A DNA stretch of 64,000 nucleotides from Longimicrobiales bacterium (GTDB lineage: Bacteria; Gemmatimonadota; Gemmatimonadetes; Longimicrobiales; Gaopeijiaceae): the NCBI GenBank assembly GCA_029245345.1, contig JAQWPM010000012.1, forward strand, positions 62,001-126,000, given 5' to 3'. This document shows, in pieces, positions 1 through 64,000 of this stretch; position 1 is the first letter of the stretch, and every line of letters begins with the position of its first letter. The notes under the pieces are model-generated. The model did no database searches. It saw only the letters and a program-made list of their open reading frames with translations, and had not been told where the DNA came from. A program made the translations under genes and the position numbers.

Positions 1-5
1 GAGCA

Positions 6-1484
6 TTGAACCGCGGTAGCGTCATCCTCACCGCCGTAATTATCTACCTGGGTGTGTGCATCGGTGTTGGGTTATGGGCCATGCGACGGACCAAGTCGAG
101 CAACGACTTCTTCATGGGTGGGCGGAACCTGGGGCCTCTCGTGATCGGTTTCGCTGCATTCTCGAGCACACTCAGTGGCTTCGGCTTCGTCGGTGGCCCC
201 GGCCTCGTCTATCGGATGGGAATGAGCTCGATCTGGATGGTGGTCGTGAGTGCGATTTCCATCGCGATCGGGTTCTCCGTTGTTGCCAAGCGCGCGCGGT
301 TGCTCGCCCAACTCGGAGACTGCATCTCGCTCCCGGACGTCGCTTACCTCCGCTTCCGAAGCAATCTCGTGCGAGGCCTCTTGGCGGTCGTCGTGCTTCT
401 CGGGGTCTTGGGTTACCTGGCCACTCAGATTCTCGCGATGTCGGTGGTCCTCCAAGAAGTGCTGCGGGACGCAAATTTCTTTCCGGATATCAGTCTGGGA
501 ATGACCGTCACGGTGTCGACCTCAGTGCTGCTCTTCTACACGGTGACTGGCGGGATTATCGCGTCTGTATATACCGACTTGATTCAGGGCATCATCATGG
601 TCGTCGCCGCTGTCCTCGTGTTCGGGACCATCCTGACCACGTTCGACGGAGGCATGGCAGAAATCAGTTCGATCATCGCGGCGGACGACGCACAGGCTAT
701 GGGTCCATGGGGGACCATAGGCGTTTTCGGGGCGATGTCGTGGATCCTAGTGTTCTCGCTGGGGGGAGCTGGGCAGCCCCACGTGGTCACGAAGTACATG
801 ATGATTAAGGAGGTTCGCGGCCTGAGGACCGTCATCCCGGTCATGGCAGGAGCCTACATGCTCGCGGCGCTCCTGTGGATCGGCCTCGGCCTGGCCATGC
901 GGGCGCTGGTCCTCAGCGGTCGGCATGACGTGCTCGCCGCGCCTGATATGGCCGCGGCCGCGTTCCTTCAGGGCTTCACCAACCCGGTTCTCGCCGGGGT
1001 GGTATTCGCCGCGCTGCTCGCCGCGATCATGTCCACGGCGGACAGCTTCTTGAACGTCGGGACCGCCGCAATCGTCCACGATATCCCGAACGCATTGATT
1101 GGTCGGTCCGTAAAGAACGAGCTTTTATGGGCTCGGGCCACCACGGTCGGGCTCTCGGTCTTCGCGGCGATCATCGCGGTCTACAGCGGTGAACTCGTCG
1201 CGCTACTCGGTGCCTTCGGGTGGGGAACCTTCGCGGCTGCGTTCGTCCCCGTGCTCGCCATCGGACTTAATTGGAAACGAGCGACCCCTCGTGCGGCAGT
1301 CGTTGCTATCGTGGCCAGCCTAGCTATCAACTTCGGGACGCGTGTGGCCGGGGTGTCAGCCCCCTACAGTACGGATATGGGCGCCGTCGCCTTAGTGGTC
1401 TCGATGTTCCTGTTCATCGTGGTGTCGCTGATGGACAAGCCGGCGACGATCGACCCCGACGTCGGACTCGTGATGGAGCTCTAA
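6..1484 (+). CDS. Sodium:solute symporter (SSS family, PutP-like)
   Basis: Inner-membrane Na+-coupled symporter of 492 residues, probably importing an amino acid or other small organic solute. The protein is hydrophobic throughout, with about 12-13 predicted membrane segments. An early Arg-Thr-Lys-x-x-x-Asp-Phe-Phe stretch and Gly-Gly-Arg-x-Leu (about residues 28-42) are typical of the SSS family, as is a Gly-Gln-Pro-His-x-Val motif near residue 258. The length fits the family (450-550). The start is a TTG five bases inside the window, so the true start and promoter may lie outside. It converges on the neighbouring amidase with a 6-base gap. The surrounding peptidases and amidases suggest an amino-acid substrate, but the sequence does not show specificity. 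Confidence 0.85.
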   Translation: MNRGSVILTAVIIYLGVCIGVGLWAMRRTKSSNDFFMGGRNLGPLVIGFAAFSSTLSGFGFVGGPGLVYRMGMSSIWMVVVSAISIAIGFSVVAKRARLLAQLGDCISLPDVAYLRFRSNLVRGLLAVVVLLGVLGYLATQILAMSVVLQEVLRDANFFPDISLGMTVTVSTSVLLFYTVTGGIIASVYTDLIQGIIMVVAAVLVFGTILTTFDGGMAEISSIIAADDAQAMGPWGTIGVFGAMSWILVFSLGGAGQPHVVTKYMMIKEVRGLRTVIPVMAGAYMLAALLWIGLGLAMRALVLSGRHDVLAAPDMAAAAFLQGFTNPVLAGVVFAALLAAIMSTADSFLNVGTAAIVHDIPNALIGRSVKNELLWARATTVGLSVFAAIIAVYSGELVALLGAFGWGTFAAAFVPVLAIGLNWKRATPRAAVVAIVASLAINFGTRVAGVSAPYSTDMGAVALVVSMFLFIVVSLMDKPATIDPDVGLVMEL

Positions 1485-1490
1485 CAGGCT

Positions 1491-3086
1491 TCAGCGTCCC
1501 GGCGCTTCCTCGAGCTGGGGAGCACGCCTGGCATGAGTCGCCTGCTCCATCGCATACGCCCAACTAAGCAGTTGCGGCTCACTCCACGTGTCACCGATCC
1601 ACGCGAGGACGAATGGGCTTCCGTCCTCATAGTACGAATAAGGAACGGTCACGGTCGGGAGTCCGATGTCGTTGATGATATTGCTCGGAATCTCAGCCCA
1701 GTCGTTCGGCCGGCTCTCCGGGTTCTCTGGGTCGTGCACGAGCGGACGATTCGGCGTTCCTGACTGCGGGAAGAAGAGACCGTCTAGGTCGTGCTCCTCC
1801 ATGACACCCCGGAAGAGCGCACGGATCTCTATGCGCCATGCCTGAAACGCGTCCCCGGACTCGGTCGCACTCGGGAGCGCCGGGACAGGAGGCGGGCCAC
1901 CACGGCGACCACGGCCCCGACCGAACGAGCGACCCGTAAGTTCTTCCCACTCTGCGATGCTGTTGAACGGAGCGTTCGGGCCAAGGCCCCGAAAGTAGAG
2001 CGCCTGGTCGTATGTCGACGTGCTCACCCGCGCCTGCTCGCGATACAGTTCCCTGAACCCACTGCCTTCAAACGGGTCCTCGACGACTTCGGCGCCGAGC
2101 CCGATCAATACGTCGACCGCCTTCCGGTACTCGACCTCGGTCAGCGGATCGAGCGGAAGCCACTGCTCCCGCCAGCCCGTTCCAACGAGCCCGAAGCGCT
2201 TCCCCTCAAGCGACCCGGCATCTAGGCCAGCGACGTATCCTCCCTCCGGAATGTGCTGGGCTGCGGCATACGTCGCATAGTCCTCGGGAGTGGGGCCTGC
2301 TAAGACGTCGAGCGTGACGGCAGCATCGTACACCGTTCGGGCCATGGGACCAACAACGTCCACGTACGACCCACTGAGTGGATAGATGCCCTCGATGGGC
2401 GTGAGGCCGTATGTACCCTTCACACCAACAAGCGCCTGTGCGCTCGACGGGTTCTGGATCGACCCCCCGGTCTCTGTGCCAAGTCCGAGGACAGCGAAGC
2501 TCGCGTTCACGGCAGTTGCCGTGCCGCCGCTCGAAGCGCCGGGCACCATGTCCACGTTGTACGGGTTGAGCGTGACGCCCGCTACCGAGCTGACCGTGCG
2601 CGTCCCGTGACTCGCGAAGTCCGGGAGGTTGGTCTTGCCGAGGATGATCGCCCCGGCCTCCCGGAGGCGTGACACCACTGCAGCGTCGTCGTCGGGGACC
2701 ATGTCGAGTCCTCCCGCCGCCGCGCTGAATCCCTCGTAGCCGACGGTGGTGACCAGCCCGCCGTAGTCGATGTTGTCCTTAATCACGACCGGAACTCCGT
2801 GGAGCGGCCCGCGCGGTCCTGTCGCGGCATACTCCGCATCGAGTGACGCAGCGATTTCAAGCGCATCAGGGTTCATCGAAATGAACGCGTTGTAGTGCGG
2901 CTCGAACGTTTCGATGCGATCCAGGAATGCCTGAGTCAACGCGACCGCCGTGAAGGTGCCGTTGGCGTAAGCCGCTTGGACGTCGGCCACCGTCATCTCG
3001 ACAACATCGATCTGCTGGGCAGCCGAAGCGGCCGGGACCGCAGATGCGATCCCGACCGCCAGGAAGATGCTCTTCATGCCCTTCAT
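1491..3086 (-). CDS. Exported amidase (amidase signature family)
   Basis: Amide hydrolase of the Ser-cisSer-Lys amidase-signature family, about 531 residues. Visible motifs are Val-Ile-Lys-Asp-Asn (catalytic Lys), the Gly-Ala-Ser-Ser-Gly-Gly loop (cis-Ser) and Thr-Gly-Gly-Ser-Ile (nucleophile Ser). A signal peptide ending Ala-Ser-Ala suggests a periplasmic or secreted enzyme. I chose the ATG at 3086 because a GAGGTGAGG-like ribosome site lies upstream; a longer open frame to 3155 would overlap the upstream M20 gene. The gap to that gene is 28 bases, so the two are probably cotranscribed: an M20 hydrolase followed by an amidase. Substrate is unknown; the family covers aliphatic and aryl amides and peptide amides. 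Confidence 0.88.
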   Translation of the reverse strand: MKGMKSIFLAVGIASAVPAASAAQQIDVVEMTVADVQAAYANGTFTAVALTQAFLDRIETFEPHYNAFISMNPDALEIAASLDAEYAATGPRGPLHGVPVVIKDNIDYGGLVTTVGYEGFSAAAGGLDMVPDDDAAVVSRLREAGAIILGKTNLPDFASHGTRTVSSVAGVTLNPYNVDMVPGASSGGTATAVNASFAVLGLGTETGGSIQNPSSAQALVGVKGTYGLTPIEGIYPLSGSYVDVVGPMARTVYDAAVTLDVLAGPTPEDYATYAAAQHIPEGGYVAGLDAGSLEGKRFGLVGTGWREQWLPLDPLTEVEYRKAVDVLIGLGAEVVEDPFEGSGFRELYREQARVSTSTYDQALYFRGLGPNAPFNSIAEWEELTGRSFGRGRGRRGGPPPVPALPSATESGDAFQAWRIEIRALFRGVMEEHDLDGLFFPQSGTPNRPLVHDPENPESRPNDWAEIPSNIINDIGLPTVTVPYSYYEDGSPFVLAWIGDTWSEPQLLSWAYAMEQATHARRAPQLEEAPGR

Positions 3087-3114
3087 CCCCACATCATCCT
3101 CACCTCTAACGCAA

Positions 3115-4770
3115 TCAGCTTCCGCCGGGGCCGCGACCCTCGGGTTCCGCAGCACCGTCCTCGGAGATGGGGCGCGTACGGATCGTCGGATACTCGATCC
3201 CTAGCTGTTCGAGGTAGGTGTCGAACCTGGTGGCATCGTAGTAGAACGGCCGCATGCGCTCACGCCACTGCGCCATGATGCCCTCGTTGAGGAAGATCGC
3301 CGGCTGGTCCGTCGGAGCGATCATGGGGATGTACTCGGTATCAACGGTCTGGACGTCGTTGAAGTAGTCCCACGCCGCCTCGACCGTCTCACCGTCCAGG
3401 AAGAGGTCGAGGAGCGTACGCGCCTGCACCTTCGCACCTGCAACGCCGCCTTTATGAGCGATCGGTGTCGCCATGGCGATTCCATTCGCCCAATTGTGAC
3501 CTGGACCGCCGCTCATGTTTGACGGAAAACCGAGCGTCACCGTGGGCATATTCCACGAGATGTCTCCGATGTCGTCTGAGCCACCGCCGAGCGAGCGAGA
3601 CAGATCGACCGGACCACTCATCTCTTCTGGGACCTCGATCTGCAAACCGGTGACTTCGACTTCCATCTCCGCCTGGAAGGCTTCGGCAAAGCGGATGTCG
3701 TCCTCGCTCCACTCCGGCATTCCGACCGCTTGGATGTTCGCGAAAGACGCCTCGGCAACCGGCTTGCTGAAGTGCCGGCTCCACGCCGAGCCCACGGTCA
3801 TAATGGTATCGATCGTGGTCCCGGTCATGAGCGCAGCACCCTCGGCCATGAGCGCTGCGGCGTCGAACTGTTCTTTAGTGAGTTCGTAATCACGCTCGCG
3901 GAAGTAGAACCAGATGGTGGCGAACTGCGGGACCACGTTGGGCTGATCTCCACCCTCGACAATGATGTAGTGAGATCGAGCCGCCGGGCGGAGGTGCTCC
4001 CGCTTGAACTCCCAGGCCTGGGCCATGAGCATCACCGCGTCGAGCGCCGAGCGACCACGCCAAGGGGAGCCGGCCGAGTGTGCAGTTTCGCCCTGGAAGC
4101 GGTACTGGACCGACCACAACGCGTTGCCGCCCTGCTGGCCCCAGTTCACGCCGAATCTGCTCGACACGTGAGTGAACATGTTCACATCCACGCCGTCGAA
4201 GACGCCTTCGCGAACGAAGAAAGCCTTCGACGCCACCTGTTCTTCCGCGACGCCCGGCCAGATGAGCAGCGTGCCATCGATGTTCTCACGCTCCATCAGT
4301 TCCTTCACGACGAGCGCGCCCACGATGTTCACAGCCTGACCCGAGTTGTGGCCCTCACCGTGGCCCGGAGCCATGGCGAGGATCGGATCTCGATATGCAA
4401 CACCCGGCTTCTGGTTCGACTGCGGAATGCCGTCAACATCCGAACCCATCGCGATCACAGGGCTACCTGAGCCGTTGGACCAGCGCGCGGTCCACGCACT
4501 CGGCATACCGGCCACGCCGAGCTCGATGTCGAAGCCTTCATCTGCGAGCAGGTCTGTCAAGTAACGCTGGGTCTCGAATTCCTGCATGCCCAGTTCACCA
4601 AACGAAAACAGGTGATCGATGATTTCCTGGACGAGCTTGGCTCGGTCTTGAACCATCTCCTGGGCTTCATCCTTTAGGGCCTCAAGGCGCGGATCGGCCT
4701 GGGCTGACAGGTCCGGGACGAGCGTGAGCCCCACTCCAAGTACCAGGGCAGCGGACAAAAGACGACGCAT
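3115..4770 (-). CDS. Exported M20-family amidohydrolase, AbgB-like (copy 1)
   Basis: Zinc-dependent amidohydrolase/peptidase of 551 residues, related to p-aminobenzoyl-glutamate utilization protein B. A signal peptide (residues 1-23, ending Leu-Ser-Ala) predicts export. Metal-site motifs are Gly-Ser-Asp-Val-Asp-Gly (109-114), His-Gly-Glu-Gly-His-Asn (137-142) and Ala-Glu-Glu-Gln (175-178). The dimerisation-type Gly-Glu-Thr-Ala-His-Ser follows, and a C-terminal Gly-Pro-Gly-His-Asn-Trp-Ala motif closes the catalytic part. A close paralogue lies at 11664-13298 and shares nearly the whole sequence. It is the first gene of a two-gene unit with the downstream amidase and is divergent from the S9 peptidase. 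Likely role: cleaving N-acyl or aryl-amide amino acid conjugates in the periplasm. Confidence 0.87.
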   Translation of the reverse strand: MRRLLSAALVLGVGLTLVPDLSAQADPRLEALKDEAQEMVQDRAKLVQEIIDHLFSFGELGMQEFETQRYLTDLLADEGFDIELGVAGMPSAWTARWSNGSGSPVIAMGSDVDGIPQSNQKPGVAYRDPILAMAPGHGEGHNSGQAVNIVGALVVKELMERENIDGTLLIWPGVAEEQVASKAFFVREGVFDGVDVNMFTHVSSRFGVNWGQQGGNALWSVQYRFQGETAHSAGSPWRGRSALDAVMLMAQAWEFKREHLRPAARSHYIIVEGGDQPNVVPQFATIWFYFRERDYELTKEQFDAAALMAEGAALMTGTTIDTIMTVGSAWSRHFSKPVAEASFANIQAVGMPEWSEDDIRFAEAFQAEMEVEVTGLQIEVPEEMSGPVDLSRSLGGGSDDIGDISWNMPTVTLGFPSNMSGGPGHNWANGIAMATPIAHKGGVAGAKVQARTLLDLFLDGETVEAAWDYFNDVQTVDTEYIPMIAPTDQPAIFLNEGIMAQWRERMRPFYYDATRFDTYLEQLGIEYPTIRTRPISEDGAAEPEGRGPGGS

Positions 4771-4975
4771 TTAGATATCTCCGAATAGTATTGCTTAGCG
4801 GCACCGTGGCGGGAGGCGGGGCCTGGTTGATGATCAGGGGCTCAGGATGCAGCCCAGGGGGCGGTCCGGCAAGAAGGGGGGCTCAATTCCGGCTGCCCTA
4901 GCCAGACGCACATGCCGGGTCCAATTTGAAACAATACAATGGTTGTTGGACACAATCCCGACTACGGACCGCACC
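4771..4975. promoter_or_regulatory. Divergent intergenic region between M20 hydrolase and S9 peptidase
   Basis: This 205-base stretch separates two divergently transcribed exported hydrolases and must hold promoters for both. The frame of the S9 gene stays open upstream to 4847, but that extension would put a charged, non-signal sequence in front of the signal peptide. I therefore treat it as non-coding. I did not identify -35/-10 boxes with confidence. Confidence 0.45.
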
Positions 4976-7228
4976 ATGGCACACGACATTCGGAAGGCCT
5001 CGGCCGCTTCAGGCACGGCGATTCTCTTTTGCCTATTGGTATCGTCGGCACCGCTTCATGCCCAAGAACGCCCCATGAATTTCATGGACGTGCAGGAGCT
5101 GAGAAACGGTGGCGACTATGCCCCCAGTCCAGACGGCCAGTGGATGCTGTACACCACAAGCACCCGGGATTGGCAAGAAGACGACACGCAGACCGACATC
5201 TACGTCGTCTCGATGAGGAACGGTTTCTCGTCCGCGCGGCAGTTGACGTACACGGATGACAAAAATGAGAGCCAACCGACCTGGGCCACGGACGGGTCCT
5301 ATTTCGTCTTCGCGTCGAACAGAGATTCCGACGGCGAGGCCAGTGGCAACCAACTCTACCGCATGCGGCACGATGGAGGTGAGGCAAGAAAGCTCACCGA
5401 AGCCGAGGAGGGCGTCTCGGGATTCTCGCTCAGCCCGGACGGCCAATGGCTCGTCTACCGGAGCGGTGAATCTGGTGAAGAGCAGTTGTACCGCATGGCC
5501 GCAGGAGCCACCACATTCGTCCAGGCCGAGCAGATCACGCACGCAGCCGCAGGCGTTGGGCAGTGGGATTTCTCGCCCGATGGCGGGACAATCTACTTCT
5601 CGCGGCCCGATTCCTTTGACGAAGACGAAAAGCGGCGCGTGGAAGAGGGCTTCACGGTAGACGTGAGGAACGGTGAGACTCCGCTCTCCAGCCTGTGGGC
5701 TGTCGACGTGATGTCTGCGCGGGAGCGCGTTTTGGAGCGGGACGACGCGTATTCCGTGGCCGGCTTCACCGTGTCGCCGGACGGGGCTTGGATCGCGTTC
5801 TCAGGCGGCTCGCCGGAGCGCTACGAGCGGAACATCACTCAGGCCCGCCTCTACGCCGATCCTTACCTGCTCGAAGTATCCACCGGGCACGTCGAAAGAT
5901 TGGCGGAGAACTACGAGGTCGGAGAGTCGCGGCCGAGCTTCTCTCCAGATAGTCGCCGCATCGCCTTCTCGGGTCCAGACGACATGACCCGCTACTCGAT
6001 GACGAACTCACGCATCTACGTTCGTGACGTGGCAGACCGGGACGGCAGCTTCCGCAAGTTGGGCGGAGATTTGGACGAAAATCTCGGAATGGGATTCTGG
6101 TCCGACGACGGCGAGACGATCTATACGACGGTCGGTGTAAAAGTCACCCGTCAGCTCCACGCCGTGGACGTGGAGTCAGGAAGCGTGCGGCAGATCACGA
6201 ACGAACGAGCGGTTGTTTCTGTTTCGCAAGACGACGAAACGGGCGTGCTCCTGATCAACTATCAGGACCCCCTGACGCCCACGACCTTGTTCACCGTGGC
6301 CGACGTCAACGACGTGACGGATCGCTCAAAGTGGACACAACTGACAGACATCAACCCGCAGGTGCGAGACTTCCAACTGGGTGAACAGGTGGAGGTCGAG
6401 TGGACATCGACAGATGGCAAGACAGTCGGCGGCGTGCTGGTCTATCCCGTCGGGTACCAAGCAGGCCAGCGTTACCCGCTGGTCGTGGCGATCCACGGCG
6501 GCCCAGCCAGCGCGGATCTGCTTGGGTTCAACGATGGCTACGGCTCACAGATCTACGCAGGCGCCGGATACGCAGTGCTCATGCCGAACTACCGCGGATC
6601 CACCAACTACGGCAACGCGCACCGCACGGACATCGTGGGTGACTATTTCACGCTCGGGTATGACGACATCATGACCGGCGTGGACCACCTCATCTCAGAG
6701 GGCATCGTCGATGAAGACCAGATGGGGGTCTTCGGCTGGAGTGCGGGCGGCCACTGGTCTAACTGGATCCTGACCCAGACGGATCGCTTCAAGGCGATCA
6801 GCTCAGGCGCGGGCACCATGAACTGGATCAGCATGTACGCGCAGAGCGACGTGCAGCGGAATCGACAGTTCTACCTGGGCGACGAGTTCATGTACGAAAA
6901 TTTCGAGCCCGCCTGGGACCAATCCCCACTGAAGTACATCGCGAACGCATCCACCCCCACGATGATCCACGTCGTCGAGGGTGATCCCCGGGTGCCGAGT
7001 CCCCAGTCGGTCGAGCTGCACATGGCACTGAAGAAGCTCGATGTGCCAACCGAGCTCTTCATGTATCCGGGTCGCAGTCATGGAATCCCAGACGCGCGGA
7101 ACCGATTGGTTCGGTCGGTCTCAGAGCTCGCCTGGATGGACCACTACGTTCGTGGCATCGGCGACAAGTTCGATTGGCAGCAGGTGCTCGAAACGCTCGA
7201 GGAAAAAAAGGAGCGGCCGATCTCGTAG
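4976..7228 (+). CDS. S9-family prolyl oligopeptidase / DPP IV-like serine peptidase
   Basis: Exported serine peptidase of 750 residues. A signal peptide ending Leu-His-Ala-Gln is followed by a beta-propeller with repeated Ser-Pro-Asp-Gly-x-Trp blades, as in TolB/DPP IV propellers. A C-terminal alpha/beta-hydrolase domain carries the triad: Ser589 in Gly-Trp-Ser-Ala-Gly-Gly, Asp670 in Glu-Gly-Asp-Pro-Arg-Val, and His702 in Arg-Ser-His-Gly-Ile. The oxyanion segment His-Gly-Gly-Pro precedes it. The start at 4976 was chosen because the signal peptide begins there. It probably trims short peptides outside the cytoplasm, in keeping with the neighbouring M20 and amidase genes. Confidence 0.92.
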   Translation: MAHDIRKASAASGTAILFCLLVSSAPLHAQERPMNFMDVQELRNGGDYAPSPDGQWMLYTTSTRDWQEDDTQTDIYVVSMRNGFSSARQLTYTDDKNESQPTWATDGSYFVFASNRDSDGEASGNQLYRMRHDGGEARKLTEAEEGVSGFSLSPDGQWLVYRSGESGEEQLYRMAAGATTFVQAEQITHAAAGVGQWDFSPDGGTIYFSRPDSFDEDEKRRVEEGFTVDVRNGETPLSSLWAVDVMSARERVLERDDAYSVAGFTVSPDGAWIAFSGGSPERYERNITQARLYADPYLLEVSTGHVERLAENYEVGESRPSFSPDSRRIAFSGPDDMTRYSMTNSRIYVRDVADRDGSFRKLGGDLDENLGMGFWSDDGETIYTTVGVKVTRQLHAVDVESGSVRQITNERAVVSVSQDDETGVLLINYQDPLTPTTLFTVADVNDVTDRSKWTQLTDINPQVRDFQLGEQVEVEWTSTDGKTVGGVLVYPVGYQAGQRYPLVVAIHGGPASADLLGFNDGYGSQIYAGAGYAVLMPNYRGSTNYGNAHRTDIVGDYFTLGYDDIMTGVDHLISEGIVDEDQMGVFGWSAGGHWSNWILTQTDRFKAISSGAGTMNWISMYAQSDVQRNRQFYLGDEFMYENFEPAWDQSPLKYIANASTPTMIHVVEGDPRVPSPQSVELHMALKKLDVPTELFMYPGRSHGIPDARNRLVRSVSELAWMDHYVRGIGDKFDWQQVLETLEEKKERPIS

Positions 7229-7241
7229 GCCGCTTCGGAGT

Positions 7242-7261
7242 CTCGACGGGTGATCGTCGAG
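7242..7261. terminator. Possible hairpin between convergent genes
   Basis: A perfect 7-bp inverted repeat, CTCGACG / CGTCGAG, with a 6-base loop lies between the S9 peptidase stop and the desaturase stop. There is no clear T-tract, so a factor-independent terminator is only possible. Confidence 0.3.
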
Positions 7262-7283
7262 GCACCCTCGGCCTCAGCCATTA

Positions 7284-8153
7284 CTACAGGGCTTCTCGAG
7301 CGATCCGCTCCTGCCTCAAATTCCTGGTGCGGAATCGCCGGAACACGAGCCCCAAAACGTAGATCCTGAAGAGCGCCCAAATGATGTTCGGTTCGTTCAG
7401 CGCTGGGTCGATGTGGTGTTCGATCTCCCGGTGTTTAGCTGGAGCCTGACTCCAATGCACACCGGGCCACTCGTGATGAACTGTGTGGAATCCGTTGTTC
7501 AGCAGCAGGAAGTTCGCCAACCCTCCAACGAAATTCCGCGAGTGGTCCCACTCAGACTCCTCGTTCGCATGCACATGCTGGAGGTAATTCAGCACCAGCA
7601 CCGCGAACAGCGCGAACTGTTGGGGCGCAACCACATAGAGAAGCGCCTTCTTCCAGTCGATCCACAATGCTGCGGCAATCCAGGCTCCCAGGACGACGTA
7701 CTGAGATAAACACCATCGGAACTCCGCCGGATTGCGCTCCTTCTGGAAGGCCAGGTACTGCACGATCGGCCTTTGCTGAAACCAGCTGGAAATCGCTGGA
7801 TAGGACAGCAGCGTAACCGCGTTGTTTCGCTCAGAGTGCCGATACCAGATCGTGTGATCACCCTCACGGTTGTTGAACTTGTGATGGTTCTTGTTGTGCG
7901 TTGGAACCCACGCGAAAACTGGGAAGCCGTAGAACACGGTGAGCCACCAATCGTGCAACCGATTCATCCACGCCGCCGTCCACGTGCGGACGTGATTGTG
8001 GTTATGGGTCATGACTGCAACCGTGAGGCCCATCCACAGCGAAGCGAACCACAGCCAGGGGCTCCAGCTCTCCCGCTGCCATTGGACCACCAAGAGCCCA
8101 GTGGTCAGCGCCATAAAGGCTACGGTCTGAATATCCCGCCGGTACCTGAGCAT
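7284..8153 (-). CDS. Membrane fatty acid desaturase
   Basis: Integral-membrane di-iron desaturase/hydroxylase of 289 residues. Histidine boxes are Thr-His-Asn-His-Asn-His (49-54), His-Asn-Lys-Asn-His-His (86-91) and His-Thr-Val-His-His (223-227), with an extra His-Val-His near 193. Hydrophobic stretches at about 10-48 and 153-190 provide the membrane segments. The family inserts double bonds in lipid acyl chains using O2 and an electron donor; no ferredoxin or reductase gene is adjacent. The start lies 11 bases downstream of the amidase stop on the same strand, so it may be cotranscribed with it, although a functional link is not obvious. Confidence 0.87.
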   Translation of the reverse strand: MLRYRRDIQTVAFMALTTGLLVVQWQRESWSPWLWFASLWMGLTVAVMTHNHNHVRTWTAAWMNRLHDWWLTVFYGFPVFAWVPTHNKNHHKFNNREGDHTIWYRHSERNNAVTLLSYPAISSWFQQRPIVQYLAFQKERNPAEFRWCLSQYVVLGAWIAAALWIDWKKALLYVVAPQQFALFAVLVLNYLQHVHANEESEWDHSRNFVGGLANFLLLNNGFHTVHHEWPGVHWSQAPAKHREIEHHIDPALNEPNIIWALFRIYVLGLVFRRFRTRNLRQERIAREAL

Positions 8154-8164
8154 GGCCTAGATCC

Positions 8165-9799
8165 TTAGCCGTAGCTCATATCAGGACGCCGCAGATGCCA
8201 ATCCGTCGCCTTCTGGAAGGCATGGGCGACGGCAAGGACCTTGTCATCCGCGAACAAGTCTCCGAGTAACGTGGTCGTGAGCGGCATCGTGGAAGGGTTG
8301 TCGGCATCGGCATTCCGGAGCCCGAAGCCGTAGGGTACGATGGCCGCCGGGTGGCCGGTCTGGTTGGTCAGGCCCACCTCTCCGGATCCACTCACGAACA
8401 TGTCGAAGCCTTCCATCGCCTCCGCCATCTCCTTCATGAGGATGAGGCGACGACGTTGGCTGTTTACGAAGTCGATGCCACGAACGTCGCGTCCCGAGCG
8501 GAAGCGACCGCGGCTCCTTCGCTCACCGGGGCTGAGATCGTCGGGCAACGGCTCCGGCTCCACGCCATCGGGCGCAATGTGGAAGTCGAATGCGGCCGAG
8601 GACTCGACCCCGAGCGAGTTCGAGCTGCCCCGAGGCATCGGGTTCATCTCACGGAGCGTCACACCAAGGTCCTCGAGCTGATCGAGAAACTCCCGTGGAG
8701 CATTCTCATCGAACCCGATGCGGAAGCCATTGATGCCGGCATTCGCGTCGAAACGAAACGGCGCCGTCACCGTCGCGGGATCGCGCTCGCTCGCACCTCG
8801 CATCGCCTCAAAGACAAGCGCACAATCCATCGAGCTGCGGCACATGGGTCCGGCCTTGTCCATGCTCCAAGACAACACCATACCGCCGTGCCGGCTCACG
8901 CTTCCGAAGGTGGGCCGGAGCGCCGAAATACCATTTCGTCGCGCCGGAGACACGATCGAACCCTGAGTCTCCGTGCCGATGGCGAAGCCCACGCAACCGG
9001 CAGCCGTGGCCGAGCCGGGCCCCGCGGACGACCCACTCGAGCCCTCCTCGATATTCCACGGATTCCGAGTTCTTCCCCGGAACCACTGGTCGCCGCGGGC
9101 GAACTCACCCGTCGCGAGCTTGGCGAGCAGGACCGCACCCGAAGCACGGAGCCGCAGTGCAATTTCGGCGTCCTCACCGAAGTGCTGATCGGCGAAAACT
9201 TCAGAACCCCACGTCGTGGGCGCCCCTTCGATCATGAAGAGGTCCTTGATGCCATACGGGATCCCATGGAGCGGACCGAGCCAATTCCCCTGCCGGAGCT
9301 GGGCGTCAGCCTCTTGAGCTTCCTCTCGTGCCCGGTCTTCCAAGATCGTGACCGCACAGAGGAGCACCGGGTTATACCGCTTCAGACGGTCCAGATACAG
9401 CTCTGTGAGGTCAACGGAGGAGATGTGCCGGTCTCGCACGAGCGCCGACAGGCGATGCACGGGCAGAAACGCGATGTCCTCTTCGTTGGTGGGCACCGCG
9501 CCTGGCCACGTCGGGATCTCGATGGCGTGGCGTTCGAACGGATTCACGCCCTGGGCGTGCCACTTCTCGTACAGCGATCCCGTACCGCCAGGGTAGGCCT
9601 GGTAGACCAACGCGGGGTGCTCGCCGTTACCGAGGGGTACGGGGGGCGGGCCCTGTTGTTGCGGGGGAACGTTGCTGCGCGTGGCATCCGAAATCGGCCC
9701 GTCAGCGGCAAGAAGCGAGGCTGGCGAGACAGCGCCGGTGGCCGCAGCTGCTGCGGCCGCCTTGAGGAAGTCACGGCGTTCTAAGGGCAACTTGGACAT
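8165..9799 (-). CDS. Tat-exported amidase (amidase signature family)
   Basis: Second amidase of the window, 544 residues. The N-terminus has a twin-arginine signal (Arg-Arg-Asp-Phe-Leu-Lys at 8-13) followed by an alanine-rich hydrophobic stretch, so it is exported folded by Tat. Catalytic features are Lys185 in Gly-Ile-Lys-Asp, the Gly-Ser-Ser-Gly-Ser-Ser loop near 253-258, and the nucleophile in Thr-Gln-Gly-Ser-Ile (near Ser281). The cis-Ser loop (Gly-Ser-Ser-Gly-Ser-Ser-Ala) differs slightly from the usual Gly-Gly-Ser-Ser-Gly-Gly-Ser. It resembles the first amidase only in the signature core, so it is not a recent duplicate. It is followed closely by the desaturase. Confidence 0.88.
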   Translation of the reverse strand: MSKLPLERRDFLKAAAAAAATGAVSPASLLAADGPISDATRSNVPPQQQGPPPVPLGNGEHPALVYQAYPGGTGSLYEKWHAQGVNPFERHAIEIPTWPGAVPTNEEDIAFLPVHRLSALVRDRHISSVDLTELYLDRLKRYNPVLLCAVTILEDRAREEAQEADAQLRQGNWLGPLHGIPYGIKDLFMIEGAPTTWGSEVFADQHFGEDAEIALRLRASGAVLLAKLATGEFARGDQWFRGRTRNPWNIEEGSSGSSAGPGSATAAGCVGFAIGTETQGSIVSPARRNGISALRPTFGSVSRHGGMVLSWSMDKAGPMCRSSMDCALVFEAMRGASERDPATVTAPFRFDANAGINGFRIGFDENAPREFLDQLEDLGVTLREMNPMPRGSSNSLGVESSAAFDFHIAPDGVEPEPLPDDLSPGERRSRGRFRSGRDVRGIDFVNSQRRRLILMKEMAEAMEGFDMFVSGSGEVGLTNQTGHPAAIVPYGFGLRNADADNPSTMPLTTTLLGDLFADDKVLAVAHAFQKATDWHLRRPDMSYG

Positions 9800-9895
9800 C
9801 GGTTCCTCCGTGGGTCCTTCCGGCGCGGCTGGGCTGCCGAACCAGTATATGACACGATGCGCCGCAGGGACCGAGGCGGCAAGACGGCGGGGTCA

Positions 9896-10075
9896 GCTCG
9901 TTGCCTTTTCCTAGCCGCTCCTTGAGCTCCGTGAACCAGTTGGTGACGATCGTGAGCGTCGCGTCCGCATCGGCGCCAAGTCAGGTGGTGGGGTCGCCCA
10001 TGAAAACGCTCGACGCAGTAGCGCCATTCAAGAGCGGCGCTGATGCGTTTAATGGCTTCTGAAGTGAGCGCCAAT
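9896..10075 (-). pseudogene. Possible internally deleted Ser/Thr kinase/TolB-type gene remnant
   Basis: On the minus strand, an N-terminal-like piece (Ile-Ser-Ala-Ala-Leu-Glu-Trp-Arg-Tyr-x-Val-Glu-Arg, about 10000-10074) recalls the opening of Gemmatimonadota protein kinases (Leu-Asn-Ala-Ala-Leu-x-x-Arg-Tyr-x-Ile-Glu-Arg-Glu-Leu). In another frame it is followed by a C-terminal-like piece (Val-Thr-Asn-Trp-Phe-Thr-Glu-Leu-Lys-Glu-Arg-Leu, about 9905-9966) that recalls the end of kinase/TolB-like proteins. The roughly 385-base gap between the amidase and the beta-lactamase-fold gene holds nothing else I recognise. The reading rests on short motifs remembered from the families. Confidence 0.33.
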
Positions 10076-10184
10076 GTGTGGTGCAGGCGGGGATTCGGCC
10101 ATGTTGGCGCGCGGCGAGGGCGGCTTGCGTGCGCGGTTTCGCCCCTCGTAGTCTGCCACGCACCCTCTGAGCCGGTGAAGACCT

Positions 10185-11621
10185 ATGACGAATCGTATCC
10201 GCACACTCCGCCGACTTGTCTGCGCATGCCTACCTGTTTCGCTCCTCCTGGGCCAGCCCGGCCAAACCCGGGCCCAGACAGAGGACCAACAGTCTCAGGT
10301 CGATCGGATGTTCAGAGTATTTGGGGAGAATACGCCGGGAGCTGCAGTCGCGGTGGTTCGCAACGGAGAAGTCCTCTTCCGGGCCGGTTACGGCATGGCG
10401 GATCTGAACCAGCACGTGCCCATCACCCCGGCGACGGTGTTCGACATCGCATCGGTGTCGAAACAGTTCGGCGGCTTCGCCATCGCGTCGTTGGTCGAGT
10501 CCGGTCTTGTCGATCTGGATGCCGAGGTCAGAGAGTACCTACCGGAACTCGCAGACTTCGGCGCCCCACTCACTGTTCGTCATCTTGTTCATCACATGAG
10601 TGGCATCCGCGACTGGCCGATCACGTTGGCGATCGCTGGGTGGCGCTTCGACGACGTAATCTCCTTCGATCAGATCCTACGCATGACATGGGCACAAAAG
10701 GAGCTCAACTTTCCGTCCGGCGACGAGTACAGCTACTCGAATACCGGGTACAACCTCCTCGCGGAGATCGTTCAGCGCGCCACGGGGCAGACGTTTCGAG
10801 AATGGACGGACGAAAACATCTTCGCGCCGCTGGGAATGGAAAGCAGTCTGTTCCAGGACAACCACTTAGAAGTGGTTCCTCTACGTGCTCGCGGACACTC
10901 GTTGGTACCGGGCGCGGGTTGGCTCGAATCACCAAACGGTCTAACCGCGCTGGGATCGAGTTCCCTACACAGCTCTGTCGACGATCTCGTGAAGTGGCTC
11001 ACGAATTTCGACACCCACGCGGTGGGCGGCCCAGCTGTGATCGACCGAATGCACACCCGAGGAGTTCTCAATTCGGGGGACACGATCGCCTACGCCTACG
11101 GGATCTCGACGGGGAGCTATCGCGGGATCCCAACGTGGAGCCACACCGGGTCATGGGCAGGAAATAGGACCGCGATCATACACCTGCCAACCCTGAACGC
11201 AGGCATCGTCGTCTTGTCGAACTCCGCGAACTACGATCCCACCCGAACTGCGAATCGCCTCGCGGACATTTTTTTTGACGACGAACTAGGATCTTCTCCG
11301 CCCCCGAGAGAGGAGTCGGAACCCGCCGACCAGGAACCAGGGCCCACGCTTTCCGAGACCGCCCTAGCAGAGTTCACAGGAGAGTGGTTCAGTGAAGAGC
11401 TCGACACCCGCTATGTCCTGTCGGCGGTGAACGGCCGGCTGGTCGCCGATCACTACCGGCACGGTCGAGTGCAGATGACACCAACTGCCACGGATATTTT
11501 CACGAGCACAGGCCTCTTCTTCCGACCTGTCCGTTTCGAACGAAACCCAGACGGGAGCCTTGGCGACATGTTCGTGGGCCAGGCACGGGCGCGGAACCTG
11601 AGGTTCGAGCGCGCGCGCTAG
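10185..11621 (+). CDS. Beta-lactamase-fold serine hydrolase (class C / esterase-like), exported
   Basis: Penicillin-binding-protein/beta-lactamase-fold serine hydrolase of 478 residues with an N-terminal signal peptide ending Thr-Arg-Ala-Gln. Active-site motifs are Ser90-Val-Ser-Lys93 (nucleophile and base), Tyr184-Ser-Asn and His320-Thr-Gly (the KTG equivalent). This pattern is typical of DD-peptidase/esterase-like members rather than dedicated antibiotic-resistance enzymes. A C-terminal domain of about 110 residues follows, like the DUF3471-type lipocalin domain often fused to this family. The gene stands alone and converges on the second AbgB-like gene. Likely substrates are D-amino-acid peptides or esters. 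Confidence 0.87.
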   Translation: MTNRIRTLRRLVCACLPVSLLLGQPGQTRAQTEDQQSQVDRMFRVFGENTPGAAVAVVRNGEVLFRAGYGMADLNQHVPITPATVFDIASVSKQFGGFAIASLVESGLVDLDAEVREYLPELADFGAPLTVRHLVHHMSGIRDWPITLAIAGWRFDDVISFDQILRMTWAQKELNFPSGDEYSYSNTGYNLLAEIVQRATGQTFREWTDENIFAPLGMESSLFQDNHLEVVPLRARGHSLVPGAGWLESPNGLTALGSSSLHSSVDDLVKWLTNFDTHAVGGPAVIDRMHTRGVLNSGDTIAYAYGISTGSYRGIPTWSHTGSWAGNRTAIIHLPTLNAGIVVLSNSANYDPTRTANRLADIFFDDELGSSPPPREESEPADQEPGPTLSETALAEFTGEWFSEELDTRYVLSAVNGRLVADHYRHGRVQMTPTATDIFTSTGLFFRPVRFERNPDGSLGDMFVGQARARNLRFERAR

Positions 11622-11663
11622 CCCGACGTTGCATTCCGCTCACTCACGGCCCGACATCGAGGG

Positions 11664-13298
11664 TTACCGTCCTTCGTCGCGGTCCTCGCTGATGGGCCGG
11701 GTCCGAATCATGGGATACTCGATTCCGAGTTGCTCGAGATACGTGCCGAAGCGAGTCGGGTCGTAGTAATAGGGCCGCATGCGTTCGCGCCATTGGGCCA
11801 TGATCCCCTCGTTCAAGAAGATGGCCGGCTTGTCGTCCGCAGTGATGAACGGTGTGTACTCCATGTCCACCATCTGGACGTCATTGAAGTAGTCCCAGGC
11901 CGCATCGACGGTTTCTCCGTCCAAGAAGAGGTCGAGCAGAGTGAGCGCCTGGACCTTCGCACCCGCCAACGAGCCCTTGTGGGCGATAGGCGTCGCCATG
12001 GCGATACCGTTCGCCCAGTTGTGACCGGGCCCACCAGGCATATTCGCCGGATAACGCATGGTGACCGTCGGCATATTCCAGGACACGTCACCGATGTCGT
12101 CCGAACCACCACCCGCGTAGGTGGCGAGATCGATCGGTCCGCGGAGCGGAGGCACTTCGGTCGAGAGCCCTCTCGGCTCCTGCCCCATCTCTCCCTGGAG
12201 GGCGTTGGCGAGCGCGATGTCGTCATCGCTCCACTCGGGGAGTCCGACGCGCTCGATGTTGGCCTGGCTCATCTCCGCGACCGGCTTGCTGAAGTGTCGG
12301 TTCCACGCCGAGCCGATCGTCATAATGGTGTCGATCTGGGTTCCGGTCATGAGCGCCGCGCCTTCAGCCATCAACTTTGCCGCATCGTACATCTCCGTGA
12401 CGTGCTCGTAGTCCACTTCACGTAAGAAGAACCAGATCGTCGCGAACTGAGGCACGACGTTGGGCTGGTCACCACCCTCCACAATGATGTAATGCGAACG
12501 CTGTGGTGGCCGCAGATGCTCGCGCTTGAACTCCCACGCCTGCGCCAGCAACATCACCGCGTCGAGCGCCGAACGACCGCGCCACGGTGACCCGGCCGAG
12601 TGGGCGGTCTCCCCTTGGAAGCGGAATTGCGCGGAAACGAGCGCGTTACCGCTCGTGTGGCCCCACGTCATCGAGAAATTGGAAGACACGTGCGTGAACA
12701 GATTCACGTCGACGCCATCGAATACGCCATCACGAACGAAGAACGCCTTGGAGCCGAGCTGCTCCTCTGCAATGCCCGGCCAGATGAGGAGAGTACCGTC
12801 GATCCCCTCGCGCTCCATGAGCTCTTGCACGTTGAGCGCCGCGACGATGTTCACGGCTTGTCCGGAGTTGTGCCCTTCCCCGTGCCCCGGAGCCATGGAA
12901 AGGATTGGGTCGCGGTATGCCACACCCGGCTTCTGATTCGACTGCGGGATGCCGTCCACATCCGACCCAAGAGCGATCACGGGCTGACCGGTTCCGTTGG
13001 ACCACCGAGCGGTCCAGGCACTCGGCATACCTGCCACACCGAGCTCGATGTCAAAGCCAGCGTCTGCGAGAATCCCCGTCAGGTACCGCTGCGTCTCGAA
13101 CTCCTGCATGCCCAACTCACCGAAGCTGAAGAGCATGTCGACGATCTCCTGCACCTGCTTGGCGTCCGCCTGCACCATTTCGAGGGCTTCATCCTTGAGG
13201 TCGTCCAACCGTGGGTCGGCTTGAGCCACCAATCCTGATGGAAGGAAGACGGCGAGTGCGAGGGTGCAGAAGATCGAGCTGAACGTCGTGCGACGCAT
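11664..13298 (-). CDS. Exported M20-family amidohydrolase, AbgB-like (copy 2)
   Basis: Paralogue of the gene at 3115-4770, 544 residues, with the same signal-peptide arrangement, metal motifs (Gly-Ser-Asp-Val-Asp-Gly, His-Gly-Glu-Gly-His-Asn, Ala-Glu-Glu-Gln) and the same C-terminal block ending Thr-Arg-Pro-Ile-Ser-Glu-Asp. Most differences are at the N-terminus and in the segment before the Gly-Gly-Gly-Ser-Asp-Asp-Ile motif. I chose the ATG at 13298: a GGAGG site lies about 9 bases upstream and the signal peptide begins there; the open frame runs further to 13388. The pair likely arose by duplication within this cluster and may differ in acyl-group preference. Confidence 0.87.
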   Translation of the reverse strand: MRRTTFSSIFCTLALAVFLPSGLVAQADPRLDDLKDEALEMVQADAKQVQEIVDMLFSFGELGMQEFETQRYLTGILADAGFDIELGVAGMPSAWTARWSNGTGQPVIALGSDVDGIPQSNQKPGVAYRDPILSMAPGHGEGHNSGQAVNIVAALNVQELMEREGIDGTLLIWPGIAEEQLGSKAFFVRDGVFDGVDVNLFTHVSSNFSMTWGHTSGNALVSAQFRFQGETAHSAGSPWRGRSALDAVMLLAQAWEFKREHLRPPQRSHYIIVEGGDQPNVVPQFATIWFFLREVDYEHVTEMYDAAKLMAEGAALMTGTQIDTIMTIGSAWNRHFSKPVAEMSQANIERVGLPEWSDDDIALANALQGEMGQEPRGLSTEVPPLRGPIDLATYAGGGSDDIGDVSWNMPTVTMRYPANMPGGPGHNWANGIAMATPIAHKGSLAGAKVQALTLLDLFLDGETVDAAWDYFNDVQMVDMEYTPFITADDKPAIFLNEGIMAQWRERMRPYYYDPTRFGTYLEQLGIEYPMIRTRPISEDRDEGR

Positions 13299-13448
13299 GC
13301 GAGGTGCCTCCGGAGCAGTGTGCGTTCTCGGGCGAGACCTGGGATGGGCCGCCGCGGTCACGATGCGGCCGCGGTGGGAGCAGGGCAAGTAAGAGACAGT
13401 CGAACGGACCTGCCGAGGATGTCACATGTCGTTCCACGCTCTCGGGGA

Positions 13449-14117
13449 CTACCGCGCAGCGTTCGTTGTGACGGGACCCTCTAATCCCCGCACCAAGGCG
13501 CGGACACCCTCGGCGCGCGCGTGCACCTCTGCCACCCCGGTCCGAGCAACAAGCACAGAGACGTGGTCGGCGCGTACTCCGCCGGCGGCGATGATCCCGA
13601 TCCGGTCCTGGGCAGCATCCACGAGCCCGGCGAGTGCTGTCGCCTGGTCCACGGCCCGGCCCGGACCTCCACCCGTCAGGACACGACTGACGCCAATGTC
13701 CATCAGTGTGTGCAAGGCCGCCGAACCGTCGCTGATTTCGTCGAACGCGCGATGGAAGGTCACCGGAAGAGAACCGGCCGCGGCGACCCACCGCCGGAGC
13801 GCCTCCTGGTCCACGGTCCCGCGATCGGTCAGCGCACCCACGACGATGCCCGCTGCACCGGCAGCCTTCATCTCCCGGACGGTTTCTTCCATGGCAGCCA
13901 CTTCATCCGGGGCGTACACGAACGGCCCGGGTCGAGAACGAACCATGACGAACGCGGGGATCTGGATCGCCTGAACCACTGCTTCCACGAGTGCCGTGCC
14001 TGGCGTGACGCCGTCCACGTCGAGGTCGTAACAGAGTTCGAGTCGGTCCGCACCGGAATCGGCGCACTCCCTGGCCTCCGCCAGCGAGGTGACACATCCC
14101 TCGACCACGACGGTCAC
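13449..14117 (-). CDS. cutC: CutC family TIM-barrel protein
   Basis: CutC-like protein of 222 residues (family usually 210-250). Diagnostic segments are Gly-Ala-Asp-Arg-Leu-Glu-Leu-Cys, Pro-x-Phe-Val-Met-Val-Arg-x-Arg, Pro-Val-Thr-Phe-His-Arg-Ala-Phe-Asp and Gly-Val-x-Arg-Val-Leu-Thr-Gly-Gly. CutC was named for copper homeostasis in E. coli, but a copper role is poorly supported and the fold looks enzymatic. Here it is the last gene of a seven-gene catabolic-looking operon and starts with a GTG that overlaps the transporter stop (GTGA). That context argues for a metabolic role. The predicted protein is complete. Confidence 0.85.
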   Translation of the reverse strand: MTVVVEGCVTSLAEARECADSGADRLELCYDLDVDGVTPGTALVEAVVQAIQIPAFVMVRSRPGPFVYAPDEVAAMEETVREMKAAGAAGIVVGALTDRGTVDQEALRRWVAAAGSLPVTFHRAFDEISDGSAALHTLMDIGVSRVLTGGGPGRAVDQATALAGLVDAAQDRIGIIAAGGVRADHVSVLVARTGVAEVHARAEGVRALVRGLEGPVTTNAAR

Positions 14118-15367
14118 GCGTTGAGGGTCTCCCCTTCGGACTTCGCGACAATGGCGGCAGCGGTGAGGTCCCCCACGATGTTCGTGCCCGTGCGGAACAT
14201 GTCGAGGAAACGATCGAGACCGGCAACAAGCGCAATCCCGGCGGCTGCCTCAGCCCCCATGCCGATCGCCGTCAGGACAATGAGCGTCGTAACGAGCGAG
14301 CTCCCTGGAACGCCGACGCCAGCCAGTGCCGCCAGCGTGGCCGTGACGATGATGACCACGTACTCCGCGCCACCGAGTGGCACCCCGTAGACCTGGGCGA
14401 CAAACACCGCCGTCAGCGCCTTGTACAAGGCGCTTCCATTCATGTTCAGTGTCGCCGCTACGGGGAGCACGAAGCTCGCGACCTCGTTCGAAACACCGAG
14501 ATTCTTCTCCGATACCTCCAAGCTCACGGGCAACGTCGCATTCGAGGATGCCGTTGAGAACGCGAGGATTGGCGCCGCAGCCACATGCTTCCAAAACGCC
14601 CGCACGGAGATCCCGGCGAGCTTCAGCATCCCCGACAGCACAACGAAGGTGTGAAACAGCTCGCCCGCGATGACCAAGACAGAGTACACGAGCAGCGCCT
14701 GCAGGAGATCGGCTCCGAACCGCGCCAAGGCCCCGGCAATCAACACAAAGACCGCATACGGAGCCAGTTTCATTACCCAGTCGATGATCACGGCGGCCGC
14801 AGCGTTGACCCCGCGGAAGAAGGCTACGACCGGCTCGCGTCTCTCCGCCGGGAGCCCCGACAGGGCGGCTCCAAACGCAAGCGTCGCGAAAATCAGCCCG
14901 AGTAGATCCATATTCGCGGCGGCCGCCACTGGATTCCTCGGGATGATCGCCACGAACCGTTCCATGAGCGACACGGTCTGTGCCCGCTCCGCCGACTCTT
15001 CCCCTCGGTCCGAATATTGGGCTGCGATGGCGTCCCGCTGGTCCGACTCGATCGAGCTTCCCGGTTGCACCGCGAGGCCGAGTCCTAACCCAATCATCGC
15101 CGCAATGACGGTTGTGACGAGGAAGTAGCCCAACGCCTTCCCACCGATGCGGCCCACAGCCCTCACGTCGCCCACGGACGCCACCCCCAACAGCAGACTC
15201 GCGACCACCAGCGGTACCACGACCATGCTGATAAGGCGGATGAACACGGTCCCGATCGGTTCCAACGCCAGCACGATGGAGAGCGCCACTCCTCCGACGG
15301 CCTGAGCGACAATCCCGGACACGATGCCCAACACGAGCCCGATCAGGATCTTCGTCGTGAGCTTCAA
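14114..15367 (-). CDS. Glutamate/dicarboxylate:cation symporter (DAACS family)
   Basis: Inner-membrane carrier of 417 residues in the GltP/GltPh family. Conserved elements include the serine-rich re-entrant loop (Ser-Thr-Ala-Ser-Ser-Asn-Ala-Thr-Leu-Pro, 271-280) and the last helix with Asp389, Arg392, Asn396 and Asp400. Arg392 aligns with GltPh Arg397, which binds the distal carboxylate, so an acidic substrate is expected. The usual Asn-Met-Asp-Gly-Thr motif reads Asn-Met-Asn-Gly-Ser (308-312), replacing an Asp used in Na+ coordination in GltPh. The start is a TTG that overlaps the stop of the small-subunit gene (TTGA). In the operon it probably imports the pathway substrate. Confidence 0.88.
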   Translation of the reverse strand: MKLTTKILIGLVLGIVSGIVAQAVGGVALSIVLALEPIGTVFIRLISMVVVPLVVASLLLGVASVGDVRAVGRIGGKALGYFLVTTVIAAMIGLGLGLAVQPGSSIESDQRDAIAAQYSDRGEESAERAQTVSLMERFVAIIPRNPVAAAANMDLLGLIFATLAFGAALSGLPAERREPVVAFFRGVNAAAAVIIDWVMKLAPYAVFVLIAGALARFGADLLQALLVYSVLVIAGELFHTFVVLSGMLKLAGISVRAFWKHVAAAPILAFSTASSNATLPVSLEVSEKNLGVSNEVASFVLPVAATLNMNGSALYKALTAVFVAQVYGVPLGGAEYVVIIVTATLAALAGVGVPGSSLVTTLIVLTAIGMGAEAAAGIALVAGLDRFLDMFRTGTNIVGDLTAAAIVAKSEGETLNA

Positions 15368-15876
15368 CTGACGCTCTCCAGGTCCCCTGTCCGCGCGACG
15401 AGAGGCACGATCCCTCCCGCCTGAAGCAACTTCAACGCAAACGGAGAAAAGGGGGCCGCATCAATCCGCAGTTGGGCCGTGTCGTCGTCGACTCTGATTC
15501 CAAGAGCATCGATCTCGATTCGCAACCGTGCATGTTCCGCGATCGAGGTGCTGTCGATCTCTATAGGCACGAGGCCGTTGTTCAGCGCGTTTCGGTAGTA
15601 GGTCCGCGAGAAGCTCTTCGCCACTACGACCCGAATCCCGGCGGCAAGCACGACGGTAACCGCGACCTCCATGGCTGACCCCGAGCCGAACTGTTCACCA
15701 GCGACCAGAACATCGTCGGGCTGCACCGAAGCGGCGAAGTCGGGATCTACAGATTCCAGTAGCCACTGTTTGAGCACATCCGGATCGATCGTCTCTCTCT
15801 TTCGAGAAGATGAGATGATGTAGTCCGTATTGATCGAGTCACCGAGCTTCCGCGCCCGTCCGGCAAAGGTCAGCAT
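15364..15876 (-). CDS. Aconitase/LeuD-like (de)hydratase, small subunit
   Basis: Swivelling small subunit of an isopropylmalate/homoaconitate-type hydro-lyase, 170 residues. Ser-Ile-Asn-Thr-Asp-Tyr-Ile (14-20) and Ser-Phe-Ser-Arg-Thr-Tyr-Tyr-Arg-Asn-Ala (88-97) match LeuD/HacB. The substrate-specificity loop after the first motif reads Ser-Ser-Arg-Lys-Arg-Glu-Thr (23-29) rather than the Tyr-Leu-x-x type of LeuD or homoaconitase. The Gly-Cys-Gly-Ser-Ser-Arg-Glu-His block reads Gly-Ser-Gly-Ser-Ala-Met-Glu-Val. The ATG at 15876 shares one base with the stop of the large subunit (TGATG); the longer open frame upstream is read through the large-subunit gene. The substrate is probably not isopropylmalate. 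Confidence 0.85.
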   Translation of the reverse strand: MLTFAGRARKLGDSINTDYIISSSRKRETIDPDVLKQWLLESVDPDFAASVQPDDVLVAGEQFGSGSAMEVAVTVVLAAGIRVVVAKSFSRTYYRNALNNGLVPIEIDSTSIAEHARLRIEIDALGIRVDDDTAQLRIDAAPFSPFALKLLQAGGIVPLVARTGDLESVS

Positions 15877-17087
15877 CAGGCCACCTCGCGTGGATCGACC
15901 ACATACCCCGCCGCAGCCGCTGCCGCACACGTAGCAGGTGACCCCAGCATGATCTCGATGCTCGGCTCGCCCATGCGCGCCCGGAAATTGCGGTTGGCGG
16001 TTGATATTACCCGAGCACCGGGCGGGGGAAGGGGGCCTGATGTGCCACAACAGGGTCCACACCCGGTTTCCGCAATCAAGACCCCCGCCCCTTCGAGCGC
16101 AGCAAGTGTCCCGTCGTCGACCAAAACTGCCCGTACTGCCGCGGTCGGCGGGGCGGCGGCCACGGTCACACCGTTGGCGATCCCTCCAGCAGCGCGCAGG
16201 ACTCGAAGAGCTTCCCGGAAGTCGTCGGCACGGCCGCCCGCGCAGGTGCCGAGGAAAACCCAATCGACCTCCCGACCGAGGGCATCACCTATTGGGACCC
16301 GATTCCCTGGGTCATGAGGCAAAGCCACGAGCGGGTCGATCTCGCCGAGTTCGACCGAGACGGTCGAAGCGAATGCCGCGTGGTCGTCCGACGCCCATTC
16401 CGAGGTCGGGAACACACCGGCCATCCCGCCCATCTCGGCCACCATGTTGCATAAGACGATTCGGTCTTCTGGCGGAAGTTCTCGCACCCCCTGCCCCACG
16501 AATTCCAGCGCAGTGAACGGGCTGACAACCCCAGCCAGCCGTGCAACCAACTCCAGGGCGACGTCTTTGGTGGTGACGCCCGTTGCCATGACGCCCGACA
16601 GATCCACACGAGTTGTGTCGGGGACACGAAGCCAGACCTTACCGGTCTTGAAGGCGGCAGCCAGGTCCGACGACCCAACCCCGGTGGCGAACGCACCCGC
16701 AACTCCGCACGTGACGGTGTGGCTGTCCCCTCCAATTACGAGATGCCCCGACGCCACGCGCCCCGTTTCCAGAGCGACGAGGAAACTGATCCCACCTCCG
16801 ACAGCCAGCAGCTCGATGCCGTGCGCGGCGGCAAATTCCTCCATACGGGAGTGGAACGCTTGTGTGGCCGGAGATGTCGGAGGCGCGTAGTGATCCCGGG
16901 CCAGCAGTACGCGCTCGGGGGCTACAACCGCCCCACCACCCATGGCCTCATAGTAGTCGATGGCCATGGGGGTCGAGCCGTCCGTGCCCAAGATCAGGTC
17001 CGGTTCACCGACAACGATGTCACCCGCCCGAGCATCCGTTCCGGATTTGGCCCCGAGCACTTTTTCCGAAAACGTGAGCCCGGTCAC
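15876..17087 (-). CDS. Aconitase/LeuC-like (de)hydratase, large subunit ([4Fe-4S])
   Basis: Catalytic large subunit of an aconitase-superfamily hydro-lyase, 403 residues, close in size to archaeal-type LeuC/HacA. [4Fe-4S] ligands are Cys282 (Gly-Thr-Cys-Ala-Gly-Gly), Cys343 and Cys346 (Gly-Cys-Gly-Pro-Cys-Cys-Gly). Gly-Gly-Asp-Ser-His-Thr (119-124) is the conserved His-bearing loop. The gene sits between an aminotransferase (ATG overlapping its stop by four bases) and the small subunit. There are no leuA or leuB neighbours, so leucine synthesis is unlikely. With an RraA-type aldolase two genes upstream, hydration of an unsaturated 2-oxo-dicarboxylate is my inference. Confidence 0.88.
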   Translation of the reverse strand: MTGLTFSEKVLGAKSGTDARAGDIVVGEPDLILGTDGSTPMAIDYYEAMGGGAVVAPERVLLARDHYAPPTSPATQAFHSRMEEFAAAHGIELLAVGGGISFLVALETGRVASGHLVIGGDSHTVTCGVAGAFATGVGSSDLAAAFKTGKVWLRVPDTTRVDLSGVMATGVTTKDVALELVARLAGVVSPFTALEFVGQGVRELPPEDRIVLCNMVAEMGGMAGVFPTSEWASDDHAAFASTVSVELGEIDPLVALPHDPGNRVPIGDALGREVDWVFLGTCAGGRADDFREALRVLRAAGGIANGVTVAAAPPTAAVRAVLVDDGTLAALEGAGVLIAETGCGPCCGTSGPLPPPGARVISTANRNFRARMGEPSIEIMLGSPATCAAAAAAGYVVDPREVA

Positions 17088-18166
17088 GAAAGGGCCGACC
17101 GCATCACTTCCAGCGTACGTTCTACGTCGTCCATCCGAATATCACCCATGTGGCCCACGCGAACACAACTACCAGCATACGACCGCAACCCGACCGCGAT
17201 CTGTACCCCGCCGCTCCGCACCTTCACGCGGTATGCATTGGCATCGACACCGTCTGGAACCGTCAGTGCCGTCAGCGTTGGGGAGCGCTGGTGAATACCC
17301 GCGCCTAAGAGACCAAAGCCGAGCGCACGTGTCCCTGTACGCACCCGCTCCGCCATCTCCGCATGCCGTTCAAAGACGTGATCGAGACCCTCCTCGGTGA
17401 GGATACGAAGCCCCTCCCTCACCTGGAGCACTAACGACACCGGGGTCGTGCCCGGTGTCTCAGCACGATCCCGCGCCAAGGTCGAGCGGATGGCCTCAAA
17501 TGACAGGTAGTTCTTCGGGAATGGGGACCGCTCCACGGCCTGCCAAGCACGCTCTCCTACGACTGCAAACGAGAGCCCCGGGCTCGCCATCAAACATTTC
17601 TGAGATGACGTGACCGCGAAGTCGAGATCCCATGCATCGAAGGAGAAGGGCGCGCCCCCAACGGAACTGATGCCATCGACCAGGATCAGCGATCCGTGGC
17701 TTCGAGCGACCGCAGCGATCTGAGCGATGGGGTTCAATACAGCGGTGCTGGTGTCCGAATGCGTGCACAGGACACCCCGCACGCCCCCTCCCGCCAACGC
17801 GGCCTCGACCACAGCCGGGTCGACGCTGTGCTCCCAGTCCTCACACACACGGCGCACGTCGAGGCCGTAGGATTCGGCGAATTCCGCCCACATCTCTCCG
17901 AAGCTGCCGTTGCAACACGCCACGACCGCATCCCCGGGCGCGAAGAAATTAGTGATCGCACCCTCCATAGCTGCCCTGCCCGTCGCATGTACGGGCAGCA
18001 CGTCCGCGGACGCCGCCCCAAAAAAGGGGCGAATGAGATCGAAGGTCTCGTCCAACACGTCGGAGAATTCAGGCGTCCGGTGGTGAAGTACGCGATGCGA
18101 CGCGAGTAGCACTCTTTCCGGGATCCGCGTGGGTCCCGGAGTCATGAGCAAGGCATCTTCCCTCAC
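17084..18166 (-). CDS. Class V PLP aminotransferase (serine-pyruvate/alanine-glyoxylate type)
   Basis: Fold-type I PLP aminotransferase of 360 residues. Lys190 in Thr-Ser-Ser-Gln-Lys is the Schiff-base residue, and Asp164 in Val-Asp-Gly-Ile-Ser-Ser contacts the pyridine nitrogen. The opening Met-Thr-Pro-Gly-Pro-Thr-Arg-Ile-Pro and the C-terminal Val-Arg-Val-Gly-His-Met-Gly-Asp are hallmarks of the alanine-glyoxylate/serine-pyruvate group. It overlaps both neighbours by four bases, so it is translationally coupled to the RraA-type gene and the aconitase-like large subunit. In the operon it probably converts an imported amino acid to its 2-oxo acid. Specificity cannot be read from sequence. Confidence 0.88.
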   Translation of the reverse strand: MREDALLMTPGPTRIPERVLLASHRVLHHRTPEFSDVLDETFDLIRPFFGAASADVLPVHATGRAAMEGAITNFFAPGDAVVACCNGSFGEMWAEFAESYGLDVRRVCEDWEHSVDPAVVEAALAGGGVRGVLCTHSDTSTAVLNPIAQIAAVARSHGSLILVDGISSVGGAPFSFDAWDLDFAVTSSQKCLMASPGLSFAVVGERAWQAVERSPFPKNYLSFEAIRSTLARDRAETPGTTPVSLVLQVREGLRILTEEGLDHVFERHAEMAERVRTGTRALGFGLLGAGIHQRSPTLTALTVPDGVDANAYRVKVRSGGVQIAVGLRSYAGSCVRVGHMGDIRMDDVERTLEVMRSALS

Positions 18167-18843
18167 TCGATTGCACCCTTCCGGCGAAGTGTCTCGTCAA
18201 TCTCGGCCTTGAACACGTCGCCTGATGCGATCGCTGCGACGCGTTTCTCTTCCCGGTCCTCGAGGGCTCGGACCCTTTCCAGCACCTGCTGGGCGTCCGC
18301 GAGGGGGACGACTGCGATGCCGTCGGCATCACCAACAATGATGTCTCCGGGAAGCACCGCAGTGTGACCGCACGAGATAGGGATATTGATCTCCCCTGGG
18401 CCGTCCTTGTCGCACCCACCTGGGTTTACGACTCGACTAAACGCCGGAAAACCGAGCGTCTTCAATCCGTCGGCATCCCGGATCGCGCCATCCACGATGA
18501 TACCGCCCAGATCCGCTGCGACCGCAGAGTGACACATCAGCTCACCAAAGACCGCACTGGTCGTGTTTCCGTTCGTGCTCACGACTACGATATCACCCGG
18601 AGAGGCGACCTCTAAAGCTTTGTGCACCATGAGGTTGTCACCCGGTCGCACACTCACGGTGACGGCGACCCCACACATCGGCAAGCCCGTCCGATTCTGG
18701 ATGCCGGGGTCCATGAAGTGGAATCGACCCATCGCGTCTGCAACGTTCGAAGACGCCTTACCCCTGAAGGCCTCCACCAAATCGGGCGACGGCCGCGGCG
18801 TGTCCGTGAAGATCCGGAATCCGATGGCTCCGTGAGTCGACAT
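18163..18843 (-). CDS. RraA-family aldolase/decarboxylase (HMG/CHA aldolase-like)
   Basis: RraA-superfamily protein of 226 residues. Arg122-Asp123 in Gly-Ala-Ile-Arg-Asp-Ala-Asp and the later Gly-Asp-Ala-Asp-Gly (171-175) are the catalytic/metal pattern of 4-hydroxy-4-methyl-2-oxoglutarate and 4-carboxy-4-hydroxy-2-oxoadipate aldolases. These use a divalent metal to cleave to pyruvate and also decarboxylate oxaloacetate. The pattern argues for an enzyme rather than an RNase E regulator. It shares one base with the stop of the upstream M20 gene (TGATG) and overlaps the aminotransferase by four bases. I propose it performs the final C-C cleavage of the operon pathway. Confidence 0.86.
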   Translation of the reverse strand: MSTHGAIGFRIFTDTPRPSPDLVEAFRGKASSNVADAMGRFHFMDPGIQNRTGLPMCGVAVTVSVRPGDNLMVHKALEVASPGDIVVVSTNGNTTSAVFGELMCHSAVAADLGGIIVDGAIRDADGLKTLGFPAFSRVVNPGGCDKDGPGEINIPISCGHTAVLPGDIIVGDADGIAVVPLADAQQVLERVRALEDREEKRVAAIASGDVFKAEIDETLRRKGAIE

Positions 18844-20225
18844 CAGTTCGAGATCTCCAGAACGGTTTTGTATAGGAACTCTACGAAGAGCGGCATCCCG
18901 GCTATGGGTGTTCGTTCATCGTTCCCGTGTGCTCGCGATCCCGTCGCCGGGTCCGTTGGGAGTCCAATGCCATACGCGAGAATCCCAGCCGCCCGCAGCT
19001 GCGAGGAATCGGTCCCCCCCGTCAGCATGGTCGGTATCGTGGTCGCCGCCGGAAATAGGTCGGCCTGGATCTTTTCCATGGCGCGAAACAGATCGGAGTC
19101 GATGGGCATCGGGTCCGACACCGGGCGACGTGCCCCGAAACGCACCACCTCTATTGTCGAATCGTCCACTACCCGCTCAATCTCCGCCTTGAGCCAAAGC
19201 GTATCCTCTTGAGGCAAGGCGCGGATATCGAGCGTGGCGATGGCTTCCGCAGGAATGACGTTTCGGCGAAAGCCACCCTCGATGATCGTCGGTGAAACCG
19301 AGGTACGTAGCATGGAGTTCGCCGTGAGGTCCGTAAGCCTCAGTTGCTCCTGAACCAGGTCCGTGATCTCGGGGTTTTCCAGATTCCGGTAGAGGTAAGC
19401 AGTCTCAGGAGACGAAATTTCAGCCATGCGACGGAAGTACTCTCGCGTCGTGGAATTCAGGCGCATGGGGGGCTGCCATAAACCGAACTTCGCTACCGCT
19501 CGGGCCAAAGCCACGATGGGATTGTCGGGCCTGGGCCGGGATCCGTGACCCGACGTTCCACTGGCCACCAGCCGCATGCGCGTACTCACTTTTTCCGTCG
19601 TCGCAACGGTCAGGCGGGTGATTTCGCCGTCGATCAGCGAAAAGCCCCCACCCTCGTTGAGCGCGAACTCCGCATCGATCTTATCGAAGTGTTCGGCGAC
19701 CATGAACTCGACCCCGAGATGGGCCATCCCCTCTTCACCCGCATTGGCCATGAAGATGACGTCCCGGTCGAGTTCGATACCCGACCGCGCGATCATCAGA
19801 AAAACCTCGAGCGCACCTGCCGTCATACCCTTGTCGTCCTGCGCGCCACGACCCCACAGGTAGCCGTCTTTGATCACGGCGGCGAATGGGTCCACCGTCC
19901 ATGAATCTCGTTCGACTCCGACCACGTCGATGTGTCCCATGAGCAGGATCGGGCGCTTGGAGCCATTCCCGGGAATGCGCGCGACCAGATTTCCTCGGCC
20001 CGGCTCCATCTCGTAGATGTGGGACTCGATGCCTTCCGCGGCGAGCACACCCTGGATGAACTCGCACACCTCGGTCTCGTTCCCAGGAGGCGAACTCGAG
20101 TCGATGCGGACCATGCCTTGCAGGAGCGAAATGGCCTCGTCACCCGAAGCGGCGAAGTCCTGGGCGACCAGGGGTGAAACAGACAGGCCGGCAGCGATCA
20201 AGAAGAGACAGACACGTCTTCGCAT
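18843..20225 (-). CDS. Exported M20/M28-type zinc metallopeptidase
   Basis: Zinc carboxypeptidase/deacylase of 460 residues with a signal peptide ending Pro-Leu-Val-Ala-Gln. Motifs are Gly-His-Ile-Asp-Val-Val (97-102), Gly-Ala-Gln-Asp-Asp-Lys-Gly (127-133) and Ala-Gly-Glu-Glu-Gly (162-166), which supply the co-catalytic zinc ligands and the general base. It is unlike the AbgB-like pair in this window. The ATG at 20225 has a GGAGCT site 5 bases upstream; the open frame continues to 20282 but adds no signal-like sequence. As the first gene of the operon, it may release an acidic amino acid from peptides or N-acyl conjugates outside the cell. Confidence 0.88.
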   Translation of the reverse strand: MRRRVCLFLIAAGLSVSPLVAQDFAASGDEAISLLQGMVRIDSSSPPGNETEVCEFIQGVLAAEGIESHIYEMEPGRGNLVARIPGNGSKRPILLMGHIDVVGVERDSWTVDPFAAVIKDGYLWGRGAQDDKGMTAGALEVFLMIARSGIELDRDVIFMANAGEEGMAHLGVEFMVAEHFDKIDAEFALNEGGGFSLIDGEITRLTVATTEKVSTRMRLVASGTSGHGSRPRPDNPIVALARAVAKFGLWQPPMRLNSTTREYFRRMAEISSPETAYLYRNLENPEITDLVQEQLRLTDLTANSMLRTSVSPTIIEGGFRRNVIPAEAIATLDIRALPQEDTLWLKAEIERVVDDSTIEVVRFGARRPVSDPMPIDSDLFRAMEKIQADLFPAATTIPTMLTGGTDSSQLRAAGILAYGIGLPTDPATGSRAHGNDERTPIAGMPLFVEFLYKTVLEISN

Positions 20226-20300
20226 AAGAGCTCCAGATGGTTTGGGACCTCGCATTGTGCACGGATCGAGCGAGCCCGCCAAGAGGCGTCAGGTCATTCG

Positions 20301-20512
20301 CTATTTGGGCCCTATCGTAGAGAACCAGAACGTCGCGCCTTCATCCGGTTCACCGACGGCCCATATATCGCCGCCTTGCCGGCGTACGATCTACGAGCCG
20401 TCGCGAGACGTACGCCTGTCCCGGCGAACTCATCGGTGTAGAGACGCTCGAACGCCTCGAAGATCTTCTCGCAATACGTGTTGTCGAAGCGATGGTTCTG
20501 CGCCACGCTACC
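20301..20512 (-). pseudogene. Histidine-kinase ATPase-domain remnant, frameshifted
   Basis: On the minus strand this reads as the C-terminal G1/F/G2-box part of a histidine kinase. Phe-Asp-Asn-Thr-Tyr-x-Glu-Lys-Ile-Phe-Glu-Ala-Phe-Glu-Arg-Leu is followed by Glu-Phe-Ala-Gly-Thr-Gly-Val-x-Leu-Ala-Thr-Ala. Just after the Ala-Thr-Ala-Arg segment the homology shifts by one frame, consistent with a single-base deletion. It then continues Gly-Gly-Asp-Ile-Trp-Ala-Val-Gly-Glu-Pro and Gly-Ala-Thr-Phe-Trp-Phe-Ser to a TAG at 20301-20303. The rest of the kinase is absent; the dipeptidase gene begins just beyond. The family's second G1 Gly is Arg here, in keeping with decay. Confidence 0.7.
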
Positions 20513-20554
20513 CTGTGGGCCGCGAACCTCTAGGCCGAATCCTACGAGCTGGGA

Positions 20555-21730
20555 TCACGCGCCCCAGATCTCTCCGAAGACGCGCTGGAAGTTGCCACCT
20601 AGGATCCCACGGATGTGTTCGTCGGTGTATCCGCGCTGGATGAGTCCTTCAGCCACATCGAACATCCGCTTGGGGTGTGCCACTTCATCGATGTCGATCT
20701 TGTCGCGGAACGCATACGAACCTTTGTAGTTGGCTTTTAGCGCAGCGTACGCGTCGGCCGGCATGTCGTCATAACCGAAGAGGTCGATGTCGGACCCGAT
20801 GCCGAGGTGCTCCACGCCGACCAAGTCCCGCACGTGATCGAAGTGGTCCATGTAGTGCTCGATCGTAGTGGGCTCTTCCGTGGTCACGAACATGCGGACA
20901 CCGGTAATGCCCATCACGCCACCCGTGGCGGCCATCCTCCGAATCGCTTCATCTGTCTTACAACGGGGATGCCCCGCGGCGAGGTCTCGCACATTGGAGT
21001 GGGTGAATAACACCGGTTTTACTGAGACTTCGCAGGCATCGAGCGTCGTCTGGTCTCCTGAGTGCGAGACGTCGACCGCCATGCCGACCTCGTTCATTCT
21101 CTCCACGATCCGAACACCGAAGTCACTAATACCGCCGTCGATGCGCTCGGTCGAGCCGTTCCCGATCAAGTTGCGGGAGTTGTATGTGAGCTGACTCACA
21201 CGCTGACCCAGAGCGTGGAACGTGTTCACGTCGTTCGGATTTCTGAAGTGCGAGGAATCCTGGATTCCAATGAGCACCCCTGTTCGATCCGAATTGTGCA
21301 CCGCAGCCAGGTCCGTGACCGAATCGATGCGCATGAAGACGTCTGGTCGGTTCGCGACGATGGAGTTGTACTGGCTCACGAACGCCAGACAGTTCTGGTA
21401 CGCGTCCTGTTGCGTGACGCCGCCAACACCCGATGCGATGTGGAAGACGTCGATGCCGGACGCCTTGAAATGTTCGATGTCTTCCGCGGTCATCCCGTCG
21501 AAGCCAGGTCCCCACCGTTGCTCCGTTTCACCGTTCAGAGACAGCAGGCCCAGCATGTCGATCACGAGCGAGCCTTCCACCAGATCGATGCATCGGGTCG
21601 AGTACTCTTGGGGTGACCACGCAAAAAGCTGGTGGCGCCCGGTCGATACGAAAGGGGCGACCATCCCGAGTCCTACCGCACCAACAGCGCCCTTCAGGAG
21701 GGAGCGACGACTGAGGTCGCGGCGGCTCAC
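20555..21730 (-). CDS. Tat-exported M19-family (renal-type) dipeptidase
   Basis: Membrane-dipeptidase family protein of 391 residues with a twin-arginine signal (Ser-Arg-Arg-Ser-Leu-Leu-Lys near residues 7-13). The zinc ligands Val-Ser-His-Ser-Gly and Thr-His-Ser-Asn-Val-Arg are present, as is Gly-Ser-Asp-Ile-Asp. However, the N-terminal His-x-Asp pair of canonical M19 enzymes is missing: the corresponding segment reads Val-Ile-Asp-Met-Leu-Gly-Leu-Leu. The metal centre may therefore be incomplete or rebuilt. The family cleaves dipeptides, including D-containing ones. The start leaves about 110 bases to the Kbl gene stop on the same strand. Confidence 0.83.
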   Translation of the reverse strand: MSRRDLSRRSLLKGAVGAVGLGMVAPFVSTGRHQLFAWSPQEYSTRCIDLVEGSLVIDMLGLLSLNGETEQRWGPGFDGMTAEDIEHFKASGIDVFHIASGVGGVTQQDAYQNCLAFVSQYNSIVANRPDVFMRIDSVTDLAAVHNSDRTGVLIGIQDSSHFRNPNDVNTFHALGQRVSQLTYNSRNLIGNGSTERIDGGISDFGVRIVERMNEVGMAVDVSHSGDQTTLDACEVSVKPVLFTHSNVRDLAAGHPRCKTDEAIRRMAATGGVMGITGVRMFVTTEEPTTIEHYMDHFDHVRDLVGVEHLGIGSDIDLFGYDDMPADAYAALKANYKGSYAFRDKIDIDEVAHPKRMFDVAEGLIQRGYTDEHIRGILGGNFQRVFGEIWGA

Positions 21731-21843
21731 TCCCCCGCCTCTCGTCTGGCAGCGTCCGTGATTTTCGCCAAAGTCGTCTCGTTTTGCTTCTCCACGCGCG
21801 GGCCTCAGTTGTTTTGAGAAATGCCTCGGGGGGGCATTCTACA

Positions 21844-23076
21844 CTACTGCCGTTCTTGGTAGGCCTCCAACAAGGCGAGAACGTGGTCGATGTCCGCCTC
21901 GGTATGGTCGGCGTTGATTTGGGTCCTGATTTCCTCGTCACCGCGAGGTACGACCGGGTATGCAAGTCCGGTGACAAGGACCCCGTTGTCGTAGAGATAC
22001 TGCACAAGATCTCTGGTCCCCTGAGTGTCCCGAATCATGAGGGGGACCACCGGGTGTTCTCCCGGAATCGTCTCGATGCCGATGCGACCCAGTCCATTCT
22101 CGAAACGCTTCGTGAGCGCGCGGAGGTTCTCGAGAAGCTCTAATCCCGCTGGGCTGTCCACGATCTCCACGGAGCGTAACGCGGCTGCCGCCTCACCCAC
22201 GGTGATCGGGTTCGAGTAGATGTACATCTGCGACGACTCTCGCAAGAAGTCGATGATCGACGCACCTGCAGCGACATATCCGCCGTTGACTCCAAAGGCC
22301 TTCCCGAGCGTGCCGACCAACACGTCGACGGGCCGGGCGCCGGTGAACTCTTCGGTGCCCCGTCCCGTCCGGCCGAACGAGCCAACTCCGTGTGAGTCGT
22401 CCATGATGCAGACGACGTTCTCTTCGTAGTCAGCATCGTGTTTGACGCACACATCCATGATCTCAGCCATCGGCGCGTGATCACCCCGCATGGAAAAGAT
22501 CCCGTCTGTCACGACGATCGCCCGCTTCGCTTTCCCTTTCCACTCTCCGAGGGCTTTGTCGAGTCCGTCCACATCGTTGTGTCCGTAGATCGCTTTCCCA
22601 GCGGGCCGGCTCAACTTCATCGCATTGATGATGCAGTTGTGGTTCAACTCATCGGAGATGAGAACCGTCTCCTTCGTCACCAGCGGAGTAATGGACGACA
22701 TGATCGCGGCATAAGCCGACGAAAAAATCATCCCGGCTTCGCGGTCATGGAACGCGGCCATCTTGGCTTCGAGCGCGAGGTGAGCCTCGTAGCTCCCTGA
22801 GATGAAGCGCACCGCGCCGGGACCGGCACCGAATTCCTTCGTGGCCGCATCTTCTGCCTCGATGACTTCGGGGTTGAGCCCCATGCCGAGGTACGAATTG
22901 GAGTTCATACGAATGAAATGCTTGTCGCTCTCGCCGCGGAGCAAAACGCGCGGGCCATGGTCTCCCTGGGCGCGGACTACTCCGGTTACCACCACCTCGG
23001 CACCCTTCGCGGTCCCGGCCTCTTCGAGTCCGGTCACGTGAGCATCCAAAACTGCGTTCAGTCTATCGACGGGCAT
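21844..23076 (-). CDS. kbl: Glycine C-acetyltransferase (2-amino-3-ketobutyrate CoA ligase)
   Basis: PLP-dependent alpha-oxoamine synthase of 410 residues that splits 2-amino-3-oxobutyrate with CoA into glycine and acetyl-CoA. Visible features are Asn-Ser-Asn-Ser-Tyr-Leu-Gly, the cofactor-contact Asp-Asp-Ser-His-Gly-Val-Gly, and the Schiff-base Lys in Gly-Thr-Leu-Gly-Lys-Ala-Phe-Gly. It lies 3 bases downstream of an SDR-type threonine dehydrogenase, which makes Kbl more likely than the related BioF or serine palmitoyltransferase. The pair converts threonine to glycine plus acetyl-CoA. The C-terminus is complete. Confidence 0.87.
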   Translation of the reverse strand: MPVDRLNAVLDAHVTGLEEAGTAKGAEVVVTGVVRAQGDHGPRVLLRGESDKHFIRMNSNSYLGMGLNPEVIEAEDAATKEFGAGPGAVRFISGSYEAHLALEAKMAAFHDREAGMIFSSAYAAIMSSITPLVTKETVLISDELNHNCIINAMKLSRPAGKAIYGHNDVDGLDKALGEWKGKAKRAIVVTDGIFSMRGDHAPMAEIMDVCVKHDADYEENVVCIMDDSHGVGSFGRTGRGTEEFTGARPVDVLVGTLGKAFGVNGGYVAAGASIIDFLRESSQMYIYSNPITVGEAAAALRSVEIVDSPAGLELLENLRALTKRFENGLGRIGIETIPGEHPVVPLMIRDTQGTRDLVQYLYDNGVLVTGLAYPVVPRGDEEIRTQINADHTEADIDHVLALLEAYQERQ

Positions 23077-23079
23077 GGA

Positions 23080-24021
23080 TCAGTCCTCTACCAGATGTTC
23101 GAGCATGTCTTTGGTCATCGCCGCCGCGTCGAACTCGGCGTTCCAGTCCCACTCGGCGCGTGCCGCAGAGTCATCGATTCGATCTGGCCACGAGTCGGCG
23201 ATCCCCTGCCGAACCGGGTCCACGTCGTAGTCGATCGTGAAGTCGGGAATGTGTTTTCGGATCTCGGCGGCCAGCGTTTCCGGACTGAGTTGCATCCCGG
23301 TGACGTTGAACGCGTTTCGGTGAACGAGACGCCCCGGGTCCGCCTCCATGACCTGCATCGCCGCGCGAACGGCATCGGGCATGTACATCATGTCCAACTG
23401 TGAATTACCCCTGAGGAAGCACGTGTACTGGGAGTGCCGAACCGCCTTGTAGAAGATGTCGACGGCCCAGTCCGTGGTACCTCCTCCAGGAGGCGCACCA
23501 TAGGAGATCAGCCCGGGGAAGCGCACGCCGCGGGTGTCCACCCCGTAACGTGTGTGGTAGTAGTCGCACAGAAGCTCCCCAGCCACCTTCGTGATCCCGT
23601 AGATCGTAGCCGGACGCATGAGCGTGTCCTGCGTCGTCGGATCTTTGGGTGTGTCTGGACCGAACGCACCGATCGAGCTCGGAGTGAAGACCGCACAATT
23701 CTGCTCCCGCGCGACTTCGAGCACGGCCTCGAGGCTGGCCATGTTCACGTGCCAAGCCAGCCGAGGATCCTTCTCGCCGATCGCGGACAAGATGGCCGCG
23801 AGGTGGTAGACGGTGTCGGCACGGTGGCGCATGACTGCCTGACCCACGGCCTTCGCGTCAGTAGCGTCCAACACCTGGAATGGCCCCGCGTCGGTCGCCT
23901 CACGATCCAGGTGCCTCACGTCCGTGGCGAGGACTTTGGAGTCTCCATAAGTCCGGCGTAGCGCCGGTACCAACCAAGAGCCGATCTGTCCGCCGGATCC
24001 GGTCACCAGAATGCGTTTCAA
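23080..24021 (-). CDS. L-threonine 3-dehydrogenase, SDR (epimerase-like) type
   Basis: NAD-dependent short-chain dehydrogenase of the extended epimerase type, about 313 residues. The Rossmann motif Thr-Gly-Ser-Gly-Gly-Gln-Ile-Gly opens the protein, with catalytic Ser in Thr-Pro-Ser-Ser-Ile-Gly and Tyr-Gly-Ile-Thr-Lys (Tyr-x-x-x-Lys). It oxidises threonine to 2-amino-3-oxobutyrate for Kbl, encoded 3 bases downstream. I prefer a TTG start at 24021, where GGAG lies 9 bases upstream and the protein begins directly at the Rossmann fold. The ATG at 24060 is an alternative with a weaker ribosome site. A sugar epimerase role is unlikely next to kbl. Confidence 0.83.
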   Translation of the reverse strand: MKRILVTGSGGQIGSWLVPALRRTYGDSKVLATDVRHLDREATDAGPFQVLDATDAKAVGQAVMRHRADTVYHLAAILSAIGEKDPRLAWHVNMASLEAVLEVAREQNCAVFTPSSIGAFGPDTPKDPTTQDTLMRPATIYGITKVAGELLCDYYHTRYGVDTRGVRFPGLISYGAPPGGGTTDWAVDIFYKAVRHSQYTCFLRGNSQLDMMYMPDAVRAAMQVMEADPGRLVHRNAFNVTGMQLSPETLAAEIRKHIPDFTIDYDVDPVRQGIADSWPDRIDDSAARAEWDWNAEFDAAAMTKDMLEHLVED

Positions 24022-24271
24022 GAGTATGGACTCCCGAGGGTCTCGGATGGTCGTTTCCATCAGTAATCGTGCGGAAATGTAGTGTTCTCTAGCGGGTGGT
24101 GCGACCCTTGCTTTCGGGAAATATCCCCGCACGTGATTCAGGAAGAACCAAGGAATTCTCCAGCGACCCAGACATTAGATTTCAAGCGTGGGAAGGCACC
24201 GATGTGTTGGCGCTATTGCCTCTCCCAGAAGACGTGGTTGTATGTGATTACTTCAAAGAGGTGGTGGTACC
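24022..24271. promoter_or_regulatory. Divergent intergenic region upstream of tdh-kbl
   Basis: This stretch separates the minus-strand threonine-degradation genes from the plus-strand small secreted protein. The open frames in it lack protein-like composition or family motifs. It should hold promoters in both directions; I could not identify boxes with confidence. Confidence 0.35.
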
Positions 24272-24625
24272 ATACCCACTCTTTTTCTGACGCTTCTGCT
24301 CGTCGCCGTCGTTACGGTCCGGCTCCAGGCACAAGTCTGCTGTGAAGAACCGCCACCTACGCTGAGCACCCCGTCCCCCGACCAAGTCGCGGACCTCGAT
24401 CGCGAGTTCTACGACATGCGGGACGGCTGCTTGACCAACGTGTGCAAGCAGCGGAGCTACATCCCAGCTCCTGACGCCGAAGATCCCATGTGGGAGGTCG
24501 TCCTGATCGAGCCATACTACGACCCCGTCCTGGGCGGTCCGGCAGAGAACATGAAGGCTCACTATGAGCTGACAGAGATGATCCTGTACTCGGTGGCCGC
24601 GTGGCCGATTTCCGGCGCGGCATAG
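24272..24625 (+). CDS. Small secreted cysteine-containing protein with apparent ATA start
   Basis: Predicted 117-residue exported protein of unknown function. The frame is closed upstream by a TGA at 24245 and contains no ATG, GTG or TTG before 24416. Yet it encodes a clear hydrophobic signal segment (Leu-Phe-Leu-Thr-Leu-Leu-Leu-Val-Ala-Val-Val, ending Leu-Gln-Ala-Gln) directly after an ATA at 24272. A strong ribosome site, AGAGGTGG, ends 7 bases before that ATA. The mature part begins Val-Cys-Cys-Glu-Glu-Pro-Pro-Pro and later has Gly-Cys-Leu-Thr-Asn-Val-Cys, so disulphides or metal binding are possible. It could be a natural ATA start, a recent ATG-to-ATA mutation, or a sequencing error. An ATG at 24416 would give 69 residues without a signal. 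Confidence 0.5.
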   Translation: MPTLFLTLLLVAVVTVRLQAQVCCEEPPPTLSTPSPDQVADLDREFYDMRDGCLTNVCKQRSYIPAPDAEDPMWEVVLIEPYYDPVLGGPAENMKAHYELTEMILYSVAAWPISGAA

Positions 24626-24784
24626 CTACTGGCTGAAGGCTTCTTCAATGTCATTCTCCCGAACGTCTCGATTCCCTGCGAGACCTGAAGCTCCTGGCCG
24701 TGAACTAGACGCGAGATCGTTCGACATCGGGAGACCCCCGCGGCGCCGGCTTGAGAAGGGGCGGCGGCGCGCCTAGTGTGATGC

Positions 24785-25645
24785 ATGCTCCTTCGACTAC
24801 TCGTCGCCGTCGCTTCGACGGTCTCGACAGCACTCCTGCCCCTGCCGGCGGTCAACGTCTCGTTCACGCCGGAACGTCCCGTCCAGGGGCATCTCTTCGT
24901 CGTGCGCGTGGAAGCTGAGGCCGGGCGCCCCATCGAATCCCTCTCTGGGACGGCCGGCGGGCAGGAACTCCACTTCGTTCCGGTGACCGGTGGATTCGAG
25001 AGCCTGGCACCCATGCCGATCGGGACCACTGAGGCGGCGAGCGTCTCGATTCGGGTGCGATACCAGAACGGCACCGAAGAGTCGTTGGAGCGGGCGGTTC
25101 CGGTCCAGGCCGGAGTGTACCAACACGAGCGACTCACCGTGGCTCCCAGACTGGGCGGGCCTCTCGCCGGCGCGGACGCCGCAAGGCTTCGAGGCGATCA
25201 GGCGAAGGCTGCTGATGTGGCCCGCCTCGCTCACGGGACTCCACGCCTGTGGACGCCGAACCCGGTGATGCCCCGAGATGACCGTGTGACTTCGGGTTTC
25301 GGGAACGGCCGTGTCTACAACGGGCAGGTCAACGGACGCCACATGGCGCTCGATCTCGATGGAGAACCCGGTGACACTGTGGTAGCTCCGACCCGGGGCA
25401 TCGTGGCGCTCGTGGACGACTTCCTACTCGCCGGCAACATCGTCTACCTGGTGCATGGCGGCGGCCTACTCAGCGGATACTTCCACTTGAGTGAACAACT
25501 CGTCGCTGTGGGCGACACGGTTGAGGCCGGTACGCCAATCGGTCGGGTCGGGTCGACAGGGCGTGTCACCGGACCCCACCTCCATTGGGTGGTGCGCTAT
25601 GGGACGACGAGTGTGGACCCGAGAAGCCTACCTGGGATTCGCTGA
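24785..25645 (+). CDS. Exported M23-family metallopeptidase (LytM-like)
   Basis: Zinc peptidase of 286 residues with a short N-terminal signal. An Ig-like or all-beta N-terminal region (about 25-115) precedes the M23 domain. The Zn ligands are in Gly-Arg-His-Met-Ala-Leu-Asp-Leu (H-x-x-x-D) and Pro-His-Leu-His-Trp (H-x-H). Gly-Asp-Thr-Val-Val-Ala-Pro and Gly-Tyr-Phe-His-Leu-Ser are typical M23 beta-sheet segments. The family cuts peptidoglycan cross-bridges or activates amidases during division. The ATG at 24785 is preferred. It converges on thiC. Confidence 0.9.
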   Translation: MLLRLLVAVASTVSTALLPLPAVNVSFTPERPVQGHLFVVRVEAEAGRPIESLSGTAGGQELHFVPVTGGFESLAPMPIGTTEAASVSIRVRYQNGTEESLERAVPVQAGVYQHERLTVAPRLGGPLAGADAARLRGDQAKAADVARLAHGTPRLWTPNPVMPRDDRVTSGFGNGRVYNGQVNGRHMALDLDGEPGDTVVAPTRGIVALVDDFLLAGNIVYLVHGGGLLSGYFHLSEQLVAVGDTVEAGTPIGRVGSTGRVTGPHLHWVVRYGTTSVDPRSLPGIR

Positions 25646-25662
25646 GGCATCAGAGGCGCACT

Positions 25663-25679
25663 CATGGGCTACGCCCATG
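25663..25679. terminator. Possible bidirectional terminator hairpin
   Basis: A perfect 7-bp stem, CATGGGC / GCCCATG, with a 3-base loop sits between the convergent M23 peptidase and thiC stops. No T-tract is apparent, so termination is inferred from position only. Confidence 0.35.
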
Positions 25680-25704
25680 TCACGCCGGACTCAATCGAGC
25701 CTCT

Positions 25705-27489
<1,785 letters not shown>

Positions 27490-27544
27490 TCACTCTTGCT
27501 TGGCGAATGAGCGCGGGGTGCGGCGAGCCCTTACGGACCTGTCG

Positions 27545-27635
27545 TGCCGCGCTCCCTACGCCGGGTTGAACCGGATCAGGTTCCAAGGGTCGTTCTCAAC
27601 CACGGTGTCTTCCGTAGTGCCCCTGGCGGCTGATT
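27545..27635 (-). ncRNA. TPP riboswitch (THI element) upstream of thiC
   Basis: Read on the minus strand, the leader contains the conserved THI-box segments in order. GGGGCA near the 5' side is followed by a stem containing a TGAGA-like run. Next come ACCTGATC with the following GGTTCAACCCGGCGTAGGGA segment (split here as a consensus, not quoted as one run). The spacing to the thiC start (about 60 bases) fits a riboswitch with an expression platform near the ribosome site. It is expected to reduce thiC expression when thiamine pyrophosphate is bound. Confidence 0.92.
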
Positions 27636-27760
27636 CAAGCTATGAGGTCGGTACAGGCTTGGGGAGAGGTTCCGCTCGGGAGCACGACTCAATCCGTTTA
27701 TTGGACCGCTGTTCGATATAGATTCGTGCTCCGCCAGACTTAACCTCGACGAGCAGAGCT
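27636..27760. promoter_or_regulatory. Divergent promoter region, thiC and DUF5916 gene
   Basis: Short AT-richer stretch between the riboswitch and the start region of the outer-membrane DUF5916 gene. It should carry the thiC promoter (minus) and the DUF5916 promoter (plus); individual boxes were not assigned. Confidence 0.35.
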
Positions 27761-27808
27761 CTGAGACACACGAATCCGACGCGCCTCTGCGCCCCGGTCA
27801 TCATCACG

Positions 27809-29971
27809 TTGCTCGCGCTGGCCACGGTGCATCCTGCATCCGCTCAGACCCGCCCGGCACCCGTCGATGTCGAGATGGCACCTCGCCCTGAGGTCGACGC
27901 CACACGCACGACCGGCGCGATCGAATTGGACGGCATCCTCGACGAGGCCTCTTGGGCGAACGCCCCTGTGCTCTCCAGCTTCACCCAGTCACGACCCGAT
28001 GCCGGCTACCCCGCATCGGAAAAAACCGAGGCCCGGATTCTCTACGACGATTCGTTCCTGTACATCGGTGTGGAACTGTGGGATCGCGAGCCGCATCGGA
28101 TCGTGACACCGAGCCTTGAGCAGGATTTCCAGAGCGGCAATTCGGACATTTTCGGGATCACGTTCGACACGTTCCTGGATCGCAGAAACGCCTTCATGTT
28201 CCTGGTGAACGCCCATGGAGCCGTGAAGGAAGCTCAGGACTTCGACGACTCCCGACAGGAGAACGCGGCTTGGGAAGGGATCTTCGAAGTGCGGACCCGC
28301 ATTCACGACGAAGGTTGGACCGTCGAGTGGCGGATCCCGTTCAGCACCGTGCGCTTCAATCCGAATCTGTCCGTCCAGGACTGGGGCATGCAGATGATGC
28401 GGCGGATTCGTAGGCACAACGAAGAGTCGTATTGGGCACCGCTGGATCAGCGCGACAGGATTCACAAGATGTCACGCGCAGGGACGTTGAAAGGCCTCCG
28501 AGGCATTCGATCCGGCAGGAATCTTCTGGTGAAGCCGTTCGCCTTGTCAGCGCGAGCGGAGGCAGGTGACGCGCCGGGCGCCTGGTCGAGTGATGCAGGA
28601 CTGGACGTGAAGTACGGCCTAACTCCAGAACTCACCATGGACCTCACATACCGCACCGACTTCTCCCAGGTGGAAGTCGACCAGGAGCGGGTGAACCTCA
28701 CGCGCTTCAGCCTCTTCTTCCCCGAGCGCCGCGACTTCTTCACGGAGAACTCCGGTGTGTTCTCGTTCGGTGACATCTCCGAACGGAACTACAGGTCGGG
28801 CTCGTCGTTGCGGAACTTCACGCTTTTCCACTCCCGAAGAATCGGATTGGATGGCAGCGGACAGGAGGTCCCCATCGTCGGTGGAGGCCGCGTGACCGGA
28901 CGGATGGGTGGCTTCGAGGTGGGCGCGCTCAATATGCAGACCCGCAGCGTTGGCGGCCTACCGGAGGAGAACTTCGCGGTGCTGCGAACGAAGCGGACCG
29001 TGGAAGGTCTGGGAGACTTCGGAGGCATCTTGGTGAACCGGCAAGCCACCGACGGATCAGGGAGCTTCAACAGGAGCTACGGCTTCGAGGCGAATCTGAG
29101 ACCGTCCCAGTACCTGCGTGTGAACTCCTACCTCGCTGCCACTTCGGACTCGGAAGAGACGGGTTCCGCTTGGGCCGGCCGAGTATGGGCCGGGTGGCGC
29201 GACACGTTCTGGAACGTATCAGCGTCGACGAAGCGGGTTGGAGATGCCTTTCTACCCAGAGTCGGATTCGTGAGGCGCCGTGGGGTTCGGCAGAACTTCG
29301 CGACGGTCGGGGCGCATCCGCGTCCCGGCATTTCCGGGATCAACGAGGTAAACCCGTACGTCGAAGTCGACCATATCACAGACCTGAACGGTGAACTGCT
29401 CACCCGGGAGCGCCGTGCAAACCTGAGCGTGAGTCTGAGGGATGGGAGCGGCTTCGGCTTCTCCGTCACCGATGCGTTCGAGCGCGTAGCGGAGCCATTC
29501 ACAGTCGCTGGGGCGACAGTCGATCCGGGTGACTACGATTTCCGTGAGGCGTCGTTTAATGCGCGAACGAGCGCGGGGAAGCCGCTGTCTGTGACGGCCC
29601 GCGTGACGCACGGTGGTTTCTTCGACGGAGATCGCACGTCGTTTGGTGCCTCGGCGCGCTGGCGTGTGGACTATCACCTCGCGCTCGATGCGGCTGCGGA
29701 ACGGAACAAGATCAGCCTGCCGGGAGGTGAGTACGAAGCCGATGTGTATTCCGCGCGTGCGACCTTCGCGGCCTCGACCACGTTCTTCACGAGTGCATAC
29801 GTGCAATACAACGCGCTCAACGACATCGTCGTGACCAACCTCCGTATCAACTACGTGCATGCGCCGCTATCCGACCTCTTTCTTGTCTTCACCGAACGGC
29901 GGAACCGAACCGGAGCGACCCCGACGGACCGGTTGCTGTCTCTGAAAATTACGAAGGCGATCGCCTTCTAG
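27809..29971 (+). CDS. DUF5916 outer-membrane protein with N-terminal CBM9-like domain (copy 1)
   Basis: Secreted/outer-membrane protein of about 720 residues. An N-terminal carbohydrate-binding-family-9-like domain begins Ile-Glu-Leu-Asp-Gly-Ile-Leu-Asp-Glu. The DUF5916 beta-barrel part carries Val-Asn-Leu-Thr-Arg-Phe-Ser-Leu-Phe-Phe-Pro-Glu-Arg, and the C-terminus is aromatic-ended. A signal peptide ending Pro-Ala-Ser-Ala-Gln is visible, but the only standard start, TTG at 27809, truncates its n-region. The frame stays open upstream to a TAG near 27719, and a CTG at 27761 would give a positively charged n-region. The real start may therefore be non-canonical. Function unknown; a paralogue is at 37037-39436. 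Confidence 0.85.
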   Translation: MLALATVHPASAQTRPAPVDVEMAPRPEVDATRTTGAIELDGILDEASWANAPVLSSFTQSRPDAGYPASEKTEARILYDDSFLYIGVELWDREPHRIVTPSLEQDFQSGNSDIFGITFDTFLDRRNAFMFLVNAHGAVKEAQDFDDSRQENAAWEGIFEVRTRIHDEGWTVEWRIPFSTVRFNPNLSVQDWGMQMMRRIRRHNEESYWAPLDQRDRIHKMSRAGTLKGLRGIRSGRNLLVKPFALSARAEAGDAPGAWSSDAGLDVKYGLTPELTMDLTYRTDFSQVEVDQERVNLTRFSLFFPERRDFFTENSGVFSFGDISERNYRSGSSLRNFTLFHSRRIGLDGSGQEVPIVGGGRVTGRMGGFEVGALNMQTRSVGGLPEENFAVLRTKRTVEGLGDFGGILVNRQATDGSGSFNRSYGFEANLRPSQYLRVNSYLAATSDSEETGSAWAGRVWAGWRDTFWNVSASTKRVGDAFLPRVGFVRRRGVRQNFATVGAHPRPGISGINEVNPYVEVDHITDLNGELLTRERRANLSVSLRDGSGFGFSVTDAFERVAEPFTVAGATVDPGDYDFREASFNARTSAGKPLSVTARVTHGGFFDGDRTSFGASARWRVDYHLALDAAAERNKISLPGGEYEADVYSARATFAASTTFFTSAYVQYNALNDIVVTNLRINYVHAPLSDLFLVFTERRNRTGATPTDRLLSLKITKAIAF

Positions 29972-30083
29972 GTCCTGTGCCCCCCCTTCGAGCGTAGGGT
30001 GGTGGCTCCCACGGCCACTCCCCCTTATTGTGTCCGCCGCTCAAAAAACCAACGAATCAACGCGTATAACGAGGCCGATCTGC

Positions 30084-31781
30084 ATGTCTTTGAACGATCA
30101 AGAAGTCGCGCGCTCCATCCCGCTCCGTCCGCTCGCCGAAGTCGCCGAGGTCCTAGGCATCGGGGTGGACCAGCTCGAGATGTATGGAGACACGAAAGCC
30201 AAGATTAAAATCGACATGCTCGACACGCCGTCCGCTCGGGAGCCGGGTAAGTACATCGTCGTGACCGCGATCACCCCGACCCCGCTCGGCGAAGGGAAGA
30301 CGGTACATACCGTCGGCATCTCCCAGGCGCTCAACAAGATCGGCAAGCGTACGTGCTGCGTGATCCGGCAGGCTTCGATGGGCCCGGTCTTCGGCATCAA
30401 GGGTGGCGCCGCTGGCGGCGGATACTCGCAGGTCGTCCCGCCCGAGGAGATCAACCTTCACCTGACGGGTGATTTCCACGCGGTGACGTCAGCACACAAC
30501 CTTTGCTCCGCGTTCCTTGACGCCTCGTACTTCCACGGGAACGACCTGGACATCGACGTTGATCGGATCACGTGGCGGCGTGTCATGGACGTGAACGACC
30601 GCGCCCTGCGCGAGATCGAGGTCGCCCGCGGTGGCGAGAAGAACGGCACACCCCACGGCAGCGGATTCGACATCACATCGGCCAGCGAGATCATGGCCAT
30701 TCTCGGGCTCGCTACAGATCTACAGGATCTACGCAAGCGACTGGGCTCGATCGTAGTCGCCTACAACACGTCGGGAGACCCCGTCACGGCCGAAGACCTC
30801 AAGGTCGCAGGAGCAATGGCTGCCGTTCTCAAGGACGCGCTCAAGCCAACTCTCATGCAGACGCTCGAAGGCACGCCCGCCATCGTGCACACAGGCCCGT
30901 TCGCCAACATCGCTCACGGGAACAGCTCGATCATCGCGGACCGCATCGCGCTCCGTAGCGCAGACATCGTGGTCACAGAGGCAGGCTTCGGCGCCGACAT
31001 GGGCGCCGAGAAGTTCTTTGACATCAAGTGCCGTGCGTCAGGCCTCGATCCGGACGCCGCACTCATGGTCGCCACGATTCGCGCACTGAAAATGCACAGC
31101 GGGCGCTTCGAGATTAAGGCCGGCAAGCCGCTCCCCGAGGCACTCACCCAGGAAGACCTCGGTGCACTCTCCGAGGGCCTGTGCAACCTGGAAGGGCACA
31201 TCGCAAACGTGAAGAGCTTCGGCATTCCGGTCGTCGTAGCGATCAACATCTTCCCGACCGACACCGAAGCCGAGATCGAGATGGTACGGAAGGCGGCTCT
31301 GGCCGCGGGCGCTTCGGCAGCCCATGTGTCGACCATGTTCATGGACGGCGGAGCGGGCGGAGAAGATCTCGCCCATGCGCTCGTCGCGGCATGTGAGGAA
31401 GAGAGCAACTTTGAGCTTCTCTACCCCGACGACATGAGCCTCAAGGAGAAGATCCATGAGCTCGCGACGAAGATCTACGGTGCGGATGGGGTCGAGTACG
31501 AGGACGAGGCCGAGCAGCTGCTCGCCCAATTCGAGAAGGACGGCTTCGGCCATTTGCCGATCTGTATGGCGAAGACGCAGTACTCGTTCTCGCACGATGC
31601 GGCGCTCAAGGGACGACCGACGGGATACACCTTCGTGGTGCGTAGCGCGCGAGTCGCGGTCGGCGCCGGCTTCGTCTACCCGCTCGCCGGAAAGATCCTG
31701 ACCATGCCCGGGCTGGGTCGAACGCCCGGCGGCACACGTATCGACATCAACAAAGACGGCGAAGTCGTGGGGATGTTCTAG
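30084..31781 (+). CDS. fhs: Formate--tetrahydrofolate ligase
   Basis: ATP-dependent ligase of 565 residues forming 10-formyl-THF from formate. Pro-Thr-Pro-Leu-Gly-Glu-Gly-Lys-Thr is the nucleotide-binding loop. Arg-Gln-Ala-Ser-Met-Gly-Pro-Val-Phe-Gly-Ile-Lys-Gly-Gly-Ala and Leu-Thr-Gly-Asp-Phe-His-Ala are classic Fhs signatures. Gly-Pro-Phe-Ala-Asn-Ile-Ala-His-Gly supports this. The ATG at 30084 has GAGG about 10 bases upstream; a frame extending to 30030 is unlikely. Size matches the family (550-560). It feeds the one-carbon pool, which also receives glycine from the Tdh-Kbl route. Confidence 0.97.
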   Translation: MSLNDQEVARSIPLRPLAEVAEVLGIGVDQLEMYGDTKAKIKIDMLDTPSAREPGKYIVVTAITPTPLGEGKTVHTVGISQALNKIGKRTCCVIRQASMGPVFGIKGGAAGGGYSQVVPPEEINLHLTGDFHAVTSAHNLCSAFLDASYFHGNDLDIDVDRITWRRVMDVNDRALREIEVARGGEKNGTPHGSGFDITSASEIMAILGLATDLQDLRKRLGSIVVAYNTSGDPVTAEDLKVAGAMAAVLKDALKPTLMQTLEGTPAIVHTGPFANIAHGNSSIIADRIALRSADIVVTEAGFGADMGAEKFFDIKCRASGLDPDAALMVATIRALKMHSGRFEIKAGKPLPEALTQEDLGALSEGLCNLEGHIANVKSFGIPVVVAINIFPTDTEAEIEMVRKAALAAGASAAHVSTMFMDGGAGGEDLAHALVAACEEESNFELLYPDDMSLKEKIHELATKIYGADGVEYEDEAEQLLAQFEKDGFGHLPICMAKTQYSFSHDAALKGRPTGYTFVVRSARVAVGAGFVYPLAGKILTMPGLGRTPGGTRIDINKDGEVVGMF

Positions 31782-31797
31782 AGCGAAGTCCCACGGG

Positions 31798-32823
31798 TCA
31801 GCCGCCTACGAGTTCCTTCGCCACCATCATGTGGACGCCGACGTTTCCGTCCACGAGCTCAGTAATGCGCAGGTCTGCGGCCATAGAGACGACCGAGTAG
31901 GCCTCGCCGCTCGTGAGCCTTGTACGTTCCATGATGAACTCGACGGTCTCGCGGATCGCGATTTCGGTCGCGGCCTCGAGATCCGGATCGAAGCCCATCA
32001 GAATGTGGTGGGTGGAGGTCTCAGCGCGCGGCCAGTCCAGCGTCATGTCCTTGCGCACGAAGAACCGGAGACGCCCCTTGAGTGACGTCTCCAGGCCGGT
32101 CTGATTGACCTCACCATCACCCTGGGCCGCATGACCATCGCCGACTTGGAAGAGAGCACCTTCTACCCAGACGGGGAGGTAGAGTGTGGTGCCGGCGACC
32201 AACTCTTTGTTGTCCATGTTGCCGGCATGCCGGCCGGGCGGATTGCTGCTGACCCGCCCTGAGTCCGGCGGGGGTGCCACACCCATGCTACCGAAGAACG
32301 GATGGAGATCGATCGTGACACCTGGGGCAATTTCAGCCCGCTCGTTCTCAGTGTCGATGCGGATGAGCCTCGAGCGGCGCTCTTCGTCGCAGAGATCACG
32401 CACGAAGCCACTGCAGCCGTTGTAGCCGTATGGGATTGAGTAGCCGATGTCGAGGACGCGTACCTCCAACACGTCGCCCGGGCGGGCACCTTCGACGTGG
32501 ATCGGTCCGGTCAGGATGTGCCCACCGGGTCCCCTGTCGGTCACCTGATCGTAGATCGCAGCCAACTCCGGCTGGACCTCGCCTGCGGGCAGACCCATCG
32601 ACTGGAGGCGTGTCGGATTACTGGTGAGCATCGTCGTAACGTCGACGATGTCTCCAGATGCGATCCTCAGGACGCCCGGCTTGGCAGGGTCATAATGCCC
32701 GAAGGCGACCGTCTGGGGCCCGGCCTCTAGCCGATGCACAGTTTGTGCGGATGCCGACGAGAGGGACGCAAGAACGAGGAGCGCGGAGCCAAGCAAGCTC
32801 GGCAGTGTTCGTGGGAGAGGCAT
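31798..32823 (-). CDS. Acetamidase/formamidase family protein with signal peptide
   Basis: FmdA/AmdA-family protein of 341 residues that would hydrolyse small amides such as formamide or acetamide. Motifs seen include Gly-Pro-Ile-x-Val-Glu-Gly-Ala-Arg-Pro-Gly-Asp and Tyr-Gly-Tyr-Asn-Gly-Cys. Characterised FmdA enzymes are cytoplasmic, but this one opens with a clear signal peptide ending Ala-Ser-Ala-Gln. It converges on fhs with a 16-base gap. If the enzyme releases formate from formamide, the neighbouring fhs would use it, but the link is only positional. Confidence 0.85.
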   Translation of the reverse strand: MPLPRTLPSLLGSALLVLASLSSASAQTVHRLEAGPQTVAFGHYDPAKPGVLRIASGDIVDVTTMLTSNPTRLQSMGLPAGEVQPELAAIYDQVTDRGPGGHILTGPIHVEGARPGDVLEVRVLDIGYSIPYGYNGCSGFVRDLCDEERRSRLIRIDTENERAEIAPGVTIDLHPFFGSMGVAPPPDSGRVSSNPPGRHAGNMDNKELVAGTTLYLPVWVEGALFQVGDGHAAQGDGEVNQTGLETSLKGRLRFFVRKDMTLDWPRAETSTHHILMGFDPDLEAATEIAIRETVEFIMERTRLTSGEAYSVVSMAADLRITELVDGNVGVHMMVAKELVGG

Positions 32824-32913
32824 GATCGCGGGGGTTGAGGGTAGGTGCCGAACCTACTCGGCCGCCCCGGGTACCGCGAAAATCCCCGACAGACTTCGAA
32901 TCGAGCACAGTCT

Positions 32914-33948
32914 ATGGAAATCGGTCTCGCTACCTTCGCTGAAGTGTCTCTCGATCCCGAGACAGGCAGCCCCGTCGGCTCCGAGCAGCGCATGACAAAT
33001 CTGCTCGAGGAGATGGAATTGGCAGATCAAGTGGGTCTCGACGTCTTCGGCATTGGGGAGCATCACCGACCCGATTTCCTCATCTCGTCACCAACCGTTG
33101 CTCTGGCTGCCGGTGCCGCACGCACAAAACGAATCCGTCTCAGCACTGCTGTGACCGTTTTGAGTTCGGATGACCCTGTACGCGTATTTCAGGACTTCGC
33201 GACTCTGGATCTCATCTCCGGTGGACGCGCTGAGATCATGGCCGGCAGAGGGTCCTTCACGGAGTCTTTCCCCCTTTTCGGGTACTCGCTGGACGATTAC
33301 GACACGCTTTTTTCGGAAAAGCTGGAGCTGCTCCTCGCGATCCGTGACTCCGAAAAGACGACATGGTCTGGACGCCACCGCGCCGACCTGAACGACCAAG
33401 GCGTTTACCCCCGCCCTGTCCAAGCCCCCCTGCCCGTATGGATAGCCGTGGGCGGCACCCCACAGTCGGTTGTGCGAGCCGGCACGCTCGGTCTGCCGCT
33501 CGCAGTCGCCATCATTGGAGGCGAACCCGATCGGTTCGTTCCCCTGGTGAACCTCTACCGTGAGTCCGCGACGCGCGCTGGACACGACCCCGCCAAACTA
33601 CCGGTGGGCATCAACAACCACGCCTTCATCGCTGATGACTCGCAGGACGCGGCAGACACGTTCTTTCCACCATACGCCGAAATGATGACGCGTATCGGGC
33701 GAGAGCGCGGCTGGCCGCCACACACTCGAGGCCAGTTCGACGCCATGGTTGGACCGCGTGGGTGCCTCATGGTCGGAAGCCCTCAGCAGGTCATCGACAA
33801 GATTCTCTTCGAGCACGAGCTGTTCGCACACGACCGGGCCGTGCTGCAGATGTCGTTCGGCTCAGTCCCACATGCTCAGGTCATGAAGTCGATCGAGCTG
33901 CTGGGAACGGTGGTGGCCCCAGCTATAAGAAAGGCGCTCGGGGCGTAG
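32914..33948 (+). CDS. LLM-class flavin-dependent oxidoreductase
   Basis: Luciferase-like TIM-barrel flavoprotein of 344 residues, FMN or F420 dependent. Typical segments include [12 protein letters not shown], [11 protein letters not shown] and the Glu-Ile-Met-Ala-Gly-Arg-Gly-Ser-Phe segment. The ATG at 32914 opens directly at Met-Glu-Ile-Gly-Leu; the frame extends to 32845 but the extra residues are not family-like. The substrate is unknown. It is divergent from the acetamidase gene by about 90 bases and shares no operon partner. Confidence 0.88.
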
Positions 33949-33958
33949 ATCGCGGAGC

Positions 33959-34207
33959 CTAGACCGGTGTCAGTAGCTCGGCCACGCGGTCGAACAACGG
34001 ACCAAGGCGAAGCACGTCCTCTGGGTTCCCAGGCCTGCGCGCCACCTGAGTACGCAACACGTGGAAGGCCCCGTGCCGTGAGAGCCCCTCCCGAACGAGC
34101 GCACTGGCCAAGTAGGTCCTCGCATGCCGGTCAGGAGCGAACGCCCAACTCAGGTACATCCACATCGCCCAGTTTTCTTGAGCATTGTCGATGGGGCTGC
34201 CATGCAC
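33959..34207 (-). pseudogene. 3'-terminal gene fragment ending at a direct repeat
   Basis: Open frame of 82 residues, closed by a TAA just upstream of its GTG. It reads like the C-terminal part of a larger protein, with segments such as Trp-Ala-Met-Trp-Met-Tyr-Leu-Ser-Trp and Ala-Arg-Thr-Tyr-Leu-Ala-Ser-Ala-Leu. I do not recognise the family. The open part stops about 8 bases short of the sequence run containing the 25-bp direct repeat (34228), suggesting the upstream part was lost in a rearrangement there. It could instead be a small real gene. Confidence 0.45.
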
Positions 34208-34227
34208 GAGCGAATCAGCTTACGGAC

Positions 34228-34252
34228 AGGAAATTCAACGGCCCAAATGAGG
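34228..34252. repeat. 25-bp direct repeat, left copy
   Basis: A perfect 25-base match (AGGAAATTCAACGGCC then CAAATGAGG) to 39503-39527, with CTTACGGA also shared a few bases to the left. The two copies are 5,275 bases apart, same orientation, and border truncated genes. The right copy directly adjoins an IS91-like transposase remnant. Confidence 0.85.
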
Positions 34253-34328
34253 TGAGAAGCGAGCGGGGACAGCGTGAGGCATGGGACGCGGAGCATGGGG
34301 CTGCGGGGTTGAGTCAAGCCCGGAGCAC
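34253..34328. other. Non-coding spacer right of the left repeat
   Basis: 76 bases between the left 25-bp repeat and the sulfatase stop. It shows no open frame with protein-like composition and no recognised motif. Confidence 0.4.
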
Positions 34329-35708
34329 TCAGCGGACCAGTAACCCATCCAGCTGTCGCCCCAGTTCCACTCGCGTTTCTGGATCCGTCTCATCGTAGAT
34401 GTTTCGAAGCTCGTAGGGATCGGCCACCAAATCGTACAGCTCATCCATTCCCTCAAGGTCGGTATACCGGATGTACTTATACCGATCCGTTCGAATCGCC
34501 CGGTATCCCATGTCCTGGATGCGCTCAAAGACCTCGTCCGTGTAGTACTCGATCAGGAATGAGGATCGAGGTTGGAAGTCCCTACCGCCGAAGACCGACT
34601 TGATCGAAACGCCATCCATGTCGTCCGGTGGAGTGAGGCCAGCGAGGTCCAAGACAGTCGGGGCAACGTCAACATTGGCGGCCATTGTGGAAAGCTCCTG
34701 ACCCCCTGAAATGAGCGGTGGATAGCGGACCAGCAATGGAATCCGGATGCTGGGCTCGTAGGCGAGCCGCCTTTCCTGGGCCAATCCGAACTCACCGTAG
34801 AAGAACCCTTGGTCGCTAGTTACGATGACCACGGTGTTATCCAACTGGCCCTGGTCTTCTAGAGCTCCGAGAATCTCCCCAAGTCCGCGGTCGACAGCGC
34901 TCAACATCCGAAGCCGTGCCAGCACGTCCGTGTCTGGTGTCCCACCAGCTGGACTTCGCGGATCGGTATAGTCGGTGACCCGCTCCAAGGCTGGCTTACC
35001 ATCGAGGGGAGCTTGCCACGCCGGAGTCCTCGGAAGCGTCGCCCCCTTATAGAGCTCACCGTCCTCTGGAGCGGGTGGAAACGAGCGCTGTCGGCCCTCC
35101 AATATCTCCGGATGGACCGCCTTGTGCGCCAGGTAGAGTACGAACGGCTGGCTACGATGCGTGGACTCGATGAAGTCGGCGGAATATCTGGACAGGATGT
35201 CCGTCATATAACCGGACTCCCGGACATACTCCCCGTCGATGTTCATCTCGGGGTCGAAGTAGGTGCCCTGACCGACAAAACTGACCCAGCGATCGAATCC
35301 CGGTCGAGGCGTGTCATCTTCGTGGCCCATATGCCACTTGCCGATAAACGCTGACCGGTAGCCGGCGTCATGGAGAATGCGCGGAAAGGTCCGGATCGAA
35401 TGACTCTGTTCGGCACGCTCGCGGTTGTCGACGATTCCGTTCCTGTGCGGATACTGCCCCGTGAGAAAAACCGCACGTGACGGAGAGCACAGAGGCGCTG
35501 CCGTAAAGAAATTGGTGAAGGACGCGCCCTCCTGGGCGACACGCGCGAAATTGGGAAGCTCAACGAACGGATTCTCGACGATGTCGTCCAGCCGGACATC
35601 ATCGAGGAGGACGAAGACGATGTTGGGCGGCGGGTCAGACAGAGTATTCGGGTTCACGCACGCAGTGGCAGCCGGAGCCAGCAGGACAGCGCCTACGATG
35701 AGGCGCAT
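34329..35708 (-). CDS. Sulfatase (formylglycine-dependent), exported
   Basis: Sulfatase of 459 residues that hydrolyses a sulfate ester. The Cys-Ser-Pro-Ser-Arg motif in Pro-Leu-Cys-Ser-Pro-Ser-Arg supplies the Cys converted to formylglycine. Val-Leu-Leu-Asp-Asp-Val-Arg near the start and Gly-Lys-Trp-His-Met-Gly give metal and substrate contacts. I start it at the ATG at 35708, which has a GGGAG site 5-6 bases upstream and begins a signal peptide; Ala-Thr-Ala-Cys may be a weak lipobox. The open frame continues another 120 codons upstream, but that part encodes a transposase remnant in frame. No sulfatase-maturing enzyme gene is seen here. Confidence 0.88.
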   Translation of the reverse strand: MRLIVGAVLLAPAATACVNPNTLSDPPPNIVFVLLDDVRLDDIVENPFVELPNFARVAQEGASFTNFFTAAPLCSPSRAVFLTGQYPHRNGIVDNRERAEQSHSIRTFPRILHDAGYRSAFIGKWHMGHEDDTPRPGFDRWVSFVGQGTYFDPEMNIDGEYVRESGYMTDILSRYSADFIESTHRSQPFVLYLAHKAVHPEILEGRQRSFPPAPEDGELYKGATLPRTPAWQAPLDGKPALERVTDYTDPRSPAGGTPDTDVLARLRMLSAVDRGLGEILGALEDQGQLDNTVVIVTSDQGFFYGEFGLAQERRLAYEPSIRIPLLVRYPPLISGGQELSTMAANVDVAPTVLDLAGLTPPDDMDGVSIKSVFGGRDFQPRSSFLIEYYTDEVFERIQDMGYRAIRTDRYKYIRYTDLEGMDELYDLVADPYELRNIYDETDPETRVELGRQLDGLLVR

Positions 35709-35943
35709 TCTGACTCCCGGATATCGGCCTCTGGTACGGCGCCTCAACGAGTACGGGACCCGACTTTCAAAATGCATGGACACGCGCCTCTTTTCTGCTT
35801 GTACGATTGCTCCGAGCCCGACTGTAGCGCTACCGAATGGCCTTGGATAGTCACTCAAGCTCCGCTCCCCCTTCTGCGGCCGCCATCTGAACTGGTGACT
35901 GGGCGCAGTCAGGATCTGGTCACGAATCGATCCTACTGTCACC

Positions 35944-36138
35944 ACGCTTTCCTCCGCCAAGGGACCTGAAGTGGCAGTGCGTGTTGGGGGCGGAGCGTGG
36001 GGCAGCCTGAGATGTTCGAGGATGGCGAAGACGACGGGTGGGTCCGTGAGGAAGGCGAGAATCTTCATCTGGCCACCACACGCGGGGCACAGAAGCGGTA
36101 GGACGTCGTAGATCCGAGCGAGCAGGGTGGCCCAACCG
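35944..36138 (-). pseudogene. IS91-family transposase remnant (C-terminal end)
   Basis: On the minus strand a closed-upstream frame encodes Trp-Ala-Thr-Leu-Leu-Ala-Arg-Ile-Tyr-Asp-Val-Leu-Pro-Leu-Leu, then Cys-Pro-Ala-Cys-Gly-Gly-Gln-Met-Lys-Ile-Leu-Ala-Phe-Leu-Thr-Asp and His-Leu-x-Leu-Pro-His-x-Pro-Pro-Pro. This is the zinc-ribbon-like C-terminus of IS91/IS801-type transposases. A TAG closes it just upstream. The frame then runs on into unrelated sequence and, in frame, into the sulfatase. Only about the last 60 residues of a transposase remain. Confidence 0.75.
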
Positions 36139-36381
36139 CACCTGATCCGTTGCTATTCAGAAAGACCCACTCCGAATGCCACACATGTCGGAGGTCTCCG
36201 TTGCAGTGGAGGCAATGTGTGGGGTCCTGCACTAGCATCGCCCCGGAGCCACCAATTAGGTCTGGCTGGGTACCGGCGGCATGAGTTACTGTCGGGTCGG
36301 ACACGGATTCGCGCGGGTCCTCAACTGTGGCCGTGCAGCAGAATCGTGAGCCCCTAGAGCGCCTTCAAAGCCGACGGGTCT
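36139..36381. other. Non-coding stretch upstream of membrane protein gene
   Basis: No recognised coding region. A minus-strand open frame here includes two Cys and two His (Cys-Leu-His-Cys-Asn-Gly-Asp-Leu-Arg-His), but it lacks a ribosome site and a family match, so I do not annotate it. Confidence 0.4.
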
Positions 36382-36945
36382 ATGCAATCGTTTGAGTTTG
36401 TGGTGGTCATCGTATCGATCGTGGCGGGGCTTGGTATCGCCCAAGTCCTCGAGGTCGTCGCACGGATACTTCGACGGGAGCTAACTCCCGGGCTACTGCA
36501 TTCCCTTTGGATGTTCCTCATCCTGCTAATGCTTCTTCAGTCACTGTGGTCAGCATGGGCGTATCAGGTGCGGGCAGATTGGTCTTTTTCAGATCTCGTG
36601 GTAATTCTTACACCGCGGCTCTTTGTCTTCATCAGCGCCGCAGTCCTGAATCCCGCGCCAGGGATAGCGATACCGCTTGATGAGTACTTCTTGGACATCC
36701 GACGGAGTATGTTCGCGGCCATGGCGGGCTTTTTCATTACGGCTAGCGTCGCATTCAACCTCCTGGGCCCCGGACCAGGCGTTCAAGATGCTGTCAGAAT
36801 GGGCTGCCTTCTGCTGATTGGGGTGCTGTCCGTGTCTGAACGACGAAGTACTCAGATCGCTGGAGTCCTCGCAATGTTAGTCGTCCTTGGCAGCTTCACT
36901 TTCTCATTTTCGTTTTCACTTACGGAGATGCTAAGTGTGGGCTAG
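36382..36945 (+). CDS. Hypothetical polytopic membrane protein
   Basis: Predicted 187-residue protein with about five membrane segments: about 5-25, 40-60, 75-93, 108-128 and 155-180. A charged loop lies between segments three and four. I recognise no family motif. It has its own start and lies between transposase remnants in the region bracketed by the 25-bp repeats. It is about 90 bases upstream of the second DUF5916 gene, in the same direction. Base composition is slightly richer in AT than the neighbouring core genes, consistent with acquisition. Confidence 0.7.
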   Translation: MQSFEFVVVIVSIVAGLGIAQVLEVVARILRRELTPGLLHSLWMFLILLMLLQSLWSAWAYQVRADWSFSDLVVILTPRLFVFISAAVLNPAPGIAIPLDEYFLDIRRSMFAAMAGFFITASVAFNLLGPGPGVQDAVRMGCLLLIGVLSVSERRSTQIAGVLAMLVVLGSFTFSFSFSLTEMLSVG

Positions 36946-37036
36946 GGGTGAGGTGCACGCTTAGATCGCGCACGACCAGCAGATCGTAAGCCACTGAAAT
37001 CTCAGCGTCCTTTGCCCCCCCGGAGTCCTTGTCTGG

Positions 37037-39436
37037 GTGGTCGCCGTCACGACTCGCCCCACGCCCACTCCTGAACCCATCAGAATTGTGATTCACCAAT
37101 CGCCCTCGCCGCGGGCTCGCGCCCTACCATCGCGGCTCTACGCTCTTGCCTCCCTCGCGGCAGCAGCGGCTCTCCTCCTTCCAGGCAGCTCGGCTGAGGC
37201 CCAGGCCAGAGTGCCCCGAAGCACTGTGATCGACGGATCCCCAGCGCCGACGCATCCGGTTGCGATGACACGTGACGCGCGTGGCCGCCCGACAGTTCGC
37301 GCGATCCGCCTTGATGAGCCGCTGACACTAGACGGCGTGCTCGACGAGGACATGTACTCCGACTTCGAACCCTTTGGGGAGTTCGTGCAGGTGACACCCG
37401 TCTCGGGTAACCCGTCTTCACAGCGCACCGACGTCTGGATCGCCTTCGATGACGAGAACATCTACGTGACGTGCCGCTGCTGGGACGACGCCCCGCCTGA
37501 CGAGTGGATCGTCAACGAGTTGAGACGTGACGCGGATGGGATCCGTAACAACGAGCACTTCGGGATCATGTTCGACACATTCTACGACCGTCGGAACGGA
37601 TTCATGCTCTATACGAATCCACTCGGGGCTCGCAACGAATACTCGGTCGTCGACGAGGCGGGGGTGAACCGGGACTGGAATCCGATCTGGGACGTCGCTC
37701 CTGGCCGATTCGACGGCGGTTGGACGGTCGAGATCGCGATCCCATTCAAGTCACTGCGCTACCAGTCCGGCGCCGGGCAGATGTGGGGCCTGCAACTCCG
37801 CCGGTCGATCCGCCACCTGAATGAGTGGACGTACTTGAGCCCGGTGCCAGCCATCCTCGCCGGTCCCCAAGGACTCAATCGGGTTTCGGTCGCGGGAACG
37901 CTCGTGGGATTAGACTTGCCGCCCGCAGGTAGCAATGTGGAGCTCAAGACATACGGAATCGCGGGCTCCACCACGGATCGCGTAACTACGCCCAGCATCA
38001 CGAATCGCACTGCCGAGGCCGGCCTAGACTTGAAGTACGGCTTAACCGCCAACCTCACCGCGGATCTCACTTTCAACACGGACTTCGCCCAAGTCGAGGC
38101 AGACGAGCAACAGGTCAATTTGACACGCTTCAGTCTCTTTTTTCCGGAGAAGCGTGAGTTCTTCTTGGAAGGGCGTGGCGTCTTTGAATTCGGCACCGGT
38201 GGTGGCGGCGGCTTTGGAGGCGGAGGTGGGGGAGGCGGATTCGGCCGCGGTGGCGGAGATGCACCGTCGCTCTTCTACAGCCGCCGGATCGGCTTCCAGG
38301 ACGGAGCTGTCATCCCGATCCAAGCCGGAGGGCGGCTAACGGGCAAGGTCGGCCCTTGGAGCGTCGGCCTCATGAACATTCACACGGGCAACGACGAAGT
38401 AGCGGGCGTGGGTGCCACCGACTTCTCGATTGTGCGCTTCAAGCGTGACATCCTCCGGCGCAGCGCGATCGGGGCAATGTTCACCAACCGTTCGATCGGC
38501 GCATCGGGTACAGGCACCAACCAGGCCTACGGCATGGACGCCGCGTTCGCGTTTTTCACAAACCTTCAGCTTGGCGGATACTACGCGCGCACGGAGACCA
38601 CATCGCTAGACGGCGACAACGAGAGCTATCAAGCTCGCTTCGACTATGGAGGTGACACCTATGGAGCGAACGCCGGTATCGTCAAGGTGGGTTCCGACTT
38701 CAACCCAGAGATTGGGTTCCTACGTAGAAGCGACTTCAGGAAGTCGTCAGGCTCAGTAAGGTTCAGCCCGCGGCCGGCGTCGATCGAGGCAATTCGGAAG
38801 CTCACCTGGCAGGCCACCGTCAATTTCTTCGAAGACGGAGCGGGCAGGATGGAATCCCGCAGCCAACAGGGACGCTTCAGCATCGAGTTCGAAAACAGTG
38901 ACCAGGCCACACTGCAGGCTACCCAGAACTTCGAGCGTCTCGACGATCCGTTCGAGATCGACACCGATGTATTCATTCCGGAGGGACGTTACACGTACAC
39001 GGGGTATCAAGCGTCCTACAATTTCGGCACACAGCGCCCGGTCTCAGGCAATGTCTCATACCAGTGGGGCGCCTTCTTCCGTGGTTCGATCCGGACAATC
39101 AGTATCAACCGCGCGAGAATCGTCGTGTCCGATCACCTGTCCCTAGAACCCGGCGTGAGTGTGAACCTCATTGATCTGCCGGACGGCGAGGCGAACCAGA
39201 CTGTCTTCAGGGTACGTGCAGACTACGCATTCACTCCGCGGATGTTCGCCAGCACCCTCGTACAGTACAACGAGAGCCGTGCGACCTTCTCTAGCAACCT
39301 ACGATTCCGTTGGGAGTTCCGACCCGGCAGCGACTTGTTCTTGGTGTGGACGGACGAGCGCGACACCCCACTCCGCAGCACCGGGCTGCGCAACCGTGCG
39401 TTCGCGCTGAAGGTCACGAGGCTGCTCCGCTTCTAA
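37037..39436 (+). CDS. DUF5916 outer-membrane protein with CBM9-like domain (copy 2)
   Basis: Predicted 799-residue outer-membrane protein with the same layout as the gene at 27809-29971: signal peptide ending Ser-Ala-Glu-Ala-Gln, CBM9-like domain (Leu-Thr-Leu-Asp-Gly-Val-Leu-Asp-Glu) and DUF5916 beta-barrel with Val-Asn-Leu-Thr-Arg-Phe-Ser-Leu-Phe-Phe-Pro-Glu-Lys. It carries a glycine-rich insertion of about 25 residues near 38190-38260, just after the Phe-Glu-Phe-Gly segment, which is lacking in copy 1. The assigned start is a GTG; a later GTG at 37087 would still leave a signal peptide. It lies within the repeat-bracketed accessory region. Function unknown; exposed on the surface by inference. 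Confidence 0.87.
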   Translation: MVAVTTRPTPTPEPIRIVIHQSPSPRARALPSRLYALASLAAAAALLLPGSSAEAQARVPRSTVIDGSPAPTHPVAMTRDARGRPTVRAIRLDEPLTLDGVLDEDMYSDFEPFGEFVQVTPVSGNPSSQRTDVWIAFDDENIYVTCRCWDDAPPDEWIVNELRRDADGIRNNEHFGIMFDTFYDRRNGFMLYTNPLGARNEYSVVDEAGVNRDWNPIWDVAPGRFDGGWTVEIAIPFKSLRYQSGAGQMWGLQLRRSIRHLNEWTYLSPVPAILAGPQGLNRVSVAGTLVGLDLPPAGSNVELKTYGIAGSTTDRVTTPSITNRTAEAGLDLKYGLTANLTADLTFNTDFAQVEADEQQVNLTRFSLFFPEKREFFLEGRGVFEFGTGGGGGFGGGGGGGGFGRGGGDAPSLFYSRRIGFQDGAVIPIQAGGRLTGKVGPWSVGLMNIHTGNDEVAGVGATDFSIVRFKRDILRRSAIGAMFTNRSIGASGTGTNQAYGMDAAFAFFTNLQLGGYYARTETTSLDGDNESYQARFDYGGDTYGANAGIVKVGSDFNPEIGFLRRSDFRKSSGSVRFSPRPASIEAIRKLTWQATVNFFEDGAGRMESRSQQGRFSIEFENSDQATLQATQNFERLDDPFEIDTDVFIPEGRYTYTGYQASYNFGTQRPVSGNVSYQWGAFFRGSIRTISINRARIVVSDHLSLEPGVSVNLIDLPDGEANQTVFRVRADYAFTPRMFASTLVQYNESRATFSSNLRFRWEFRPGSDLFLVWTDERDTPLRSTGLRNRAFALKVTRLLRF

Positions 39437-39502
39437 TAGGAAGTGCGAATCCTCTGAGTCCCGTAAGTCGCGCTGGGTGATTCGCCTTACGGATAGACGG
39501 AT

Positions 39503-39527
39503 AGGAAATTCAACGGCCCAAATGAGG
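39503..39527. repeat. 25-bp direct repeat, right copy
   Basis: Perfect match to 34228-34252, same orientation. On the minus strand the repeat begins where the IS91-like transposase remnant stops matching the family, after Lys-Arg-Leu-Arg-Pro-Phe-Leu. This suggests a junction at the edge of the remnant. Confidence 0.85.
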
Positions 39528-39622
39528 AAGGGGCGCAGCCGCTTGGGCAAACTCAGCACCCACTGCCCTACGGGAAGCTGAGGGAGCACGTGATCAGTGA
39601 TGTGAGCGGCGACCTCGGTCAT
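39524..39622 (-). pseudogene. IS91-family transposase remnant (internal segment)
   Basis: Read on the minus strand, the segment encodes Met-Thr-Glu-Val-Ala-Ala-His-Ile-Thr-Asp-His-Val-Leu-Pro, then Pro-Val-Gly-Gln-Trp-Val-Leu-Ser-Leu-Pro-Lys-Arg-Leu-Arg. This is the strongly conserved block of IS91-type transposases ahead of the catalytic tyrosine region. The rest of the enzyme is missing. It abuts the truncated permease gene on one side and the 25-bp repeat on the other. Together with the C-terminal piece at 35.9-36.1 kb it could be one transposase split by a 3.4-kb insertion, or remains of two elements. Confidence 0.75.
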
Positions 39623-39836
39623 GCGCCTCGCGATCGCGGGGGCGGTCATCGGGTTGATCGTGGCGGCCGGAGCAGCCAGGCTGGTCCAGGGCCTCCTGTA
39701 CGGAGTGCGGGCGACGGATCCGGTTGCCTTCATCGGCGTCCCGATGCTGCTCATGTCAGTGGCGGCACTAGCCGTGTACGTGCCCGCACGAAAGGCGGCG
39801 AGGGTGAACCCGGTTGACGCCCTGCGCTCTGACTGA
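39621..39836 (+). pseudogene. ABC transporter permease (ADOP/MacB-FtsX type), 3' fragment
   Basis: Seventy-one residues matching the C-terminal end of an ADOP-type macrolide-export-like permease. Leu-Leu-Tyr-Gly-Val-x-Ala-Thr-Asp-Pro is followed by a hydrophobic helix, then Val-Pro-Ala-Arg-Lys-Ala-Ala-Arg-Val-Asn-Pro-Val-Asp-Ala-Leu-Arg. Full-length members have 800 or more residues; a TGA closes the frame just upstream and transposase sequence lies there instead. The gene was truncated at the rearrangement junction and is almost certainly non-functional. Confidence 0.8.
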
Positions 39837-39838
39837 CA

Positions 39839-41797
39839 CTAGCGATTCGGCAGGTTCAGAACCGGATTCCGCTCGAAAAACGCAGCCGGCTTAAGATCGA
39901 ATCCGTGGAGTTCCATCGGCAGGATCGGCCAGTCCTCGGGGCGGGCAATGTGGTGGAAGCCGATGGTGTACCACAGCACGATGTCCGTGTTTTCGATCCC
40001 TCGGTTGGCCTGCGTCCATGCGGGCAGTCCCTGGTCGACCGCAGCATTGGTCGGATAGGCACCGGAAGCGAACATCTCGTCCGCCCGCATGGGGGTCGTC
40101 CAAAGGGTGTGCTCAGTGAAGCCCGCATTGCGGCGCATATAGTCGCTCTCTAGGAGCATCGTACGGACGCCATGGCCCTCGAGCAGGTAGCCGCTCGGGT
40201 AGCCCTGAGGTCCGATGCGGGACGGACTCACGACGCGCCAGTGCTCTGGAGCTGTGAGCGTCGAAGTCCGCTTCCCTTCGGCCTCTCGCAGCGGCGTGTC
40301 GGTCTGAACCCGCCACACACTCCGGCGCGGATTGGCTGCCGGCAGTTCCTCTGTGACGATCCGATCCACGGCGAGGCTGTTAGTCGGGCCGTCCACGTCG
40401 AAGTCCAGCCTGAAGTTGAAGAAATGACTGTGGTTCATAGCCACGGTGTAAGGGGCCACAAAACTCCCATACCGATCGTCCGGCTCGCCCTGGTCGGTCG
40501 CCGCCGACTCGGCCTCGACCGTCATGACCTGGTCGATACCTGTGGCGCCCAAGTTCACCCGGATGCCGCCGTCCTGCTTGAAGATCCAGTCGAAGAGGTA
40601 GTCGTAGTTTCCAGCCTGCATGATCATACGAACCACAAGGTCCGTGCGACTCCGGCTTTCGATGTAGTCATCCGTCCCATGTCGCCATGCCGGCTCCGCA
40701 CCCGGTCGCTCGAAAACGCACGCCACCCTCGCCTTCCGTTGGGGTGAACCATCCGGCTTCACGACCCATGAGTCGATGTAATGCGCCCGCGCGGGACAAT
40801 CCCGGCCTACCTCCATCGAGCCCGCGATCCCTTCGAAAGTGGAGGCGAACGAGCCCAGGTCGTAGTATGCCTGGTGCGACCAGGGCGCCGTGGGCCCCTG
40901 GTAGGGCACAAACAGTTCGGAGAGCGATGCCTCATAGAGGACCGAACGGAATTCGCCGTCCATTTCGTGTCCCACCTGTGACAGAACTAGGCCAACACGC
41001 GGATCCATCCGGAGGTGGAAGCGCCACGACTCCCAACTGAACTGGCTGCCGTCCACCTCGAACCCGGCCCCCTGTGGCTGGCTGACGATGATCGGCGGCA
41101 GCGGTTCACGCGTCGGCCCCACCGCCTCGGGATGATGCTCGGCCACCGGCCCGCGACCCGGAATGGCTCCGGAGTCGATGACCTCCAGCACTTCTTTCGT
41201 CTCGTAGTCAAAGACGAAGGCGAGTCCAGGGATCTGCTCCCCCAGACCGTTCACGGACCCGGTCTTATCGGAGCATGAGCCACGTCCGATCCGCCGGCCC
41301 AACTGGTCTTCCTCGCCCAGGTACGCGGTCGACCCGACTCCGCAAGAGATCATGGTGAAGTCGGTGTATCCACGAGCCTCGAGGGCAGCGTGGACCTCGG
41401 GATGCTCTGTGACGTCGTCCGTCGAAGACCAGTCGTCGGGTCCGAGCATGTAGGAGCTTTCCGAAGCGACCTCCCAAGAGATCAACTCCTCGCCGACCAG
41501 GTCCACCACCGCTTCGTATCCCGTCCCGTCCTCCACGATGTGAACGAAAGCATCGCGCCGAAACGACTGACCTGGCTGCCACGCGAGGACCTCTGCTTTG
41601 GGCGGCGGCCGAAGGTTCGCGAAGAGGAACCGGGCCTCCTCTCCGATCTCTCCCGACTCCCGGATGACCTGGTACAGTGTCCAGTGCTCCGCGGCAGAGA
41701 GATGGTCGAGCGGGTGTGTGGGTGCCTGGGCAGATATCGTCGAGGCTCCCACGAACAAGAGGACCGCCGAAAAGAGGGGGGAGGCCAATAGACGCAT
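39839..41797 (-). CDS. Secreted copper amine oxidase
   Basis: Copper/topaquinone amine oxidase of 652 residues with a signal peptide ending Thr-Ile-Ser-Ala-Gln. The topaquinone-forming Tyr is in Ala-Gly-Asn-Tyr-Asp-Tyr, matching the family's Asn-Tyr-Asp/Glu motif. The Cu ligands are a His-x-His pair in Asn-His-Ser-His-Phe-Phe and a later His in Gly-Phe-His-His-Ile-Ala. The catalytic-base Asp is likely in Tyr-Tyr-Asp-Leu-Gly-Ser-Phe. It oxidises primary amines to aldehydes with ammonia and H2O2, here outside the cytoplasm. It could supply ammonium from extracellular amines. It runs toward the truncated permease. Confidence 0.9.
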   Translation of the reverse strand: MRLLASPLFSAVLLFVGASTISAQAPTHPLDHLSAAEHWTLYQVIRESGEIGEEARFLFANLRPPPKAEVLAWQPGQSFRRDAFVHIVEDGTGYEAVVDLVGEELISWEVASESSYMLGPDDWSSTDDVTEHPEVHAALEARGYTDFTMISCGVGSTAYLGEEDQLGRRIGRGSCSDKTGSVNGLGEQIPGLAFVFDYETKEVLEVIDSGAIPGRGPVAEHHPEAVGPTREPLPPIIVSQPQGAGFEVDGSQFSWESWRFHLRMDPRVGLVLSQVGHEMDGEFRSVLYEASLSELFVPYQGPTAPWSHQAYYDLGSFASTFEGIAGSMEVGRDCPARAHYIDSWVVKPDGSPQRKARVACVFERPGAEPAWRHGTDDYIESRSRTDLVVRMIMQAGNYDYLFDWIFKQDGGIRVNLGATGIDQVMTVEAESAATDQGEPDDRYGSFVAPYTVAMNHSHFFNFRLDFDVDGPTNSLAVDRIVTEELPAANPRRSVWRVQTDTPLREAEGKRTSTLTAPEHWRVVSPSRIGPQGYPSGYLLEGHGVRTMLLESDYMRRNAGFTEHTLWTTPMRADEMFASGAYPTNAAVDQGLPAWTQANRGIENTDIVLWYTIGFHHIARPEDWPILPMELHGFDLKPAAFFERNPVLNLPNR

Positions 41798-42017
41798 GGG
41801 GGCACCAGTGGGAGGAAACCGCGTCGGTCACAATGCTCCCTTACGCCCCCTCAAGCAACCAACCCACGTTCATTCATCGCTTCAGCGGCCAGCGTCAGCA
41901 GGAACATCTGGTAAAGCAAGCCTCGGGCCGGATACGACGTGCGTTCTGCCCAAGAGCTCATGGGTCACACAGATATCCGCACGACGATGATGTACGTGCA
42001 AGCCGACGTGACGCCTA

Positions 42018-42908
42018 CTACCAGAAAGTAAGTGCCGCAGAAGCCTGGAGACCGGAGTTTCCCCAATTCCCGACCTGCGTCAGCGAAAATGAGGTTATGA
42101 GTACGTCGTCTGTCACGTTCGAAGTCGTCTGCCCCAGGAGTGTGACCGCACCACCCATTGAGAAGTTGACGACGGCATCTAGACCCGACGCGGTAGTAAC
42201 CACCTGTGGATCGACCGTGACAGGGGAGGTCAGAAAGACATTCAGCGGGTAAAACACCAGCAGCGGGCGAATCGGGTCGGTGAAATCCCGGATGGCCTCG
42301 ATGACGGCAGGGTTGTTCGGACGCGTCGAGGTGAACGTCTGAGTATCCATGTCATACCACTGAAAAGTTCCATTAGCGTCCGCGAGCAGTTTGTCACCGC
42401 GTTTCATGCCCAAGCTGCCTAACTCTACCATGGAGACCCGCACCACTTGTGGATTTCCGGCAAGAGTCAGGTAAAAATCCGCATAGCCGAATATGGCTAC
42501 AGCGTGCTCGGAGGTTCCACCCACAAACCCCGGTTTCACCGTGATCTGTGTGTTGACTGCCAGTTGGTTAGCTAAATCGAACGGATACAGTGGCGCCGAC
42601 GACCACGCCGTATCGGGGCGTATGTCTCCGAATACAGAAATGCCTTCGTCTGCCTGGCCAGCGGTTGCGAACAGGAAGGTAAGGATTTCACCCGACACGT
42701 TGTCCGGAGTGAGTTGAACGTCTGTGCTGCTGCGGCTCATGGCCGGCACCTGTGCCGCCGAGCCAGCTCCGCTAAGCGACGTACTCGTGAGCACGGTGCT
42801 GACTGCCAGCTGTTGGCCCTGTTGGTCGTCGACCGCCACGATTCCACAGCCAAAGAAGACCAGGGAACAGACAGAACCAACGAGTCCCATAATACTCGAG
42901 CATCGCAT
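42018..42908 (-). CDS. Hypothetical exported protein, possible lipoprotein
   Basis: Predicted 296-residue protein. The N-terminus has a hydrophobic signal with Phe-Phe-Gly-Cys-Gly, a possible lipobox. The remainder is rich in Thr, Ser and Val, with beta-strand-like hydrophobic segments and no family motif that I recognise. Base composition is more AT-rich than core genes nearby. It is followed, on the same strand, by the tandem ~150-residue family upstream, with gaps of about 150 bases. Role unknown. Confidence 0.6.
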
Positions 42909-43054
42909 AATGACCTGACCATCAATAGGAGTACGTCATCTATGACATAAGCGGCGGCGGCAGCATTCCATTCATAGTCCCGCCCCCGATCTAACGCAAC
43001 GCACGGTCACGGCGTTCCCCTAAGCGTAGTCCCGGACTCTTCTCAAGACAAAAC

Positions 43055-43516
43055 TCAATACGGCAGGCAGTAGTCTTTCGGCAAACCCAAAACCCGGAAA
43101 GCCTGTTCGACTTGGGATTCCTTTTCCGTTGCCAGGAAACCAGTTTTTATCCCCGCGCTGTGTGAAGAGGGGGCGCCGTTGACGCGTTGCATGGCCAGTT
43201 GGTCGTTCCGTTTAGCAAGGACAGCGGCAAGATCTGGCCGGGTCGGATCGGACACCCACGTCACATTCACAGGTCCGATATCGAGGCCCAGTGCAAGAAG
43301 CTTGCGCGCGGTAATGCTGAACAGGGCCCTATCGCTATCTACCCGGTCCAGTGCGGTCGCTTCACGGTAGTCAACAAAGAACCCTCTCACACTCGACGGG
43401 TCGTCGAGCTGGCTGACGGCCTCTACTGTCGCGCGCTGTGTCTCTGCGCCGATCACCGCCCCTTGGAAGCGAAGAAAGACGATACCTACTTCAGTATCGT
43501 AATATGTCTTGTACAT
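43055..43516 (-). CDS. Tandem-family protein, copy A (possible STAS-like fold)
   Basis: Predicted 153-residue cytoplasmic protein. It begins Tyr-Tyr-Asp-Thr-Glu-Val-Gly-Ile-Val-Phe-Leu-Arg-Phe and has Val-Asp-Tyr-Arg-Glu-Ala-Thr in the middle. The end Phe-Arg-Val-Leu-Gly-Leu-Pro-x-Asp-Tyr is shared with two neighbours. Alternating strand-like and helix-like segments, with a Val-Asp-Tyr-Arg near residue 48, recall STAS/SpoIIAA-type anti-sigma antagonists, but I cannot confirm the family. This copy has a longer C-terminal part with an insertion near residues 105-125. Confidence 0.65.
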   Translation of the reverse strand: MYKTYYDTEVGIVFLRFQGAVIGAETQRATVEAVSQLDDPSSVRGFFVDYREATALDRVDSDRALFSITARKLLALGLDIGPVNVTWVSDPTRPDLAAVLAKRNDQLAMQRVNGAPSSHSAGIKTGFLATEKESQVEQAFRVLGLPKDYCLPY

Positions 43517-43615
43517 CTCGCAGCTCTTTCTCCCTCAAGCCAACGTTCAAACCAAGAAACCCGCTGAGGGAGCCGAATGGTTGCTTACTGACATGTTAGG
43601 TGCGCTCGCCGACTC

Positions 43616-43740
43616 GGCGAGGGGCCAAACATCTGAGCTGCCCTGCCTCCCATCTTACTCAATACGGCAGGCGGTAATCTTCGGGCAAACCCAAAACCCG
43701 GAAAGCCTCTTCAAGTTGGAATTCCATTGTTTTTTGGGCG
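43616..43740. repeat. Repeated segment of tandem gene family (unit 2 downstream part)
   Basis: Sequence from GGCGAGGGGCCAAACA through the gene-copy-B 3' end is closely matched at 44196-44305. Offset 580 bases. The repeats show that copies arose by tandem duplication of gene plus flank. Confidence 0.7.
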
Positions 43741-44102
43741 TACGGGCGGAACACCTCTGAATCATGTCCGTAGGTGTGCTCGAGCACTTGGAATCGCCGA
43801 TCCAGCATAGCGGCGACATCCAAACGGGTCGGATCAGACACCCGCCCTATGGGCAGCTCCTTAAAATCGACGCCCATCTTCTCGAGGCGGCGCATAGTGA
43901 TGCTGAACAGGGCCCTATCGCTATCTACCATGTCCATTGCGGTCACTTCACGGTAGTCAAGAAGCAACCCTCTCACACTCGACGGGTCGTCGAGCTGGCT
44001 GAAGGCCTCTAGTGCCGCGGTCTGTGTCTCTGCGCCGACCACCGCCCCTTCGAAGCGAAGAAAGACGATACCTGCTTCAGTATCGTAGAACGACTCGTGC
44101 AT
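43659..44102 (-). CDS. Tandem-family protein, copy B (possible STAS-like fold)
   Basis: Predicted 147-residue paralogue of copy A, sharing Phe-Tyr-Asp-Thr-Glu-Ala-Gly-Ile-Val-Phe-Leu-Arg-Phe, Asp-Asp-Pro-Ser-Ser-Val-Arg-Gly and Asp-Ser-Asp-Arg-Ala-Leu-Phe-Ser-Ile-Thr. The C-terminal Gly-Leu-Pro-Glu-Asp-Tyr-Arg-Leu-Pro-Tyr is also shared. This copy looks complete. The spacing to copy A is about 140 bases and has its own ribosome-site-like region. Identity between copies is high in the first 75 residues and lower later. Function unknown. Confidence 0.65.
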   Translation of the reverse strand: MHESFYDTEAGIVFLRFEGAVVGAETQTAALEAFSQLDDPSSVRGLLLDYREVTAMDMVDSDRALFSITMRRLEKMGVDFKELPIGRVSDPTRLDVAAMLDRRFQVLEHTYGHDSEVFRPYAQKTMEFQLEEAFRVLGLPEDYRLPY

Positions 44103-44195
44103 CTTGAAACACTTTATCGTTTGAAAGCCTCAACCTAGGCGACCCTTTGGGGCGCATCGTTTCACGCGGGTTTGATACGGAGCGCTCACCAAGGC

Positions 44196-44305
44196 GGCGA
44201 GGGGCCAAACAGCTGAGCTACCCGGCCTCCCATCTTGCTCAATATGGCAGGCGGTAATCTTCCGGCAAGCCCAAAGCCCGGAAGGCCCGTTCGAGTTGGG
44301 ATTTC
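44196..44305. repeat. Repeated segment of tandem gene family (unit 3 downstream part)
   Basis: Counterpart of 43616-43740, including the shared GGCGAGGGGCCAAACA run. It lies at the 3' end of the truncated copy C. Confidence 0.7.
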
Positions 44306-44490
44306 GCTGCCGTTAGCGTGAAACCCAAGTTGGCACTGTGCGTGAGCCCCACTGTCATCCGCCGTTCCAGCATAAGAGCGACGTCCCGACGGGTCGGATC
44401 GGACACCCACGCCAGGGTCAGATCTGCCATATCGAGCCCCCTCTCAAGAAGCCTGCGCGCGTTTATGCCGGCCAAGGCCCTGTCGGTACC
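44239..44490 (-). pseudogene. Tandem-family protein, copy C, 5'-truncated
   Basis: Only the C-terminal half of the family remains (about 78 residues, from Asp-Arg-Ala-Leu-Ala-Gly-Ile-Asn-Ala-Arg-Arg-Leu, corresponding to Asp-Arg-Ala-Leu-Phe-Ser-Ile in copy B). The upstream sequence no longer matches beyond about 44490. There it joins sequence that, on the plus strand, reads as the end of a membrane protein. A TTG could start a shortened protein, but the break inside a conserved block suggests a rearrangement. Confidence 0.65.
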
Positions 44491-44578
44491 TGATCGGTGG
44501 ATCCTCCCTCTACAGATCGTGTTCTTCGTCCTCGGCCTGGCGACGCTGGCGATCGTGGTGGGTCTGCAACTGTTCTGA
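44491..44578 (+). pseudogene. 3' end of a membrane protein gene
   Basis: Plus-strand frame ending Ile-Leu-Pro-Leu-Gln-Ile-Val-Phe-Phe-Val-Leu-Gly-Leu-Ala-Thr-Leu-Ala-Ile-Val followed by a stop at 44578 reads as a terminal membrane helix. Its 5' part would lie in the truncated copy C on the other strand, so it is probably the remnant of a gene cut at the same junction. Tentative. Confidence 0.4.
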
Positions 44579-44639
44579 AGCTGGGCCGACGGGATCTCCT
44601 ATCGGTGTCCGCCTTGGTGCGGCCGCGGGCCCCCTGCGA

Positions 44640-45254
44640 CTACGGACGTTGCGATCGTGCGATCGCCCTAAGCAAATCCGACGCACCGGTGTCGGCCACG
44701 TGATTCATGTGGTCCGGGTGAAACGATGTGACGCCAGTCGAAGGTCGCGTCGTCGAAGCCGTCGTCTCGCCACCGACGCCTGCCTTCGTAGATCCCGCCC
44801 AATACGGTCGCGAACCTTTCGTCGCCCCCCGCGTACCGCAGCCACCGGATCTTTGCCCTGCGCTACGCGACGGCCGGGCACCCCGACCGCGCGCGTGACT
44901 TGATCGAGCTGTTCGATCGCGAGGTCGGCGCTCGAGAGCGTCTCCGGCCATTGGTCATCGCCAAAGAGATTCATGGCGAAGTCCATATCGGACTGAAGCT
45001 GTGCACCACCTGGATGGAAGACTCTCTGGAAGCGGCCTACCGGGTCAACGGACAGCGACTGCACGTAAGCCACGATGTGCAGCGCGGTCGTTGTGTCCAC
45101 GTGACCCTTGATCGCACTCGCGAGTGGTACCTCAGTGATCGGCTCGGTCGACGGATTCATCTAGCACGTCGGTCAGGGGCACCATAGGCTCCACACCAGC
45201 CGCGGCTGCTAACAGCGCGACACAGGATCTAGCTGCTCGGTTCGAACGTTTCAT
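44640..45254 (-). pseudogene. Frameshifted secreted-protein gene (possible c-type cytochrome-like)
   Basis: At 45254 an ATG with a GAGGAGG ribosome site 6-8 bases away starts a signal-like N-terminus (Met-Lys-Arg-Ser-Asn-Arg, then Val-Ala-Leu-Leu-Ala-Ala-Ala-Ala). That frame closes after about 40 codons. A second frame (44705-45160) continues with protein-like sequence: His-Ile-Val-Ala-Tyr-Val-Gln-Ser-Leu, Phe-His-Pro-Gly-Gly and Ser-Asp-Met-Asp-Phe-Ala-Met-Asn-Leu-Phe-Gly. A third frame ends Tyr-Glu-Gly-x-Arg and Asp-Asp-Ala-Thr-Phe-Asp-Trp-Arg-His. The frame changes and lack of a Cys-x-x-Cys-His motif indicate decay. Cytochrome-like assignment rests on the Ala-Tyr-Val-Gln-Ser-Leu pattern only. 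Confidence 0.5.
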
Positions 45255-45356
45255 TCTTGACCTCCTCAAAGGACCCCGACGAGGGGCACAACAGAAGCCA
45301 TCGTGCGTACCGGCTTTTCGCTAAGCAACCCGCGTCAGCGAGTGGGGTGAAAACGG

Positions 45357-45395
45357 GTCGAGGCCCCACCCCCTGAAGCGGGGATGGGGCCTCGA
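45357..45395 (-). terminator. Strong hairpin terminator of the sdh operon
   Basis: A long inverted repeat downstream of sdhB: GAGGCCCCACCCC pairs with GGGGATGGGGCCTC across a short loop. It is the strongest stem I saw in the window. Position, 24-60 bases past the sdhB stop on the minus strand, fits transcription termination; no long T-tract is seen. Confidence 0.7.
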
Positions 45396-45418
45396 CATCA
45401 CAGCGTTCTCCTGTCAGA

Positions 45419-46159
45419 TCAGCCTTTCACCATACTGATCAGTTTGGCGATCGGATCGTACGACTTGTCGACCACGCGCTCCTTGAGCGGGATGATCGCG
45501 TTGTCTGTGATCTGAATGCCCTCGGGGCACACCTTTGTGCAACACTTCGTGATGTTGCAGTACCCGATACCCAGTTCGTCACGGAGTTCCGCTGTTCGGT
45601 CTGCGGTGTCGATGGGGTTCATCTCCATGTTGGCCGCATACACATAGTGGCGCGGACCTCCGAACCTGTCGTGCATCGCATGGTCGCGCAGCACGTGACA
45701 AACGTCCTGACACAGGAAGCACTCGATGCACTTCCGGAACTCCTGCGGACGCTCCACGTCGTATTGTTCCATGTGCCACGTGCCGTCGTCCATATCCGCC
45801 GGCTTCGGCGTGAACTTCGTCATGGACGCCTTCACCTCGTAGTTCCACGAGACGTCGGTCACCAGGTCTTTGACGAGCGGGAACGCACGTAGCGGCTCGA
45901 CGGTCACGGGCTTGCTCAGGTCGAGGTCATCAACCCGGGTCATACACATGAGGCCCGGCATTCCATTGATCTCAGCCGAACACGAACCGCACTTCCCTGC
46001 CTTGCAGTTCCACCGGACGGCCATGTCGTTGGCCTGTTCTGCTTGGATCTGATGGATCGCATCAAGGACTACATACCCGTGATCGAGCTCAACCTCGTAG
46101 GCCTCGAAGGCTCCGCCTTCCGAGGTGCCACGCCAGACTTTGAAGGTCGCATTCTTCAT
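45419..46159 (-). CDS. sdhB: Succinate dehydrogenase iron-sulfur subunit
   Basis: Iron-sulfur subunit of complex II, 246 residues. The [2Fe-2S] cysteines are in Cys-Lys-Ala-Gly-Lys-Cys-Gly-Ser-Cys with a later Cys. The [4Fe-4S] motif Cys-Ile-Glu-Cys-Phe-Leu-Cys and the [3Fe-4S] region Cys-Cys-Thr-Lys-Val-Cys-Pro-Glu-Gly follow. It transfers electrons from SdhA to the membrane anchor. The start shares one base with the sdhA stop (TGATG), so translation is coupled. Gene order on the minus strand is sdhC-sdhA-sdhB, followed by a terminator hairpin. Confidence 0.95.
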   Translation of the reverse strand: MKNATFKVWRGTSEGGAFEAYEVELDHGYVVLDAIHQIQAEQANDMAVRWNCKAGKCGSCSAEINGMPGLMCMTRVDDLDLSKPVTVEPLRAFPLVKDLVTDVSWNYEVKASMTKFTPKPADMDDGTWHMEQYDVERPQEFRKCIECFLCQDVCHVLRDHAMHDRFGGPRHYVYAANMEMNPIDTADRTAELRDELGIGYCNITKCCTKVCPEGIQITDNAIIPLKERVVDKSYDPIAKLISMVKG

Positions 46160-47979
46160 CAGCCTTGCTCCTCGATGATGTCCTGCAATTCCTGTCGGAT
46201 CTGAGGAATCGGCTCGCGCCGGAGTTCCATCTCACCGTTGTCACCCTTTACGATCACGTGGTTGAACGTACTCCACTCTTTCTTCTTCTCCAGATGATCG
46301 ATTCGTGAGTGCGCTCCGCGGCTCTCTTGGCGAGCCTTTGCAGCCATCACGACTGCTTCTGAAATGGTCATCAGATTGTGCAGGTCAAGCGCGGTGTGCC
46401 AGCCCGGGTTGTAGTCCCGCTTACCACCGGAGCCCATCACTTCCGCGCGGGCCTTGAGCTTCTTCAACTCTTCCTGGGCCTCGGCGAGGCCTTCGTCTTC
46501 GCGCGCGATGCCCGCCTTGTCCTGCATGAGCGCTTGTAGCTCTGACTGGAGACGATACGGCCCCACATCCGCGCCTGGGTCACGCGACAACGGCGCGAGC
46601 GCTTCTCGCTCCGCCGCTTCGACCTCCGCGTCGTCGATCTGAGGCGCACCATTTTCCTGAGCGAACTTCGCGGCGTACTCACCCGCCCTTTTTCCAAACA
46701 CCAAGAGATCGGAGAGCGAATTGCCACCCAGACGGTTCGCTCCATGCAGACCGCCACCACACTCACCCGCAGCGAACAGGCCAGGCACGGTGGTGCACAT
46801 CTGCGTGTCGCCGTCAACCTTGATGCCACCCATCACATAGTGCGTGGTCGGCCCGACTTCCATCGGCTCCTTCGTGATATCGATGCCCGCCAGCTCTTTG
46901 AACTGGTGGTACATGCTCGGGAGCTTCTTTTTGATGTGGGCTTCTGAGTCTTTGATCTTCTCCTTGACCCACGCGATGTCGAGGAACGCGCCGCCATGCG
47001 GACTACCGCGCCCTTCCTTGACTTCCTTCACGATCTTACGAGCCACGTGATCACGCGTGAGCAGTTCAGGAGGCCTGCGGGCTTCGCGGTCCCCAATCAC
47101 GTACCGCCAGCCTTCCTCGGGTGTGTCCGCCGTAGAGCCCTGATACAAGGGTGGAATGTCATCGAACATGAAGCGTTTGCCTTCACTGTTCTTCAGGATC
47201 CCACCTTCCCCACGAACGCCTTCCGTGACGAGGATTCCACGCACGGACGGCGGCCACATCATACCGGTCGGGTGGAATTGAACGAACTCCATATCCACCA
47301 ATTCAGCACCCGCATGGTAAGCCAGCGCGTGTCCGTCTCCTGTGTATTCCCAACTATTGCTGGTCACCAGGAACGCTCGCCCGATCCCGCCGGTTGCGAG
47401 AACAACAGCCTTCGCTTTGAAGAGGATGAACTCGCCCGTGTCACGATCGTAAGCGAACGCACCCGCCACCCGGTCGCCGTCCTTGAACAGCTGATGAACG
47501 GTCACCTCCATATGAATGTCGATGCCCTGGTGAATCCCATGGTCCTGCAGAGTCCGGATCATCTCCAGCCCAGTCCGATCTCCCACGTGAGCCAGCCGCG
47601 GATACGCGTGTCCACCGAAATTACGCTGGTTCATCTTTCCGTCAGGAGTGCGATCCATGAGCGCACCCCAGCTCTCGAGCTCTCGGACCCGATCGGGAGC
47701 CTCTTTGGCATGGATCTCAGCCATACGCCAGTTGTTGAGGTACTGGCCGCCGCGCATGGTATCCGCGAAGTGGACCTTCCAACTGTCCCGCTCGTCCGCG
47801 TTGGCCAGTGCCGCCGCGCACCCACCTTCGGCCATTACCGTGTGGGCCTTTCCGAGCAGCGATTTGCACACCAACCCTACAGATACCCCTGCCGAAGCGG
47901 CTTCAATTGCCGCCCGTAGCCCAGCCCCACCTGCTCCGATGATCAGGACGTCGTGCTCAACAATTTTATGGTCAGCCAT
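46159..47979 (-). CDS. sdhA: Succinate dehydrogenase flavoprotein subunit
   Basis: FAD-containing catalytic subunit of complex II, 606 residues. The Rossmann motif Gly-Ala-Gly-Gly-Ala-Gly-Leu and His-Thr-Val-Met-Ala-Glu-Gly-Gly (flavin attachment region) are present. Active-site and dicarboxylate elements Thr-His-Tyr-Val-Met-Gly-Gly and Gly-Gly-Gly-Leu-His-Gly-Ala-Asn-Arg-Leu-Gly-Gly-Asn-Ser-Leu follow. The ATG at 47979 is chosen because it starts at Met-Ala-Asp-His-Lys-Ile and overlaps the sdhC stop (TAATG); the longer frame is read through sdhC. It oxidises succinate to fumarate. Confidence 0.96.
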   Translation of the reverse strand: MADHKIVEHDVLIIGAGGAGLRAAIEAASAGVSVGLVCKSLLGKAHTVMAEGGCAAALANADERDSWKVHFADTMRGGQYLNNWRMAEIHAKEAPDRVRELESWGALMDRTPDGKMNQRNFGGHAYPRLAHVGDRTGLEMIRTLQDHGIHQGIDIHMEVTVHQLFKDGDRVAGAFAYDRDTGEFILFKAKAVVLATGGIGRAFLVTSNSWEYTGDGHALAYHAGAELVDMEFVQFHPTGMMWPPSVRGILVTEGVRGEGGILKNSEGKRFMFDDIPPLYQGSTADTPEEGWRYVIGDREARRPPELLTRDHVARKIVKEVKEGRGSPHGGAFLDIAWVKEKIKDSEAHIKKKLPSMYHQFKELAGIDITKEPMEVGPTTHYVMGGIKVDGDTQMCTTVPGLFAAGECGGGLHGANRLGGNSLSDLLVFGKRAGEYAAKFAQENGAPQIDDAEVEAAEREALAPLSRDPGADVGPYRLQSELQALMQDKAGIAREDEGLAEAQEELKKLKARAEVMGSGGKRDYNPGWHTALDLHNLMTISEAVVMAAKARQESRGAHSRIDHLEKKKEWSTFNHVIVKGDNGEMELRREPIPQIRQELQDIIEEQG

Positions 47980-48800
47980 TAGAAGAGCCTCCAGTCGATG
48001 AACACGCCCGTGGCGCACAGTCGGACATAGACGTCGGTCAGCGCGACCCAGACCAGGCTGAACCATGCGAAACGCATGTGGCTCTTATTGCACCAAGTAA
48101 CACAGTCGTAGGCCTTCTTCCGAAGCGGACGGCCAGACAGGATGTCGAGCCCGCCGCCGACCAGATGGCGAAGCGAGTGACAGCCGAACGTGTACAGACT
48201 GAGCAGCACGACGTTGGTGGTCAGCACCAACGTCCCGATGCTCACGCCGAATTGATCGTACTCACCCGTGCCTGCGGTCGACTCGAACCAGAGTGCGTTC
48301 CAGGCATCCTTCGTGAGAAAGACCAAGAGCAGGAGCGCGAACGGCAGCGTGTACCGATGCAAGTTCTGCATGATGAGGGGCAGGTGCCGCTCACCGAGGT
48401 AGGAGTTACGCGGTTCACCGACCGAACATGCCACCGGATCCGCCCAGAATGCCTTGTAGTAGGCACCCCGGTAGTAGTAGCACGTGAGTCGGAAGCTCAC
48501 CGGCATCCACATGACGAGCATCGCCGGAGAATAGATCAAGAAATCCGGCCAGAAGCCGGGAGCCCCCGGAGATTCGATCAACGCGTGGTGGCTGGGCCAG
48601 AACAGAAGCGGCGAGAAGAACGGCGACAACAGATTCGCTGACTCGGCCCCCGCGGCGCCGAAGAGCACGGCCCACGTCGAATAGAGGATGAACGAACTGA
48701 AGACCGTAAAGACGAGGAGGGGTTGGACCCACCATGCGTCGTCGCGCATGGTCTCCCCGAATTTCCGTTTGACCGGAAGGGCCGTGACTTTGGACGGCAT
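47979..48800 (-). CDS. sdhC: Succinate dehydrogenase membrane anchor / cytochrome b subunit
   Basis: Integral-membrane anchor of complex II, 273 residues, assigned by position and topology. About five membrane segments are seen (around Phe-Ser-Ser-Phe-Ile-Leu-Tyr, Ser-Pro-Ala-Met-Leu-Val, Phe-Ala-Leu-Leu-Leu-Leu, Val-Leu-Thr-Thr-Asn-Val-Val and Phe-Ser-Leu-Val-Trp-Val). Several His in or near helices could bind haem b and quinone. There is no sdhD, so a single-anchor type with two haems is plausible. The ATG at 48800 is preferred; a longer frame to 48827 exists. It is the first gene of the operon. Confidence 0.85.
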   Translation of the reverse strand: MPSKVTALPVKRKFGETMRDDAWWVQPLLVFTVFSSFILYSTWAVLFGAAGAESANLLSPFFSPLLFWPSHHALIESPGAPGFWPDFLIYSPAMLVMWMPVSFRLTCYYYRGAYYKAFWADPVACSVGEPRNSYLGERHLPLIMQNLHRYTLPFALLLLVFLTKDAWNALWFESTAGTGEYDQFGVSIGTLVLTTNVVLLSLYTFGCHSLRHLVGGGLDILSGRPLRKKAYDCVTWCNKSHMRFAWFSLVWVALTDVYVRLCATGVFIDWRLF

Positions 48801-49046
48801 TGAAGACCTTTTGCGGTGCTGAAGCACCGATAGAAGGTTCGCAGGCTGGCGGAAACGTCAGGTACGATAACGCGGCGGGATGTCGTAATATGCCAGCACC
48901 GGGGCGCACGGCAACGCCCTCCGCGTTACTCGACTTCGAGCACCGTCAGAGGGCGTTCGAAATGCCCTGCTCGAGTCTCGGCCAAGTCATCGATTTGCTT
49001 ACGTTCGGAGGCTGGCATCTCTGGCACTGAGACACAAAATTATTCT

Positions 49047-49502
49047 ATGAAAACAATTTACGATCCGGCCTCGTGTTCGGCCCTCATTGAGCGCCTCGAA
49101 CGACTTAGGCATGACACCGAAGGGCTGTGGGGCCGCATGACAGCACCTCGAGCCGTCTGCCACTTGAGTGACACCTTCCGTGCCAGCCTCGGGGACACGC
49201 ATCATGCGCAGGTCGGTACCGTCCTACATCGTACCGTCATTCGATTCGTGGCTTTGAGCACCCCGATGAAGTGGCCGCGGGGAGCGAAAACCCTGCCCGC
49301 CTTCGATCAAGAAAAGGGCGGCACCCCACCGGCGGACTTCGACGCCGATGTCCGTGACCTCAAAGCGTTGGTCGTCCGGTTCACAGGATCCGCGGGGGTG
49401 GGCCTCTACCCCCATGCCGCGTTTGGTGCGTTGACCGCCGGGGAGTGGGGGCGATGGGGATACCGACATATGGACCATCACCTGCGCCAATTCGGCAAGT
49501 AG
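49047..49502 (+). CDS. DUF1569/DinB-like protein
   Basis: Predicted 151-residue cytoplasmic protein. Residues such as Trp-Gly-Arg-Met-Thr-Ala-Pro-Arg-Ala-Val-Cys-His-Leu-Ser-Asp and the C-terminal Tyr-Arg-His-Met-Asp-His-His-Leu-Arg-Gln-Phe match the DUF1569 branch of the DinB four-helix metalloprotein superfamily. Those motifs carry the possible metal-binding His. Members of DinB are often thiol-transferases or dehalogenases, but a function cannot be assigned here. It is an isolated gene between the sdh promoter region and the EF-G-like gene. Confidence 0.72.
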   Translation: MKTIYDPASCSALIERLERLRHDTEGLWGRMTAPRAVCHLSDTFRASLGDTHHAQVGTVLHRTVIRFVALSTPMKWPRGAKTLPAFDQEKGGTPPADFDADVRDLKALVVRFTGSAGVGLYPHAAFGALTAGEWGRWGYRHMDHHLRQFGK

Positions 49503-49567
49503 CGGACGAGTCCTCCACCGCAGACGATAGAGAGCGCCTGGCCTAGAGCGACCGATTGGACTGACGC

Positions 49568-51643
49568 CTAGCGTGCGCCCTCGACCTGTTTCTCCGCAGC
49601 GACCTTCTTCGCAACGTCCGGGGGAGCAGGCTCATAACCGGCGAGAGCCCGCGAATGATGTCCCCGACCCTGCGTGATCGATCGCAGCGTGGCTGCGTAC
49701 TTGTACAACTCAGACTCTGGCACCATGGCCTTGATCGTGGTCCGCCCGCCCGACGGGTCCATCCCGAGAACCTTACCGCGCCGTGAGGTGAGGTCACCCA
49801 TGATGTCTCCCACGTACTCATCGGGCGTGGTCACCGCGACCTCGATCACCGGCTCCAGCAATACGGGTCCGCACTTCTCGGCAACGGACTTGAAGGCATG
49901 GGAGCCCGCGAGCTTGAACGCGATATCGGAAGAGTCGACGGCGTGGTAAGACCCGTCGTAGCACTCAGCCGCAAAATCGACGAGCGGGAAACCAGCGATC
50001 ACACCTCCGCCCGACGCCTCTCGAATGCCGCGGTCGACGGACGGTAGGTATTTCGAGGGGATCACTCCGCCCTTAATGGAATTAACGAACTCGTAGCCGG
50101 CGCCGCGCGGTTTGGGCTTCATGCGGATCCAGCAGTCGCCGAACTGGCCACGGCCCCCGGACTGCTTCTTGTGACGTCCCTGCCCCTCAGCTGACTTCGA
50201 GATAGTCTCGCGGTACGCGATCTTGGGCCGCTCGGTCACGACCTTCACGCCGTACTTCCGCGCCATACGCTCGAATTGGATGTCGAGGTGGAGTTCCCCC
50301 ACGCCATACGCGATGGTCTGGTGCAGTTCACCATTGAACGCCGCTGAGAACGTGGGGTCTTCCTCGCGCAGCTTGGGAAGCACCTCGCCCAGCTTGTCCT
50401 CATCGTTCCGCGTTACACCCTTGATCGCGACGGAGATGTCCGCGTTCGGAAACTGGACCTTGTCCAACGAGATCTTGGCGCCCTTCTCGTTCAACGAGTC
50501 ATTCGTGTGTGTGTGCTTGAGCTTCGCGACGACTCCGATGTCCCCCGCATGAAGCTTGGTCACCTCGAGGCGTTCCTTCCCGAGCGGAATACTGAGGTGA
50601 TTGAGCTTCTCGGGCTGACCGTCCGATGCGTTCACGACCTCGGAGCCGTTCGCTACCGACCCTGAGAAGATCCGGAAGTACGAGAGTTCACCCACGTGTG
50701 GCTCCGCCGCAGTCTTGAAGACCAAGGCAGCCAAGGCACCGTTGTCATCTGCCCTTAGCTCCGAGCCTCCAGCAATCTCCACACCCGCCTCGGCCGGATT
50801 CGGGCACAACTCGACGAGCTTCCGGAGCAATGCCTGCATACCGTACGTCTTAGGGGAAGCACCGCAGAAGACGGGATACACCTCGTTGCGCGACATCCCG
50901 AGCGCCATCGCCTCGATGGCTTCTTCCCGGGAGATGTGTCCACCCTCCAGGTACTTCTCCAGTAACGACTCGTCTGTCGTGGCAAGAGATTCCTGCAGCT
51001 CCGTCTCCCATTGGGCCTCTTTGTCCTTCAGCTCATCCGGGATGTCCGTCTCGTCGTACTCGCCCTTGGTGGTACCCTTCGAGTAGAGGTGTGCCTTCTC
51101 GCTGAAGAGATTGATGATGCCGTGGAAGTCCCCACCCTCTCCGACCGGGATCTCCACCGGTAGAGCAGCCTCAGTGAGGCCTTTGATTTGTTTGAACACC
51201 CCTTCAAAGTCCGCATGCTCTTTATCCATCATGGAAACAAAAAAGATCCGGGGGATTCCCCGGGCCTCGCAGTACTCCCAGACGCGTTCAGTGCCCACCT
51301 CTACGCCGGAGGTGGCGCTGACGACAATGATGGCGGCGTCCGCCACCCGCACCGCCGAAATAGCCTCTCCAGTGAAATCGAGATATCCAGGCGTGTCGAG
51401 CAGATTGATCTTCGTATTCAAGTGCTCGGCAAACGCCGGCGTCATCTGAATCGAGATGTCGTGGGCATGCTCCTCAGGCGAATGCATGGTGAGGGCGGTC
51501 CCATCGTCGACACTTCCGTGGCGCTTGGTCGTGCCAGAAACCCAACAAAGAGCGTCAACCAGACTCGTCTTCCCGGCCCCGCCATGCCCCAGCACGGCAA
51601 CGTTCCGGATGCGGTCCGTGGTGTATTCCTTACCGGATGCCAT
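49568..51643 (-). CDS. EF-G-like translational GTPase (second EF-G type)
   Basis: Elongation factor G-like GTPase of 691 residues with the full five-domain layout of EF-G. The P-loop is Gly-His-Gly-Gly-Ala-Gly-Lys-Thr (19-26). The G3 motif reads Asp-Thr-Pro-Gly-Tyr-Leu-Asp-Phe, with Tyr replacing the catalytic His of canonical EF-G, as in the FusA2-type group. The G4 motif reads Ser-Met-Met-Asp instead of Asn-Lys-x-Asp. I chose the ATG at 51643: GGAGG lies 7 bases before it, while a TTG six bases earlier is less well placed. No rps or tuf genes are near, as expected for a non-canonical EF-G. A housekeeping EF-G is probably elsewhere. Confidence 0.92.
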   Translation of the reverse strand: MASGKEYTTDRIRNVAVLGHGGAGKTSLVDALCWVSGTTKRHGSVDDGTALTMHSPEEHAHDISIQMTPAFAEHLNTKINLLDTPGYLDFTGEAISAVRVADAAIIVVSATSGVEVGTERVWEYCEARGIPRIFFVSMMDKEHADFEGVFKQIKGLTEAALPVEIPVGEGGDFHGIINLFSEKAHLYSKGTTKGEYDETDIPDELKDKEAQWETELQESLATTDESLLEKYLEGGHISREEAIEAMALGMSRNEVYPVFCGASPKTYGMQALLRKLVELCPNPAEAGVEIAGGSELRADDNGALAALVFKTAAEPHVGELSYFRIFSGSVANGSEVVNASDGQPEKLNHLSIPLGKERLEVTKLHAGDIGVVAKLKHTHTNDSLNEKGAKISLDKVQFPNADISVAIKGVTRNDEDKLGEVLPKLREEDPTFSAAFNGELHQTIAYGVGELHLDIQFERMARKYGVKVVTERPKIAYRETISKSAEGQGRHKKQSGGRGQFGDCWIRMKPKPRGAGYEFVNSIKGGVIPSKYLPSVDRGIREASGGGVIAGFPLVDFAAECYDGSYHAVDSSDIAFKLAGSHAFKSVAEKCGPVLLEPVIEVAVTTPDEYVGDIMGDLTSRRGKVLGMDPSGGRTTIKAMVPESELYKYAATLRSITQGRGHHSRALAGYEPAPPDVAKKVAAEKQVEGAR

Positions 51644-51764
51644 TCCCAATCCTCCCGGATCTTTCGATGACTCGAGGCCCTCTGCCGAATGGCCGAGAGC
51701 CCCGATTCAACTCGCTTGGGAACTTGATTGTAGAACTGGCTACCCCACACGGCAAGGCGGCAAA

Positions 51765-52601
51765 TCACCCCTTGGGACGGAAGGCGTTACCCATAATGTC
51801 GGGGTCGAAATACCCGACTTCTCCGGTGGTCGCGTATCGATATAGCGCCGCCGTATAGACCCCCTTCAACGCCGAAAAGAAGAGAGCCAAGAGCACGAAT
51901 CCAAGCACAGCCACACCGACCATCGCCATGACTGGCGCGGCACCGAGCTGTGCGGCAACGGTAATCAGCACTGCAGAAACGGCAGCCCAGGAGAGCCCCA
52001 TCAGCGTTACAGCCCAACCCAGGCCGAAGTTGCCCACCACTTGTTCGCCCCACGTCGCTTTGAAGAGAGCAGCACTCTCTTTAACCGCATCGATGGGGCC
52101 CACATTCTTGGTCACCAAGACCGGGACAGTCAGGTACGTGGTCAGCGTCCACGCCATGCCCAAGAAGCCGGCTGCGAGACGTCCGAGGAAGCCGGATCGC
52201 TCAGAAATGAAACGAAGCACCATGCCTACCGTTGCGGCGATCATCGCATAGCCAACGATGGTGCTCATGCGCTTCGAGGCGATCGCGAGACCATCGCTGA
52301 TGGTCGGATCACCTCCATCGAGCCGGATCAAAGCGGCGCCCACAAGCGCCGAGTTGAAAAAGAAGATCACCGTGTACTGGACCAAGTAGAACAAGAATCC
52401 GAGGACGTAGCTGACGTAGCCGCCGTCCTCGGCGAAGATCTCCCAGCCACCTGTCACCGCGAGCGGCGCGATAAAGCTCGCGGTAACCAATACCGTGGCG
52501 ATGCCTGACATGAGCGGAAAGACCAAGAGCTCTTTGTCGAGCCTCAATACGTTTGCGCTCGCCTTCACCAGGGCAAAACTATTCGAGAAACTGCCGGCCA
52601 T
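51765..52601 (-). CDS. DUF6159-family membrane protein
   Basis: Polytopic membrane protein of 278 residues, five or six hydrophobic segments. Phe-x-Leu-Val-Lys-Ala-Ser-x-x-Val-Leu-Arg-x-Asp-Lys-Glu-Leu at the start and Phe-Lys-Ala-Thr-Trp-Gly-Glu-Gln in the middle match DUF6159. The C-terminal Ala-Leu-Tyr-Arg-Tyr-Ala-Thr-Thr is also characteristic. Function is unknown. It is on the same strand as the EF-G-like gene, with about 120 bases between them. Confidence 0.82.
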   Translation of the reverse strand: MAGSFSNSFALVKASANVLRLDKELLVFPLMSGIATVLVTASFIAPLAVTGGWEIFAEDGGYVSYVLGFLFYLVQYTVIFFFNSALVGAALIRLDGGDPTISDGLAIASKRMSTIVGYAMIAATVGMVLRFISERSGFLGRLAAGFLGMAWTLTTYLTVPVLVTKNVGPIDAVKESAALFKATWGEQVVGNFGLGWAVTLMGLSWAAVSAVLITVAAQLGAAPVMAMVGVAVLGFVLLALFFSALKGVYTAALYRYATTGEVGYFDPDIMGNAFRPKG

Positions 52602-52667
52602 ACGACCTCCTAACGCTTAATTCCCCCGCAACGTACAACCACGCTACGCCCCACGCCGCAAGGTTCT

Positions 52668-54953
52668 TCAGCGACGCCCGTCGGCTTGCGCCTCCGTCGT
52701 AGCCAGATCACCACTGGTCAGCTCCAGTACCAGCCGATCCGTGTCGTAGATCTCATCGAGCGCTTCGAGAATCGCCCGAACGTCCACGGTCACAGATCGA
52801 TTCAAGGTCGGGAGGTAGATGTAGTCCCCAGGAAGGCTCTCGATGTTGCCGTCGAACACCACACCCACCACTTCGAGGTCTCGATCCAGTACGGGAGACC
52901 CAGAGTTTCCTCCGATGATATCCGCCGTCGAGACGAAGTTCATGGGTGTCGAGAGATCCAGCGTCTCTGGAGGGTTGGCCCAGCGATCCGGGAGCGCCCA
53001 GTCTTCCATACCGGCATGGGAATAGTGCCGGTCGTAGAGCCCGTAGAACGTGGTGAACGCGGGTGCAACAGTGCCGTTGTATTCGTACCCGGCCACAACG
53101 CCGTCGGCGATGCGGAGAGAGAACGTGGCATCGGGTGGAACGTCCGTGCCGTACACTTCAAAACGAGCGCGGCCGAGTTCCGCAGCGATCTCGGTCTCTT
53201 GGCCCCCCACTTCCACAAAGAGGGTGTTCAGCTCCAGGAACGCCGGCAGGAACGCGACCACGGCCTGCACTGCAGCATCACCGGGGGAAACTGAACCCGC
53301 CTCCAGACCTGCGACGGCGGTAGCCGAATCTGTGAGTGCCGACGCCGCAACGATGCCCTGGGCCGTCGCGAGCGGAGATCTACCCTGCAGCAACTGAGTC
53401 ACCGCCTGATGGTCGGGCCCCAAGAAGTCCAACATCTCCTGAAAGCGGTCCGCAATCAGCAGCGCGTCCAGGTCCGCTGGCATGTTGGGCGTCTCCCGAA
53501 CGACGTCCATCATGCCGTCGATGTCCTCGGCGGGAGCCCCTCCCTGCCGCATCGCGATGACCTGAAGGGCGAAAAAGCCGCGAATGATCGTCGACCCATC
53601 AATAAACGGATTTCCAAACGCGGAGAACGCGCCCGTCACCGCAGCACCGTCTCGTTTGATGTCTTGAAGCGACGCCATACGCTCGATGAGGGCACCATAA
53701 CGTGAGTCCAGCTCCGGGTCTGCTTCGAGCGCAGTCTGGAAATCCGACTCGGTGTCCATGCGTCGAGCAATGATTATGGGGTCTTCGAGCCCCCGGATCT
53801 GACCTTCATAAGCCTTTTCCGAATTGCTCAGGCTGAAGTATTGATTCCGGAGGTCCAATTCCTCGGACACCTCGGGATTCGCGTCGATGTATGCTTCCAG
53901 TACCTGCATACGCGAGCGGAACATGTCCAGTAAGTATCGGTCCCCGACGTCCCGGCGATACTCAAGCTCAGCAACCGTCTGGAGCCGATGGGTCGAGCCC
54001 GGATTACCGACAATGAAGATCGGCTCGCCCTCTTCCAACCCGTCCGTGTCGAAGCGGAAGTGGTTGTCACTCTGGAGCGGGTTCCCGTCATCGTCATACA
54101 CGCGGAAGAACGAGAAATCGAGATTGTACCGCGGGTATGTGAAGTTGTCGGGATCCCCACCGAAGAAGCCGATCTGCACCTCGGGAGCCATGACCAGCTT
54201 CACCTGTGTGTATCGCCGAAACACGTAGGCTGAGGTCCGTCCTCCATTGTACAGCGAGATCATCTCGACCTCGTGGCCGCCGTCTTCGCCGCCCCACTCC
54301 TCGAGGATGCGCTCGCGAATCCCCTCGAGCAGGTCCTCACGTGCCTCCGCCCGTGCCGCCGACTCCATTGGGTCGAGGACGAGATTCACTTCTTCGGTAA
54401 CGTCCACGATGTCGACCAACTGGTCTGCCTCGAAGTCCTCAACCGGACGTTCATCCGCGAGATCCGTGGCGACGAAACCATCATCGAGCAACGATTCGCC
54501 CTCGCCGGACACCTGCGACACGAATTCACGGGCACAGTGGTGGTTCGTCATCACCAAGCCGTTCGGAGATACGAACGAGGCCGAGCAGTTCGGAATGCGT
54601 AGAGCGCCCAGGCGAGCCCGCTCGAACCAAGCCTCATCGGGCCGGAAGCCGTAGGTAGCCTCGATGTAGTCAGCAGGCGGGAACTCGAACGTCCACATTT
54701 TGCCCTGATCGAACTCACCGGCCTGAACCGTGTCAAGATCGACTCCGAACACAAACGGTGTTTGAGCCTCAGGAGCGTCCATCTGGACGATTTCCATGTC
54801 GCCGATATCCGGCCGAGGCGACGTGTCCGTCGCGGTCTCCGCCGGCTGATTCGCGCTAGGAATGGGAGGCGGCGGGAGCGGGGCTGATCCACCGCAGGCA
54901 GACACGAGCAACCCGAGGACCAGCACACCAAAGGAACGTCTCGGCTCAGACAT
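52668..54953 (-). CDS. S46-family dipeptidyl peptidase (DPP7/DPP11-like), lipoprotein
   Basis: Exported serine peptidase of 761 residues. A lipoprotein signal with Leu-Leu-Val-Ser-Ala-Cys is followed by the S46 domain starting Gly-Lys-Met-Trp-Thr-Phe. The catalytic His is in Met-Thr-Asn-His-His-Cys, and the nucleophile Ser in Gly-Gly-Asn-Ser-Gly-Ser-Pro, followed by Gly-Val-Val-Phe-Asp-Gly-Asn. The catalytic Asp would be in the Asp-Ile-Val-Asp region. The family removes dipeptides from the N-termini of oligopeptides, feeding the peptide-scavenging theme. It stands alone. Confidence 0.92.
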   Translation of the reverse strand: MSEPRRSFGVLVLGLLVSACGGSAPLPPPPIPSANQPAETATDTSPRPDIGDMEIVQMDAPEAQTPFVFGVDLDTVQAGEFDQGKMWTFEFPPADYIEATYGFRPDEAWFERARLGALRIPNCSASFVSPNGLVMTNHHCAREFVSQVSGEGESLLDDGFVATDLADERPVEDFEADQLVDIVDVTEEVNLVLDPMESAARAEAREDLLEGIRERILEEWGGEDGGHEVEMISLYNGGRTSAYVFRRYTQVKLVMAPEVQIGFFGGDPDNFTYPRYNLDFSFFRVYDDDGNPLQSDNHFRFDTDGLEEGEPIFIVGNPGSTHRLQTVAELEYRRDVGDRYLLDMFRSRMQVLEAYIDANPEVSEELDLRNQYFSLSNSEKAYEGQIRGLEDPIIIARRMDTESDFQTALEADPELDSRYGALIERMASLQDIKRDGAAVTGAFSAFGNPFIDGSTIIRGFFALQVIAMRQGGAPAEDIDGMMDVVRETPNMPADLDALLIADRFQEMLDFLGPDHQAVTQLLQGRSPLATAQGIVAASALTDSATAVAGLEAGSVSPGDAAVQAVVAFLPAFLELNTLFVEVGGQETEIAAELGRARFEVYGTDVPPDATFSLRIADGVVAGYEYNGTVAPAFTTFYGLYDRHYSHAGMEDWALPDRWANPPETLDLSTPMNFVSTADIIGGNSGSPVLDRDLEVVGVVFDGNIESLPGDYIYLPTLNRSVTVDVRAILEALDEIYDTDRLVLELTSGDLATTEAQADGRR

Positions 54954-55030
54954 CAGATCTCACAGGAATGGTAAGGGATGAAGCGTAGACTCTAGACCAG
55001 CGCACCCCAACGGAAAACCCCGCGTCCCAG

Positions 55031-55876
55031 CTAGTTCGTCCGGTGCTTCTTTGAAACCTCATCCAGGAGTTTCAGTTCCTCAGATGTCAGCGAAGACATG
55101 CCCTGGGCAGAGATCTTGTCGAGAACGACATCGACCTTGTCGTACAAGGCCGGATTCTCGTCGTGGGAACGCGCGGAGGTGCCCACAGCGGGCTCTTCAC
55201 CTCTCCCCTCGTCGCCCGGCACTATGGCAAGGCGGCGCGAGCGGGTCACGGCCTTTTTAAGATTGCCGAGGCCCTGCTTTGGCCGCCAGTCCGACTTCAG
55301 GTAACCGAAGCCCGCCAACAGACCACCCAGATGCGCGAAATGGGCCACGCCTCCACCGGTCCCTTGTACTGCACTCATGGCGCTCAGGACGAAGAAGAAG
55401 CCCACCAGGTACTTCGCCTTCACCGGGAAGATGCCCCAAATGTAGATCGGGGCGTCCGGCCAACTCATGGCGAACCCGAGCATGATGCCATACCCGGCCC
55501 CTGAGGCACCCACGATCTGGATCGGCGCGGATGAGAACATGAAGACGTAGCTGAGCGCCGCGCCGCCGAGTCCACACACGATGAAGAAGCGCAAGAACTC
55601 GCGCTCTCCCCACTTCCCCTCGAGCGGCGGGCCGAAAAAGAAGAGGACCAGCATGTTCACGGCGAGATGCATCAAATCGCCGTGCAAGAACATGTAGGTG
55701 ATCGCGCCCCAAGGCCGGAAGAAGATCTCCTGGGGCTGGAACGCGAACCAGTCGAACAAGAAGGCTTGAGGTCCAACCGAGGTCACGGCGAAGACCACCA
55801 CGTTGGCGATCATCAGACGCTTGACCATCGAGGTCAGCGTAAAGCTGAAACCATAGCTTCTGGATGAATACGCCAT
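55031..55876 (-). CDS. Rhomboid intramembrane serine protease
   Basis: Integral-membrane protease of 281 residues with six transmembrane segments. The catalytic Ser is in Gly-Ala-Ser-Gly-Ala and the His in His-Phe-Ala-His-Leu-Gly-Gly, as in bacterial rhomboids. Leu-Met-His-Leu-Ala-Val-Asn-Met is the usual helix-2 motif. The roughly 75-residue cytoplasmic C-terminal tail ends with a small helical segment typical of the rhomboid-associated DUF6576-like tail. It cleaves transmembrane substrates; targets are unknown. The ddl stop lies about 98 bases away on the same strand. Confidence 0.9.
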   Translation of the reverse strand: MAYSSRSYGFSFTLTSMVKRLMIANVVVFAVTSVGPQAFLFDWFAFQPQEIFFRPWGAITYMFLHGDLMHLAVNMLVLFFFGPPLEGKWGEREFLRFFIVCGLGGAALSYVFMFSSAPIQIVGASGAGYGIMLGFAMSWPDAPIYIWGIFPVKAKYLVGFFFVLSAMSAVQGTGGGVAHFAHLGGLLAGFGYLKSDWRPKQGLGNLKKAVTRSRRLAIVPGDEGRGEEPAVGTSARSHDENPALYDKVDVVLDKISAQGMSSLTSEELKLLDEVSKKHRTN

Positions 55877-55974
55877 TTCGCCTCGTGAGAACCTCGATAC
55901 AACCGGGACCTAAGAAACACCTTCGACTGACCCCGGTTCCTGAATACGCAGGAGCCGTGCCGCTCTACCATTCC

Positions 55975-56991
55975 CTAAGAAGAATGGGTGCTGCTTCTTG
56001 CCGCCGCGAGCGACACGATCTGGTCGCACAAGTCTTCGAAGCCGGTACCACCCGCCCGTGCCCCCTTCGGGAGAAGGCTATTCGCCGTCATCCCCGGCAG
56101 CGCATTGGCCTCAAGACACCAGGGCTGGCCGTCATCGTCGACAATAAAGTCGACTCTAGAATAGTCCCTCATTCGGAGCGCGCGGTGGACTCTCAGCGCG
56201 AGGCTCCGAAGGACTCCTGCTAGTTCTTCCGGAATGTCCGCCGGAAAAATTTCCTGCGCCAATCCAGGCTGATACTTGCATTCATAGTCGAAGATCTCAT
56301 GCTCGGGAATGATCTCGCCTGCTGGCAGAGTTTCGTCTCCGACGACACCGACCGTGAGTTCCCGTCCAGCGTGGTAGCGCTCGAAGAGCACGACATCGCC
56401 CCAGTCCCGGCTCTCCTCAATGGCCGCCGCCAACTCAGCACGGTCGTGAGCGAGTATCAAGCGCAGAGACGACCCGCCACCCGATGCCTTCACGATCACC
56501 GGAAGTCCAAGTCCATCCACGACCTCATCGACCGTAGGAGTCCCGACCATCCAGTCCGGTGTAGGGACGCCCGCATCACGCAGAAGTCGCTTCGTAACTT
56601 CTTTGTCCATGGCGAGCGAACATCCGAGTCGATCGCTGCCGGTGTAGGTCACATCAGCCACGTCCAACAGCGCCTGGATCGTGCCGTCCTCACCTGATCC
56701 CCCGTGTAGGGCCAGAAAGAAGACGTCGATGTCACCGAGCGCGGGGTCGCGAGTCAGTGCAACCGTGTGACTCGCGTCGAGAGAGGCCAACTCTGCGGCT
56801 TCAGGTGGAGCCGGGCGGACACCACCCGAGAGAAGCTGCACCTCTTCTTCCACCCCGAGAACACCGTATACCGTGTCTACGGCGATAACGTCATGCCCAC
56901 ACGCCCGGAGCGCCGACGCTACTTGCGCCCCAGACGAGAGCGAAACGTCACGCTCGTCAGAGGTGCCACCCATCAGGACGGCAATTCTCAT
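55975..56991 (-). CDS. ddl: D-alanine--D-alanine ligase
   Basis: ATP-grasp ligase of 338 residues making the D-Ala-D-Ala dipeptide of peptidoglycan. Family marks are Gly-Gly-x-Ser-Asp-Glu-Arg-Asp-Val-Ser, Leu-His-Gly-Gly-Ser-Gly-Glu-Asp-Gly and the C-terminal Asn-Ala-Leu-Pro-Gly-Met-Thr. The loop usually Gly-Ser-Ser-Val-Gly-Val reads Gly-Ser-Ser-Leu-Arg-Leu, a slight deviation. The start ATG at 56991 overlaps the cbs stop (ATGA), so it is coupled to the upstream cbs gene; the longer frame is read through cbs. Confidence 0.93.
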   Translation of the reverse strand: MRIAVLMGGTSDERDVSLSSGAQVASALRACGHDVIAVDTVYGVLGVEEEVQLLSGGVRPAPPEAAELASLDASHTVALTRDPALGDIDVFFLALHGGSGEDGTIQALLDVADVTYTGSDRLGCSLAMDKEVTKRLLRDAGVPTPDWMVGTPTVDEVVDGLGLPVIVKASGGGSSLRLILAHDRAELAAAIEESRDWGDVVLFERYHAGRELTVGVVGDETLPAGEIIPEHEIFDYECKYQPGLAQEIFPADIPEELAGVLRSLALRVHRALRMRDYSRVDFIVDDDGQPWCLEANALPGMTANSLLPKGARAGGTGFEDLCDQIVSLAAARSSTHSS

Positions 56992-58373
56992 GCAGTCAAA
57001 GCTCGCACGACATCGTACCGAGTGATGATGCCACTCAAGGCGCCATCCTCTGTAACGAGGCACGCTGCGTTTCCGCGCGTGAGGAGTTGGCGCACTTCTT
57101 CCGAATCCAACCCGCCGTCCACGACGGGGAACGGAGCCCCCATCACGGCCTCGACCGGTTTGTCCAACAGTGTGGGGTCTTCGATGATCTGCGCCATGAG
57201 GCGATTCTCAGTGACTGCGCCCACACAAGAGCCGTTCAACACGACGGGAAGCTGCCCGATATCGTGTGCAGTGATCGTCGACAGCGCGATTCTCACCGGG
57301 GTGGTCGGCTCCACCGTGATGAGACTTCCTCCACCATCGGACTTGGCCGCGACAAGGTCCTTCGCGCTCGAGCGCTTGGTCCGTTCCAGGAAACTGTTCT
57401 CCCGCATCCAGTCGTCGTCGTAGACCTTGCTCAGGTACCGCTCGCCCCAGTCACAAACGAGCGAGACCACAAAAGCGTCCGGATCGTCGATCTCTTTCGC
57501 GACGTCTAGGGCCCCCTGAACGAGCAAGCCCGCAGAGCCCCCTGCGAAGAGCCCCTCCTCGCGGGTCAATCGCCGAGCCATCCTGAAAGCTGCTCCGTCA
57601 CCCATGGGCCGGAATTCGTCGACCACCTCGAGGTCGAGCGTTCCGGGAATCTTGTCGTTACCGATTCCCTCCACCTTGTACGGCTGCCCCTCGACCTTTT
57701 CGCCGGTATTAAAATACGGCGAAATTATGGAGCCGTCCGGATCGATCCCGATGATCTTCACATCTGGATTTTTCGACTTCAGGTAGCGTCCGACCCCCGT
57801 AATCGTGCCGCCAGTACCCGCCGAAGCGACGAAGTGCGTGACGCGCCCTCCGCTCTGTTCCCAAATTTCTCGACCCGTCGTGTCGTGATGCGCGTCGGGA
57901 TTGGCCCGGTTGTAGAACTGGTCCGCCATCACGGCGCCAGGAGTTTCGGCTGTGATGGTGCGGGCCCGGTTCAAGTAGTGGTCGGGATGATCGGGCCCCA
58001 CAGCAGTCGGCGTGATGATGACTTCGGCCCCAAACGCGCGCAGGAGCTTCACCTTCTCGGTGCTCATCTTGTCGGGCATCGTGCAGATGCAACGGTATCC
58101 CTTCAGCGAGGCGGCCATGGCGAGGGCGAGACCGGTATTGCCACCGGTGGCCTCGACGATGGTGCCGCCTGGCTTAAGGCTCCCGTCACGCTCCGCAGCC
58201 TCCACCATGGCGAGGCCAATTCTGTCCTTGATCGACCCACCGGGGTTCATGAACTCGCACTTCACATAGACCGGCGTCCTGCTTCCGTCGGTGACCGACG
58301 TCAAGCGCACCATTGGGGTCCAACCGATGAGATCGAGAACGCTGTCGTAGGGCTGCGCGTGGCGCTGTGTCAT
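56988..58373 (-). CDS. cbs: Cystathionine beta-synthase (PLP domain plus CBS pair)
   Basis: PLP-dependent synthase of 461 residues with a C-terminal pair of CBS domains. The Schiff-base Lys is in Gly-Gly-Ser-Ile-Lys-Asp-Arg-Ile, with Glu-Ala-Thr-Gly-Gly-Asn-Thr-Gly as the substrate loop and Gly-Thr-Gly-Gly-Thr-Ile-Thr-Gly as the phosphate loop. The N-terminal haem-binding region of animal CBS is absent. The CBS pair (about 335-455) may bind adenosyl ligands. It condenses serine (or O-acetylserine) with homocysteine. It lies between the TonB-like gene and ddl, overlapping ddl by four bases. Confidence 0.88.
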   Translation of the reverse strand: MTQRHAQPYDSVLDLIGWTPMVRLTSVTDGSRTPVYVKCEFMNPGGSIKDRIGLAMVEAAERDGSLKPGGTIVEATGGNTGLALAMAASLKGYRCICTMPDKMSTEKVKLLRAFGAEVIITPTAVGPDHPDHYLNRARTITAETPGAVMADQFYNRANPDAHHDTTGREIWEQSGGRVTHFVASAGTGGTITGVGRYLKSKNPDVKIIGIDPDGSIISPYFNTGEKVEGQPYKVEGIGNDKIPGTLDLEVVDEFRPMGDGAAFRMARRLTREEGLFAGGSAGLLVQGALDVAKEIDDPDAFVVSLVCDWGERYLSKVYDDDWMRENSFLERTKRSSAKDLVAAKSDGGGSLITVEPTTPVRIALSTITAHDIGQLPVVLNGSCVGAVTENRLMAQIIEDPTLLDKPVEAVMGAPFPVVDGGLDSEEVRQLLTRGNAACLVTEDGALSGIITRYDVVRALTA

Positions 58374-58405
58374 CCTCGCTCCGGCGAGTAATTGGTGACG
58401 GTCGG

Positions 58406-58813
58406 TTATGAAGCTGTGATGGGCAAGATCCGGGCCGTGTCAGGACGCGGCCGCTTAGAGAAATGTACTGGAACTGTCGCCCACACCTCGATGCGTTTGC
58501 CGTTTCTACGAGCCGGTTCGAACCGAAGGTCGCGCGCCCCCTCTACCGCAGCTGAATCGAACGCGGCGTATCCGGACGACTCAGCGATCTCAACCGAGTC
58601 GACTCCTCCGACGTCAGAGACTCGAACTCGAAGGAGGGTCTCGCCCTCCATGTCCTGGTCCCACAGCTGGAGCGGGTACTCGATCGGGATGTCACCATAG
58701 AGCGGCGTCGGCTGCTCAATCTCACCCTCACCCCCACATGCGAGCGCGGTCAGGAGTAGACCTCCCGTCCAGACGCGCAGTCGCTTCACCCCTTCAAATT
58801 CGGCTGCCTTCAC
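58406..58813 (-). CDS. TonB C-terminal-domain lipoprotein (energy-transducer-like)
   Basis: Predicted 135-residue lipoprotein with Leu-Leu-Thr-Ala-Leu-Ala-Cys and a TonB-type C-terminal domain. Gly-Glu-Thr-Leu-Leu-Arg-Val-Arg-Val, Ser-Ser-Gly-Tyr-Ala-Ala-Phe-Asp-Ser-Ala-Ala-Val and Leu-Arg-Phe-Glu-Pro-Ala-Arg-Arg-Asn-Gly are classic. There is no membrane helix of a real TonB, only the lipid anchor, so it is probably a stand-alone domain. The GTG start overlaps the mutS stop (GTGA), so it is coupled to mutS. Confidence 0.83.
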   Translation of the reverse strand: MKAAEFEGVKRLRVWTGGLLLTALACGGEGEIEQPTPLYGDIPIEYPLQLWDQDMEGETLLRVRVSDVGGVDSVEIAESSGYAAFDSAAVEGARDLRFEPARRNGKRIEVWATVPVHFSKRPRPDTARILPITAS

Positions 58814-61431
58814 TCTTCTCCGCGGCCTTTTGCGGCCTTCCTCAGCTCGTAGAGGAGTTCGTGAGCCTCCTTGGGGGACAAGCCGTCTGGATCCAGCGCG
58901 CGCAGACGACCCACCAAAGGATGCTCGACGTGAAACATGGACATCTGGTCGGGCGGGGCCCCCGAGCGTGGACGATGCGCGCCATGCCGTCCGAGGCCTT
59001 CTCCACCACCGCTATGTGTTCCCTCCAACTCGGCCAGAAGTTCCCGAGCGCGCGCCACAACGGCGTCGGGAAGTCCGGCAAGACGAGCGACCTGGATTCC
59101 GTAGGAGCGATCTGCTCCCCCGTCCATGAGCCGTCGAAGGAAAACGATGTCGTCGCCGACTTCGCGCACCGACACATTCATGTTCTTCACCCCGTCCAGG
59201 AGATCCCCCAGCTGGGTGAGTTCATGGTAGTGCGTCGCGAAGATCGTTTTCGAGCCGATCTGCTCGTGCAGATACTCCGTCACAGACCAGGCGATGGAGA
59301 CGCCGTCGTAGGTGGACGTGCCTCGCCCGATTTCATCTAAGAGAACGAGGCTGCGGTTCGTCGCACCGTGCACGATCGCGGCGGTTTCGCTCATCTCGAC
59401 CATGAACGTGGACTGCCCACGGGCCAGATTGTCCGAGGCGCCGACCCGAGTGAAGATCCGGTCTGCCACCGGCAAACGAGCCGAGTCCGCAGGTACAAAA
59501 GAACCGATCTGTGCTAAGAGCTGGATCAGGCCGATCTGGCGCAACACCGTACTCTTACCGGCCATGTTCGGCCCGGTCAGCACTACGATCCACCCGTCAT
59601 CGTTCAAGACGAGATCGTTGGGGATGAACTCCTCACGCGGCATCATCGTCTCAACCACAGGGTGACGAGAGCCCAGCACTTCCATGTCGAAGTCAGTATG
59701 GACCTCGGGACGGACATACCCCTGCGCCACAGCCACTTCCGCGAAGGTGGCAAGCACATCCAAGTCGGCGATTCGACCCGCACCGTCCTGCAGCCGAGTC
59801 ACCTCGCCGGATACCCCTGAACGGATATCCGCGAACAACTCACTCTCGAGCTGTGCAATACGGTCCTCCGCACCAAACACCTTCTCTTCCCACTCCTTGA
59901 GTTCGGGAGTGAAGTAGCGCTCGGCATTAGTCAGCGTCTGCTTACGAACGAAGTCGTCCGGGACCTTGTCGACGTTCGCCTTGGTGACCTCGAGGTAGTA
60001 CCCGAACACTCTGTTGAACCCGACCTTGAGCGACGTGACGCCCGTCCGTTCCCGCTCCCGGGTCTGGAGGCTCGCGATGAAGTCGCGCGCGCCGTCCCGC
60101 ACCGAGCGGAGATCGTCCAGCTCTTCGGACCACCCACTCTGGATTACTCCCCCTTCCGACAGGGTGGCCGGGGCATCGTCTGCAATCGCTCGGTCTAGGC
60201 TCTCGAGCACATCCTCCATGCAGTCCAAGTCATCCGTCAGGCTCCGGACCAGATCAGACGCGAGATCGGCCCCGGCCTGGCGGACCGCAGGAAGCTTGGA
60301 GAGAGAGCGACGTAACCCGAGCAGATCGCGCGGAGTCACCCGTCCCGTCCCGATCTTCCCAGCCAACCGCTCGAGATCCGTTACCCCGGCTAACGCGTCA
60401 CGCACGCCCTCACGCGTGTCCGCCCGCTCGACGAGCTCTCGCACGGCTTCTTGCCGAGGCCAAATCTCCTCAGCAACGACCAGGGGCTCCAGGATCCACC
60501 GACGCAGCCGACGTCCACCCATGGCGGTGACCGTCCGGTCCAAGACGTCCAGGAGCGTCCCACCTTCCTCGCCCGTCCGCAGCGGTTCGATCAGCTCGAG
60601 GTTTCTCCGCGTCATCTCGTCCAGAAGCATGATCCGGCCGGGGCGACGGAGGCGCAGCGGTTTTAGATGGGTCACACCCGCCGGGCGGATCTCACTCAGA
60701 TACTGGACCAACGATCCCGCGGCTCGGACCAACGCTGTGTCACTCGCCTGAACGCCGAGGCCGTCCAGGGCTTGGAGAGAGTACGCCCTGAGCAGTGCGT
60801 CCTCTGAAATGTCCAGTTCGAACATCCAGTCGTCCCGGTACGTCCGCGGGATGACACTATCCGGAACGATTCCCCCCAGGTCCGGCGCGTCCTCTAGGGA
60901 GCGTGGGAACAAGAGCTCCGAGGGCTCGAGTCGGCCTAGCTCAGCGCGCAACTCACTCGCTGGCACGGCTTGGGCGCTGATCTCCCCTGTGGAAACGTCG
61001 AGCGCGCAGAGGGCGAACGACTCGCCTGGGCCGCGCACGATGGAAACCAAATAATTGTTGCGACGGGAGGTCAGGAGGCTGTCTGCCAGCACCGTGCCCG
61101 GCGTGACCGTCTCGGTCACCTCACGTTTTACGACTCCCTTCGCGAGAGCTGGGTCTTCGACCTGGTCGCAAATCGCGACTCGTTTCCCAAGCCGGACCAG
61201 GCGCGCCAGATAGTCGTCGAGCGCCTTGGCCGGAACTCCTGCCAGCGGAACCCGAGCCGCCGCGCCGTTGTTACGCGAAGTGAGCGTCAACCCAAGAAGA
61301 CGCGCACCCTCCTCCGCATCGCCGTGAAAGAGCTCGTAAAAGTCGCCCACACGGAAGAAGAGAAGGGAGTCACGGTGACGGGATTTCGCGTCCCGCCACT
61401 GTTGCATCATGGGTGTGTCGTCGCCGGCCAT
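58810..61431 (-). CDS. mutS: DNA mismatch repair protein MutS
   Basis: Mismatch-recognition ATPase of 873 residues. Phe-Tyr-Glu in Gly-Asp-Phe-Tyr-Glu-Leu-Phe is the mismatch-binding motif. The Walker A Thr-Gly-Pro-Asn-Met-Ala-Gly-Lys-Ser-Thr and Walker B Leu-Leu-Asp-Glu-Ile-Gly-Arg-Gly-Thr-Ser match MutS. The protein is full length. The ATG at 61431 begins Met-Ala-Gly-Asp-Asp-Thr-Pro-Met. It heads a mutS-TonB-like-cbs-ddl run on the minus strand. No mutL is in the window. Confidence 0.97.
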   Translation of the reverse strand: MAGDDTPMMQQWRDAKSRHRDSLLFFRVGDFYELFHGDAEEGARLLGLTLTSRNNGAAARVPLAGVPAKALDDYLARLVRLGKRVAICDQVEDPALAKGVVKREVTETVTPGTVLADSLLTSRRNNYLVSIVRGPGESFALCALDVSTGEISAQAVPASELRAELGRLEPSELLFPRSLEDAPDLGGIVPDSVIPRTYRDDWMFELDISEDALLRAYSLQALDGLGVQASDTALVRAAGSLVQYLSEIRPAGVTHLKPLRLRRPGRIMLLDEMTRRNLELIEPLRTGEEGGTLLDVLDRTVTAMGGRRLRRWILEPLVVAEEIWPRQEAVRELVERADTREGVRDALAGVTDLERLAGKIGTGRVTPRDLLGLRRSLSKLPAVRQAGADLASDLVRSLTDDLDCMEDVLESLDRAIADDAPATLSEGGVIQSGWSEELDDLRSVRDGARDFIASLQTRERERTGVTSLKVGFNRVFGYYLEVTKANVDKVPDDFVRKQTLTNAERYFTPELKEWEEKVFGAEDRIAQLESELFADIRSGVSGEVTRLQDGAGRIADLDVLATFAEVAVAQGYVRPEVHTDFDMEVLGSRHPVVETMMPREEFIPNDLVLNDDGWIVVLTGPNMAGKSTVLRQIGLIQLLAQIGSFVPADSARLPVADRIFTRVGASDNLARGQSTFMVEMSETAAIVHGATNRSLVLLDEIGRGTSTYDGVSIAWSVTEYLHEQIGSKTIFATHYHELTQLGDLLDGVKNMNVSVREVGDDIVFLRRLMDGGADRSYGIQVARLAGLPDAVVARARELLAELEGTHSGGGEGLGRHGAHRPRSGAPPDQMSMFHVEHPLVGRLRALDPDGLSPKEAHELLYELRKAAKGRGEE

Positions 61432-61535
61432 CCGACAAGGTAGACAGGCGAGCGTTCGGCTCAACCCATCGGGTCACATCCCTAGCGGATCGCCCTGCCT
61501 CGCACCTACTGCCGAGTTAGATAAAACGCTGCCTT

Positions 61536-62099
61536 CTAGATGACGCCGAGCGAGTACGCGAAGACCACCAAGAAGACCGCTACAGCCGCGAGCGCGACCC
61601 AAAGGAAGAACTGCCGGGCGGCCCTACTGCCCGCGTTGATCGCACTGGCTGCGGTCGCTTCGAGGTCACCACTGCCGCGACGAATCGATGAAAGCTCTTC
61701 CACGTTCTTCAGGAGCGAGCGGAATCGCTGCTCGAGCTCCGCCGGATTCTCCGGTTTCGTGATGAAGTGGTTCCCGCCGAGCCCATAACTCTGCGCCACG
61801 TCGTCGTCCCGATCTGAGGACGTGAGCACGGCGACCGGGATCTTCCGAAACTCATCGTCACCCTTGATGGCCTCCAGAACTTCATGTCCGTTCCGACCGG
61901 GCATCTTGAGATCGAGGAGAATGAGATCCGGGACGAGATCCTCAACCATGACGATCGCCTCATCACCGTTGCGGGCCCTGTGGACCTCAACGGGAATGCG
62001 GGTCGCTCTTTCAAGCGCCATCTGGATAAGTAGGGCGTGGTCATCGTTGTCCTCGGCAAGGAGAACGTTCCATTGCTCGCGCACGCGTCGTCGGCTCAT
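61536..62099 (-). CDS. Response regulator receiver with C-terminal membrane helix
   Basis: Predicted 187-residue protein: a CheY-like receiver (residues 10-130) and a C-terminal membrane helix (about 164-186). The phospho-acceptor is Asp63 (Leu-Leu-Asp-Leu-Lys-Met-Pro-Gly). The acidic pair is in Ala-Glu-Asp-Asn-Asp-Asp-His, with Thr93-Ser and Lys115 (Thr-Lys-Pro-Glu). There is no DNA-binding output domain. The ATG follows the SPOR-gene stop directly (TAA then ATG), so the two are probably coupled, in the holA-SPOR-regulator operon. A membrane-tethered receiver is unusual. Confidence 0.87.
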   Translation of the reverse strand: MSRRRVREQWNVLLAEDNDDHALLIQMALERATRIPVEVHRARNGDEAIVMVEDLVPDLILLDLKMPGRNGHEVLEAIKGDDEFRKIPVAVLTSSDRDDDVAQSYGLGGNHFITKPENPAELEQRFRSLLKNVEELSSIRRGSGDLEATAASAINAGSRAARQFFLWVALAAVAVFLVVFAYSLGVI

Positions 62100-62945
62100 T
62101 TAACGTGCATACTCCTCTTTGTCGGCGTCACGAACGACCGCCGCAGTAAATCCTAGATCAGTCAAGCTTCGGGAAAAGACACTCGCTTCTCCCGACGAAT
62201 CAAACCTACCAACACGCACGTGAAGCAAGCGACTACCCTGCACCTTAACAATCCGGACATCCAATCCGGTGTCCTTGGCGCGCTTCCGGAGACTCTCTGC
62301 GCGCTCGACACCCGAAAAGGCGCCCAGTTGCACAGAATATCGGCCCGCAGTCCTCGGAGGGTCCACTCGTGTCGGACGCTCCGGGGACGCTTGAACGGTA
62401 TCTCTTTCGACTTCTTCCACGGGGGGCTGAGTCGCCCGAGCTTCGGCGCCCGCCGCCACTTCAACCTTAATGGCCCTCGTTTCGCCGCGTGTCGCAGGAG
62501 CCGGCAGTGGGCCCGCCCCGACCAGCCACGCCTCGGCCTCACGACGTACGACCGAGTTCGGAAAGTCCCGGACCAGCGAAGCCATGTAGCCGCGGGCACG
62601 CTCTTCGTCCCCCACGGCGTGCGCTCCCTGAGTGAGCCGGAAGAGTGCGGCGTCCGTATACGCACCCCCTGGATATTCGACGACCAGGCGCCTGAAATCT
62701 CGGGAGGCTTGGTTCGGCTCCACGGTAAGGCACCCACGAAGCCACAGACCACGTTGAAGGTCGATCCGGGACGCATCGTCTCTCTCGACCTCCCACCACT
62801 CAATCAACATGTCTCGGGCCTCATCGGCGCGACCCGCCGCTACGAGCTGCTCGACCTCATCGAGCTCCGCCTGGCCTCGAACGGAGATAGGGAGGGTGAC
62901 GAGCGCCACTGCCAAAAACAGCGTGCGATAGACGTGGTGTCTCAT
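62100..62945 (-). CDS. SPOR-domain protein, exported
   Basis: Predicted 281-residue exported protein. A signal peptide ending Arg-Gly-Gln-Ala opens it. A TPR-like helical region (about 25-140) precedes a low-complexity linker and a C-terminal SPOR domain beginning Tyr-Ser-Val-Gln-Leu-Gly-Ala-Phe (about 203), with His-Val-Arg-Val-Gly-Arg-Phe near its end. SPOR binds denuded peptidoglycan at division sites. It overlaps the holA stop by four bases (ATGA) and directly precedes the response-regulator gene. Confidence 0.86.
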   Translation of the reverse strand: MRHHVYRTLFLAVALVTLPISVRGQAELDEVEQLVAAGRADEARDMLIEWWEVERDDASRIDLQRGLWLRGCLTVEPNQASRDFRRLVVEYPGGAYTDAALFRLTQGAHAVGDEERARGYMASLVRDFPNSVVRREAEAWLVGAGPLPAPATRGETRAIKVEVAAGAEARATQPPVEEVERDTVQASPERPTRVDPPRTAGRYSVQLGAFSGVERAESLRKRAKDTGLDVRIVKVQGSRLLHVRVGRFDSSGEASVFSRSLTDLGFTAAVVRDADKEEYAR

Positions 62946-63943
62946 GCCAATTCAGCTCGGGCCATGAGGGCGAGAAGCCACTCCTCTACGAAGTGATGGT
63001 CTGTGTGAGGGCTCGCCTTCAGAAGCCGATCCGCCCGAAGAAGCCCATCCAGCGCTGCTTCCAGCTCACGCCGCGGCCATCGCTTGGCCTGAGACCCGAT
63101 CCTCTTCGCGAGCCACTTCTGGTGGGGTGGCAGGACACCTTCTAGCTCGCGCGAACCCCCTTCGGAAGCTACTCCGAGACGCAGGAACTGCGTGCTGAGA
63201 CCAATGACCAGGCTAACGCCCGACTCCCCCTGCCCCATAAGGATCCCAAGGCCTTCGACGGCGTCCCTGAATTTCCGATCTCCTACCATGTCGAACCAAC
63301 GCCATCGGTCCTGAGTGGGGAGCTTCGTCCCCGCGGCCTCCACGTCGGCGACTGTAACGACCGCAGCGTCACCTACGAATCCTGCCAACTTCTCCAGTTC
63401 CTGAGAGAGGACGCCCAAGTTGGTGCCTATGGCAGCTCCCAGTGCTTGCGCGGCAGCAATCTCGAACTCGACGGAATGCACCTCCCGCGCGCGGTCCATA
63501 ATCCACCCTGGAACATCCGCTTCACTGAACTCCGGGAATTCCAAGGACTGGGCTGTTCTTGCCAGCTCCTTGTAAAACTTCGCACGGGAACCTTGGGGGA
63601 CGGTCCCGCTCATGATGAGAGCGAGTCCGGGCGGAGGGGAGGCGACCACCTTCATCAAGGCTTCTCGCGCGTGCTTCCCAGAAGCGAGTCCCTCGACTTC
63701 CCGTAGCACGACACAGCGCCACTCGGCCATCATAGGAGGCGTCGCCAGCACGGACGCCAGCGTCTCCGCATCGACATCAGTCCCTCGGAGCGGGTCGAGG
63801 TTGAAGTCCTTCGTCGCGGGGTCCAGATGATTGGCGATCAACGCCCGCACGGCTTCCTCTTTTCGAAAGAGGTCGTCACCATGCAGGTAGAACGCGCCGC
63901 CGCGAGCGCGGGCGAGAGCGGAGGGAAGTACGGAATCGGTCAC
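62942..63943 (-). CDS. holA: DNA polymerase III subunit delta
   Basis: Clamp-loader delta subunit of 333 residues. The N-terminal Phe-Tyr-Leu-His-Gly-Asp-Asp-Leu-Phe-Arg-Lys-Glu-Glu-Ala is the classic HolA opening. Later Trp-Arg-Cys-Val-Val-Leu-Arg-Glu-Val-Glu and a central region ending with Gln-Asp-Arg-Trp-Arg-Trp-Phe-Asp are typical. The length (330-345) is right. The ATG at 63943 leaves about 57 bases to the window edge, so the promoter may be outside. It starts the holA-SPOR-regulator operon. Confidence 0.9.
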   Translation of the reverse strand: MTDSVLPSALARARGGAFYLHGDDLFRKEEAVRALIANHLDPATKDFNLDPLRGTDVDAETLASVLATPPMMAEWRCVVLREVEGLASGKHAREALMKVVASPPPGLALIMSGTVPQGSRAKFYKELARTAQSLEFPEFSEADVPGWIMDRAREVHSVEFEIAAAQALGAAIGTNLGVLSQELEKLAGFVGDAAVVTVADVEAAGTKLPTQDRWRWFDMVGDRKFRDAVEGLGILMGQGESGVSLVIGLSTQFLRLGVASEGGSRELEGVLPPHQKWLAKRIGSQAKRWPRRELEAALDGLLRADRLLKASPHTDHHFVEEWLLALMARAELA

Positions 63944-64000
63944 ACTAAGAATGTCGGGGGTTCCGGTTTCAAGCGAAACTCCCAGCCGCCCATGAGTGGC

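Follow-up and report, generated by a model that had tools for sequence, protein, structure and literature searches.

Seven overlapping genes on one strand of a Longimicrobiales genome, analysed within a window of 64,000 nucleotides (the whole stretch of DNA considered here), raise the question of whether an RraA-type aldolase, an aminotransferase, a LeuCD-like pair and an acidic amino acid symporter serve one pathway, and of what that pathway would consume. Judging from the sequences and gene neighbourhoods compared, the conserved part of the locus is read as a short catabolic route that would take a glutamate-like, probably 4-substituted, amino acid to pyruvate, an assignment we hold to be moderately probable.

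Results

Operon structure

The genes, in the order of transcription, and two codon stretches within the LeuD-like gene are the following.

18843..20225, minus strand: M20 family metallopeptidase (PF01546), N-terminus signal-peptide-like
18163..18843, minus strand: predicted RraA-type class II pyruvate aldolase, 226 aa (PF03737); the conserved core begins here
17084..18166, minus strand: class V (fold type I) aminotransferase, 360 aa (PF00266)
15876..17087, minus strand: LeuC-like large subunit of an aconitase-superfamily hydro-lyase, 403 aa (PF00330)
15364..15876, minus strand: LeuD-like small subunit with remodelled active site (PF00694); the ATG start gives the 1-base overlap
15796..15810, minus strand: codons of the LeuD-like specificity loop S-S-R-K-R (consensus S-x-R-K-[RK])
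15667..15681, minus strand: codons of GSAME in the LeuD-like gene, in place of GSSRE
14114..15367, minus strand: DAACS (SDF) acidic amino acid symporter, 417 aa (PF00375), TTG start
13449..14117, minus strand: CutC (PF03932, 199.7 bits), GTG start

The seven-gene operon is real: consecutive genes overlap by 1, 4, 4, 1, 4 and 4 bases, the ORF coordinates bearing out the one-strand arrangement that an earlier sequence-only reading had described, and Pfam and NCBIfam uphold the family assignments of all seven. Promoter, terminator and RNA-family scans returned nothing informative.

Conservation and spread of a five-part core

The neighbourhood survey delineates a conserved core of RraA-type aldolase, aminotransferase, LeuC-like subunit, LeuD-like subunit and importer, present in Gemmatimonadota, Acidobacteriota and alpha-, beta- and gammaproteobacteria. 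Within Gemmatimonadota it is found in three families, and its hosts elsewhere are Acidobacteriota, Bradyrhizobium/Hyphomicrobiales, Rhodospirillales, Burkholderiales and Pseudomonas agarici; the recurrence in three families of one phylum and in further phyla places the arrangement beyond chance. The core is thus kept far beyond close strains, and the objection of a gene set that is not conserved, which the sequence-only reading had raised against itself when calling for such a survey, fails. Among the 55 loci with enough flank, RraA lies ≤9 kb from LeuD in 44, an aminotransferase is present in 48, an importer in 49, and RraA together with an aminotransferase in 42. The 11 loci missing a nearby RraA and the 7 missing a recognised aminotransferase count against the proposed route. 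In some Acidobacteria, HutU and HutI lie upstream, with small genes and roughly 1 kb between them and the core; we take the link to histidine as a clue only.

The two outer genes of the window's operon do not belong to this core. M20 directly upstream of RraA and CutC within the operon are each confined to the window's genus (G000 and G001), and in 14 other cluster-bearing genomes CutC is on another contig (11) or absent (3). With adjacency being genus-specific, CutC as a pathway enzyme and M20 as a core step are both rejected: CutC is incidental to the pathway and does not gain the metabolic context once expected for it, and M20 is a lineage-specific addition that may, in the window's genus only, free the amino acid extracellularly.

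Exchangeable importers and aminotransferases

The core importers are of unrelated kinds (DAACS, GltS, GltIJKL-like ABC, TAXI-TRAP, Bug), several of them glutamate types: GltS matches TIGR00210, the ABC binding protein is of glutamate/aspartate type (PRK10797, 334/375 bits) and the Burkholderia importer is a GltP-like DAACS. The Bug protein of Cupriavidus and the 2-aminoethylphosphonate-type binding protein of Bradyrhizobium (TIGR03261, 149/393 bits) are not specific for Glu/Asp and count against the proposed route. The symporter of the window has the SDF fold, with GltP as its best NCBIfam model (267/638 bits), and keeps the equivalents of GltPh D394 (amino-binding Asp) and R397 (distal-carboxylate Arg). 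The latter, already pointed out for the window, is invariant across the DAACS proteins of the cluster.

For the window aminotransferase, the nearest named model is BhcA (NF045640, 240.6/650 bits), a score indicating membership of the same superfamily and not BhcA itself; its best named relatives are BhcA (aspartate-glyoxylate) and the alanine/serine-glyoxylate aminotransferases. In Burkholderiales clusters the class V enzyme is replaced by a class I, aspartate-transaminase-like one (PRK06107, 597/617 bits). Such non-homologous exchange of both aminotransferase and importer around a conserved core strengthens the earlier proposal of an acidic amino acid route comprised of import, transamination, a LeuCD-like step and RraA cleavage.

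The RraA-type aldolase

The window RraA is closest to PRK06201 (224/231 bits) and scores 163.4 bits on the CHA-aldolase model PRK09262 (CHA, 4-carboxy-4-hydroxy-2-oxoadipate), just under its curated equivalog cut-off of 179 bits; the RNase E inhibitor RraA is rejected on score (PRK09372, 70/136 bits). The Arg122-Asp123 pair and the GDADG motif described for the window protein are present, and on alignment to 3noj the equivalents of R40, N71, H75, R123, D124 and K147 are kept in 64-65 of the 65 cluster RraAs, T145 being the sole checked residue of the HMG/CHA aldolase (HMG, 4-hydroxy-4-methyl-2-oxoglutarate) that is not. The protein is a predicted RraA-type pyruvate aldolase, with aldol cleavage of HMG or CHA as its candidate activity.

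A LeuCD-like pair with a rewritten substrate site

The pair belongs to the aconitase superfamily, the LeuC-like subunit keeping the three cluster cysteines together with the DSH, DH and NRNFxxR motifs, and all LeuDs keeping the base-equivalent Ser68. GSCTNGR reads GTC[TA]GG throughout the LeuC-like subfamily, and the aconitase His147 equivalent in LeuC is Phe in the window's own lineage, which counts against the proposed route. GSSRE is a conserved substrate-binding motif of isopropylmalate isomerases (IPMIs) and aconitases (PMC7308503). Where IPMI, homoaconitase (HACN) and aconitase have GSSRE, GSAME stands in the window LeuD and in all cluster LeuDs found via LeuC, a sample independent of motif search; it is present in 90/90 cluster LeuDs, partly by ascertainment. 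The outgroup LeuDs L045, L058, L062, L064, 2pkp, 1v7l and 3vba have SSRE. A second change is found in the loop S-x-R-K-[RK], which exceeds the IPMI/HACN YLxx loop by one residue and in which Ser24 (90/90), Arg26 (89/90), Lys27 (90/90) and R or K at residue 28 (90/90) are conserved; the hydrophobic YLxx-type recognition loop of IPMI is absent from the window LeuD.

The equivalog models give a concordant picture, with cut-offs missed for LeuC and LeuD (TIGR02083, 277/611 bits; TIGR02084, 98/246 bits) and for homoaconitase HacA/HacB (NF040615, 266/550 bits; NF040625, 113/230 bits); the LeuD-like protein scores 123.9 bits on TIGR02087 and misses every IPMI and HACN cut-off. In a tree with 15 other LeuC/HACN sequences, the LeuC-like proteins form a clade of support 100/100. 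Clade, GSAME and RK(R/K) loop together set the pair apart, by sequence, as a distinct clade that is not isopropylmalate isomerase. In the passage from GSSRE to GSAME the base-equivalent Ser stays, the Ser-Arg carboxylate binders go, and two or three basic residues are added in the loop. Given the aconitase mechanism, such a change would be expected of a substrate in which an oxalyl group, as found in the compounds that RraA enzymes cleave, takes the place of the usual beta-carboxylate.

Discussion

Proposed pathway and its alternatives

We infer the order of the steps, the chemistry of the LeuCD-like step and the substrate as follows. A Glu/Asp-type transporter would import the amino acid, and the PLP-dependent aminotransferase would turn it into a 2-oxo acid; the LeuCD-like [4Fe-4S] hydro-lyase would then hydrate this acid, or shift its hydroxyl, to give R-C(OH)(COO-)-CH2-CO-COO-, which RraA would split into pyruvate and R-CO-COO-. 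For R = CH3, the intermediate would be HMG and the products two pyruvates, and the compound imported could be 4-methyleneglutamate (by way of the 3-ene form of its transamination product), 4-hydroxy-4-methylglutamate or 3-hydroxy-4-methylglutamate. Aconitase-type enzymes take the proton adjacent to an electron-withdrawing group, and the exocyclic methylene would therefore first need isomerising to the 3-ene. The claim that one substrate fits all steps is accordingly right in that 4-methyleneglutamate fits, and overstated in passing over this isomerisation; 4-hydroxy-4-methylglutamate, 3-hydroxy-4-methylglutamate and further glutamates substituted at C4 are roughly as good a fit. 4-Methyleneglutamate is a plant amino acid, and the hosts occupy a wider range of habitats (deep lake, groundwater, peat, marine) than those where it occurs; it stands as the leading candidate among several and is, taken by itself, rather unlikely to be the actual one. 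The open-access literature yielded nothing on bacterial 4-methyleneglutamate breakdown or on a matching operon or pathway. The fuller proposal, of an undescribed widespread pathway in which glutamate substituted at C4 (4-methylene or 4-hydroxy-4-methyl) is mineralised to pyruvate, with the LeuCD-like pair as a functionally new aconitase branch acting on a 2-oxo acid without malate skeleton, is offered tentatively, as conceivable and not yet probable.

The same aldolase and hydro-lyase might instead perform CHA-type chemistry. RraA keeps Asn71 and Lys147, once proposed as binders of the CHA C5 carboxylate, the added basic residues of the LeuD loop could read one more carboxylate, and an unsaturated skeleton of the oxalomesaconate/citraconate kind is the alkene that aconitase-type enzymes usually handle; yet HMG too requires Asn71 and Lys147, enzymes of the malate skeleton keep the GSSRE that the cluster LeuD has lost, and PF02900 (LigB, the extradiol ring-cleavage dioxygenase) has no match in the window's genome. 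CHA-type chemistry is thus distinctly unlikely, and the gallate or protocatechuate 4,5-cleavage pathway is rejected for want of LigB. An aminotransferase acting downstream, turning the glyoxylate or pyruvate that LeuCD and RraA release from an imported carboxylate into glycine or alanine, would agree with the kinship of the window enzyme to BhcA and the alanine/serine-glyoxylate aminotransferases, as well as with the Bug importer of Cupriavidus, whose family also binds carboxylates. That it appears improbable follows from the glutamate/aspartate types of importer in most clades, the amino-binding Asp kept in the DAACS proteins, and the aspartate-transaminase-like nature of the class I replacement.

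Operation in reverse deserves mention since RraA-type aldolases are reversible: RraA would join pyruvate and a 2-oxo acid, the other enzymes would make an unusual glutamate analogue, and the symporter would supply the amino donor. In combination with aminotransferases, HMG/CHA-type aldolases have served to make 4-hydroxy-4-substituted glutamates, monatin for example. The neighbourhoods, however, have no recurrent synthetase, exporter or peptide assembly gene, importers do recur, and the LysR, IclR or GntR regulators that adjoin core genes are typical of inducible catabolism, making biosynthesis very improbable. Hardly credible, finally, is an ordinary LeuCD of leucine, lysine or citramalate metabolism placed by chance beside genes of amino acid scavenging. 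LeuC/LeuD is the default annotation, and the pair is the sole two-subunit LeuCD in the window's genome; that genome, however, also has a LeuD-LeuC fusion with canonical GSSRE, plus AcnA, and the neighbourhoods seen are without leuA or leuB. Motifs and loop, missed cut-offs, the separate clade and context together lead us to reject this assignment.

Were catabolism of a glutamate-like amino acid confirmed, many "leucine biosynthesis" and "RraA family protein" annotations in bacteria living in soil, in fresh or marine waters or with plants would resolve into one amino acid catabolic route, and a class of non-protein glutamate analogues would be indicated as a real environmental nutrient. A branch with a rewritten substrate-binding motif would be added to the aconitase superfamily, and would test how much of the active site is needed. 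Cultured hosts exist in Cupriavidus, Paraburkholderia, Bradyrhizobium and Pseudomonas agarici, which makes the question directly testable.

Comparison with known systems

With isopropylmalate isomerase and homoaconitase (LeuCD, HacAB) the window pair has in common the two-subunit architecture, the Fe-S cysteines and the base-equivalent Ser, and it differs in GSAME, in the RK(R/K) loop with its one-residue insertion, in GTC[TA]GG, in forming its own clade and in lacking leu/lys genes nearby. Aconitase X (cis-3-hydroxyproline and mevalonate-5-phosphate dehydratases) provides precedent for a branch of the superfamily with altered active-site residues and an unexpected dehydration (PMC8184944); unlike it, the window branch lies near IPMI/HACN with most aconitase residues kept. 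The symporter exhibits full-length homology to GltP, GltPh and the 9bgz aspartate transporter, with conserved amino- and distal-carboxylate-binding residues, and departs from GltPh in having Asn for D312 and no R276 at the HP1 position. In linking a BhcA/AGT-group class V aminotransferase to acidic amino acids, the beta-hydroxyaspartate cycle (BhcABCD) resembles the window's operon; it is rejected for the window on the missed BhcA cut-off, and the neighbourhoods examined gave no recognised BhcB, BhcC or BhcD. The HMG/CHA aldolase (PDB 3noj) shares fold and essential residues with the window RraA. Gallate/protocatechuate 4,5-cleavage differs from the window's genome in having ring-cleavage genes. 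Its 4-oxalomesaconate hydratase feeding LigK follows the same logic of a hydratase and then an RraA-type pyruvate aldolase, whereas in the window an aconitase-type LeuCD pair would act as the hydratase, and an amino acid entering via an aminotransferase would be the input.

Results

Conservation of the gene set beyond the phylum

A five-gene core recurs across phyla. The LeuD-like subunit was sought in 84,980 species genomes by means of its alignment, using GSAME[VI]A[VA]T and [TS][FY][YFL]RNA[IVL]NN as peptide patterns; this gave 135 relatives, from which 80 loci were kept. These span Gemmatimonadota, Acidobacteriota, Bradyrhizobium and other Hyphomicrobiales, Rhodospirillales, Burkholderiales (Cupriavidus, Paraburkholderia, Caballeronia, Pandoraea, Ramlibacter and others) and Pseudomonas agarici. 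Since the scan patterns contained GSAME, its invariance in the 80 loci partly reflects how they were found; loci reached via LeuC, free of this bias, carry the same motif. Among the 55 loci with enough flank for partner counts, RraA occurs in 44, an aminotransferase in 48, both together in 42, an importer of a listed type in 49 and CutC in 1.

Within the window's phylum (395 genomes, LeuC-like protein as query), close relatives share 65-73% identity in the same family and about 50% in two further families. In the 12-20 kb neighbourhoods inspected around them, RraA, aminotransferase, DAACS symporter, LeuC and LeuD form a single same-strand block nearly everywhere, and two gene orders occur. LeuC proteins at a greater distance (32-39% identity; loci L058, L062-L064) had no partner genes in their neighbourhoods. 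Only the window's genus, with two genomes, has M20 and CutC next to the block; a search of 14 further genomes that bear the cluster placed CutC on a different contig or found none.

The operon and its surroundings

All seven operon families are borne out by Pfam and NCBIfam profiles, and the six junctions overlap by 1, 4, 4, 1, 4 and 4 bases (ORFs in the window). The operon, the DAACS arginine and the Arg-Asp and GDADG motifs of RraA were confirmed as previously described. Many genes for peptide and amino acid scavenging surround the operon (4847-24132); they are listed here together with the operon itself and an M20D-type amidohydrolase beside it:

4847-7228, dipeptidyl-peptidase-like protein
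8165-9799, amidase
10185-11621, serine hydrolase of D-aminopeptidase/beta-lactamase type
11664-13388, minus strand, M20D-type amidohydrolase (TIGR01891, 157/154 bits)
20225 to 13449, minus strand, seven-ORF run: M20 peptidase, RraA-like, class V aminotransferase, LeuC-like, LeuD-like, DAACS symporter, CutC
20555-21730, putative M19 dipeptidase
21844-23076, glycine C-acetyltransferase-like enzyme
23080-24132, SDR that may be a threonine dehydrogenase

The M20D-type amidohydrolase starts 61 bases past the CutC stop on the same strand, so that in this genome the operon transcript may include it; in G001, the second genome with M20 and CutC in the operon, it is not downstream of CutC.

Variant neighbourhoods

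In Acidobacteriota (L093, L096, L104, L085, L086, L107), genes for urocanase and imidazolonepropionase are found about 1 kb upstream of the cluster, separated from it by two small genes; at some of these loci neither RraA nor an aminotransferase is close to LeuCD. Bradyrhizobium-type clusters (L081, L087, L088, L098, L099) adjoin a gene for a PLP aldolase from the threonine-aldolase/GntG group (NF041359, 83/230 bits), which hints at a connection with beta-hydroxy amino acids. At L131 and L132, LeuCD is found with what looks like an aldehyde dehydrogenase and with a TPP decarboxylase of two subunits, similar to sulfopyruvate decarboxylase; no aminotransferase lies within 8 kb. Three Hyphomicrobiales/Rhodospirillales loci (L084, L095, L136) combine LeuCD and a class V aminotransferase with genes for a TAXI-TRAP transporter, an enoyl-CoA hydratase and a regulator of the GntR type; L084 and L095 had no RraA within the stretch examined around LeuCD.

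Discussion

Unrelated proteins can take the place of the aminotransferase and also of the importer, and this is the strongest evidence that the pathway includes import and transamination of an amino acid. Gemmatimonadota, Acidobacteriota and most alphaproteobacteria have a class V aminotransferase, whereas the Burkholderiales enzyme belongs to class I and is close to an aspartate transaminase model. Importers comprise DAACS, GltS, TAXI-TRAP (NMT1_3 plus DctM), a Bug protein and two kinds of ABC system, one for glutamate/aspartate and one with a binding protein similar to those for 2-aminoethylphosphonate. In the DAACS family, the equivalents of GltPh D394 and R397 bind the amino group and the distal carboxylate; because the DAACS proteins retain this Asp and Arg, a dicarboxylic amino acid is a likelier substrate than a simple dicarboxylate.

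Aligned to the P. putida HMG/CHA aldolase (3noj), the window's RraA keeps R40, N71, H75, R123, D124, G144 and K147, with T145 replaced by Cys. Residues essential for HMG cleavage are among those kept: the replacements N71A and K147A abolish it or lower it >1000-fold (PMC5065237). Across 65 cluster RraAs the aligned positions are conserved in 64-65, save 144, mostly Gly (51/65), and 145, Cys or Pro.

Two small-subunit regions have been named critical for substrate binding (PMC7308503), and both are rewritten in the LeuD-like subunit: GSSRE becomes GSAME, while the specificity loop is one residue longer and has the sequence S-x-R-K-[RK]. The subunit retains the serine that corresponds to Ser642, the general base of aconitase (PMC8184944). 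The LeuC-like subunit has the cysteines and most aconitase motifs; GTC[TA]GG replaces GSCTNGR throughout the subfamily, and the lineage of the window has Phe at the position of His147. A maximum-likelihood tree, midpoint-rooted and with some long outgroup branches, separates the cluster LeuCs from 15 other LeuC/HACN sequences by a branch with 100/100 support. A leucine or TCA role is unneeded for the pair, since the genome also encodes AcnA and a LeuD-LeuC fusion with canonical GSSRE. The fusion, at about 612700-615200 on C12 of G000 (6708-9227 of locus L065), is a single-chain aconitase-family protein, distinct from AcnA and from the window's pair, with an N-terminal LeuD domain joined to LeuC domains.

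In the proposed pathway, RraA would need a substrate of the type R-C(OH)(COO-)-CH2-CO-COO-. The transaminase would convert a 4-substituted glutamate into the matching 2-oxo acid, and the LeuCD step would then supply or shift the C4 hydroxyl. Were the oxalyl group of the 2-oxo acid to stand in for the beta-carboxylate that aconitase substrates usually carry, the Ser-Arg pair of GSSRE would be expected to disappear and the loop to acquire basic residues, and we infer that the rewritten regions fit this replacement. With R = CH3 the products would be two pyruvates, and the enzymes and importer would make a complete pathway. 4-Methyleneglutamate is a good candidate substrate, but an aconitase-type addition would require that its methylene first isomerise to the 3-ene; other candidates are 4-hydroxy-4-methylglutamate and 3-hydroxy-4-methylglutamate.

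No bacterial pathway of this kind was found in the open-access literature. The enzyme families are already known, whereas neither their combination nor an aconitase-superfamily branch with GSAME appears to have been described; the operon is classed with operons for amino acid catabolism whose last step is a pyruvate aldolase.
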